Shown here: positions 1 through 38,441 of the stretch, one piece after another | Layout: each line of letters starts with the position of its first letter | Position numbering within the stretch: the stretch's first letter is position 1 | Assembly (NCBI GenBank): GCA_024405395.1 | Contig: JAKSOW010000016.1 | Location: 1 to 38,441, forward strand | Length of the DNA: 38,441 nt | DNA from: Kiritimatiellia bacterium | Lineage (GTDB): Bacteria > Verrucomicrobiota > Kiritimatiellia > RFP12 > UBA1067 | Direction of reading: 5' to 3' | Position numbers and translations under genes: made by a program | Notes under the pieces: model-generated | What the model saw: only the letters and a program-made list of their open reading frames with translations | Database searches by the model: none | What the model was told of the DNA's origin: nothing

Positions 1-2
1 TG

Positions 3-701
3 GTCTTCCGCGCTATGGCCGGTTGGCTCTGGTGTCTTCGGCATGAGCCACATGCTGCTCCGGCCATGTCTCCGGGAGCTGCAGGAGAGCGCCAGGCTGG
101 GATGCATCCTGTCATAGTGGGAAATTCGCCATTGGAGGTGATGGAAAAAGCCGAAAAGTTGCAGGTGGATCTGGAGCCACCTCTGGATACATCGCCTGAG
201 GCTGGGCAAATCAAACTAGGCGCGGGCGCTCCCGTCAGGGATGTGGGCGCAGGTGCTGAGCAACGGACTGATCCTCCTCCGCCAAGCAGCCCTGACGAAC
301 TTGTTGCAGGAACCAGGGGGGGGCTATCGCGGCACCCGGCAAAGTCCGCGGGTAAAACCATTCCAGAAGAGGGGCCACGGGATCTTTCGCCTGTGGAAAG
401 GGAGGCTCGAGGATTACGCATAGCCGAGATGGGGCGTCGGAAAGCATTTGTGCCCCACGTGCCGGAGCGGTTTTACGCGGATCGTACGGTCTGGGCCGTT
501 GAGTTGACTAAATTGGGAGTCGTCACCTGGTCTTACCATGTGCTTCAGGTGGGCACTCACTCCTTTCGCGTCAACGCCTATTTCATGTTTGAGGACGGCA
601 GAAACTGCTCGTATTCCGCCACGACTCAGAATGTCTATCCTCCCGCACCGCAACTGGTGAGGGATTGGTTGGCGCGTAGTGTAGAATCCCAGGAAAGATA
701 A
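3..701 (+). CDS. Hypothetical protein, 5' end uncertain
   Basis: The frame is open from the left edge to a TAA at 699-701, so the gene may begin outside the window; the first ATG is at 15. I do not recognise the family. The N-terminal 130 residues are rich in Pro, Gly, Ala and Glu and look like a poorly ordered or non-native segment. The last ~90 residues, from about 440 on, look like a compact coding domain with many aromatics (WAVELTKLGVVTWSYHVLQV). No signal peptide or membrane segment is evident. The stop codon overlaps an AAGGAG ribosome binding site for the acyltransferase remnant that follows. It could be a decayed or fused gene; the C-terminal part is the more credible coding sequence. 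Confidence 0.4.
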   Translation, partial: VFRAMAGWLWCLRHEPHAAPAMSPGAAGERQAGMHPVIVGNSPLEVMEKAEKLQVDLEPPLDTSPEAGQIKLGAGAPVRDVGAGAEQRTDPPPPSSPDELVAGTRGGLSRHPAKSAGKTIPEEGPRDLSPVEREARGLRIAEMGRRKAFVPHVPERFYADRTVWAVELTKLGVVTWSYHVLQVGTHSFRVNAYFMFEDGRNCSYSATTQNVYPPAPQLVRDWLARSVESQER

Positions 702-713
702 GGAGTAGTCAGT

Positions 714-826
714 TTGGCAGAGGAAAGACGCCACCCTGGAATAGATGTCCTGCGGCCGTTTGCCATGTTGATGCTGGTGCGGAGTTTGATCTCCCGCCGG
801 ACAAGATGGAGGAGGGCAAATGGATG
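714..826 (+). pseudogene. Remnant of an acyltransferase-3 gene (N-terminus only)
   Basis: A TTG codon at 714 lies about 9 bases after AAGGAG (700-705). It opens a frame reading RHPGIDVLRPFAMLMLV, which resembles the first membrane helix of acyltransferase-3 proteins (compare HQGLDLARIVFMFLIVLRH in the next gene). The frame then loses family resemblance and stops at about 826, overlapping the next gene. The simplest reading is a paralogous acyltransferase gene reduced by deletion to its first ~20 codons. The fragment is short, so the call rests on the helix-1 pattern and the good ribosome binding site. Confidence 0.5.
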
Positions 827-1854
827 AGAGCCTAAAGAGGAATCCCCGTCATCAGGGACTTGATCTGGCGCGGATCGTGTTCATGTTTCTTATCGTTCTG
901 CGGCACGGTGCTTTTCAGAGTGGCGCAACGACCCAGGGTATGGCATTGAAGGTCAACTATCTCCTTGGGGTCGCGATCAATGACTTGACTGCGGTGGCGG
1001 TAAATGGTTTTGTTCTGATATCATCGTATTTCCTGTGTCAACAGGAATTTCGGTCTGTGCGTCTGGTGAGACTCTGGGCAAGTGTACTCTTCTATTCTTT
1101 GGGTGTGTTGATGGTGGCTTGGGTGAGTGGCTTCCCCGTGACGGCGCGAATGGTGGTCGGCAGTTGTCTGCCCATCGTTACCGGAACCTACTGGTTCATC
1201 TCAGAATATTTCCTGCTTGTGGCGCTGTCACCGGTTTTAAATGTGGCTTTGAATCAGTTAAGTTTTCGTCAGTATCGGGCGCTCATGGTGGTATTGCTAT
1301 TGGCGTATTCGGTCTTGCCGAGTCTGGGGCTTGACACGTTCTCGTCTGGCCATGGTTATTCGATTGGCTGGTTCATTGTCCTTTATGTGACGGCAGTGTA
1401 TCTGCGCCGTTTTAGGGGGTCTCCAGCGATGGGTCGTAGCTTGGCGGGCTATGCCGTTGCGACTATGGCAACCTTTGTGTGGCTCGGGGCTAAGTTTGTA
1501 CTCAAGCAACGTGGCGTGGAGCTTGTCCCTCCGGATTGTTATGATTTCCTGCCGACTTTCCTCGCATCGGTATGCCTCTTTCGTTTCTTTTCCGCAGTTG
1601 ATTTGCGCTCGCGTGTCATATGCCGTCTAGTGGGAGTTCTTGCGCCATTGACATTGGGAGTTTATCTCTTTCATGACCACGTGCTCAAGCATGCATTGTG
1701 GCGTGATCTATTGGGCATTGATCGTTTTGCTGATAGTCCGCTATGGGCATTGCGCGTACTGGGGTGTGTTGGAGTGGTCTACGTGGCAGGCTCCGTGGTC
1801 GAGGCTATTCGACGGTGGATCTTCATTAAGGCAGAACGGAGATTGGGCGTATGA
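820..1854 (+). CDS. Acyltransferase-3 family membrane protein
   Basis: 344 residues with about ten hydrophobic helices by eye. The N-terminal GLDLARIVFMFLIVLRHGAF has the layout of acyltransferase-3 proteins, with Arg-His at the end of helix 1 as the candidate catalytic or substrate-binding pair. ISSYFL at about residues 67-72 stands where relatives have SGYL. The family transfers acetyl or other short acyl groups across or at the inner membrane onto cell-surface glycans. The ATG at 820 follows a GGAGGAGGG ribosome binding site. The stop overlaps the next glycosyltransferase start (ATGA at 1851), which suggests translational coupling and a role in decorating the polymer made by this cluster. 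The specific acceptor cannot be told from sequence. Confidence 0.85.
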   Translation: MDESLKRNPRHQGLDLARIVFMFLIVLRHGAFQSGATTQGMALKVNYLLGVAINDLTAVAVNGFVLISSYFLCQQEFRSVRLVRLWASVLFYSLGVLMVAWVSGFPVTARMVVGSCLPIVTGTYWFISEYFLLVALSPVLNVALNQLSFRQYRALMVVLLLAYSVLPSLGLDTFSSGHGYSIGWFIVLYVTAVYLRRFRGSPAMGRSLAGYAVATMATFVWLGAKFVLKQRGVELVPPDCYDFLPTFLASVCLFRFFSAVDLRSRVICRLVGVLAPLTLGVYLFHDHVLKHALWRDLLGIDRFADSPLWALRVLGCVGVVYVAGSVVEAIRRWIFIKAERRLGV

Positions 1855-2903
1855 TGTTCACTGTTGTTGTGCCCGCCTACGGGAGCGCTCCGTATCTGCC
1901 CTCGTTGTTCGCCAGCCTAGACGCGCAGACATGCCGCGATTTCGAGGTGGTGTTCGCCGTTGAGCGTAGTCCTGATGAGTCATTGGCGCTATGTCAGGGA
2001 TGGAGGCCGAGGGATGGCATCCGCGTCACCGTGCTTGATCTGCCGAAAACGGGGGCCGGCGGAGCCTCACGCAATCGAGCCTTTGGGATTGCGCGTGGCC
2101 GCTATGTTGTGCCGTTGGATGGTGATGACTGGCTGGATGCCGAGGCTTTGACGGTGTTGGCTGAACGCCTCGAGGCGGCAGACTTCCCTGAGGTCGCGAA
2201 TGTCACCGCACGCGTAGTTGCGGATGATGGGCGGAACAACCTTGAGCCGGCGGGCGACATCTCTAATCTTCCCCCATCCGAAGATGGCCTGCTTGTTTCA
2301 GGCGTGGAGTTCCTGCGCCGTGTCGGACGACGGGGCCACTGCAAGAACCATGGCGCACTCGTCGTGGCGCGGACTGATTTCCTTCGGGAGCGCAAACTCT
2401 ATCAGCTGGAATGCATTCCAAGCGAAGATTCCGAATGGACGCCACGCGTCCTGTTGTGTGCGGAACGGGTTCTTTTTCTCGCCGAACCGCATTATAATTA
2501 TCGTCGACGAGAAGGTAGCGTATCTTCTGCTGGCTCGAACCGCATCCTCTTTGCGACGGCCGAGATATGCCTCCGTCTTGCGTCGTTTTTCTCGAAGATG
2601 GATATCCCCGCCGATGTGCGCCGATCGCTCGAGAATGACGCGCTCTCCATCTTCAACTGGTATCTCTTCAATCGTACCTATGCGCGGCGCTTCAGTCGAA
2701 GTGACAGGCTCGCGGCGCTGGCGATTGTCTTTGCGGACGCCAAGACCAAGACGCTCTATCGCTCGCTCTGGCGGAGCGCTTCGCGCTGGAAGCGTCTCGC
2801 CTGGCCGCTCGTCGTCTTTGCCTGGCGTACGGGGGTGATCTTCCCCGCGACTTGGTACTTCCGGTATTTTTATTACCCAATGTCCGGGATGGTGCGAAGA
2901 TGA
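1851..2903 (+). CDS. GT2 family glycosyltransferase
   Basis: 350 residues. The N-terminus FTVVVPAYGSAPYLPSLFASL is the typical opening of a GT-A fold family 2 enzyme. ASRNRAFGIARGRYVVPLDGDDW carries the metal-binding D-x-D at D90/D92 (DGDD, residues 90-93). The C-terminal third is less conserved and ends in a Trp/Phe/Tyr-rich, partly hydrophobic stretch (residues ~305-345) that may bind the membrane. It probably adds one sugar to a lipid-linked oligosaccharide at the cytoplasmic face. The start overlaps the upstream acyltransferase stop (ATGA) and the stop overlaps the downstream acyltransferase start (ATGA). Donor sugar and linkage are not predictable. Confidence 0.9.
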   Translation: MMFTVVVPAYGSAPYLPSLFASLDAQTCRDFEVVFAVERSPDESLALCQGWRPRDGIRVTVLDLPKTGAGGASRNRAFGIARGRYVVPLDGDDWLDAEALTVLAERLEAADFPEVANVTARVVADDGRNNLEPAGDISNLPPSEDGLLVSGVEFLRRVGRRGHCKNHGALVVARTDFLRERKLYQLECIPSEDSEWTPRVLLCAERVLFLAEPHYNYRRREGSVSSAGSNRILFATAEICLRLASFFSKMDIPADVRRSLENDALSIFNWYLFNRTYARRFSRSDRLAALAIVFADAKTKTLYRSLWRSASRWKRLAWPLVVFAWRTGVIFPATWYFRYFYYPMSGMVRR

Positions 2904-3922
2904 AGCTAACGCCGGAGATCAGCTCGCGCATCGCCAACGTGTCGCTTGTCGCCGCATTGGCGGTTGTACTGCTTCATGTCGGAATTGCGAACGGACCGCC
3001 GGAGCCGGCTCTGTCCATCCGCGTCCTCCTGCGAGACTTCTCTCGCTTCGCCGTGCCGTTTTTCTTCCTCGTTTCTGGCTATCTGCTGGCTGGGCACATT
3101 GACGACCCAGGTTGGTGGCGACGGGAGATGGCGAAACGCCTGAAGTCGCTTTTGGTGCCGTATGTCGCCTGGTCTGCTCTCTTCGGATTCTATCTGTTGG
3201 TCGGGGCCGCCGTGCCGGAGATGCGCCAGACGGGCGCGTTCGACATCAATGCTTGGTGGGCGGGGAAGCGGTTGACACTTTTTGGACTAGATCCGTTGCA
3301 AGTTCCGTTGATGTTGCCGTTTTGGTACTTGCGGACACTTTTCCTGCTCGTCCTCGCCTCAGGCATCCTTGTCGTGGCGCTTCGCCGCCTGGGCGTTGGT
3401 ATTCTGGTTCTTCTCGGTGCGCTCTATCTCGGTTATGCGGTGGCGGTTGACTGGAAGCCGCAGATCACGACGCACAATGCATTTGCCCTGTTACGGGTGA
3501 CGCTCTCGCCAGAGGCCGTTTTCTACTTTTCACTCGGTCTCTGGCTGCGTCTGAAGGAGGTTTTCCCGTCGGCGTGCCGCGCTATGCCGCTGCTGGCCGT
3601 TGCGTTCGGGCTGATCGTCCTGCGCCAGCTGGTTGGGTCGTGGTTGCCGTATCCGCTTATCATTCCAATCGCCTTGGGTGGCGTTTGGTGCGTGGTGCCG
3701 GTGACACCATGGTCCAAAGCGCTAACGGGATTGTCCTTCCCGATCTATCTCATCCACTGGTTCTTCGTCCACCTGCTTGCACGCACTTGTCCGACGGCGG
3801 GAATGACGCCTGCCTCTTTTGGATTGGTTGGTGTTGCGATTGTGGCCGCAAGTGCGGCGCTCGGTTTCTCCCTGAGGCGTTTTATGCCGCGTTTCGCCTG
3901 TTTCCTATTTGGAGGTCGCTGA
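2900..3922 (+). CDS. Acyltransferase-3 family membrane protein
   Basis: I place the start at ATG 2900, which overlaps the upstream stop as ATGA, rather than at an earlier in-frame GTG/ATG; this gives 340 residues. The sequence SLVAALAVVLLHVGIA has the helix-1 His, followed by RFAVPFFFLVSGYLLAGH with the conserved F-x-x-SGYL motif. About ten hydrophobic helices are visible. IYLIHWFFVHL near residue 285 matches the usual late family motif (YL-x-H). Probably an inner-membrane O-acetyltransferase acting on the surface glycan. It is the second of four such enzymes in the cluster and is clearly diverged from the others. Confidence 0.85.
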   Translation: MKLTPEISSRIANVSLVAALAVVLLHVGIANGPPEPALSIRVLLRDFSRFAVPFFFLVSGYLLAGHIDDPGWWRREMAKRLKSLLVPYVAWSALFGFYLLVGAAVPEMRQTGAFDINAWWAGKRLTLFGLDPLQVPLMLPFWYLRTLFLLVLASGILVVALRRLGVGILVLLGALYLGYAVAVDWKPQITTHNAFALLRVTLSPEAVFYFSLGLWLRLKEVFPSACRAMPLLAVAFGLIVLRQLVGSWLPYPLIIPIALGGVWCVVPVTPWSKALTGLSFPIYLIHWFFVHLLARTCPTAGMTPASFGLVGVAIVAASAALGFSLRRFMPRFACFLFGGR

Positions 3923-3925
3923 CAG

Positions 3926-4687
3926 ATGAAAGCCTTTGTCGTCAATCTTGATCGCAGTCGTGATCGGATGTCCGAAGTGGACGCCGAACTGAAGCGCGTT
4001 GGCATTGAGTACGAACGCGTGAGTGCCGTGGATGGCTCGAACCTGTCGGCGGCCGAACTGAATACAGACGTGTGCCGTTTTCAGATGTGTCGCTGTATGG
4101 GCCGTCGGCTGCGTCTTGCGGAGATAGGCTGCGCACTTTCCAATCTCAAGGTCCATCGTACAGCGCTTGCAGAAAACCTTCCTCGCTGGGCCGTCTTTGA
4201 GGACGATGTGGTTGTCGACGCCGAGGCCTGGCGGCAGGCTGTTGAGACGATTGAGGAAACGGATGAGCCAAATGTGCCCACTGTCTGGCTCCTGAATGAT
4301 GGACATGGCGTTGCGGATCCCGGGACGCGAAAAGTTGTGCGCCTTCTCGGCAACCAGCGTGGCATCATGCATACGTGGGGAACATTGGGCTATGCGCTCA
4401 ATGCCGCAGCCGCGAGGCGTATCCTCGAATTGGCCTGGCCTGTGCGTTACTGCGCGGACGCCTGGTCGACCTATTGCCGCAAAGGCGTAGAGGTGCGCGT
4501 TGTCTTTCCGAACGCAGTTCGCGAAAAACCGTCAAGTTCGCAGTTCTCGACAGTTCTCTCCAAGACCGACCATGGCCGACTCTGGGTGTGGTATGGGCAC
4601 TTCGTGAAATTCCGTTATGTCGTCTGCTTCTGGCTCGATATCCTCGTGTATCGTCTTTGCAGATTGTTTGCGGGGAGGTGGCGATGA
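3926..4687 (+). CDS. GT25 family glycosyltransferase (LPS biosynthesis type)
   Basis: 253 residues. The opening MKAFVVNLDRSRDRM and the segment YERVSAVDGSNLS match glycosyltransferase family 25 (LPS beta-galactosyltransferase type). GEIGCALSNL-like wording (AEIGCALSNLKVHR) and WAVFEDDVVVD, with E92-D93-D94 as the acidic metal-binding motif, follow in the expected order. It probably transfers a hexose to a surface oligosaccharide in the cytoplasm. Only 3 bases separate it from the preceding stop, and its own stop overlaps the next acyltransferase start (ATGA). The C-terminus is aromatic and basic (LWVWYGHFVKFRYVVCFWLDILVYRL) and may sit on the membrane. Confidence 0.85.
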   Translation: MKAFVVNLDRSRDRMSEVDAELKRVGIEYERVSAVDGSNLSAAELNTDVCRFQMCRCMGRRLRLAEIGCALSNLKVHRTALAENLPRWAVFEDDVVVDAEAWRQAVETIEETDEPNVPTVWLLNDGHGVADPGTRKVVRLLGNQRGIMHTWGTLGYALNAAAARRILELAWPVRYCADAWSTYCRKGVEVRVVFPNAVREKPSSSQFSTVLSKTDHGRLWVWYGHFVKFRYVVCFWLDILVYRLCRLFAGRWR

Positions 4688-5709
4688 AGGAACGCAATAG
4701 TGGCGTCGATCTGGCCAAGGCGGTGGCGATCTTCCTGGTCGTGCTGTTCCATGTCCTATCAGTTGGGGAATCTGTGCCCCATGCGGGGCCGGGCTTCTAT
4801 CTGGGGACGTACTTGCAGGCATTTTCGTCTTGTTGCGTGAATCTCTTTGGCTTAACATCAGGGTATCTTGGTGTCACAGGCCACCCTACTTTCCGCAAGT
4901 GGATGAAGCTCTGGCTGCAGGTGTTTGTGGTCAATGCCCTGATGACTGGAGTCTGCCATTTTGTGTTTGGTGCGCCTATCACAGGAATTGACATTTCCCA
5001 TGCCGTACTGCCCGTGACTTCCGCCGCCTATTGGTATTTCACGGCCTACACGGGCCTCTATTGTCTGATGCCTCTGCTCAATCGGGGCATACAAGCCTTG
5101 GATCGGCGTCAGGCTTTTGCTTCTTGTGCAGGAATCTTTGCCGTCATGTCACTATCGGCCTCCATTGGCGCAAGGGATGTCTATGGAATTATCAGTGGCT
5201 ATTCCGTGCTTTGGCTCATCTCGCTTTATGTCTTTGGCGCCGTCATACGCCTTCATGTGCTGCGCCTGCCGCGAATGCGCTGGTGTATCCTGGTCGCGTT
5301 GATGCTTCCTGTCCTCACGCTCGCGCAGGAGGTCGTGCTTGTGAAGTGTCCGGGCTTGGCCGCGAGATTGCAGGGGCGTGCACTGGCCGGACATTACATT
5401 TCGCCCGTGGTGCTGTTCGTGGCCTTGGCGCTTTTTTGTGCGTTGCTGCAGTTTCGGCCGGAGTCCGGTCGTGTCCGGAAAATTACCGCCTATTTCTCGT
5501 CGACGGCATTTGGCATCTATCTCTTTCATGATCAGTCTACATTCCATTACGGCGTATGGGGCGGGAAATTCAGAGACTGGGCTGAATATGGAGGGAATCA
5601 TCCTCTTGCCTGGTGTGCGGCGGTTATTGGAATTGCCATCGTAACTTACCTCACATGTTCCCTGTTGGAACGCGGCAGGCAACTCGTCATGGGAAGGATT
5701 TCGAAGTGA
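4684..5709 (+). CDS. Acyltransferase-3 family membrane protein
   Basis: The frame is open well upstream inside the GT25 gene, but the family N-terminus starts at ATG 4684 (MKERNSGVDLAKAVAIF), which overlaps the GT25 stop as ATGA. This gives 341 residues. Helix 1 has the LVVLFHVLSVG pattern with its His, followed by CCVNLFGLTSGYLGVTG. Late in the protein AFGIYLFHDQ matches the conserved terminal motif. It resembles the acyltransferase at 15574 (NLFGLTSGYLGV versus DIFGILSGYLGV, plus a shared YWYFT-Y segment) more than the one at 2900. Likely O-acylation of the polysaccharide; the acceptor is unknown. Confidence 0.87.
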   Translation: MKERNSGVDLAKAVAIFLVVLFHVLSVGESVPHAGPGFYLGTYLQAFSSCCVNLFGLTSGYLGVTGHPTFRKWMKLWLQVFVVNALMTGVCHFVFGAPITGIDISHAVLPVTSAAYWYFTAYTGLYCLMPLLNRGIQALDRRQAFASCAGIFAVMSLSASIGARDVYGIISGYSVLWLISLYVFGAVIRLHVLRLPRMRWCILVALMLPVLTLAQEVVLVKCPGLAARLQGRALAGHYISPVVLFVALALFCALLQFRPESGRVRKITAYFSSTAFGIYLFHDQSTFHYGVWGGKFRDWAEYGGNHPLAWCAAVIGIAIVTYLTCSLLERGRQLVMGRISK

Positions 5710-6671
5710 AATGTCTGCATATCGTCTACGCGACGGATTCGCGCTATTTGTTCCCGACGCTTGTGGCGGCGGCGAGTGCCGTGTTACACGCAAGTGACCG
5801 TAGGCGGATTGCCATTGACATCCTTGACTGTGGACTCTCCGAGACGGAGTGGGCGTCTTTCGTGGAGGGCTTCCGGCGTCAATTGGGAACCGACTTTGCG
5901 TTGACACGCCATCTCATCGACATGCAGGCCTATGATGAGTTCAAGGCTTGGCACACCAGCCGCGGCATCTATGCGCGCCTTGACATCCCTCAGATTCTTC
6001 CGAACGAAGACTGGTGCGTCTATGCTGATGGTGATACGCTTTTCACATCCGATCCGCTCGCACTTGCGGAAGTGTTTGACCCCACCTACGCCATCATGGG
6101 GCACCTCGATGACAATGTGGACATCCCCTGGTACGGAGAACATGGTTTCCGACTGCATCCGGAGACGCAGATCTGCGCGGGATTCATATTGCTCAATCTG
6201 GATTGGTTCCGCCGGAACGATGGTACGCGCAAATGCTTTGAGCTGCTGAGTCATTACCCTGATATGCCCTATAACGACCAGGATGCGCTCAACATCGTCT
6301 GCGAAGGGAAGATTGGTGTGCTGCCCGATAACTGGGGAAAATTCACCTACAACACGAACAGGGAGACCGTTCCAGGTTGTTTCCACTACGTCTCCGATCG
6401 CCCGTGGGAGTTGGGGACGAACGGTTTCCTGCCGTTGCGGGGTACTGACGTCATCTGGTACCGCATCAAGGCATTGGCGACTGGGGCGGATGCGCATTCG
6501 TGCCCAACGACAACAAAGGTCCGCTACTTCCATGTGTGGGCCAAAACCGCTTTTGTCAAGACCGTCGTCATCCTCCTCAATGCCCTCCCGGGTCTGCGCG
6601 GCCGCTTCTCGCATAATCTGCGTCGCACATGGTCTGACGCATTCATCTCCCGCTTTCTGCCCCGCTCATGA
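5706..6671 (+). CDS. GT8 family glycosyltransferase
   Basis: The start is GTG 5706, overlapping the upstream stop as GTGA. It gives KCLHIVYATDSRYLFPTLVAAASAV, the usual beginning of retaining family 8 enzymes such as LgtC; upstream in-frame ATGs lie inside the acyltransferase. 321 residues. WCVYADGDTLFTSDP holds the metal-binding D-x-D at D108/D110. ICAGFILLNLDWFR and YNDQDALNIVCEGKIGVLP are also family-typical. FHVWAKT near the C-terminus may correspond to the late GT8 His-x-x-x-x-K region. Predicted to add a galactosyl or glucosyl residue with retention of configuration. Its stop overlaps the flippase start. Confidence 0.87.
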   Translation: MKCLHIVYATDSRYLFPTLVAAASAVLHASDRRRIAIDILDCGLSETEWASFVEGFRRQLGTDFALTRHLIDMQAYDEFKAWHTSRGIYARLDIPQILPNEDWCVYADGDTLFTSDPLALAEVFDPTYAIMGHLDDNVDIPWYGEHGFRLHPETQICAGFILLNLDWFRRNDGTRKCFELLSHYPDMPYNDQDALNIVCEGKIGVLPDNWGKFTYNTNRETVPGCFHYVSDRPWELGTNGFLPLRGTDVIWYRIKALATGADAHSCPTTTKVRYFHVWAKTAFVKTVVILLNALPGLRGRFSHNLRRTWSDAFISRFLPRS

Positions 6672-8203
6672 AAGTCGATTTCGCCAGAAACGCAAAACGC
6701 AACATGGTGGCCGGTTTTGTCAACAAGGGCCTCATGATGCTGTTTCCATTCCTCAATCGGACCTTGTTTCTTTGGCTGCTTGGACCAGAGTATCTTGGGC
6801 TTAATGGCTTGTTTGGCTCCGTGTTGGGTGTGTTGTCGCTGGCGGAATTGGGATTCGGCTCCGCCGTCGTCTGCTCCATGTACAAGCCGATTGCCGATGA
6901 CGACAAGGAACTGATAGCAGCCTATCTGGCCTACTACCGCAAGGTCTACCGTGTGATAGGCGGACTCGTGTTTGTGGTGGGCCTGTCATTGCTGCCGTTT
7001 CTTTCGCGGCTTGTGCATGGTGACGTGCCGCCCGATGTGAATCTGCACATGCTGTATTTCATCCATCTCGTCAACACGACGCTAGGCTATTTCCTTTTCG
7101 CCTACAAGGGGGCGCTCCTGTCGGCCTATCAGCGGGAAGACATTCATTCGCACATTCGCACCGGGGTCTCCATGGGCCAGTATCTGGCGACCTTCGCCAT
7201 ACTCGTGCTCTCTCGGAATTACACCTATTACGTGCTGACTACGGTTGTGTTTACGGTGGTGACAAATGTCTGCATTGAGTGGCAGACGCGGCGACTGTTC
7301 CCCGAGATCTTTCCCCGCGGTGTTCTGGCCTCGGACAAACGTCAGAAGGTCGTGGCGGACGTAAAGGCGATCTTCCTTCATAAGATCGGGTCCGTGATCT
7401 CCTATTCGGCGGATAATCTGGTGATCTCGGCGTCTCTGGGACTTGTCGCAATTGCCGTCTATGGGAATTACTATTATGTCTACACGGCTGTGGGCGGCAT
7501 TGTCTACGTGGTCTTCAACTCCTTGACGGCGGGATTCGGCAATACCATCCGAACGGAATCTGTGGCCGACAATTTCGCGCGCTTCATGAAGGCAAACAGG
7601 CTATCGATGCTGGTCATTGCCTGGTGCACGGCGATGATGTTGGCCCTCTACCAGCCGTTCATGCGCGTTTGGGTTGGTGAACAGAAGCCCGAGCTTGTCC
7701 AGCATTTTCTCACGCCGGTTTTGATGGTCGTCTATTTCTATGTCAATGAATCGCGTCAGATGCTGCAGACGTTCAAGTCCGCAGCCGGGTTGTGGCAGGA
7801 GGATCGGTGGAAGCCCATTGTTTCAGGTGTCGTCAACCTGGCGTTGAACATCTCGATGATTCGATGGCTGGGGCTGGATGGGGTCATACTGTCCACGGTT
7901 TTCGCTTTTCTTTTCATTGAGATTCCTTGGGAATCCGCTGTCCTCTTCCGCTGTTATTTTGAAAAGAGAGCCGAGGATCTTGGCTTGTACAGGCGTCGTT
8001 ATTGGAAGTTCCAGGTTTATGCCGTGGTCGGGACGGCGATGTTGGCCTTGCTGACGTGGGGGATGGCATGGATTATTCCCATGGGTGGGATTCCGGGACT
8101 TGTCGTGAAAGGCCTGGTGGCCGCCCTCTTCGCCTTGTCCTTGTTGACGGGAACGTTCCTGTTGCGGCGAAGGTCATTCTTGCCTCAGGGCGGCAGTTTG
8201 TGA
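6668..8203 (+). CDS. Wzx-type polysaccharide flippase
   Basis: 511 residues with about 12-14 hydrophobic helices. The N-terminus NAKRNMVAGFVNKGLMMLFPFLNRTLFLWLLGPEYLGLNGLFGSVLGVLSLAELGFG is characteristic of oligosaccharide flippases of the MATE/MurJ/Wzx (MOP) superfamily. Such proteins move undecaprenyl-diphosphate-linked repeat units from the cytoplasmic to the periplasmic face. Its place in the middle of glycosyltransferase and acyltransferase genes, with an ATGA overlap to the GT8 gene, supports a Wzx-dependent pathway. No Wzy polymerase is recognisable in the window, so it is either outside or too divergent to see. Confidence 0.9.
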   Translation: MKVDFARNAKRNMVAGFVNKGLMMLFPFLNRTLFLWLLGPEYLGLNGLFGSVLGVLSLAELGFGSAVVCSMYKPIADDDKELIAAYLAYYRKVYRVIGGLVFVVGLSLLPFLSRLVHGDVPPDVNLHMLYFIHLVNTTLGYFLFAYKGALLSAYQREDIHSHIRTGVSMGQYLATFAILVLSRNYTYYVLTTVVFTVVTNVCIEWQTRRLFPEIFPRGVLASDKRQKVVADVKAIFLHKIGSVISYSADNLVISASLGLVAIAVYGNYYYVYTAVGGIVYVVFNSLTAGFGNTIRTESVADNFARFMKANRLSMLVIAWCTAMMLALYQPFMRVWVGEQKPELVQHFLTPVLMVVYFYVNESRQMLQTFKSAAGLWQEDRWKPIVSGVVNLALNISMIRWLGLDGVILSTVFAFLFIEIPWESAVLFRCYFEKRAEDLGLYRRRYWKFQVYAVVGTAMLALLTWGMAWIIPMGGIPGLVVKGLVAALFALSLLTGTFLLRRRSFLPQGGSL

Positions 8204-8230
8204 TATGATTCTTCATGTGAGGTGTGAACT

Positions 8231-9004
8231 ATGGATTTCAATCCCATGAGACTAGACGGAAAGCGCATTCTGGTGACAGGTGCGTCTTCGGGCATTGGCC
8301 GGGCCTGTGCGATCTATGCGGCGCGCCTGGGTGCTGTCGTAATTCTGACTGGCCGCCGTCTGCAGGCTTTGGAGGAGACGCGTACCGCGTGCGCAATAGA
8401 CGCGCCGAGCCCTGTCGTCCTTGCCGGTGATCTGGCCGATGTGTCATTTTCCGGATCTCTACCCGAGGCGATTCTGTCGGCCGCTGGGCCTTTGGACGGA
8501 TTTGTCCATGCCGCCGGGAATGGTCCGGCGATCCCAATAGGTGTCGCCTCGGCGCGCCTGCTGGATGAGTCCATGAAAGTGAACTACTGCGCCTTCATGT
8601 TGCTGATGCAGGCTTTTTCGAAGAGAAAATTCGCCAATCCGGGTTTTTCAGCCGTGGCGGTGTCGTCGATTTCCGCTGAAGTAGGTTGGGCTGGAGGTGC
8701 ACTCTATTCTGGAAGTAAAGGTGCGCTTAGTTCGGCAGTGAGGTCGTTGGCGATAGAGCTGGCGCCTAAAGGCACACGCGTCAACGCTGTGTGTCCCGGG
8801 TATGTGAAGACGCCGTTGTTCGAGGCTGTGGCAGGATCCGGCATGAGCGGGGACGAGGGGAAGACCAGACTACTCGCCAAACAGCCTTTGGGACTTGGCC
8901 AGCCTGAGCAGATCGCCAGTGCCGTATGCTTCCTCTTGAGTGAGGCGGCTTCATTGATTACGGGTGTGAATCTGCCGGTGGATGGTGGGTTTTCTGCCCA
9001 GTGA
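8231..9004 (+). CDS. SDR family NAD(P)-dependent oxidoreductase
   Basis: 257 residues with all classical short-chain dehydrogenase features: cofactor motif TGASSGIG (residues 16-23), catalytic Ser at about S146 (SSIS), Tyr159 and Lys163 in YSGSK, then PGYVKTP and the C-terminal TGVNLPVDGGFS. Residue R37 in LTGRR after strand 2 would favour NADP(H). It resembles 3-oxoacyl-ACP reductase-like members, but in this cluster it could equally reduce a nucleotide sugar or a polyketide-like acyl group. An in-frame ATG at 8246 is a possible alternative start; the ATG at 8231 has GAGGTG about 6 bases upstream. A 27-base gap separates it from the flippase. Confidence 0.9.
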   Translation: MDFNPMRLDGKRILVTGASSGIGRACAIYAARLGAVVILTGRRLQALEETRTACAIDAPSPVVLAGDLADVSFSGSLPEAILSAAGPLDGFVHAAGNGPAIPIGVASARLLDESMKVNYCAFMLLMQAFSKRKFANPGFSAVAVSSISAEVGWAGGALYSGSKGALSSAVRSLAIELAPKGTRVNAVCPGYVKTPLFEAVAGSGMSGDEGKTRLLAKQPLGLGQPEQIASAVCFLLSEAASLITGVNLPVDGGFSAQ

Positions 9005-9018
9005 GGGAGACCTCTCCG

Positions 9019-11268
9019 ATGATTCGATTTATGTCCCATTTGTCTCGGGGAGGATTTCTCTTCTTGGTGATTACGCTGTTTGGCAACAGCGCCTGCGGCG
9101 TGTCGTTGGGACTTGGGATTCGTGAGAGAATTGATCAGGCATTGGCGCATGACGGCACGACCTCGGATTGGTCTGGTGTGGCATTGACGCCGTCATTGAT
9201 AAGGTTCTCCTGTCGGCAGATAGGAGAGCCTCGGCCCGATAATGTCCTAAGGAAGATTCGTGATTTTCGCAGCAAGTGTACGGCCTACTGGCCGCGTCCA
9301 ATCGGCATTTCCCGGCATGAGAAAAAGGGACGTTACGGCGTGTGGAATGCTGCGGATGTTGAGCATCAGGTTTGGTTGCGCACAGAGCAGCCCATGAAGG
9401 AAGGCGAGACGCGGGCATTTTCATTGCCGGATGGGAAGAGGGTCGATTTCACTTACCATGCGGCTGCGCCGACGCCCATCATCAAGAGCGACCAGCTGGG
9501 GGACGGTGCCACGGCGGAGGCGAAATATGCCTATGTGGGGGAGTGGGCTGGTACGGGAGGTGAGGCAGACCTGAAGGTAGGGGCTTTCGCCTTGATTGAT
9601 GAGCGCACGGGCGAGGCTGTTTGTAGGGGAATGGCCAAGCGACGGATGGCGGATACATTGGCGGAGGGTGTGACACCTTGGACGGGCGAGACGCCATGGG
9701 AACTGGATTTCTCCAAGGTTTCGACTCCTGGCCAGTATTACCTGGAGGTCGAGGGCGTAGGTCGAAGCGATTCATTCCCCATTAGCCGAATGTCGCTCGA
9801 GCACGCTTTGGGGGTGCATTTGGAGGGCATGCGGCGGCAGCGGTGCGGTATGGGGTGCCATCAATATGCTTTCCGTGGCAACTTCCCGGCTGATGATCAT
9901 TATGGTACTTTAGGCGCCGCATGTGATTATGGTTTCTTCGATGGCCAGGGTAAGCGGGCCAGAGATGTTGTTCACTTTGGGGTCATCAGGTCAAACGCCG
10001 ACACGTGTCGGAACAATGAGAGTGTCAGGGTGGAAGGGGGCTGGCACGATGCGGCCGATTATGATCGGCGCCCATACCATCTTCAGGCAGTTGGCGATTT
10101 TGCGGCGGTAGCTTTGCTGAGGCCGGCTTGCACGAACCTATTGGAAGAAGCCTTCTGGGGACTACGGCATTTGCTGGCCGTGCAGGAGGCGAATGGCGGC
10201 GTGGGAACCTGGATTGAGACGCTTGGACATCCCGGCCCAGGTGAGGGACCAAATTCCGAGCGCAAGGACCATGATTATTTTATCTCCCGGCCAACCCGTA
10301 ACTCAACATTGGAGTACGCGGCCTATGCGGCAATGACCGCCCTGGCCGTACGTGAGCAACTGGTACGTGATGAGGAGGTGCGTGCAATATGGTCGGCACG
10401 TTATATCCTGTTGACCAATTCGGCTGTGCGGGCATGGAATTTTGCCATAGACAAGAAAAGTGGTGTCTCGTGGACGGTGAATTATGGCGAGAAGGTTCTG
10501 GTCTATCGTCCTGACAATGAACTCCGAGCCGATATGCTGGCCAAAGCCGGGGTGGATCTTTCGCTGCTGACGGGCGATGATGCCTTTCTTGAGCCCGTTC
10601 AGCAGAATCTGAAGCGGGTGGCCCAAGCCATCCGCCTCGGCTCGAATTGGAAAGCAAGCCCACTGATCTTCATAGAATTTGATCATTTTGAGCGTATGTT
10701 GGATGGTTTTCTGCGTGTTCCGTGCAAGGACTATGTGCGCAAAGTGACTTCAGAGGCAGATGCCATCGTTGATCAGCTCAATTCAGCCTGGCCTTATCGC
10801 GCGCCCTGGCATGCGCCCCAGAGTTGGCATGCGCGGAAGATGGGATGGGGCTTTAATCTCCCCTTGACGCGTGCTCGCGTTCTGATTGCCGCCCACGCCA
10901 TGACTTGGCAGGACAAATACATTCAGGCCGCCTACCTGGCCAATGATTTTCACAACGGGGCCAATCCTGAAGGTGAGACCTATACGAGCGGATTGGGCAT
11001 CCGTTCAACCGAGCGTTACCTAAATCTTGAGGGGTGTTATCCTCCAGGCATCACGCCCTTTCGGCTTAGCTATTTTGTGGAACCGAAATGCGTGGCCTGG
11101 GCGTTGCCGGACGGATTGGATAAGTTGTGGCCCATTTGGCGACGCTATGCCAATGTCGAAATCGGTGCAATTCGCAGCGCGGAGTTCTCCGTGTGGGAGA
11201 CGATTGCACCAGCGGCGGCTGTGACGGGATATTTGGTTGACTATGCGCGCAGGGAGCAGACTCGGTAA
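9019..11268 (+). CDS. GH9-like secreted glycoside hydrolase
   Basis: I choose ATG 9019 because GGGAGA lies about 8 bases upstream; GTG 9001 overlaps the SDR stop and is an alternative. 749 residues. The N-terminal FLFLVITLFGNSACG is a signal peptide, possibly a lipoprotein signal with a weak lipobox at SAC. An N-terminal Ig-like region (~residues 100-240) precedes an alpha/alpha-barrel-type domain. GGWHDAADYDRR (W342-H343-D344, D347) matches the catalytic Asp motif of GH9 cellulases, and SAEFSVWET (E722) sits where the general acid Glu is expected. Overall divergence from classical GH9 is large. It may trim or degrade the polymer in the periplasm or at the surface. Confidence 0.78.
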   Translation: MIRFMSHLSRGGFLFLVITLFGNSACGVSLGLGIRERIDQALAHDGTTSDWSGVALTPSLIRFSCRQIGEPRPDNVLRKIRDFRSKCTAYWPRPIGISRHEKKGRYGVWNAADVEHQVWLRTEQPMKEGETRAFSLPDGKRVDFTYHAAAPTPIIKSDQLGDGATAEAKYAYVGEWAGTGGEADLKVGAFALIDERTGEAVCRGMAKRRMADTLAEGVTPWTGETPWELDFSKVSTPGQYYLEVEGVGRSDSFPISRMSLEHALGVHLEGMRRQRCGMGCHQYAFRGNFPADDHYGTLGAACDYGFFDGQGKRARDVVHFGVIRSNADTCRNNESVRVEGGWHDAADYDRRPYHLQAVGDFAAVALLRPACTNLLEEAFWGLRHLLAVQEANGGVGTWIETLGHPGPGEGPNSERKDHDYFISRPTRNSTLEYAAYAAMTALAVREQLVRDEEVRAIWSARYILLTNSAVRAWNFAIDKKSGVSWTVNYGEKVLVYRPDNELRADMLAKAGVDLSLLTGDDAFLEPVQQNLKRVAQAIRLGSNWKASPLIFIEFDHFERMLDGFLRVPCKDYVRKVTSEADAIVDQLNSAWPYRAPWHAPQSWHARKMGWGFNLPLTRARVLIAAHAMTWQDKYIQAAYLANDFHNGANPEGETYTSGLGIRSTERYLNLEGCYPPGITPFRLSYFVEPKCVAWALPDGLDKLWPIWRRYANVEIGAIRSAEFSVWETIAPAAAVTGYLVDYARREQTR

Positions 11269-11297
11269 ATGAATGTCATCTGCAAGGGCTGATTATA

Positions 11298-11306
11298 TGG
11301 TATAAT
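11298..11306 (+). promoter_or_regulatory. Candidate extended -10 promoter
   Basis: TGGTATAAT is a perfect extended -10 (TGn-TATAAT) in the 78-base gap before the gene at 11347. No good -35 hexamer is seen 16-18 bases upstream, and none of the dyad operator found at other promoters of this window is present. Transcription would begin near 11313, giving a leader of about 34 bases. It would split the polysaccharide cluster into two transcription units. Confidence 0.45.
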
Positions 11307-11346
11307 ACCCAATCGCAAGTGGCAAAAGAAAGGATGACACAATACG

Positions 11347-12006
11347 ATGATGGCAATGGCGATGATGCTGGCAGCGGCCACGATGACTGTGGGGCTACAG
11401 AAGGCGGCGACGCTGATGACGGGACAGCAGAAGTTGACTTCCTCCCAACGCGTGTCGATGCTGGCCAATATGTCGCCTGAGGAGAAAAAAGCCTGTCTTG
11501 TGGAGCATGAACGGGTTGGCAAGGCGCTTGCCGAAGAATTTGGCTTTGGGATGGGAAAGGATTTCGAGTCCTACAAATTCTTGGGGGCACAGACGAATGC
11601 CAACCTGGTACTGCCCAAGCCCGCGTTGGGTTTTGCTGAATTCCTGCCAATTGTCACGGAGGAGAAGTTGTGCGGACTCTATTTGAAGCAGATTGTGCCA
11701 GGGGATGAGAAGGGCCGTTTCTCGCGTGAGCTTTTCGAGATGGCCCGCGAGACGTCGCGAACAAACCTGGCCGAACGACTGATTTTGCGGATCGATGAAT
11801 TGGGGCTCTCGACGAACAACGTTCCCCACGCATGGCGCATTTCGTATGAGCAGTGGCGCGAAACGCTGGTCCTGCGCATTTGCGATGAGGAGTTGAGCCT
11901 TGCTCTGCTCGTTGCAGCAGAGGAGAAGGACAAAGCCGACGCGGCGGCGAAGAAGGCGGCGGCGCAGCATGTTGTTCGGGAAGAAACCGGGACTAGTGCA
12001 AAATAA
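11347..12006 (+). CDS. Hypothetical protein with N-terminal hydrophobic segment
   Basis: 219 residues; I do not recognise the family. The N-terminus is a short hydrophobic Met/Ala-rich stretch (AMAMMLAAATMTVGL) that may be a signal sequence or membrane anchor. The middle is mixed alpha-helical by composition, with two or three Cys (C55, C119, C179). The C-terminal ~30 residues are a charged Ala/Lys/Glu helix (EEKDKADAAAKKAAAQ). It overlaps the next gene by one base (TAATG) and lies between a GH9-like hydrolase and a phosphoesterase, so a periplasmic or membrane accessory role is possible. That is only context. Confidence 0.65.
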   Translation: MMAMAMMLAAATMTVGLQKAATLMTGQQKLTSSQRVSMLANMSPEEKKACLVEHERVGKALAEEFGFGMGKDFESYKFLGAQTNANLVLPKPALGFAEFLPIVTEEKLCGLYLKQIVPGDEKGRFSRELFEMARETSRTNLAERLILRIDELGLSTNNVPHAWRISYEQWRETLVLRICDEELSLALLVAAEEKDKADAAAKKAAAQHVVREETGTSAK

Positions 12007-13166
12007 TGGATGCCGGAAGAATAGACATATTTGTCTTCGTCGATGCGCTGGGGTGGGACGTTGTCGAGCCAACGGACTTCCTCTCGGATGTACTGCCGTA
12101 TCGGCGGTCCATGCGGATGCAATTTGGTTATTCGTGTTCGGCGATTCCGACGATCCTGTCGGGTAAACGTCCGGATGAACATGGGCATTTGGGGTTGTTC
12201 AGTTTTGCGCCGACGAGGTCGCCTTTCCGGACTGTGGGGCGCGTGCTGCGCTGTTTGCGGCCGGCGTCGTTTTGGAATCGTGGCCGTGTGCGGGGCTGGC
12301 TGTCGAAGGCCGTCAAGAGATGGTTGGGCTTCACCGGTTATTTCCAGCTCTATCAGGTGGCGAGTGAGAAGCTGCACTATTTTGACTATTGCGAAAAGCG
12401 GGATTTGTTTGTGCCCGGTGGTATGGAGGGGGTACGGAATCTGGCCGATGAACTGAATGCCGCAGGATGTAGCTGGCACATCAGTGACTGGCACTGTTCG
12501 GACGAGGAGAACCTCTCGCGTGGCGTGAAGGAAATCGAGAAGGGTACGCGTTTCATCTTCCTCTACGCCAGTTCGTTTGATTCCCTGCGGCACAATCATC
12601 CCGCTGGCGTAGCCGATCCGGATGTTCGGGCGAAACTGGACTGGTATCGCACGCGCCTGGAGCGTCTTGCCGCGGCAGCGCGCGCAAGTGGGCGCCCCTG
12701 GTCGCTGACCGTCTTTTCCGACCATGGCATGACGCCGCTCACCAAGACGCTAGATCTCAGGTCTGCCATTGAGGCTACTGGGCTGACTTTCGGGGTTGAT
12801 TATGGTGCCTGTTATGATTCCACGCTGTTGCGTGTTCATTATCTGAAGCCAGAGATTCAGGAAAGGATCCAACAAGCCCTTGTGCCTTTTACAGGGGATG
12901 GGCATTGGCTTTCTGAGGACGAAGAGCGGCAACACGGCATCTGGCGTGCGGACAGGGCGTTTGGGGACGCCATTTTCCTGGTCAACCCGGGTATTCAGAT
13001 TGTGCCAAGCGATATGGGCCTGAAACCGTTGGGCGGGATGCACGGATTTGATCCGGAAGAATTGCATTCACAGGCCGCTATCCTCTCGACAGAACCCATC
13101 CCCGAATGGATGACGGGCGTCTATGATTATTTTAAACTGATGAAGGAAACACTAAACAAGGAGTAG
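12006..13166 (+). CDS. Alkaline-phosphatase-superfamily phosphodiesterase/sulfatase-like protein
   Basis: 386 residues without a signal peptide. Motifs in order: IFVFVDALGWD (metal-binding D13), SAIPTILSGKRPDEHGHLG with T49 as the likely nucleophile, then FSDHGMTP (D239, H240) and GGMHGFDPEELHSQA with two more metal-ligand His. This is the arrangement of the nucleotide pyrophosphatase/phosphodiesterase branch. Within a polysaccharide cluster it could cleave or transfer a phospho-substituent such as phosphoglycerol or phosphoethanolamine, but the cytoplasmic prediction argues against acting on the exported polymer. The substrate is not predictable. Confidence 0.8.
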   Translation: MDAGRIDIFVFVDALGWDVVEPTDFLSDVLPYRRSMRMQFGYSCSAIPTILSGKRPDEHGHLGLFSFAPTRSPFRTVGRVLRCLRPASFWNRGRVRGWLSKAVKRWLGFTGYFQLYQVASEKLHYFDYCEKRDLFVPGGMEGVRNLADELNAAGCSWHISDWHCSDEENLSRGVKEIEKGTRFIFLYASSFDSLRHNHPAGVADPDVRAKLDWYRTRLERLAAAARASGRPWSLTVFSDHGMTPLTKTLDLRSAIEATGLTFGVDYGACYDSTLLRVHYLKPEIQERIQQALVPFTGDGHWLSEDEERQHGIWRADRAFGDAIFLVNPGIQIVPSDMGLKPLGGMHGFDPEELHSQAAILSTEPIPEWMTGVYDYFKLMKETLNKE

Positions 13167-13171
13167 TACCC

Positions 13172-13504
13172 ATGGAAATCGCCATTGAAGAAAAGGGCAA
13201 TCTTGTAAAGGCCACCATCTCGGGACGTCTTGTCGCCTCTTGCTCAGAGGAACTGAAGTCGACTATTGGCGCGAAGATCGAGGGATGCCCCAATCTCCTC
13301 TGTGATCTCTCCCAGATGTCGCACATCGATTCGTCGGGCCTGGGTGCGCTTGTCCATTTGCTGCAGAAGTGCAAGGCCGGCGGCGGCATCTGCCGGTTGG
13401 CGTGTCTGCAGCCTCATCCGCGGATCGTCTTTGACATCACGAAGGTCTTCCGCGTGTTTGAGATATTCGATACGGTCGAGCAGGCCGAGAAGGCGTTTAG
13501 TTGA
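13172..13504 (+). CDS. STAS-domain anti-sigma factor antagonist
   Basis: 110 residues, one STAS domain of the SpoIIAA/RsbV type. LLCDLSQMSHIDSSGLGALVHLLQKC carries the D-S-S-G phosphorylation site (Ser54/Ser55). In this family the unphosphorylated form binds an anti-sigma kinase and frees a sigma factor, while a PP2C phosphatase reactivates the phosphorylated form. A SpoIIE-type phosphatase with a HATPase domain lies about 6 kb downstream (19272) and is the obvious candidate partner. AAGGAG overlapping the upstream stop serves as its ribosome binding site. Its stop overlaps the next glycosyltransferase start (TTGA), so it is embedded in the polysaccharide operon. Confidence 0.92.
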   Translation: MEIAIEEKGNLVKATISGRLVASCSEELKSTIGAKIEGCPNLLCDLSQMSHIDSSGLGALVHLLQKCKAGGGICRLACLQPHPRIVFDITKVFRVFEIFDTVEQAEKAFS

Positions 13505-14706
13505 GAATTGCCCACATCGTCAGGCGCTACTCGCGCGCGGAGTGGGGCGGTACGGAGACGGTCGTCTGGCACACTGTCGAAGAGCAATTGGCGCGTGGCC
13601 ATGAACCGCGCATCTTCGCCACATGCGCACTGCAGCCTGAAGTGCCCCAGCAGGAGCAGAGCGATGCGCAGCTGTCGACATATCCCTATTTCTACCCTTA
13701 TTGGCCAATGCCAGCGGCGGATCGGCTGGCGCTGGACAAGAAGGGTGGGAGTCCCTACGCCCCTGCGCTCTTCCGGGCCGTCCGGGATTTCCACCCCGAT
13801 TTGATTCACATTCACGCCGGCGGACGGTTGGCCGCTGCTGCCGTAAGACTGGCCGAGCGGATCGGTGTCCCAACCGTGATGTCGCTCCATGGCGGGGCGG
13901 CTGTTGTCCCGCAGCGCGAACTGGAGGAGATGCTGCGTCCCCTCAAGGGCAAGTTTCCCTATGGCGGAATTCTGGATCGTCTCAGTGGCCTGCATTTCGA
14001 TCCGCTTAGGCGCGTTGACGCCATTGTGTGCATCTCGCGCGCGGAGGAGCGCCGCCTCAATGAGATCTATCCGGGCCGGAAGATCCGCTATGTGCCCAAT
14101 GGAGTGGCCGCTGCGCCAGCGGTTGAGCCGCTCGATGCTTCGGCCGCGCCCACGATTCTCTGCGTGTCGCGCATTGATTACCAGAAGAACCAATTGGCGC
14201 TTGTGGAGGCGCTCGCGAAGTTGCCGCCGCCTACCCGCCTGGTGCTGGTGGGCCCTGTCACGGCCTCCTGGTATTGCGACCGCATACTGACGCGCGTCAG
14301 GGAATTGGGCTTGCAGGACCGCTTCTCGCTTGTGCGTGGCCTGCCGCCCGGCAGCCGGGAGCTGGAGTCCGCCTTTGCGCAGGCCAGCGTTTTTGCCTTG
14401 CCGAGCGTCCATGAGCCTTTTGGCATCGTGGCCCTGGAGGCCATGCAGCGTGGTTTGCCGCTGGTCTCCTCCAACGTGGGGGGCTTGCCGGATTTTGTCG
14501 TTGACGGCGAGAACGGACTCCTGTTCGATCCGGCGGATGTGGATGCGCTGGCGCGGGCGCTTGGCCGTGTGCTAAATGACGCATCCCTTGCGCTGCGTTT
14601 GCGTGCCGCAGGTCGTGTGACGGCCGAACGGTTCGCCTGGCCACGCGTGATCGACGATCTGGACGGCGTCTATGCCGAAGTGATGGCGGTGGGGAAGGTA
14701 GCATGA
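13501..14706 (+). CDS. GT4 family glycosyltransferase
   Basis: 401 residues. The start is TTG 13501, overlapping the STAS stop as TTGA, and gives RIAHIVRRYSRAEWGGTETVV, the usual first strand and glycine loop of a GT-B fold enzyme. ILCVSRIDYQKNQLALVEAL opens the C-terminal Rossmann domain, and VHEPFGIVALEAM (H304, E305, E313) is the E-x7-E donor-site motif of family 4. DFVVDGENGLLFDPADVDAL is also family-typical. A retaining sugar transferase in polysaccharide assembly. Coupling to a STAS regulator is unusual. The donor is unknown. Confidence 0.9.
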   Translation: MRIAHIVRRYSRAEWGGTETVVWHTVEEQLARGHEPRIFATCALQPEVPQQEQSDAQLSTYPYFYPYWPMPAADRLALDKKGGSPYAPALFRAVRDFHPDLIHIHAGGRLAAAAVRLAERIGVPTVMSLHGGAAVVPQRELEEMLRPLKGKFPYGGILDRLSGLHFDPLRRVDAIVCISRAEERRLNEIYPGRKIRYVPNGVAAAPAVEPLDASAAPTILCVSRIDYQKNQLALVEALAKLPPPTRLVLVGPVTASWYCDRILTRVRELGLQDRFSLVRGLPPGSRELESAFAQASVFALPSVHEPFGIVALEAMQRGLPLVSSNVGGLPDFVVDGENGLLFDPADVDALARALGRVLNDASLALRLRAAGRVTAERFAWPRVIDDLDGVYAEVMAVGKVA

Positions 14707-15593
14707 AATTCTCGGTCGTCATACCCGTGTATAATGGAGAGCCGCATTTGGAGAAGGCCGTGCGCAATCTCCAGGCACAGTCTTTCCCGTACTGGGAGGC
14801 CGTGATCGTCGATGATGGCTCGACGGATGCCACGCCCGCGCTGGCCGATCGCCTGGCGGCGGAGGATGCGCGGCTGCACGTCATCCATCAGCCGAATGGC
14901 GGCGTTTCCGTGGCCCGCAATCGTGGTCTCGCCGCGGCAAAGGGCGATTGGATTGTATGGTTGGATGCAGATGATTCCTATGTCGATGGTGCCTTGCGGC
15001 GCCTCGCGATCCTGGTGGACGCCCATTCGGATTGCGACGCCCTGGTGATGCCCAATGTCGCCGATCTGTCGCAGGGGGCGACGGCGGCGCAGGAGATGAC
15101 GCAGGCACAGGTGCTTACGGGCCCCGAAGCCTTTTCCTGGCTCTACGTGAATCCGGCCACATGCGGCATGTTCTGGACGTGTTGGCGCTTTGTGCATCGT
15201 CGCACGGCGGCATTGCCGCAGTTCCGCCCGGGCGTGATCCACGAAGATGTGGATGTACTGCCGCGTTATGTGCGAGGCCTGGACAAGGTGGCACTGGCGG
15301 ATGAACGGCTCTATCGCTACACCGAGGCGCGGGAAGGTGCGGCAACTCAGCTTGTCACGCCGCGTCGCGTGCGTGATGCCCTGGATGTGACGGCCAATAA
15401 CTTTGGCCAGGGTTTTGACGGGATGCTGGCCTACAATCTGTGGGGGTTCTACAAAGCTGCGAAGGCGTTCCCCGAGCCTGAGCGGGGTGAGATTCTTGCG
15501 GAGTTCCGGCGTCATCGGGAATGGTTGGCGGCTGTTGCGTTGCCGCGGCGGACGGCCTGGCTGAAGAGACTGTATGCGCGATTCTTCGTCTAG
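14703..15593 (+). CDS. GT2 family glycosyltransferase
   Basis: 296 residues. MKFSVVIPVYNGEPHLEKAVRNLQAQSFPYWEAVIVDDGSTD is a textbook family 2 N-terminus. SVARNRGLAAAKGDWIVWLDADDSY holds the D-x-D at D88/D90. VIHEDVDVLPRYV near residue 180 matches the conserved E-D motif that places the catalytic base. The start overlaps the GT4 stop as ATGA, and the 3' end overlaps the next acyltransferase by 20 bases. Predicted to act on lipid-linked oligosaccharide in the cytoplasm. Confidence 0.92.
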   Translation: MKFSVVIPVYNGEPHLEKAVRNLQAQSFPYWEAVIVDDGSTDATPALADRLAAEDARLHVIHQPNGGVSVARNRGLAAAKGDWIVWLDADDSYVDGALRRLAILVDAHSDCDALVMPNVADLSQGATAAQEMTQAQVLTGPEAFSWLYVNPATCGMFWTCWRFVHRRTAALPQFRPGVIHEDVDVLPRYVRGLDKVALADERLYRYTEAREGAATQLVTPRRVRDALDVTANNFGQGFDGMLAYNLWGFYKAAKAFPEPERGEILAEFRRHREWLAAVALPRRTAWLKRLYARFFV

Positions 15594-16677
15594 GAATGCG
15601 GGGCTGGATCTCGCGCGCAATCTGGCCATCTTTCTGGTGATTGTGCAGCATGTCGCCTTTCTGGGTGGACTGGGCAATGAGGGCATGGGCCTGTTGCACA
15701 GATTGCAGGCGCGCTTCCTGGAGGCGCTCTCGCAAAGCTGCGTCGACATCTTTGGGATCTTGTCGGGCTATCTGGGGGTACGGGCAACAGGATGGAATTG
15801 GCGGCGTTTCTGCGGATTGTGGCTGCAGGTGTGGACAACGGGCCTTCTGGTACTGGGCTTCTGCGCTTTGGTGGGAGGCGTGTGGCCGGCAGCATTCTCC
15901 AATGCGCTGCCGTGTGCGGATGACTGGTTGACTGCCGCCTGTCCTCTGATGCGCAACGAATACTGGTATTTCACGGGCTATTTCTGTGTCTTTCTGCTGG
16001 CCCCCGCGATCAACCGTTTCCTTTTCGCGCCAGGTCGCGCACATCTCGGTTTTGTGGCGGCGGGCGTTCTGTTTGCCTTGGTGTGTGGCACGACGGTCTT
16101 TCCGGGCGGTACGGGCTGGCTGCCGTTGGCCAAGGGGTATTCCGCTACCTGGCTGGTGTGCCTCTACATTTTCGGGGCGGCGTTGCGTCAGGGCGAAGGC
16201 CATCTGCCGAAGATCCGTCCTGGTCTGCTCTTTGGCGTGGCGGCGGGCGGCGTGTTGCTGACGGTGGGACAGCGTGTGCTCATGGCCAGTTTCCCCGCGA
16301 TCAAGGAACTCTTTGCCGACGAGTGGACCTTGAGCGCCTATACGTCGCCTACCGTGGTTCTGACGGCCGCCGCGCTTTTGCTGGGCTGCGCGCACCTCAA
16401 CCCCAAGAATCCCGACGCGTGCGTGTGGTCGGTCAATGCGGTGCTGGCGCCAGGGGCCTTTGGCGTCTACCTTCTGCATGTGCAGCCCTTTTTCTTTGAT
16501 CATGGTTTCAAAGGTACGTTTGCATTCCTGGATCGTGTTCCGGATGTGTGTTTTGGCTTGGCGGTTCTGGGTACTGCGGTTGGCTGCTGTCTTGCGTTCG
16601 AGCTCTTGGAGTGCCTGCGTCTTAAGCTGGCGGCGCTTGGCGTTTCCTGTCTTCGGCATGGGGGATCACGTTCATGA
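15574..16677 (+). CDS. Acyltransferase-3 family membrane protein
   Basis: 367 residues. The ATG at 15574 gives MRDSSSRNAGLDLARNLAIFLVIVQHVAF with the helix-1 His, followed by CVDIFGILSGYLGVRATG and YWYFTGYFCVFLLAP. AFGVYLLHVQPFFFDHG near the C-terminus matches the late family motif. About ten hydrophobic helices. It overlaps the preceding GT2 gene by 20 bases, so expression is probably coupled. It is closest in this window to the acyltransferase at 4684, suggesting duplication within the cluster. The likely role is O-acetylation of a sugar residue added by a neighbouring transferase. Confidence 0.87.
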   Translation: MRDSSSRNAGLDLARNLAIFLVIVQHVAFLGGLGNEGMGLLHRLQARFLEALSQSCVDIFGILSGYLGVRATGWNWRRFCGLWLQVWTTGLLVLGFCALVGGVWPAAFSNALPCADDWLTAACPLMRNEYWYFTGYFCVFLLAPAINRFLFAPGRAHLGFVAAGVLFALVCGTTVFPGGTGWLPLAKGYSATWLVCLYIFGAALRQGEGHLPKIRPGLLFGVAAGGVLLTVGQRVLMASFPAIKELFADEWTLSAYTSPTVVLTAAALLLGCAHLNPKNPDACVWSVNAVLAPGAFGVYLLHVQPFFFDHGFKGTFAFLDRVPDVCFGLAVLGTAVGCCLAFELLECLRLKLAALGVSCLRHGGSRS

Positions 16678-17738
16678 AAATACTGTTCACCGGCGTTTAC
16701 GGGCATCTCTATGGCGGGCTTGAACGCTTCGCCGAACGGGCGAAAGCCGCACTGGAGGGCCTGGGCCACCAGGTTGACGCGGTGGGCGATCCTCCACTGG
16801 AAGCGGGAGATTACGATTTTGTCCTCATGCAGAAGATCCCCCCGACAGTGGAGGCTCTTCGGCGGCTTAAGGATCAGTATGGCGAGCGCCTGCATTTCTA
16901 TGCGCACGATCACGAGGCCTATTGCCTACGTCGGCATTACTATGATCCTTTTCGCCGCAATTGCGCGCGCACCTACTCATGCTTCCCGTGCCGCCTGTGT
17001 GCCGCCGTGACGCGTCCGCAGTGGATTATGCGTGCGCTCACGCGCGACATGCTGGCTTTTCGTGATGAGCTCAAGACGGTGAAGGCATTTGTTCCGGCAA
17101 CCTACATCAAAGACAACCTCGTGCAGAATGGCTGGCCCGCTGAACGGGTAAGAGTGCTCTATCCGCTTTTCGTGAAGCCGGATCCGCCGCGTTCAGACTT
17201 TATGCCCGATAAGCGGTTGCGCATTCTCTTCATGGGGCAGCTCATAGCCGGGAAGGGTGTGTCGGTGCTCATTGACGCGGTGCGGCTGCTGAAGATTCCC
17301 TATTCGTTGACTGTCGTCGGACGCGGCCGCGATGAGGCGAGATTGCGCAAGGCCGCCACGCCTGACGTGAAATTCGAGGGATGGCAGGAAAATGCGCAAC
17401 GCTATTTCAGCACTGCAGATGTCTGTGTGGTGCCGTCACTTTGGAATGAGCCGTATGGAACAGTCGGTGCGGAGGCGCTCTCCCATGGTGTGCCAGTCAT
17501 CTGTTTTGATGTTGGAGGCCTCTATGATTGGCTGAAGCCAGGTCGGACGGGTCTTTTCCCAGCCACCCCCGATGGTCGCACGCGGACGGCCGAGGCCCGA
17601 ACGCCGGCTTGTCTGGCGGCTTCTCTTGAACAGATTGCGGTACCTGAGAAACTGATGAAGATGAGTGTTGGCGCGACCGAGATCGTGCGTGAGCTTTTTG
17701 ACCCAGACCGTTTTATTGCCGATTTGTTGGGCTTCTGA
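16674..17738 (+). CDS. GT4 family glycosyltransferase
   Basis: 354 residues. MKILFTGVYGHLYGGLERFAERAKAAL is the GT-B N-terminal pattern with the Gly-Gly loop. RILFMGQLIAGKGVSVLIDAVRLL opens the second Rossmann domain, and WNEPYGTVGAEAL (E259) is the E-x7-E donor motif. A Cys cluster at about residues 99-111 (CARTYSCFPCRLCAAV) is a notable insertion, seen in some family 4 members and possibly metal- or disulfide-linked. The start overlaps the acyltransferase stop (ATGA). It is the last gene of the cluster before an intrinsic terminator at 17785. Confidence 0.9.
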   Translation: MKILFTGVYGHLYGGLERFAERAKAALEGLGHQVDAVGDPPLEAGDYDFVLMQKIPPTVEALRRLKDQYGERLHFYAHDHEAYCLRRHYYDPFRRNCARTYSCFPCRLCAAVTRPQWIMRALTRDMLAFRDELKTVKAFVPATYIKDNLVQNGWPAERVRVLYPLFVKPDPPRSDFMPDKRLRILFMGQLIAGKGVSVLIDAVRLLKIPYSLTVVGRGRDEARLRKAATPDVKFEGWQENAQRYFSTADVCVVPSLWNEPYGTVGAEALSHGVPVICFDVGGLYDWLKPGRTGLFPATPDGRTRTAEARTPACLAASLEQIAVPEKLMKMSVGATEIVRELFDPDRFIADLLGF

Positions 17739-17756
17739 ACGAGACAGTCGTTGATA

Positions 17757-17776
17757 TTGTTCACTTTTCTGAACAA
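17757..17776. promoter_or_regulatory. Dyad operator, site A (exosortase operon)
   Basis: Perfect palindrome TTGTTCA-CTTTTC-TGAACAA. It is the same 7-6-7 dyad as at 25628, 26907 and 29331. Here 33 bases separate it from the -10 element at 17810, against 25 bases at three other promoters. It lies just downstream of the last polysaccharide gene and upstream of the split exosortase. Confidence 0.85.
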
Positions 17777-17784
17777 TTCGACAA

Positions 17785-17807
17785 CTGGCTGGGGGCCGGT
17801 TTTTTTT
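17785..17807 (+). terminator. Intrinsic terminator of the polysaccharide cluster
   Basis: CTGGC-TGGGG-GCCGG forms a 5-bp stem (one G-T pair) directly followed by eight T residues. It stands 47 bases after the GT4 stop, between operator A and the -10 of the next operon. The stem is short but GC-rich and the T-tract is strong. Confidence 0.6.
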
Positions 17808-17815
17808 GGTATAAT
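17807..17815 (+). promoter_or_regulatory. Extended -10 promoter of the exosortase operon
   Basis: TGGTATAAT is a perfect extended -10. No consensus -35 is found 16-18 bases upstream, where terminator sequence lies. The expected start of transcription, about 7 bases after the hexamer, falls at or next to the ATG at 17822, so the message is probably leaderless. Confidence 0.7.
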
Positions 17816-17821
17816 ATGGCC

Positions 17822-18808
17822 ATGAACGAGCAACAAACAGGCGGTGTGCCGCCCCGCAATAAACTGAAACTGTGCCTTCTCGCCGTGGCGGCGGTGCCGT
17901 TTGTGGTGAAATTCGCCTATTTGAATCAGGCTTGGGTCTCTTCGCCTGTGGATCGGGCACGCTTGGGATTGTGGGGTTCGGCGGCGTTGCTGTTTGCCGT
18001 CGTGGCGATGATCTTCAAGCTGGTCAAGCGCTTCCCCACGGTCAAGCCGCTGGTTCAGTCGCGCTCATTGAAGGTTCTGCCGCTGATGGTGCTGATGTAT
18101 GTGGTGGGGCTCGTGCTCGACATCAACGCCGTTCAGCTTGTGGCTTCAGTGGGCATCCTGTGGTCGGCCGCATGGGCGCTGTACGGGCGCGAGGCCGGGC
18201 TTCTGCTGGTCCCGGCGGCGGCTTGTGCCATCATGGCCGTCCCGGGTTCATCCTATTGGTTGGGCAAGGCGGTGTCAGGTCTCACGGCACCTTTGTCGGT
18301 TGCCTATACGCCATCCTTCAGCGCAAAGTCTCAGGTGGGATATATCGGCAGCGAAATACCGGCCAATGACGCCATGAGCCGTTTTTTCCGTACGTCGAAG
18401 GCTCGCCAGTTCCGTTATGCGTCGCGCAGCAACGAAGTGGCTGTGTTGGCGGTGCAAATCGGCAAGGACATCCACGAAGTGCATCCGGCCACGCATTGTT
18501 TGCGGTCGTCAGGATGGTCGATTCTCTCCGAGGAACTGCGGGATGTGGCGTTGCCTGGCTGCGAAAAGCCGATTTCGATGACGGAGGCGTTGGCCTCGAA
18601 TGGCTCGGGACGTCATCTGCTGATGTGGGTGTGGTATTCTTCGGAGAAGGAATCCACGGGCAGCTTCATCCGCTTCCGTCGTCTTTATTCCGCTGATGTT
18701 CCGTGGCGCACCTATCAGGTGACGACCTATGTCGGCGATCATGACGACATCGAAGCGGCACGTCGCACGATGGCGGCGTTCCTGTCGGCCAGGAAGGATG
18801 CCCGGTGA
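17822..18808 (+). CDS. Exosortase N-terminal half fused to an EpsI-like domain
   Basis: 328 residues from ATG 17822. An in-frame ATG at 17816 overlaps the -10 region and would precede the predicted transcript. Residues ~15-145 hold about five hydrophobic helices (LKVLPLMVLMYVVGLVLDINAVQL, SVGILWSAAWALYGREAGLLLVP), resembling the first, non-catalytic half of an exosortase. Residues ~150-328 resemble EpsI, the protein found next to or fused after exosortases: HPATHCLRSSGW (C226) is the EpsI-type H-x4-C-x4-GW motif, and the rest contains LLMWVWYSSE. The next gene has the missing catalytic half. In usual systems EpsI follows the catalytic half; here it follows the N-terminal half. Confidence 0.72.
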   Translation: MNEQQTGGVPPRNKLKLCLLAVAAVPFVVKFAYLNQAWVSSPVDRARLGLWGSAALLFAVVAMIFKLVKRFPTVKPLVQSRSLKVLPLMVLMYVVGLVLDINAVQLVASVGILWSAAWALYGREAGLLLVPAAACAIMAVPGSSYWLGKAVSGLTAPLSVAYTPSFSAKSQVGYIGSEIPANDAMSRFFRTSKARQFRYASRSNEVAVLAVQIGKDIHEVHPATHCLRSSGWSILSEELRDVALPGCEKPISMTEALASNGSGRHLLMWVWYSSEKESTGSFIRFRRLYSADVPWRTYQVTTYVGDHDDIEAARRTMAAFLSARKDAR

Positions 18809-19275
18809 TTGAATCGCTGACATTGGCGCTAAGCTATCCGTTGCGCCTCATGGCGACCTATGGCGCTGTTGGCATCCTGAAGCTCTGCGGCGTTGCGGTC
18901 ACGGCGGACCGTACTCTCATCACGGTGGGGGCTGACGGTTCGGGCATCGCGGTGACGGATGCCTGCAGCGGCATTGAGCAGCTCTTCGCCTTGGTGCTCA
19001 TCGGTGCGGTCTTTGCGTGGATGATGCAGCGGTCTTTGGTCTTTCGTGCAGTGCATTGGGCCTGCATTCTGCCTTCGCTGGTGCTGGCGAATACGCTGCG
19101 GTTGGTCGTGACGGTGGCGCTGTACCTGGCGTATGGCGATGTGATTCTCGGCAATGCCTGGCATCATGGGCTTGGCTATGCGCAAAGCGTGCTGGTTCTG
19201 GTGTTCCTCTGGCTTTTCGGGAAGGGACTCCGGCTGGCTGATGAACCCGCTGCAGACAAGGTGGTGACCGCATGA
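18805..19275 (+). CDS. Exosortase catalytic half (short exosortase/archaeosortase)
   Basis: 156 residues from GTG 18805, overlapping the previous stop as GTGA. DACSGIEQLFAL (C54), LANTLRLVVTV (R99) and WHHGLGYAQ (H120/H121) are the three conserved Cys, Arg and His motifs of exosortases in the right order, each in or next to hydrophobic helices (about four). Exosortases sit in the inner membrane and cleave C-terminal PEP-CTERM signals of exported proteins. At 156 residues it is much shorter than the usual ~280 and lacks the N-terminal helices, which appear to be supplied by the upstream gene. It overlaps the next signalling gene (ATGA). Confidence 0.85.
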   Translation: MIESLTLALSYPLRLMATYGAVGILKLCGVAVTADRTLITVGADGSGIAVTDACSGIEQLFALVLIGAVFAWMMQRSLVFRAVHWACILPSLVLANTLRLVVTVALYLAYGDVILGNAWHHGLGYAQSVLVLVFLWLFGKGLRLADEPAADKVVTA

Positions 19276-20912
19276 TCTACGAGAATGAAGGACGGGTCCT
19301 GCTGCTTGACGACGAACGTCTGGTTCGCTTTACGATTTCGGCCTGGCTGAAGGCTTCGCATTTCGAAGTCACGGCGGTGGCCAGCGCGGAAGAGGCACTT
19401 GCGGAACTCAAGAAGGGCGGCTATGACGCTGTGCTGTCGGACGTGATGCTGGGTGTCGTCGACGGCTTCATGTTCCGCGACACCGTGCGCGGCTTCAACA
19501 AGAATATTCCGATCATCTTTCTGACCGCACTCGTCAATTCCCCCACCAACCGTCTGCTGGAGAAGGTCACGGCCGACGTCAATTCCTACTACGCGGCGAA
19601 GAATTCGCGGCGAGAATATCTGCTGGGGCGCCTGCGGCAGGCCATTGCCGCCTATCGGGCGGAACGGGAGTCGACGGCGCTGAAGAGCGCAATGGTCAAG
19701 AACCTCAACATTGCCGCCCGTGTGCAGAATGCCCTGCTGCCGCAGATCATGCGCTACGATGCTAATGTCTTCTACAGCGTCTTCTGGCGTCCGCAGGCCG
19801 TCGTGAGCGGAGATCTGTTCTGCTGGTTCCCGCAATCTGACGATTCGGTCGTCTTCATTCTGGGCGACATCGCGGGGCATGGCACGCCGGCTGCGCTGGC
19901 GATGACCGCCGTGATGGCGCATCTCAAGAGCCTGAGCGAGTCGGGCGGCGTGAGGGCTCATAAGCCGCATCAGATCTGCCAGGAGATTGACGGCTATCTC
20001 CGCAGCAATCTCCGTGACATCACCTACATGGCGGGAACCGTGGTTGTGGTCAATTTCCGCAAGAGGCTTGTGCGTTACATGAATGCGGGTGGACTGGAGC
20101 CGTTGTGTGTGCGGCGCAGCGATGGCGCCTACCTGGAGCTCAACCCGGAGAAGCGTGGCGGCGTGCCCATGGGGCTTGTGGACGGCACGGTCTATTCGGA
20201 GGACGACGTCGTCGAGGCCGATCTGCCGGAGGATGCGCTGCTTTGCCTCTACTCTGACGGCTTTGTCGATCTGACGACTGACCTGCAGGGCGAGAATCGC
20301 ATGCCCAGGGACATGTTCTTGGAGGTCGTCGGCGAGCTTGTGCGCGGGGCCAGCGGCACAAGTGACATTGGCTCGATCCCGTATCGCCTTGCGTCGGTGA
20401 TGAAGGACATGGGCTATGTGCATGCTCAGGACGATGAGACCTTCTGCATCATCGGCGCGTCGCTCGCGAATGAGGCGCGCTTTGTCTCTTCGGTGCCGCT
20501 GAAGGAGGCGCAGTCGGTAAATGAGCTGATTGACCGCGCGTCGCAGTGGGCCTTGGCGCGAGAGTATTCGGATGACGTCGTTGCGCGTCTTGAATTGCTG
20601 CTGAGCGAACACCTCGAGAATATCCGCAAGCATGGCCTTGATGATGACGAGCTCAGCCGGGAGGTGGCTGTTCTCGAGATGCGGCCGGCCGGTGACAACC
20701 TGGAGATTCTTGCCTGGGATCGGGGCGAAGCCTACGAAGGGGACTTCTCGGAATTTGCGCCGCATCCGGACTTGACCCTGGATGTTCAGAACGACAACAT
20801 GGCGACAAGTGGACGGGGCCTTGCGATTGTCCGCAAGATCTGCCGCCGAGTTTCCTATGATCGTTTTGAGGGGCTCAACAAATTTACATTTACGCTAGGT
20901 GTGTGGGAGTGA
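19272..20912 (+). CDS. REC / SpoIIE-type PP2C phosphatase / HATPase signalling protein
   Basis: 546 residues in three parts. Residues ~1-125: receiver domain with phosphoacceptor D57 (LSDVM), T in FLTAL and K in AAKNS. Residues ~145-400: SpoIIE/RsbU PP2C phosphatase with IAARVQNALLPQ, VSGDLFCWF, GDIAGHGTPAAL and YSDGFVDLT. Residues ~410-546: HATPase of the RsbW/SpoIIAB anti-sigma type with SEHLENIRKHG (N-box) and GRGLAIVRKICRR (G2). So phosphatase and kinase of a partner switch sit in one receiver-controlled chain. It could dephosphorylate or phosphorylate the STAS protein at 13172. ATGA overlap links it to the exosortase gene. Confidence 0.92.
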   Translation: MIYENEGRVLLLDDERLVRFTISAWLKASHFEVTAVASAEEALAELKKGGYDAVLSDVMLGVVDGFMFRDTVRGFNKNIPIIFLTALVNSPTNRLLEKVTADVNSYYAAKNSRREYLLGRLRQAIAAYRAERESTALKSAMVKNLNIAARVQNALLPQIMRYDANVFYSVFWRPQAVVSGDLFCWFPQSDDSVVFILGDIAGHGTPAALAMTAVMAHLKSLSESGGVRAHKPHQICQEIDGYLRSNLRDITYMAGTVVVVNFRKRLVRYMNAGGLEPLCVRRSDGAYLELNPEKRGGVPMGLVDGTVYSEDDVVEADLPEDALLCLYSDGFVDLTTDLQGENRMPRDMFLEVVGELVRGASGTSDIGSIPYRLASVMKDMGYVHAQDDETFCIIGASLANEARFVSSVPLKEAQSVNELIDRASQWALAREYSDDVVARLELLLSEHLENIRKHGLDDDELSREVAVLEMRPAGDNLEILAWDRGEAYEGDFSEFAPHPDLTLDVQNDNMATSGRGLAIVRKICRRVSYDRFEGLNKFTFTLGVWE

Positions 20913-20916
20913 CGCC

Positions 20917-21234
20917 ATGATGAAGGAATGTGCCAGAAAATGGCTTTCTGAGCAGTTCGGTGATGCCGAGGACATAATCAAGGAAGTCTGGACCGAATAT
21001 CTCAGCACGACGACCGAGCGCATTGAGGAGGCTCGGGCAGCGCTGGCGGCTTTTGACTTTCCGTTGCTGGACAGTGTGGCGCATCGCCTCAAGGGCAATG
21101 CGCTGATGGTTGGCGACCAGCCTTCGGCTGTCGCCGCCATCGAGTTGCGCGATGCCGCCAAGGCGTCCGAGTCTGATGCCGCCGCCAAGGCTATTGAGAC
21201 GCTTGCGGAACTTGATCGGGAAAACCACGCATGA
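20917..21234 (+). CDS. Hpt domain phosphotransfer protein
   Basis: 105 residues from ATG 20917, with GGGAG about 8 bases upstream; GTG 20899 inside the previous gene is less likely. One histidine phosphotransfer domain: LDSVAHRLKGNALMVG has the H-x-LKG motif with H56. Such proteins shuttle phosphate between receiver domains. It lies between a receiver-phosphatase and a hybrid kinase ending in a receiver. It therefore probably relays phosphate from the kinase's receiver to D57 of the SpoIIE-type protein. Its stop overlaps the kinase start (ATGA). Confidence 0.9.
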   Translation: MMKECARKWLSEQFGDAEDIIKEVWTEYLSTTTERIEEARAALAAFDFPLLDSVAHRLKGNALMVGDQPSAVAAIELRDAAKASESDAAAKAIETLAELDRENHA

Positions 21235-23804
21235 ATCTCCCAGAATCCTCCAAGAAGATTCTGGAAAAGAGCCTGGGCGGAAACGAGGCCCTGGAACAGG
21301 CCGAGCGGGCGCAGGCCGTCCTTGAGAACATCTTTGTCGGCGTCTGGTCCGTTGAGCTGGACGAAGGCAAGCCGCCGCGCATGTATGGTGATGCCAGAAT
21401 GCGGGAGCTGTTGGGCGTGGCCGACAAGCAGCTGACGGCGGAGGAGCTCTACCATGCCTGGTTTGACCGCATCCATCCGGATTATGTTGCGCTGGTCGAG
21501 GACGCGGTCCGTCAGATGGTGGATGGGAAGCACGCGGAGGTTCGCTATCCCTGGATCCATCCGACGTTGGGCGAAATGATGGTTCGTTGCGGCGGCCGTC
21601 GGAGTCCCTTCTACAAAGGGGGCGTGCGCGTCTCCGGGGTCCATCGCGACGTCTCGGCCCTTTTGAGTAATGCCTTGACGGCCCATGCGGATGAGACTCC
21701 TGTCGAAGCCAAGGTCGAGACGCGCCCCTCCCTCTTTACGCGCGACTGGGAGAGCCGCGTCAGCCGGCAGTTCTGGGAAGAGATAAGCCGCATGACGCCC
21801 GACCCCATCTTCGTCCTGGACGCGGAGAACGAGTGGCGTTGCTGTTACAGCAATCCGGCACACCAGGACCTTGTTGGCGTTGATCCCACCAATCGGACCC
21901 TCCAGGAGAATTTTGGCTCCAGCCTTGGTGCCTCCATGATGCGCGAGAATGAGAAGGTTCTTGCGGCGGGAGCTCCTGTGCAGGCGTTTGAGGCCCTCTA
22001 CAACGCCACCAAGGGCGGGCGGCATTACCGTATCGCTAAGGTTCCGCTGGTGTTTCCGGATGGCCATCGGTATGTGCTTGGGCACGGAACGGATGTCACG
22101 GAGCTTTATCTGGCGCATCTGCAGACGCAATGCCACTTCGCCGTGCAGGACGCGGTGAACCGTGATGAAGACGCCTCCACGGCCCTGGAGAAGGTGCTGG
22201 ACGCCGTGCTGGAGACGACGCCCTGGATTCGGCGGATCCTCTATCGGAGCAGGAACACGACACAATCCTCGATCTGCTGCCGCAAGGAAGAGGGGCGCAT
22301 GGCCGCAGTTCGTGTGCAGGACGGACTGTTGGAGGATCCCGCCTGGTGTGCCTATCTGGACGGCTTGGACCCCAAGTCCGTAAAGATCTGTCCAGACGTC
22401 TCGCAGATTCTTCCCAAGGCCATGGACTATGGTCTGCATGCCTGTGTTTCTTTCTGCATTGAGCACAAGGGTGCGTTGCTGGGGCAGATGTCGGTGTTCC
22501 TTGATCGTCGTGCACCGCGTGAGAGCGATGTGGACGCGCTGGTGGCGATTCTCTCCGACGTGAGCCTCTTCTATTATCGCCGCTATCGGGCGCGTCTCGA
22601 GATCGCCGAACTGGAGCGCGAGCGAAGGGCGCTGGAGGAACGCCGCCGTCTTGAGATGGAGGCGCTTCTCAAGGAGTCCCAGGCGGCCGAGCGGGCCAAG
22701 AGCTTCTTCCTGGCGTCGATGTCGCATGAGATCCGCACGCCGCTCAATGCGCTTCTGGGCCTTGCCGCGGAATTGGACCATGATGACGTCACCAAGGAGC
22801 GATGCCGCGAGTATGCCCGGACCATTGGCACGGCGGGCCGGGCGCTTCTCAATCTCATCAACGACGTCCTGGACATGAGCAAGCTGGAGGCCGGGCAGAT
22901 GCGGATCGTTCCGGCCGAAACGGACATCGGTGCGCTGTTTGAAGAATGTCGCACGATCTTCGGGCCGAATTGCGTCAAGAGCGGACTGACGATGAAGGTC
23001 TCGGTCGCTTCGGACATGCCGGTGGTCTCTCTGGACCGTGGCCGTATTCGGCAGATCCTCTTCAATCTGCTGGGCAATGCCATCAAGTTTACGCCAGCGG
23101 GTTCGATTACCCTTTCGGCGACAATCCGCCCAATCGCCGAAAATCTCGGCGAACTGCATCTTGCGGTGGCGGATACGGGTGTGGGCATTGCGGCGGAAGA
23201 CCGTGAGCGCGTGTTTGGCATGTTTGAGCAGGCTTCGGGTCTGCGCGGCACGCGCGTGGCGCAGTCAGGAACGGGGTTGGGGCTTGCGCTTTGCCGCCGT
23301 CTGGTGGAGTGCATGGGCGGCAAGATCACGCTTGAGAGCGAATTGGGTAAAGGCTCTGTCTTCACGGTAGAGCTGCCGAATGTGCCGATCATTTCGCGCA
23401 AGGAGAAGGGGCCGCAGGGCTTGGCGGCGAACACGAAGCCTGCGGTGTCCTATGCCGGCCGTGTGCTGGTTGTGGATGATGTGGCGCTCAACCTGATGGT
23501 CATCAAGCTGATGCTGCAGCGCGCCGGCATTGATCATGTGGTGGCGTCCTCGGCGGACAAGGCCCTGGAGATTCTTGAAGGGGATCCACACGTGACGGCG
23601 GTGTTGACGGACTTGTGGATGCCGCACATGTCAGGCGTCGAACTGGCGACGCACATTCGCGGGCGGTATGCGGGCAGAGACCTGAAGATTGCCGCCGTCA
23701 CTGCGGATACCGACATCGTGGGCTCGGACGACGCCAAGGTCTTTGACGCCGTCCTGCTCAAGCCGGTGACGGTGTCGCAGATCTGTAAATTCCTTGGCGT
23801 ATAA
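21231..23804 (+). CDS. Hybrid sensor histidine kinase (PAS-PAS-GAF-like-HisKA-HATPase-REC)
   Basis: 857 residues, no clear membrane helix, so probably a cytosolic sensor. Order: PAS-like ~25-145 (YGDARMRELLGV, FDRIHPDY), PAS-like ~180-290 (MTPDPIFVLDAEN, YVLGHGTDVTELY), GAF-like ~295-455 containing several Cys (SSICCRKEEG), a charged coiled coil ~455-490, HisKA with H499 (MSHEIRTPLN), HATPase with NLLGNAIKFTP, DTGVGIAAED and GTGLGLALCRRL, and a receiver at ~745-857 with D794 (TDLWMPHMSG) and K in LLKPV. The start overlaps the Hpt stop. It would sense an internal signal and feed the Hpt and SpoIIE-type partners. It ends the operon at a bidirectional terminator. Confidence 0.93.
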   Translation: MNLPESSKKILEKSLGGNEALEQAERAQAVLENIFVGVWSVELDEGKPPRMYGDARMRELLGVADKQLTAEELYHAWFDRIHPDYVALVEDAVRQMVDGKHAEVRYPWIHPTLGEMMVRCGGRRSPFYKGGVRVSGVHRDVSALLSNALTAHADETPVEAKVETRPSLFTRDWESRVSRQFWEEISRMTPDPIFVLDAENEWRCCYSNPAHQDLVGVDPTNRTLQENFGSSLGASMMRENEKVLAAGAPVQAFEALYNATKGGRHYRIAKVPLVFPDGHRYVLGHGTDVTELYLAHLQTQCHFAVQDAVNRDEDASTALEKVLDAVLETTPWIRRILYRSRNTTQSSICCRKEEGRMAAVRVQDGLLEDPAWCAYLDGLDPKSVKICPDVSQILPKAMDYGLHACVSFCIEHKGALLGQMSVFLDRRAPRESDVDALVAILSDVSLFYYRRYRARLEIAELERERRALEERRRLEMEALLKESQAAERAKSFFLASMSHEIRTPLNALLGLAAELDHDDVTKERCREYARTIGTAGRALLNLINDVLDMSKLEAGQMRIVPAETDIGALFEECRTIFGPNCVKSGLTMKVSVASDMPVVSLDRGRIRQILFNLLGNAIKFTPAGSITLSATIRPIAENLGELHLAVADTGVGIAAEDRERVFGMFEQASGLRGTRVAQSGTGLGLALCRRLVECMGGKITLESELGKGSVFTVELPNVPIISRKEKGPQGLAANTKPAVSYAGRVLVVDDVALNLMVIKLMLQRAGIDHVVASSADKALEILEGDPHVTAVLTDLWMPHMSGVELATHIRGRYAGRDLKIAAVTADTDIVGSDDAKVFDAVLLKPVTVSQICKFLGV

Positions 23805-23840
23805 AAAGAAACCGTCCACCGTGTGGTGGGCGGTTCTTTC
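23803..23840. terminator. Bidirectional intrinsic terminator
   Basis: AACCGTCCACC-GTGT-GGTGGGCGGTT forms an 11-bp stem with one G-T pair at 23810-23835. It is flanked by AAAAAG on the left and TCTTTC on the right, so both strands give a U-rich tail. It lies between the convergent hybrid kinase (+) and the minus-strand repeat protein, starting at the kinase stop codon. Confidence 0.85.
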
Positions 23841-23862
23841 ATTTCCTGCTCGCAGAGCGTGC

Positions 23863-24978
23863 TCAGTTGCGGCTGTTCTGCTGTTTGCGGATGATCTGGA
23901 GACCGCGATCCTCCGGGAACAGCTTCAGCGCATTGTCCAACTCGCTACTCAGCAGCACGCCGCGGCTCGCCTTGGCCAGAATGGAAAGGCGCAGAATGTC
24001 CACATCGGGACGCTGCGGATCGTAGATGGCGTTGGTCAGCCGCTGAATGTGCTCAAGCGTGATCTTCTCCGGAAAATGTTCGGACAGATAACGTTTGACG
24101 ACGGCACGCGCCTGTTCCAGCAACCTGGAATCGGACTCTTCGGAGTTGACGATCTCGTCAAACGCGCGTTCGACAGCCTCTGCGTCATCACCATTGGCGG
24201 CACATTCAAGGGCCAGAAAGCGCGCCAACGGGGACTTTACCTCGCCATTAAGGGCCGTGATGGCCTCAGACAGAAGCGCCTCATCGCCCCTTTGCCAAGC
24301 CGACAGGGCATCGCAATAATGGGCCAGCACAATTCCCAGCCGACCCGGCGTCCCCAGCGCGCGCGCGCGGCACTCCTCAAGAATGTCCGTGCGGTGTGCC
24401 CAAGCCGACAATTCGGCGGTCTGCTGAATCAGGGCGGCGCTGGTGAAGCGCGTAAGGTACGTGCGTGCCAGCGTAAGGGCCTGATCGGGGCGGCTCGCCT
24501 TGAGCTGCGCCTGGATGAGGAAGGGGGTCGCGGCGAAATAGTTGAGGTTTGTCGCCTCGGCAAAAGTCGTCACTGCGAGCGTATTGGAGCCTGCGCGAGC
24601 GAGATCCACACCCTTTTTGATGAGTGCCTCGCATGCGAGCTCGTCCTTGGTAAAGGCAAAGGCAACAGCGCCACTGTTGGTGGTTGAGGCCAACGTCTCG
24701 AAATCGCGCACGCGCACAAGCGCATGCTGGTATTCCGCCTGATAGCGCTGCTCAAATGGATTGAGGGAAATGAGGCGCCGATAAAGCTTCACCGCGGCGG
24801 GGTGATTGCCTTCCCGGCAGGCCCTTTCCGCGCTGGCGCGCACGGCATCCTCATTGTTGACGTCCTCGCCCCGATTGTAGACGAGCAACAGAACGGTGAA
24901 CGTCGTAAAGGAAGCGAGAAGCACTGCCCCCGTAATCAGGAGCAGTGCCAGCTTTACCTTATGGTTTTTGGACTTCAC
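23863..24978 (-). CDS. Membrane-anchored TPR-like protein
   Basis: 371 residues. The start is GTG at 24978, overlapping the upstream stop as GTGA. KVKLALLLITGAVLLASFTTFTVLLLVY is one N-terminal membrane helix with a Lys-rich cytoplasmic side, so the rest is probably periplasmic. The body has tetratricopeptide-like helical pairs: RACREGNHPAAVKLYRRLISLNPF, DLARAGSNTLAVTTFAEATNLNYF and LKASRPDQALTLARTYLTRF. TPR proteins are frequent partners of exosortase and polysaccharide export systems, and this one is coupled to a PEP-CTERM-like gene. A scaffold role in sorting or assembly is an inference. Confidence 0.75.
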   Translation of the reverse strand: MKSKNHKVKLALLLITGAVLLASFTTFTVLLLVYNRGEDVNNEDAVRASAERACREGNHPAAVKLYRRLISLNPFEQRYQAEYQHALVRVRDFETLASTTNSGAVAFAFTKDELACEALIKKGVDLARAGSNTLAVTTFAEATNLNYFAATPFLIQAQLKASRPDQALTLARTYLTRFTSAALIQQTAELSAWAHRTDILEECRARALGTPGRLGIVLAHYCDALSAWQRGDEALLSEAITALNGEVKSPLARFLALECAANGDDAEAVERAFDEIVNSEESDSRLLEQARAVVKRYLSEHFPEKITLEHIQRLTNAIYDPQRPDVDILRLSILAKASRGVLLSSELDNALKLFPEDRGLQIIRKQQNSRN

Positions 24979-25562
24979 TTCGCCTTCTTCTTTCCGCGAA
25001 GCTTGGCCACGCCAGCCCCAAGACCGCCAAGCGCGAGCATCGCCAACGCGCCAGGAAGCGGCTGACCAGCCGGCGCGTCACCGCTGCCGCTGCCCGCCGC
25101 AGTGGTCGTCACGTTGTTGATGGGCATCCACTCGTCCTTGCCGCCGCCGTTCTTGTCGAAGGCGATGTAGGTCGTTCCGTGCTTGGTCTCAAAGCTCCAG
25201 TCACGCACCAGACGGCCATTGTTGCGGTCCAGATAGAACCCCACGCGGTCACCGGCCTTGAGCGCGCCCAGGTCGACCTCACCGTGGTTGATCTGCTTGC
25301 CGAACATGGCGTTGTCGTCAGCCGCCTCGTTGATGTACTTCTTCAGGGCGTCTCCTTCGAGACCTTCCGGATAGACGAAGAAACCGACCTTGCCGCTGTT
25401 GCCGATCGACTTGAAGTCTGAGGTGAACTTGAAGGAATCAAGATCTTCGTTGATCTGGATGTATGAATACCCCTTGGCGTCATTGACGAGGGCGTACGCA
25501 TCTTCTGCCTTGGCTGCCATAAGGGTCAGGGCCGCTGCTGCTACTAAGATTGCTTTATTCAT
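24975..25562 (-). CDS. PEP-CTERM-like secreted protein with a PLP sorting motif
   Basis: 195 residues. MNKAILVAAAALTLMAAKAEDA is a signal peptide. The mature part is Asp/Gly-rich and probably beta-rich, with a Ser/Gly/Ala linker. The C-terminus is tripartite like a PEP-CTERM signal: motif GQPLPGA, hydrophobic helix LAMLALGGLGAGVA, then basic tail KLRGKKKAK. The motif reads PLP rather than PEP, as in known VPLPA-type variants. It is the likely substrate of the exosortase at 17822-19275. AAAGGAGAG precedes the ATG. Its promoter carries the shared dyad operator. No catalytic motif is recognised. Confidence 0.8.
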   Translation of the reverse strand: MNKAILVAAAALTLMAAKAEDAYALVNDAKGYSYIQINEDLDSFKFTSDFKSIGNSGKVGFFVYPEGLEGDALKKYINEAADDNAMFGKQINHGEVDLGALKAGDRVGFYLDRNNGRLVRDWSFETKHGTTYIAFDKNGGGKDEWMPINNVTTTAAGSGSGDAPAGQPLPGALAMLALGGLGAGVAKLRGKKKAK

Positions 25563-25596
25563 GATTTGACTCTCCTTTGTTGTGTTGACGGCGCAT

Positions 25597-25605
25597 ATTG
25601 TAGCA
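25597..25605 (-). promoter_or_regulatory. Extended -10 promoter of the PEP-CTERM-like gene
   Basis: On the minus strand the sequence is TGCTACAAT, an extended -10. The dyad operator at 25628-25647 ends exactly 25 bases upstream of the hexamer, the same distance as at 26907 and 29331. The -35 position holds only TTCCAC, so an activator is plausible. The leader would be about 28 bases. Confidence 0.65.
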
Positions 25606-25627
25606 CATCCTGCCTGCGCGTGGAACG

Positions 25628-25647
25628 TTGTTCACAAAACTGAACAA
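25628..25647. promoter_or_regulatory. Dyad operator, site B (divergent promoter)
   Basis: Perfect palindrome TTGTTCA-CAAAAC-TGAACAA between divergent genes. It lies 25 bases upstream of the minus-strand -10 and overlaps the -35 (TTCACA) of the plus-strand ATPase promoter. A bound protein could thus activate one direction and block the other. Confidence 0.88.
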
Positions 25648-25659
25648 TTATGTTATACT
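25631..25659 (+). promoter_or_regulatory. Sigma-70-like promoter of the ATPase gene
   Basis: TTCACA (25631-25636), a 17-base spacer, then TGT-TATACT (-10 at 25654-25659, extended form). The -35 lies inside operator B. The predicted start at about 25666 leaves 1-2 bases before the ATG at 25668, and no ribosome binding site is seen, so the transcript is probably leaderless. Confidence 0.65.
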
Positions 25660-25667
25660 GTGGGCAC

Positions 25668-26603
25668 ATGGCAAAAAGGCAGACAGTGCAGGAATGGCTA
25701 TCGTCCAGGCGCGGAAAGAGCAGCGTGAAGGTGCTCTGCGGCATTCGCGGCGTGGGCAAGACGCGGGCATTGGCCGCCTGGCGAGATGACTTGATAGCCG
25801 GGGGATATCCGGAGGAGCGCATTGTCTGCATTGACGCCGAAGAGCCGATCTTGCGCCGTCTGGTGACGGCCGATGACGTCTTGCTCTATTTGTCGACGCA
25901 GTTGCCGCCCTCCGGGCCGGTGACGCTGCTGATTGAGGAGCCGACTTCCTTCCGTGATTATGAAACGGCTTTGGGCGAGCTTCTGGGGCAGCGCCGAATT
26001 GACATCTATCTGACGATTTCTTCGCGACAGCTGGCGACAGGCGGGCTCTCCGATTATCTGCGTGGAGCAGTTGATGTCTATGAGCTCGTTCCGCCCAAAG
26101 AGGGCAGCTCTGGGCTGGATGAAGCCTCTTCGCGCGCGCGATGGAACGAGATATTGTTGCGTGATGTGTTGCCGGCACGGGGCGTGGGAGAGGCCAATAT
26201 CGCCGAGCGTCTGGCGGCTTATCTGGTGGATTCGGTGGGTGATCCGATTTCACTGCGTTCGATAGGTTCCGCCATTTCGCCCAAGGACAAGCGTTTTTCG
26301 CCCAATACCATTGAGGCGTACCTTACGGCATTTGAGAATGCCTACGTGCTGGAGCGGTGCTATTTGTGGGACAAGGTCGCGGAAGAGCCGTTCAAGCGCG
26401 AATACCGGGTCTTCTTCATGGATCCGGCTCTCTGCCGCGCCCGATTCGGCATAGCGCCTGATTTCGAGCGCCGAACCGCGATGAACGAGGAATGGCTGGC
26501 GCTACGTGCCCAATATGAACATGTCTATTTGACCCGAGATGAAAAAAAAGGTGGTCGACTGGTCTTCATGGGGCGTGACGGCGTGCGCCGCCGCAGTCTG
26601 TAA
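25668..26603 (+). CDS. P-loop ATPase (AAA_14-like)
   Basis: 311 residues from ATG 25668; an in-frame ATG at 25650 lies upstream of the predicted transcript start. GIRGVGKTRALAAW (~residues 25-38) is the Walker A motif and VTLLIEEPTSF (~85) the Walker B. A sensor-like ISSRQLATGGLSDYLRG follows, as in the AAA_14 plus DUF4143 ATPases. The C-terminal part resembles the DUF4143 start (LRDVLPARGV, FSPNTIEAYLTAFENAYVLERCYLWD) but is shorter than usual. Its biochemical role is unknown in this broad family. It shares the intergenic operator with the PEP-CTERM-like gene. A strong terminator follows. Confidence 0.72.
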   Translation: MAKRQTVQEWLSSRRGKSSVKVLCGIRGVGKTRALAAWRDDLIAGGYPEERIVCIDAEEPILRRLVTADDVLLYLSTQLPPSGPVTLLIEEPTSFRDYETALGELLGQRRIDIYLTISSRQLATGGLSDYLRGAVDVYELVPPKEGSSGLDEASSRARWNEILLRDVLPARGVGEANIAERLAAYLVDSVGDPISLRSIGSAISPKDKRFSPNTIEAYLTAFENAYVLERCYLWDKVAEEPFKREYRVFFMDPALCRARFGIAPDFERRTAMNEEWLALRAQYEHVYLTRDEKKGGRLVFMGRDGVRRRSL

Positions 26604-26656
26604 CGGGACACCGAATCCGCAATCCTTACATATATATTGTCTTGGCTGAAGCCGTC

Positions 26657-26692
26657 ACCCCCTCATCTGTTCGCAGATGGGGGTTTGTTTTT
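26657..26692 (+). terminator. Intrinsic terminator after the ATPase gene
   Basis: ACCCCC-TC-ATCTG and CAGATGGGGGT pair through 11 bp with a 2-base bulge, closed by a TTCG tetraloop, and are followed by TTTGTTTTT. This is a strong rho-independent terminator about 55 bases after the stop. Confidence 0.88.
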
Positions 26693-26906
26693 GCATGCAA
26701 GGCATTGTCTTGAGTCGACCAATCACTATGGCCGCTTCTCCCGATTACCTTAAGGGAATTTTCGTGAATGGAGATGAAGAGGCAGGACGAGAAAGTGCAG
26801 TGAAGGCAGTTCTGCATACACTGACGAAAAGGCAAAACGTGCAATATGTCGTCGTGTGATGTCATTGTTTCGTTTATGGCTTGATTGAAGCCATTGGAAA
26901 AGGATT
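26693..26906. other. Intergenic stretch without a supported gene
   Basis: Short open frames of 60-79 codons occur on both strands but lack a ribosome binding site, family resemblance or consistent codon use. The sequence is moderately AT-rich. Apart from the terminator on its left and operator C on its right I see nothing definable. Confidence 0.5.
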
Positions 26907-26926
26907 TTGTTCATATTTTTGGACAA
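26907..26926. promoter_or_regulatory. Dyad operator, site C
   Basis: TTGTTCA-TATTTT-TGGACAA, one mismatch from the perfect dyad. The spacer is identical to that of site D. Exactly 25 bases separate it from the -10 at 26952, the same as at site D and at site B on the minus strand. Confidence 0.82.
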
Positions 26927-26951
26927 GGACAAGGGGCGGCGACTTAAGTTG

Positions 26952-26957
26952 TATACT
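26952..26957 (+). promoter_or_regulatory. -10 element of the first secreted-protein operon
   Basis: TATACT followed by ATG, matching the arrangement at 29376 base for base in spacing. The -35 position lacks a consensus hexamer. Transcription would start near 26964, about 25 bases before the ATG. Confidence 0.65.
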
Positions 26958-26988
26958 ATGCCCCGATTGCCCGAACGAAGGATTGAAA

Positions 26989-27780
26989 ATGACGAAAAAC
27001 ATCAAGAAAATGCTTGCGACCGCCCTGGTGCTCTTGGGCGTGGCGGTTGTTGGCGCTGCGCAGGACGATGCGCTGATTGCTTTTTCGACAAAGGGTCCCG
27101 ATTCCTATGCCGATGGTACGCCTGTTCTTGAAGGTGAGGTCTATGCGATCGTGTGGGCGCGAAACGGCTCTACGTTCCAGGGCGTTGATCTGAATGGCCA
27201 GGTTGTGGATGCCGCCAACAATGAAGTGATCGTGGCGTTGCCGCTCGCGAAGGCCAAGCGCAACGGCGATGTGCATTGTCCGCTGACGCTTTTCCAGATT
27301 GACGCGTCCTTTGCCGCCGCCCATGCGGATGGCGAGTTTTCGTTGGTGCTCTTCGATACGCGCGTGGCGGATGGCCAGGGCGGCCTCAAGGTGTCCGGCA
27401 ACGCGCATCAGGTGCAGGGGTGGGGCGAAGTCGCCAAGAGCCGTGTGAAGGCGATCGGCGCCAGCCTCGTCGCCCTTACGAATGTGGGTGACGCCAATGG
27501 TACGATTGCGGCGAATGCCACGGCGGTACCGGCGGACGAGACGATTGCGCAGCCCAAGATCACGGGCATCAGCGTGGCCAACGGCTTTGTCAAACTTACG
27601 GTGGCGTGCACGGATCCGCGTCTCCTCTACAATGTGGCGGCGGGCGATGCGCCCAACCGCCTGACCAATCGCCACGCGGCCCCGGCCCCGATTCAGGGCG
27701 GCAAGGTGCGGATGCGCGAAGTGATCGTCGTCCTGCCGATCCGCGACGACCAGAAGTTCTTCAAGATTGTGCGTAACTGA
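26989..27780 (+). CDS. Small secreted protein, paralog of 29413
   Basis: 263 residues from ATG 26989, with GAAGGA upstream; an upstream in-frame start is excluded because it precedes the promoter. KKMLATALVLLGVAVVGAAQ is a signal peptide. The mature protein begins DDALIAFSTKGPDSYADGTPV and has a beta-rich first half (YAIVWARNG, GVDLNGQVVD, CPLTLFQIDASFAAAHADGEFSLVLFDTRVA). The second half (ITGISVANGFVKLTVACTDPRLLYNVAAG ... FFKIVRN) has the look of a C-terminal domain for reporting or anchoring. I do not know the family. About two thirds of residues match the paralog at 29413 by eye. No PEP-CTERM signal is present. Confidence 0.82.
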   Translation: MTKNIKKMLATALVLLGVAVVGAAQDDALIAFSTKGPDSYADGTPVLEGEVYAIVWARNGSTFQGVDLNGQVVDAANNEVIVALPLAKAKRNGDVHCPLTLFQIDASFAAAHADGEFSLVLFDTRVADGQGGLKVSGNAHQVQGWGEVAKSRVKAIGASLVALTNVGDANGTIAANATAVPADETIAQPKITGISVANGFVKLTVACTDPRLLYNVAAGDAPNRLTNRHAAPAPIQGGKVRMREVIVVLPIRDDQKFFKIVRN

Positions 27781-27787
27781 TTCCACA

Positions 27788-28447
27788 ATGAGAGCCCTCG
27801 CTGTAATATTGGTTATCTTCTTGACATCTGCATGCATGTTGCATGCAGATGTGGGGGATAATCTTATCGTATGGATGGTGGCTGATCCTTTGATTGAGGA
27901 AGTTAACGGGGGGGAGCCGGTCAAAATGGCCGACCTCTTCGGGCGTGGAGGCGAAGCCGAGGGTGTTGGGGTTAATGCTGTTCGCGTGAAGATGACGGGC
28001 GCAGACGGCATGATGACATACCTTAATCTCGACAGCGAGGAAGGTTGGCAATCGTGGGTTGAATTGCCGGGACTTGAGAAGCGGGGTGGAACGTGGACTG
28101 AAGTTTGGAGCGCAGGCCCGACATTTGCTGATATCTCTGGATATACGGCCACAGCAGGCGATGCCTCGTTGTCTTTCATGATTGAAATTGGAAACTATTC
28201 GAATGATGGAAATTGGATTGTATTGGCAATTTCAGAGTCAGCAACTCTGGGTGAGTTGAAGTCACAAGGCTATGTGCTCGCAAGTGCGTTGGATATGCAA
28301 CAGGATATTGAGTGGACAGGTGGCCATTACTCGATTCCCGAGCCCACAAGCGGTTTGCTGATTTTGGTCGGTGGTGCGTTGTTGGCCTTGCGGCGAAAGC
28401 GGTGTGCGTACGGCGAGGATGGCTCTAAACGGGAGACTGATGCATGA
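27788..28447 (+). CDS. PEP-CTERM protein
   Basis: 219 residues from ATG 27788, 7 bases after the paralog stop; no ribosome binding site is clear and TTG 27767 is an alternative. MRALAVILVIFLTSACMLHADV is a signal peptide. The C-terminus is a classical PEP-CTERM signal: SIPEPTSG, helix LLILVGGALLAL, basic RRKR. An extra tail of about 14 residues (CAYGEDGSKRETDA) follows the basic patch, which is unusual. The middle is Gly/Asp-rich and probably beta-structured. It is a likely exosortase substrate. Codon use is less GC-rich than in the paralogs around it. The stop overlaps the next gene (ATGA). Confidence 0.85.
   Translation: MRALAVILVIFLTSACMLHADVGDNLIVWMVADPLIEEVNGGEPVKMADLFGRGGEAEGVGVNAVRVKMTGADGMMTYLNLDSEEGWQSWVELPGLEKRGGTWTEVWSAGPTFADISGYTATAGDASLSFMIEIGNYSNDGNWIVLAISESATLGELKSQGYVLASALDMQQDIEWTGGHYSIPEPTSGLLILVGGALLALRRKRCAYGEDGSKRETDA
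27824..27852. repeat. Perfect 12-bp inverted repeat inside a coding region
   Basis: ACATCTGCATGC, a 5-base loop ATGTT, then GCATGCAGATGT. It covers codons ~13-22, the end of the signal peptide of the PEP-CTERM gene. The arms match without error. No T-tract follows, so it is not a standard terminator. Confidence 0.8.
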
Positions 28448-28881
28448 AAGACTCGGGATCGATGAGGCGGACGTCCAAGAGCGACTTACAGCCCAAGCCG
28501 GAGGTACGGGCTCTGGTGGTTGATGACCAGTCTATTGCACGTCTGATTCTGCGATCCTGTCTGAAGAACGTGGGTGTGCACGACACCGTGATGAAAGAGG
28601 ATGCCAAGGAAGCGTTTGACGGTTTGGAGGGCAGTGCCGTCAATGTGATCTTCACCGATATCCAAATGCCGGGTTGGGATGGCCGGCGGTTCGTCTCCGA
28701 GGTGCGTGCCCATCGTAGCTGGTGCCAGTTGCCAGTGGTTGCAGTGAGTTCGCTGAAGGAAGATGAGCTGAATTGGCGAGAATTGGGCTTCTCGGCATAT
28801 ATGCACAAGCCCTTTACGGTTGCCGAACTGAAAGCTGTACTCGATAAGGTGTTACCCACGTATGTAGCTTCCGCGTGCTGA
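28444..28881 (+). CDS. Stand-alone receiver (CheY-like) response regulator
   Basis: 145 residues, ATG overlapping the PEP-CTERM stop (ATGA). After a ~20-residue basic leader the sequence RALVVDDQSIARLILRSCL opens a receiver domain with the acidic pair DD. FTDIQMPGWDG contains the phosphoacceptor Asp (about D77), VAVSSLKEDE the conserved Ser/Thr position and YMHKPFTVAEL the Lys. There is no output domain. It may take phosphate from the Hpt protein or hybrid kinase of the exosortase operon and act by protein contact. Coupling of a cytosolic receiver to an exported PEP-CTERM protein is unusual. Confidence 0.9.
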   Translation: MKDSGSMRRTSKSDLQPKPEVRALVVDDQSIARLILRSCLKNVGVHDTVMKEDAKEAFDGLEGSAVNVIFTDIQMPGWDGRRFVSEVRAHRSWCQLPVVAVSSLKEDELNWRELGFSAYMHKPFTVAELKAVLDKVLPTYVASAC

Positions 28882-28903
28882 GTGTGCCTGCGGAAATCGC
28901 CAA

Positions 28904-28985
28904 GGGTCTCATAAATCCCCTCAATAGGTCTCAGAATTCCCTAGCATGGGTCTCAAAAATCCCTTTTAAGGGTCTCAAAATTCCC
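28904..28985. repeat. Four tandem repeats with a 22-bp period
   Basis: Units start at 28904, 28926, 28948 and 28970. The 16-base core is GGGTCTCA-N-AA-N-TCCC (unit 2 begins AGG), separated by 6 variable bases. Each core is an imperfect dyad (GGG...CCC). The period is exactly 22 in all three steps. Candidates are a cooperative protein-binding array or the end of a lost IS21-type element; neither can be decided here. Confidence 0.85.
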
Positions 28986-29014
28986 CCTCCCAAGGCAATC
29001 CACTGTGCGATGCC

Positions 29015-29069
29015 TGCGGCATTTATGCGGCGCTAATGCGGCGCTTTTGCGGCACTTATGCGGCATTTG
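29015..29069. repeat. Five tandem repeats with an 11-bp period
   Basis: TGCGGC starts at 29015, 29026, 29037, 29048 and 29059, followed each time by five variable bases (ATTTA, GCTAA, GCTTT, ACTTA, ATTTG). The period is exactly 11. The array begins 29 bases after the 22-bp array and is not part of any supported reading frame. Confidence 0.88.
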
Positions 29070-29330
29070 TCAAATCATAATTGTTATTCTTTGAAACATA
29101 TCGCGCAAATCATGAATATTAGGGGGTGCTGGTGGAGAATGGCCGTGGACTGTCCTGCGTGTGGCGCATGAAGTACCGATTAATGGAAGGAGCCAAATAC
29201 GTGGAAGAGCCGTTTTGGGGGGAGATGTCTGCCGATCGGGTGAACAAATGATTTTTCATATATGACTTTATTCATGGAATTATACTTGTTATGTAATTTA
29301 TGGCGGTAAAAAGTGGGGGCTGATGCCAAT
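29070..29330. other. AT-rich intergenic stretch without a supported gene
   Basis: This part of the 531-base gap is AT-rich at both ends. It includes one isolated operator half-site TGAACAA (29241-29247) and a 27-codon frame (29168-29251) that I do not consider supported. No tRNA, terminator or clear promoter is seen apart from those listed. Confidence 0.5.
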
Positions 29331-29350
29331 TTGTTCATATTTTTGAACAG
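29331..29350. promoter_or_regulatory. Dyad operator, site D
   Basis: TTGTTCA-TATTTT-TGAACAG, one mismatch from the perfect dyad, with the same spacer as site C. It ends 25 bases upstream of the -10 at 29376, as at sites C and B (minus). Confidence 0.85.
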
Positions 29351-29375
29351 TAGGAAAAAGGGCGATCTGAAAGCG

Positions 29376-29381
29376 TATACT
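29376..29381 (+). promoter_or_regulatory. -10 element of the second secreted-protein operon
   Basis: TATACT followed by ATG, identical to the element at 26952. A -35 consensus is absent. Predicted start near 29388, then AAAGGAGGG (29396-29404) and the ATG at 29413, giving a leader of about 25 bases. Confidence 0.68.
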
Positions 29382-29412
29382 ATGTGTTCATTCCGAAAGG
29401 AGGGTTTTGAAT

Positions 29413-30207
29413 ATGCTGAAAAACATCAAGAATATACTGATGGCCGTGCTGGCGCTCCTGGGCGTGGCGGTCGTCCACGCGGCGCAGAACGATGCGCTGA
29501 TCGCGTTTTCCACGAAGGGCCCCGACCGCTATGCCGACGGCACGCCCGTGCAGGTTGGCGAGGCCTATGCCCTCGTGTGGTCCCGCAACGGCTTTGAATT
29601 CGCGGGTGTGGACATGAATGGCCAGGCGGTCGACCCGGCCAACAACGCGGTGGTGGTGGCGCTGCCCCTCGCGAAGGCGAAGCGCAATGGCGACGTGCAC
29701 TGCCCGCTGACGCTCTTCCAGATCGACGAGGCGTTCGCGGCGGCCCACGCCGACGGCACGTTCGCGCTGGTGCTGCTGGATACGCGTGTCGCGGGCGCGA
29801 ACGGTGCGCTCGTCGCGACCGGCAAGCTCGGCCAGGTGAACGGCTGGGGCTTCGTCGAGAAGAGCCACGTGAAGGCGATGGGCGGCTCGCTCGTCGCGGC
29901 GACGAACGCGGGCGACGCGGAGGGCCGCGCGCAGACGACGGCGACGAGTGCGGTGCCGGAGGGTGAAGACATCCCGCAGCCGAAGATCACTGGTATCAAA
30001 CTGCAGGGCGACTACGTGGTGCTGACGGTGACGGGCACGAGCCCGCGCCTCCTCTACAACATCGCCGCCGGCGCGAAGCCGGGCCACCACGCGACGCGCC
30101 ACGCGGCGGCGTGCGCGGTGCCGGGCCACGCGAACCGCGGCCACGAGATCACGATCGTCGCGCCGAAGGTCGCCGGACAGAACTTCTTCCAGGTTGTGAG
30201 GAACTGA
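29413..30207 (+). CDS. Small secreted protein, paralog of 26989
   Basis: 264 residues from ATG 29413, 8 bases after AAAGGAGGG; TTG 29407 is too close to that site. KNILMAVLALLGVAVVHAAQ is a signal peptide. The mature part NDALIAFSTKGPDRYADGTPV, GDVHCPLTLFQIDEAFAAAHADG and the C-terminal PRLLYNIAAGAKPG ... FFQVVRN follow the paralog closely, but the codons are far more GC-rich at third positions. Function unknown. It is 22 bases upstream of the giant surface protein gene, so the two are probably one operon. Its paralog likewise precedes a PEP-CTERM gene, suggesting a role tied to large exported proteins. Confidence 0.85.
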   Translation: MLKNIKNILMAVLALLGVAVVHAAQNDALIAFSTKGPDRYADGTPVQVGEAYALVWSRNGFEFAGVDMNGQAVDPANNAVVVALPLAKAKRNGDVHCPLTLFQIDEAFAAAHADGTFALVLLDTRVAGANGALVATGKLGQVNGWGFVEKSHVKAMGGSLVAATNAGDAEGRAQTTATSAVPEGEDIPQPKITGIKLQGDYVVLTVTGTSPRLLYNIAAGAKPGHHATRHAAACAVPGHANRGHEITIVAPKVAGQNFFQVVRN

Positions 30208-30229
30208 GCATTTTATGAGGAGCAGAAAC

Positions 30230-33200
30230 ATGAGAAAGTCATCCCTGTCGATTGTGTTCGCGGCACTTGCGTGCTGCGGTTTCGTGTTTAACGCACAGGC
30301 GGCGCGCTATGCAAAGTTGACTGTTACTGCTGGCGAAGGAGGTACTGTTGCGGCGAGCCAGAGCAAAAACAGCGCTGGAACCTATGGAAAGACGGCCACA
30401 ACGTCTCCAAGCTACACGAGTAACTATGGCAACCCCAGTTTGTTCACGACATACGCGTTTGCCAAGGCCGATACGGACTATGTGTTTATGGGGTGGTCAG
30501 AAAGCAAAGGGGGAACTGTGACGTCGACGGATAATCCGCTGACTGTTACGATTTCTGTCTCAAATTCAAACAACACATCGGGGAAGGCCGCTCAAGCCGC
30601 TCGTTACGCCAACTTTGCGAAGGCCGTCTGCAAGGTCGATTCTAAGCCGTATGCGGATGTTCAGCAGGCAATGAACGACATCCAGAACGGACAGACGCTC
30701 ACGCTGCTGGCCGACTTCCCGATTCCGATGGAGGTGCCGATCGCAAAGAACATCACGATCGACGGCAATGGTCACACGCTGACGCGCACGTCCGCGACCG
30801 CCAAGTTGACGATCTCCGCTGCTGTCACGCTGAAGAACATCACGGTCGATGGCCAGAATCTGGTTTCGCAGAACGCGCTGTTCGACGTGACGTCGGCGGG
30901 TACGCTGACGGTGCAGAACGGCGCGGTCATCAAGGACTGCAAGGCGACGTCCGGGAACGGCGGTGCGATTCTCAACGCCGGCACGGTCAAGATCGCAGGC
31001 GGTACGATTTCGGGTTGTTCGACGACGGGCCTGGGCGGTGCGATCTACAACAATGCCGGCACGATCACGATGACGGCCGGCACGATCGACGGCTGCTCGA
31101 GCAATGGCGGCGGTGCGATCAACCAGCAGGGGAACGGCACGACGACGATTTCGGGCGGCACGGTGAAGAACTGCACGGCCGGTACGGGCAACTCGGGCGG
31201 CGTCGCGCGCATCGTCGGCGGCACGTTCACCATCACGGGCGGTACGTTCACGGGGAACAAGAGCACGTCGAGCTCCGGCGGCGGCGCGTTCTTCCTCAAC
31301 ACGGGCACGCTGAACATCAGCGGTGGCACGATCACCGGCAACACGGTGACGGGTGCGAACGCGACGGGTGGCGCGATCTACTGCTACAGGAACATGACGG
31401 CCCTCAACTTGAGCGGTTCGCCGAAGATCACGGGTAACACGAACGCGAAGGGCGAGGCGGACAATATTGCCGTCAACGACCAGACGGCGAAGGTGGTCCA
31501 GTCCGGAAATTTGACGTCGGGCGCGGAGATCGGCATCCACTTCCCGGCCGAGGATCCGGATGGGGTTGTTTTTGGTGCCACGACTTCCTCCTACACGGGT
31601 GCGGAGAAGTTCTTCTATGACGGCGACACGACGCTGACGGGCGTGAAGCAGGGCACGGCGCTCGCGTGGCCGGTGCGCGCGGTCGCGCAGATCGGCGCCA
31701 CGAAGTATCGCACCCTGGCGGAGTCCGTGGCCGCCGCGAAGGACGGCGACACGATCGAGCTCCTGACGAACGTCAAGCTCGACGCGGACGTGACGATCGA
31801 CAAGAACGTCACGCTCACCTCGGCCGCGGGCAAGAGCTACACGCTCACGCGTACGGCGGACACGCAGCTCAATGTCGCGACGGGGGCACTCACGCTGACG
31901 AACCTTGCGGTTGACGGTGCGCAGATGGCGGCGACGAAGCCGCTCGTGAACGTGGCCGCGGGGGCGACGCTCAATTTGACGACGGGTGCGCGCGTGACGA
32001 GCGCGACGGCGGGCGGCATCGCGGCCGCCGGCACGGTCAACGTTTCGGGGAATCCGGTTGTCACGGGCAACACGGCGGCGGGCAAGGCGAGCGATCTCGT
32101 CCCCGCGTCGGCAAATGTCCTGAACCTCGTCGGCGACTTCACGGGCTCGATCGGCGTCCTGTGGCCGCGGGACGTGGCGGGCAAGGAGCTTTCGGGCCGT
32201 CCGTTCGGCGCGGCGACGACGTTCGCGGGTGCGGAGAAGTTCTTCTTCGACGGCCAGTCGGGCGTCATGGGTGCGATTTCCGAAGACGGGCGTCTCGCCT
32301 GGCCGGAGATCAAGGAAGAGGTCATCCCGATGGGCGATGACGCCGTCGTCTATGAAGGGGCATCGTCGGCGACGACGCTCCCCGATGGTGATGTCGTGCT
32401 CGTCTTCGACGATCCGTCGAAGCTCAATACCTTCACGCTGCCGAAGAACGCCAAGGCGCGCATCCTCGTCGTCGGCGGCGGCGGTGCGGGCGGTTCGATC
32501 GGCATGGACGTCAATGGCGCGGCCGGCGGCGGCGGTGCGGGCGGCTTCATCGACCGCGAGCAGACGCTGGATCCGGGGACGTACACGGTCCAGCTCGGCG
32601 CGGGCGGCAAGCGCGTGCAGACGGTGGTGCAGTCCTGGGTCGGCGATGACGGCGACTACTCCTGCATCAAGCTGGTCGATGACATCGTCGCGCTCGCGAA
32701 GGGCGGCGGCGGCGGCGGTACCGTCAAGATCGGCGGCAACGGAACGGAAGGCGGTTCCGGCGGCGGCGGCGCCTGGTACGGCAAGGCCCTCGTGGGCGGT
32801 CTCGGCACGGAAGGCCAGGGACGTGCCGGCGGTACGCCGCAGGATCAGGACCACGGCGGCGGCGGCGGTGGCGCGGCCATGGCCGGCGGCGTGAATGGCA
32901 CGGCCGGTACGGGCAAGACGAGCGACATCACGGGTGAGGTGGTGACATACGCGCAGGGTGGCCGCGGCGGCGACAAGGCGGATGCCGCGTACGAGGCGAA
33001 GGCCGGCGCGGGCGCGGGCTTCGGCGGCGACGGTGCGGTCAAGGGCTTCGGCGGCGCGGGCGCGGATGGTCTCGTGATCGTGCGCATCCACAAGCTCTTC
33101 GACTATGTCAAGGTTCCCTATCCCGAATATGTGGATGACTTCGTCTGGGAGTCGGGGAAGACGCGCACGGCCTTCGATCTCAACGCGCAGAACGCAGAAT

Positions 33201-36200
33201 TCAAGGCTGCGATCGCGGAGCTGAAGGGGACGAATTCCGTCACCTGCACGGGTACGGATGACGACATGGAGGGCCTGGGCCGCTACAACTTCGTGCTCTA
33301 TCTGAACGACGGCTACATGTGGGAGGACGGTTCGCTTGATCCGTTCGGCGCCACCTGGCGCATCAAGGACCCCGCCGTCATCGGCAAGGCGTCGATCGAC
33401 GTGAAGAAGACGGTGTCCTGGACGGAAGGGGCCGACGCGACGATCTCCATCGACGTCCATTCGACGCCCGAGGCGAAGAAGGCCACGCCGAACGTGCTCT
33501 TCATCGCCGGTCTCTGCAGCGCACACGGCTTCTCTCAGGAGGTGCTGAATGCAGCCTTCGACGCGGTGACGGCAGTCGCCAATCTCGACTACTACTTCTA
33601 CAACAAGACGACGGATACGCCTTCGTATACTGGCTCGCTGTCGGTTGGAGAGAAGTTCAACAAGACGATCAACATGGAATCGAACAACCACGGATGCTTG
33701 TATGGTTTCTACGATGCACTCCGTAAGGCCCGTTCGTCCGGCAAGACGTATGACTACATCATCTTCGCCTTCGACCGTACGAAAGTTGCAACGGACTTCC
33801 CGAATAGTCAGCCTACGGACGAAGCCAAGGTGGTTGAGTGGCTCAAGCCGTTCTACGAGAAGAACGCGGTGATCTGGCTCGTCGATAACGATCCCGTAGA
33901 CGATACAACGCACACGATCACCCAGACGCCGTGGTTCCCGAGTCAGCTCGTCTACCAGTCGGGTGGTACGAACGGAAACAAGTGGAAGTCCCTTTATGAC
34001 TATGCGCGTGATGTCTCCAGCATCACGGATACGGCTCGGACTTTTAACGCGTGGCGCGCTTTGATGGGTGTCTTCTGCCCGAGCAAGTATAGCCAGTGCA
34101 CAACGACGCGTTACACCCAGAACAGCAACCACATCATTGCCAACAGTAAGGACACGGTTGCGACGGAAGCGCAGACACGGACGCGGGTGAGCAACCTGGG
34201 CGGCGATGCCATCGAAAATCAGGTCGTCTACAACAACGCGAAGAACGTGGCGACAATCATCGCCGAGGTCATCAAGCCGGTGATCCACACGGTCGGATTG
34301 GACGACAACGTCTGCGTGAACATGGGTCTTGACGTGAAGGATGCATACGGCGAGTGGACGACGAACGAGACGACGATGGGCTGGAAGCCCCTGACGGACA
34401 CCGAGTTGTTGATCACCGAGACGGGCGTGTCGATCGAGCTGCCCGGCATTCAGGACGAAGCGTGGATCCACCTTGACATCGCCGTCGAGGATACGGGCCT
34501 CTTCAAGTCGAGCATCAATGCGACCTACAACGAGCGGACCGGTCTCTGGGAGAAGGATCCGAACGATGGTCCCGTGACGGTGCAGCTGACCCCGAAGGGC
34601 GGTACGAAAATCGTCGCCCAGGACCAGGCGAAGACCGAGGTTGCGTGGTCATACGAGGCGTTCAAGATCACGGGCGAAGTCGTCCATGGCGAAGGCGAGT
34701 TCATCATCAACGGCTTCATCGTGGACGAGGAGTCCGGTATCGACTTCAAGAACGACGGCATCGCGCTCTCGAAGGGATATTCACCGGAAGTCGTCTTCCG
34801 CGGCAAGCCGGGCTGGATTCTCGACTACCTTGAGATCGACGGCGTTCAGGAGCCGTTCACGATGGAGACGTACAACAAGATCTTCGAGAACATCGCCGAG
34901 AACCACGATGTCAAGGTCGGCTTCAAGAACATCCTCGTGGAGAAGCCTTGGCCGGGGACGGCGCCGTATGTGCATCTCTACGACGGCGATGCCTATGGCT
35001 GCCTGATCACAAGTACGCCCAACTTCACGGACGATCTGACGTTCGAGTGGTGGCCGGTCTATTCACAGGAGTCCAACGGCGTCTATTCGGTGGACGGCGG
35101 CCAGATCGAGGTCGTGCGCGACGCGGACGGCAACGTCATCCCGAGGGATGTCTTCGTGCGCATCGCCATCAAGCAACCGGGCTATGAGGATCCGGTGGTC
35201 CTCGACAGCTGGACGGGCGTCAACACGGTGACGATCCTGCCGCGTCCGATCGAAATTTCGATCGACAACCAGTACCAGACGGGTTCGACGCAGATCCCGA
35301 AAAGCTCCTTCACCTTCGAGCAGCTGAATGGTCAGCTTCTGGAAGGTGACGAGATCGTGGTCGACTACTCCTGCACCTATCCGACGACGCAGGGCGGCAA
35401 TGCGCCGATCAATGGTACGGCGAAGATTATCCGCACCAACTCCGACGGGACCAAGACGGACGTGACGAACAACTACGACATCACGGTCAATCCGGGAACC
35501 TACTACTATCCGAAGTCCAATCAGGTGATGGCGAACGCGCCCGACGTGGTCAAGTACTACGATGGTCAGGCGACGGACATCGATGTGACGGTCACGAATC
35601 CGACGAAGGCCCCGACGCAGGCCGAAATCAAGGCGATGAAGGGCAACAGCAACCAGTACAACAACATCCGCAACGGCAATGAGACGAAGAAGATTCTCTA
35701 CAGCACGGATGGTGTGAACTGGTCCGAGGCGGAGCCGACCTTCACGGATGTCGGCGAGTATACGGTGTACTACAAGGTGACCTACCGCTATGACTTCGAA
35801 CATAGCCGATATGGTATGAGCTATTCGAAGGACTCCATCGAGTACGAGTCGTTCGAGAGTTCCGCGAAGATCGTCATCAAGCCGCGTGAGGTCGTGGTGA
35901 CGGCGGGCAGTGCCGAGAAGATCTACGACGGCACGGCGCTGACGCAGCCGAACTATACGGTCACGCCGAGCGATGACCTGAACGGCAAGGGCTTTGCCGA
36001 CGGCGAGGGCTTCACGTCCCTCAACATGACGGCGGGTTCGACGATCACGAATCCGGGCACGGTCGCCAACGTGGCGGATGCAGAACATGCGACGTTCATT
36101 GCGGGCACCGATCTCAAGAACTACAACATCACGTATGTCGACGGTTCGCTCACGGTGACGCAGAATCCGCTCAAGGCCTCCTCCTCGAACAACGAGAAGA

Positions 36201-38441
36201 CCTACGACGGCGAGCCGATCAACTGGACGGGTGTGAACGTGACGGACAAGGACGGCCAGCCGCTCGCCTCCGGTTATACGATCTACTATAAGACCGAGCC
36301 GAACGGCCCGTGGACGACCACGCCGCCGGAACTGCCGACGGATGCGGGCGAGTATCCGATCTTCTGGAAGGTCGATGGTGGCGAGGGCCGGGGCGTCGTC
36401 GAGGACGTGAGCGTGCTCACGATCAAGTCGCGCACGGTGACGCTCGTCGCGGGCGATGCGGAGCAGGACTACACGGGTACGCCGCTCACCTGCACGGACT
36501 TCACGGTGAAGCCGGGCACGGGTGACGACTACGGGTTCATTCCGGGCGAGGGCGTGACGGCGGTCGTGATGACGAAGGACTCCACGATCACCGATCCGGG
36601 CAAGACCGCGAACAAGATCGACACGGGTGCGGTCGGTCAGTGGACGTTCCTCGGCGACACGAAGCCGCAGAACTACACGTTCGTCGTCGAGGATGGCACG
36701 CTGAAGGTCAACTGGTCCAAGGAGATCCGAGTGACCGGCCCGGGCACGCTGACATGGACGGAGCAGATCACCGTGCCGGAGGATGCGGGTGAAGATGACG
36801 TGTTCCTCACGATCACGATCGACGGCGGCGATCCGATCGAGGTGGCGAAGGGCAACATGAACGATCCGAAGCTGGAGAAGCTGGTCTTCGGCGGCGAGAC
36901 GAACATCGAGCACGTGGTCGCCTTCTCCTACACGAACGACTACGGTCCGCAGGCCACCTGCATGGTCTCGGAAGAGGTGTGGGTGCCGTACGACACGAAC
37001 ATCGCCCCGGCGCTCAAGGACGATCCGTCCGCGGCCGACTTCGTGATCACGAACCTCGGCACCGATCCCGAGCAGTTCAACAAGGGAACGACGATCCACA
37101 ACGGCGAACCGCTCGTGACGGTCGGTCTGCTGGACGAGGACGGCGTGCAGACGAACGACGTCGTCAACACGACGACGGATGCGAACACGAAGGGAACCGA
37201 GGACTACTGGTACGTGGTGCCGGATCCGCGCGGCGGCGAGAACACGGTCGCGATGACCGCCCCGACGCTCGAGACGAACGAAGTCGTCACGCTGACCGTC
37301 ACGGTCACGGGCGATGGCGAGTTCTCCTGGGATTCGCTGCTCCAGACCACCGCAGGCGACGGCAAGCACCCCGCGAACATCACGGTGGTCGTGGACGGCC
37401 AGACCAACCAGGTCTACGGCGCCGAGGAGGACTGGACGAAGCACACGATCCACGTCACGGACGAGCCGGGCAAGGACGGCGCCGAGCACCTCATCGAGAT
37501 CATCTACACGCAGGATGGCGACGATTCGTCGTCCGTGGGCTACCTCGACAACCTGACCTGGACGCCGAGCGCGACGCGTGAGGAGATGTACGAGGTCGTC
37601 GACAACGATCCTCCGATGAGCGCAGAAGAGGAACAGAAGTACATCACGATCGTGAATGGTCCCGAGAGCGGATGGATGCCGGCCAAGGACGAGGATGGCA
37701 ACATCACGGGCGTCCGCTCGCCGGACGGCACGGAGGGGACGTCCTCCACGAATGACCTCGATAGCGTCTTCAAGATTGGCGTCGTGGGTTCGGGTGAGAT
37801 CAAGATCGACACGATCACGATCCCTGTGAAAAATCCTGAGGATCCGTCCCGCAATCCCGACGGTGGACTGCTGACGATCACGGTCGACGACCACGTATTC
37901 GAGATCCCGCCGATTCCGGACGACTCCGTCAAATATACGATCACGACGAACGGCGACACGATCGTCATCAAGAACCTGATCATCCAGGTGACGGGCGATC
38001 CCGATGCGCCGCACACGGTCACGTTCGAGTACACCCGCGATGCGGACGATCCGACGGGCAACACGGCCGCAGTCATCGACCACATCACGTGGAAGTCCTA
38101 TGGCGAGCGGGAAGAGGGCGGTTCGTCCTGGCTGCAGGGCAAGGCCCTTTGGATTATCGACCACGAGGACCCGGGCGATGGGTGGGTCTACCTCGCCTTC
38201 GAACCCGAGCTCAAGGTCGAGGAAGAACTCAACGCCTGGGTGACCCGGTCCGACGAGAACGACATGATCCGCGTCAAGTACGGTGAGACGCGCGCAGAGG
38301 CGGATGCCTGCACCCCGGTCATCGCCCACCTCTCCACGAAGGAGGGACACGAGGTCAGGCCGACCAAGGTCTGGATCAAGGTCTCGTTGAACGACCTGAA
38401 CCAGGTGACGGTGGTGAAGCCGGTCGGCTACTGGCGCATCT
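30230..38441 (+). CDS. Giant surface protein, 3' end outside the window
   Basis: Open from ATG 30230 (AGGAG 7 bases upstream) to the window edge: at least 2737 codons. Residues 1-24 are a signal peptide (MRKSSLSIVFAALACC ... AQA). Then, approximately: 27-118 a bacterial-repeat (InlB-like) domain (YVFMGWSES); 140-450 and 488-657 Gly/Thr-rich beta-helix repeats (GGAILNAGTVKIAGGTI); 742-954 a glycine-rich domain (ILVVGGGGAGGS ... DGLVIVRI); 1088-1345 an alpha/beta region resembling a vWA fold without a clear MIDAS; 1884-2162 two or three MBG-like domains (EKIYDGTAL, EKTYDGEPI, EQDYTGTPL); then beta-sandwich-like modules. Probably a cell-surface adhesin or matrix protein. The C-terminus, where a sorting signal would be, is not visible. 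Confidence 0.85.
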   Translation, partial: MRKSSLSIVFAALACCGFVFNAQAARYAKLTVTAGEGGTVAASQSKNSAGTYGKTATTSPSYTSNYGNPSLFTTYAFAKADTDYVFMGWSESKGGTVTSTDNPLTVTISVSNSNNTSGKAAQAARYANFAKAVCKVDSKPYADVQQAMNDIQNGQTLTLLADFPIPMEVPIAKNITIDGNGHTLTRTSATAKLTISAAVTLKNITVDGQNLVSQNALFDVTSAGTLTVQNGAVIKDCKATSGNGGAILNAGTVKIAGGTISGCSTTGLGGAIYNNAGTITMTAGTIDGCSSNGGGAINQQGNGTTTISGGTVKNCTAGTGNSGGVARIVGGTFTITGGTFTGNKSTSSSGGGAFFLNTGTLNISGGTITGNTVTGANATGGAIYCYRNMTALNLSGSPKITGNTNAKGEADNIAVNDQTAKVVQSGNLTSGAEIGIHFPAEDPDGVVFGATTSSYTGAEKFFYDGDTTLTGVKQGTALAWPVRAVAQIGATKYRTLAESVAAAKDGDTIELLTNVKLDADVTIDKNVTLTSAAGKSYTLTRTADTQLNVATGALTLTNLAVDGAQMAATKPLVNVAAGATLNLTTGARVTSATAGGIAAAGTVNVSGNPVVTGNTAAGKASDLVPASANVLNLVGDFTGSIGVLWPRDVAGKELSGRPFGAATTFAGAEKFFFDGQSGVMGAISEDGRLAWPEIKEEVIPMGDDAVVYEGASSATTLPDGDVVLVFDDPSKLNTFTLPKNAKARILVVGGGGAGGSIGMDVNGAAGGGGAGGFIDREQTLDPGTYTVQLGAGGKRVQTVVQSWVGDDGDYSCIKLVDDIVALAKGGGGGGTVKIGGNGTEGGSGGGGAWYGKALVGGLGTEGQGRAGGTPQDQDHGGGGGGAAMAGGVNGTAGTGKTSDITGEVVTYAQGGRGGDKADAAYEAKAGAGAGFGGDGAVKGFGGAGADGLVIVRIHKLFDYVKVPYPEYVDDFVWESGKTRTAFDLNAQNAEFKAAIAELKGTNSVTCTGTDDDMEGLGRYNFVLYLNDGYMWEDGSLDPFGATWRIKDPAVIGKASIDVKKTVSWTEGADATISIDVHSTPEAKKATPNVLFIAGLCSAHGFSQEVLNAAFDAVTAVANLDYYFYNKTTDTPSYTGSLSVGEKFNKTINMESNNHGCLYGFYDALRKARSSGKTYDYIIFAFDRTKVATDFPNSQPTDEAKVVEWLKPFYEKNAVIWLVDNDPVDDTTHTITQTPWFPSQLVYQSGGTNGNKWKSLYDYARDVSSITDTARTFNAWRALMGVFCPSKYSQCTTTRYTQNSNHIIANSKDTVATEAQTRTRVSNLGGDAIENQVVYNNAKNVATIIAEVIKPVIHTVGLDDNVCVNMGLDVKDAYGEWTTNETTMGWKPLTDTELLITETGVSIELPGIQDEAWIHLDIAVEDTGLFKSSINATYNERTGLWEKDPNDGPVTVQLTPKGGTKIVAQDQAKTEVAWSYEAFKITGEVVHGEGEFIINGFIVDEESGIDFKNDGIALSKGYSPEVVFRGKPGWILDYLEIDGVQEPFTMETYNKIFENIAENHDVKVGFKNILVEKPWPGTAPYVHLYDGDAYGCLITSTPNFTDDLTFEWWPVYSQESNGVYSVDGGQIEVVRDADGNVIPRDVFVRIAIKQPGYEDPVVLDSWTGVNTVTILPRPIEISIDNQYQTGSTQIPKSSFTFEQLNGQLLEGDEIVVDYSCTYPTTQGGNAPINGTAKIIRTNSDGTKTDVTNNYDITVNPGTYYYPKSNQVMANAPDVVKYYDGQATDIDVTVTNPTKAPTQAEIKAMKGNSNQYNNIRNGNETKKILYSTDGVNWSEAEPTFTDVGEYTVYYKVTYRYDFEHSRYGMSYSKDSIEYESFESSAKIVIKPREVVVTAGSAEKIYDGTALTQPNYTVTPSDDLNGKGFADGEGFTSLNMTAGSTITNPGTVANVADAEHATFIAGTDLKNYNITYVDGSLTVTQNPLKASSSNNEKTYDGEPINWTGVNVTDKDGQPLASGYTIYYKTEPNGPWTTTPPELPTDAGEYPIFWKVDGGEGRGVVEDVSVLTIKSRTVTLVAGDAEQDYTGTPLTCTDFTVKPGTGDDYGFIPGEGVTAVVMTKDSTITDPGKTANKIDTGAVGQWTFLGDTKPQNYTFVVEDGTLKVNWSKEIRVTGPGTLTWTEQITVPEDAGEDDVFLTITIDGGDPIEVAKGNMNDPKLEKLVFGGETNIEHVVAFSYTNDYGPQATCMVSEEVWVPYDTNIAPALKDDPSAADFVITNLGTDPEQFNKGTTIHNGEPLVTVGLLDEDGVQTNDVVNTTTDANTKGTEDYWYVVPDPRGGENTVAMTAPTLETNEVVTLTVTVTGDGEFSWDSLLQTTAGDGKHPANITVVVDGQTNQVYGAEEDWTKHTIHVTDEPGKDGAEHLIEIIYTQDGDDSSSVGYLDNLTWTPSATREEMYEVVDNDPPMSAEEEQKYITIVNGPESGWMPAKDEDGNITGVRSPDGTEGTSSTNDLDSVFKIGVVGSGEIKIDTITIPVKNPEDPSRNPDGGLLTITVDDHVFEIPPIPDDSVKYTITTNGDTIVIKNLIIQVTGDPDAPHTVTFEYTRDADDPTGNTAAVIDHITWKSYGEREEGGSSWLQGKALWIIDHEDPGDGWVYLAFEPELKVEEELNAWVTRSDENDMIRVKYGETRAEADACTPVIAHLSTKEGHEVRPTKVWIKVSLNDLNQVTVVKPVGYWRI

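Follow-up and report, generated by a model that had tools for sequence, protein, structure and literature searches.

A palindromic dyad in promoters of surface-export genes of an uncultured Kiritimatiellia bacterium, and a short AAA_14 ATPase as its candidate reader

The window, i.e., the whole 38,441-nucleotide stretch of DNA analyzed here, contains an exosortase locus followed by signaling and secreted-protein genes. On the plus strand, a gene encoding an EpsI-domain protein with an exosortase-like N-terminal part (17816-18808) precedes one for a 156-aa protein (18805-19275) that matches only the C-terminal half of the exosortase (EpsH) family (PF09721, E = 9.7e-23, model positions 116-252). 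The latter meets the criterion of an EpsH-family exosortase gene for a PEP-CTERM/exosortase system. The exosortase is apparently split in two genes (17816-19275), and the same two separate genes were found in G069, G115, G088, and G077. Downstream on the same strand are the genes for a protein with receiver, SpoIIE phosphatase, and HATPase_c_2 domains (19272-20912), an Hpt phosphotransfer protein (20899-21234), and a hybrid histidine kinase with PAS, HisKA, HATPase, and receiver domains (21231-23804). A STAS-domain protein (13172-13504) shares the window with the SpoIIE protein, and a partner-switching branch is possible by analogy with SiaA-type biofilm control.

The minus strand carries sec195 (24975-25562), encoding a secreted 195-aa protein with a PEP-CTERM-like tail, and the second gene of its operon, which encodes a TPR-like protein (23863-24978) and is kept beside the exosortase in relatives. 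Divergent from sec195 is a plus-strand gene for a 311-aa AAA_14 ATPase with a degenerate, truncated DUF4143 region (25668-26603). The remaining plus-strand genes encode the secreted protein Sec263 (26989-27780), a PEP-CTERM protein (27767-28447), a receiver-only response regulator (28444-28881), whose homolog in G079 lies between two dyad-driven sec genes, the secreted protein Sec266 (29407-30207), and a giant adhesin-like protein (30230-38441) of 2,737 aa that runs off the window. The PEP-CTERM sorting signal on 27767-28447 met the TIGR02595 criterion (22.5 bits versus a cutoff of 16), and its PF07589 score was slightly below the cutoff. No match to Sec263 was found in Pfam or NCBIfam; the sec263/sec266 family occurs in 89 of the 162 genomes of the order, often in multiple copies.

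A pattern scan of the window found four copies of a 20-base palindrome, TTGTTCA-N6-TGAACAA, which we call the dyad, against 0.002 expected from base composition at up to one mismatch. The copy at 17757-17776 is perfect and lies upstream of the exosortase operon, 33 bp from the -10 element TGGTATAAT (17810-17815). That at 25628-25647, also perfect, lies 25 bp from the minus-strand -10 of sec195, TGCTACAAT (25602-25597), and overlaps the -35 position of the plus-strand ATPase promoter, the -10 of which is TGTTATACT (25654-25659). The copies at 26907-26926 and 29331-29350, each with one mismatch, precede sec263 and sec266, respectively, at 25 bp from TATACT (26952-26957 and 29376-29381). There was no fifth dyad with up to two mismatches in the window, and the sole further site, at 38384, had three. 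The earlier note, made from the letters of the window, had claimed these four dyads with these mismatches, no other copy, and a 25-bp separation from the -10 in three cases, all of which held (the three being 26907, 29331, and 25628 as measured on the minus strand). It is to be corrected in that the dyad at 25628 serves two divergent promoters, with just 6 bp separating it from the ATPase -10.

By eye, a terminator-like GC hairpin followed by T8 was seen at 17783-17806, between the 17757 dyad and the exosortase -10. It apparently terminates the upstream glycosyltransferase operon, and RNA folding favored other pairings. An Rfam search of the window gave no match. In several genomes, the genes for the ATPase and the exosortase seem to be leaderless, with the -10 only 6 to 8 bases 5′ of the ATG (25654-25668 for the ATPase and 17810-17822 for the exosortase, plus L193 and L196).

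Across the 4.04-Mb genome, eight dyads were found at up to one mismatch, about 40 times the 0.21 expected by base composition, and a reversed-pattern control gave no match in the whole genome at the same threshold. Allowing two mismatches added eight sites versus six in the control, i.e., noise, and the dyad set is therefore small and sharply bounded. Seven of the eight lie in promoters of surface, polysaccharide, or secretion genes. Outside the window, the minus-strand dyad at C13:32620, 25 bp upstream of TGGTACAAT, heads a run of unknown-family genes that includes one for a CesT-type secretion chaperone; that at C135:27611 precedes an exopolysaccharide (EPS) operon encoding a lipoprotein, a sugar transferase, a nucleotidyltransferase/hexapeptide protein, chain-length and outer-membrane exopolysaccharide proteins, and a polymerase-like protein (names beyond the Pfam matches are our own reading of the sequences); and that at C225:25970 lies 24 bp upstream of TGTTATACT and a small secreted protein gene. 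The eighth, C157:32549, is in coding sequence, within tsaD, and is probably a chance match. The targets are thus the exosortase operon, the PEP-CTERM-like substrate/ATPase pair, two secreted-protein operons, the EPS operon, the CesT-chaperone secretion cluster, and the small secreted protein, and it is very likely that one small regulon of surface export and decoration genes lies behind the dyads. The earlier proposal of shared export-regulon promoters accordingly held, with at least three more outside the window. It also survived the test set for it, in which an equal frequency of the dyad in coding or housekeeping regions would have counted against it.

In the C13 cluster (L037:2-10266), headed by its dyad, the CesT-type chaperone gene is accompanied by large unknown-family genes, and the OTU-like motif GDGNHCFF occurs. 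The large genes are likely to encode chaperone-assisted secretion substrates.

The gaps between dyad and -10 at the eight promoters of this genome were 25, 25, 25, 25, 24, 32, 33, and 6 bp, falling within 24 to 26 bp at five of them and being mostly exactly 25 bp in relatives. Most of the -10 elements were extended (TGnTAYAMT), the exceptions being those at 26907 and 29331, and no recognizable -35 hexamer was found in the promoters with a gap of 25 bp. With the -10 placed at -12, the dyad center falls at about -47.5, directly against RNA polymerase. An activator geometry, as had been claimed, is supported by the constant spacing and the lack of a -35, although the direction of regulation is an inference that rests on geometry alone. 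The activator model fits less neatly at the exosortase (33 bp) and EPS (32 bp) promoters, the latter of which has a fair -35 as well (TTGACT-17-TACAAT).

In other genera, the same dyad with the 25-bp spacing was found before homologous genes. Scanning about 85,000 species for the dyad followed at 24 to 26 bp by TAYAMT returned 32 stretches, of which the only coherent ones came from two rumen-type MAGs, JAEEZC and JAUNMP; their sites are the same as those of the family members G122 and G079 and precede homologs (52 to 89%) of sec263/sec266. A third site in G079 precedes a homolog of the PEP-CTERM protein. The dyad lies 26 bp from the -10 of a sec195-TPR-exosortase operon in G036, precedes two sec195 homologs in G088, and in degenerate form precedes the sec gene of G129. 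The homology of the target in each of these relatives to a target here speaks for functional sites. At the distant sec266 paralogs, the dyad was absent except at the nearest homologs, and scanning the relatives for the exact motif at one mismatch gave mostly chance matches outside the dyad genomes. No dyad was found upstream of the exosortase-EpsI orthologs of G069, G077, and G088 (C381), since the operon starts elsewhere there. Separately, the dyad-bearing sec266 of G079 (L082) is 89% identical to the one here despite the different genera, most other homologs being near 40%, and this identity suggests that the target and its promoter may have moved together in a recent horizontal transfer.

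The ATPase beside the 25628 dyad has an AAA_14 domain (PF13173, E = 6e-11) with the expected Walker A motif, GIRGVGKT, and lacks a complete DUF4143 domain (PF13635, 26.2 bits against a cutoff of 28.1; positions 2-96 of 160). It is homologous to the AAA_14 plus DUF4143 ATPases of the COG1373 type across the AAA core and the following helical region. Unlike those, its subfamily is only about 310 aa long, has lost about 45 residues between the core and the helices as well as the C-terminal DUF4143 end with its ExDFV...YxQV motif, has degenerate Walker B motifs, and is located at dyads and phosphorelay genes. Orthologs with at least 39% identity were found only in G036, G122, G088, G129, and G086. 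A profile search of 346 genomes of the class identified 11 members in eight genomes (E < 1e-117), well separated from generic DUF4143 ATPases (E > 1e-36), and no relatives were found in the viral contigs searched.

The ATPase subfamily and the dyad co-occur. An unbiased scan of the 162 genomes for TTGNNCA-N6-TGNNCAA-N24..26-TAYAMT matched only G000 (the present genome), G079, G122, G120, and G089, and the control for it gave no match. Four of these five genomes have the subfamily, versus eight of 162 overall (P = 1.2e-5; P = 2.0e-4 without G000), although these values treat related genomes as independent, the samples are few, and the genomes are incomplete. The exception is G079, a 91% complete MAG with dyads and no subfamily member. 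A 7-6-7 dyad lies at or next to the ATPase gene in G000, G088 (two loci), G086, G129, and G120, some of these dyads having been found by inspecting the neighborhood of the ATPase genes; the G122a and G036 ATPase genes lack their own dyad. A TTGTGCA dyad, with one further mismatch in G088, separates the divergent genes for the ATPase and a hybrid histidine kinase in G086 and G088 (C278) and lies 24 bp from the kinase -10. The same layout in G129 has the dyad TTGTGCA...CGCACAA, the right half of which also occurs at its sec gene. A perfect TTGCTCA dyad lies 25 bp upstream of the ATPase -10 in G120, and a perfect TTGTGCA dyad lies upstream of a surface protein gene in G089.

In the ATPase tree, G000, G036, G122a, and G088a group with TTGTTCA and G129, G086, and G088b with TTGTGCA, while the group of G089 and G120 is mixed, these two being sister sequences with different dyad types. 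The dyad type thus largely follows the ATPase clade rather than the genus or species, because both clades occur in G088 with a separate dyad type each, and genus g5 has several types. Phosphorelay genes are adjacent as well, with a hybrid kinase adjoining the ATPase gene in G086, G088, and G129, a receiver-only protein following an ATPase paralog in G122 (G122b), and, in G036, homologs of the receiver-SpoIIE protein (56%), Hpt (59%, immediately 5′ of the ATPase gene), and the ATPase (66%) in this order before an EPS operon.

The earlier note's claim that no DNA-binding regulator is recognizable here holds poorly, as the ATPase is a good candidate. The subfamily retains a helix-turn-helix-like pattern, SLRxIxxxxSPxxxxxSPNTxxAYLxAL, and a winged helix or other DNA-binding domain is inferred from this sequence pattern only and is structurally unproven. 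AlphaFold models of single sequences of the ATPase and of its C-terminal fragment were too poor to use (pLDDT 51 and 55), and PDB sequence and fold (Foldseek) searches with the ATPase gave nothing significant. There are no binding data, and we only lean toward the ATPase (25668-26603) as the best candidate dyad binder. In the proposed mechanism, a dimeric protein just upstream of the -35 position would activate promoters that have only a -10, usually extended. The ATPase would read the dyads in this way and switch on the exosortase, PEP-CTERM-type substrates, and sec263/sec266 with the giant adhesins, as well as exopolysaccharide synthesis and the CesT-chaperone secretion cluster. Where the dyad lies over the -35, at the divergent ATPase gene, it would act as its own repressor, and the linked hybrid kinase/Hpt/receiver phosphorelay, a connection that is likewise inferred, would control it.

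The most serious rival, which we find less likely, accepts the regulon and has a conventional regulator encoded elsewhere bind the dyad, the ATPase being only a regulon member or signaling partner. The dyads of G079 that occur without the ATPase, the lack of a proven DNA-binding fold in it, and the completeness of the MAG, only 84%, such that a regulator gene could be missing, all favor this view. Against it, the dyad variants track the ATPase clades, genomes with the dyad and genomes with the ATPase coincide, and the dyad lies at the ATPase gene itself in G120 and G086. A PrsR-type response regulator of the NtrC family, with a Fis-like domain and acting through sigma-54, is very unlikely. Such a regulator is known for PEP-CTERM genes in Proteobacteria (PMC1569441), and HTH_8 proteins are present in the genome (C112, C136, and C271). 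The TyrR box has a TGT-N12-ACA layout, the same as that of the dyad. However, HTH_8 proteins occur just as much in G001, a genome without dyad promoters of this kind, and we rejected HTH_8/NtrC regulators as dyad binders on this ground; no HTH_8 match was found in the window and none linked to the sites was seen. Sigma-54 was rejected for want of a -24/-12 element, the best match downstream of the dyads having four mismatches and being no better than in random 200-nt stretches, and the -10s are sigma-70-like.

Two further rivals are all but excluded. The LexA box of Verrucomicrobia is reported to be TGTTC-N4-GAACA, so that dyads read as LexA/SOS boxes would have an identical pentamer half-site. 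All dyads have N8 between the pentamers, however, and LexA was rejected on this spacing; the genome and the control each yielded a single N4 site, as expected by chance, and that of the genome does not coincide with a dyad. The dyad targets are not repair genes. As for a chance or RNA-hairpin artifact, the 17757 dyad is able to pair in RNA, but the dyad would lie outside the transcript that it controls because it is upstream of the -10, and chance is contradicted by the roughly 40-fold excess, the promoter placement, the fixed spacing, and the conservation across genera.

The closest known system is the PrsK/PrsR regulon (Haft 2006, PMC1569441), in which a 17-nt motif ending in TTTACA lies about 63 nt upstream of a sigma-54 -24/-12 element and NtrC-type PrsR is the regulator. 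Both have a common cis element before PEP-CTERM genes, tied to the exosortase, exopolysaccharide genes, and a kinase, and both were found via the same co-occurrence logic. Here, in contrast, the element is a 20-bp dyad 25 bp upstream of a sigma-70-like -10 and the candidate regulator an AAA_14-derived ATPase; neither a sigma-54 element nor an NtrC-type PrsR beside the exosortase locus is present. According to the same study, other phyla lack the proteobacterial motif, and more motifs and regulators awaited discovery. In the literature searched, that motif was the only PEP-CTERM/exosortase cis element that we found described; the dyad adds a distinct one from another phylum, with coordinates, geometry, targets, and a testable regulator. 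It places protein sorting and exopolysaccharide under one program with giant adhesins and a chaperone-assisted secretion cluster in uncultured gut bacteria.

By analogy, MalT/STAND-type regulators would act alike, with an NTPase core and DNA-binding helices activating sigma-70 promoters, although their NTPase family and DNA-binding domain differ from those of the ATPase. A bolder reading, which could equally well prove right or wrong, is that this trimmed branch of the widespread AAA_14/DUF4143 ATPases has turned into a family of sequence-specific transcription regulators wired to phosphorelays, acting at 7-6-7 dyads 25 bp before an extended -10, with operators diversified by clade. In the literature searched, no DUF4143 protein was described as a transcription regulator, and the DUF4143 mention found concerns the Thermus Argonaute. 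Binding by the ATPase, if it occurs, would assign a role to one branch of an extensive uncharacterized ATPase family and define a new class of ATP-dependent transcription regulators. Another near-dyad, TTATTCATTnnnATGAACAA, was observed once per genome in several relatives (G001:C117:1670, G002:C118:7044, G007, G017, G008, and G088).
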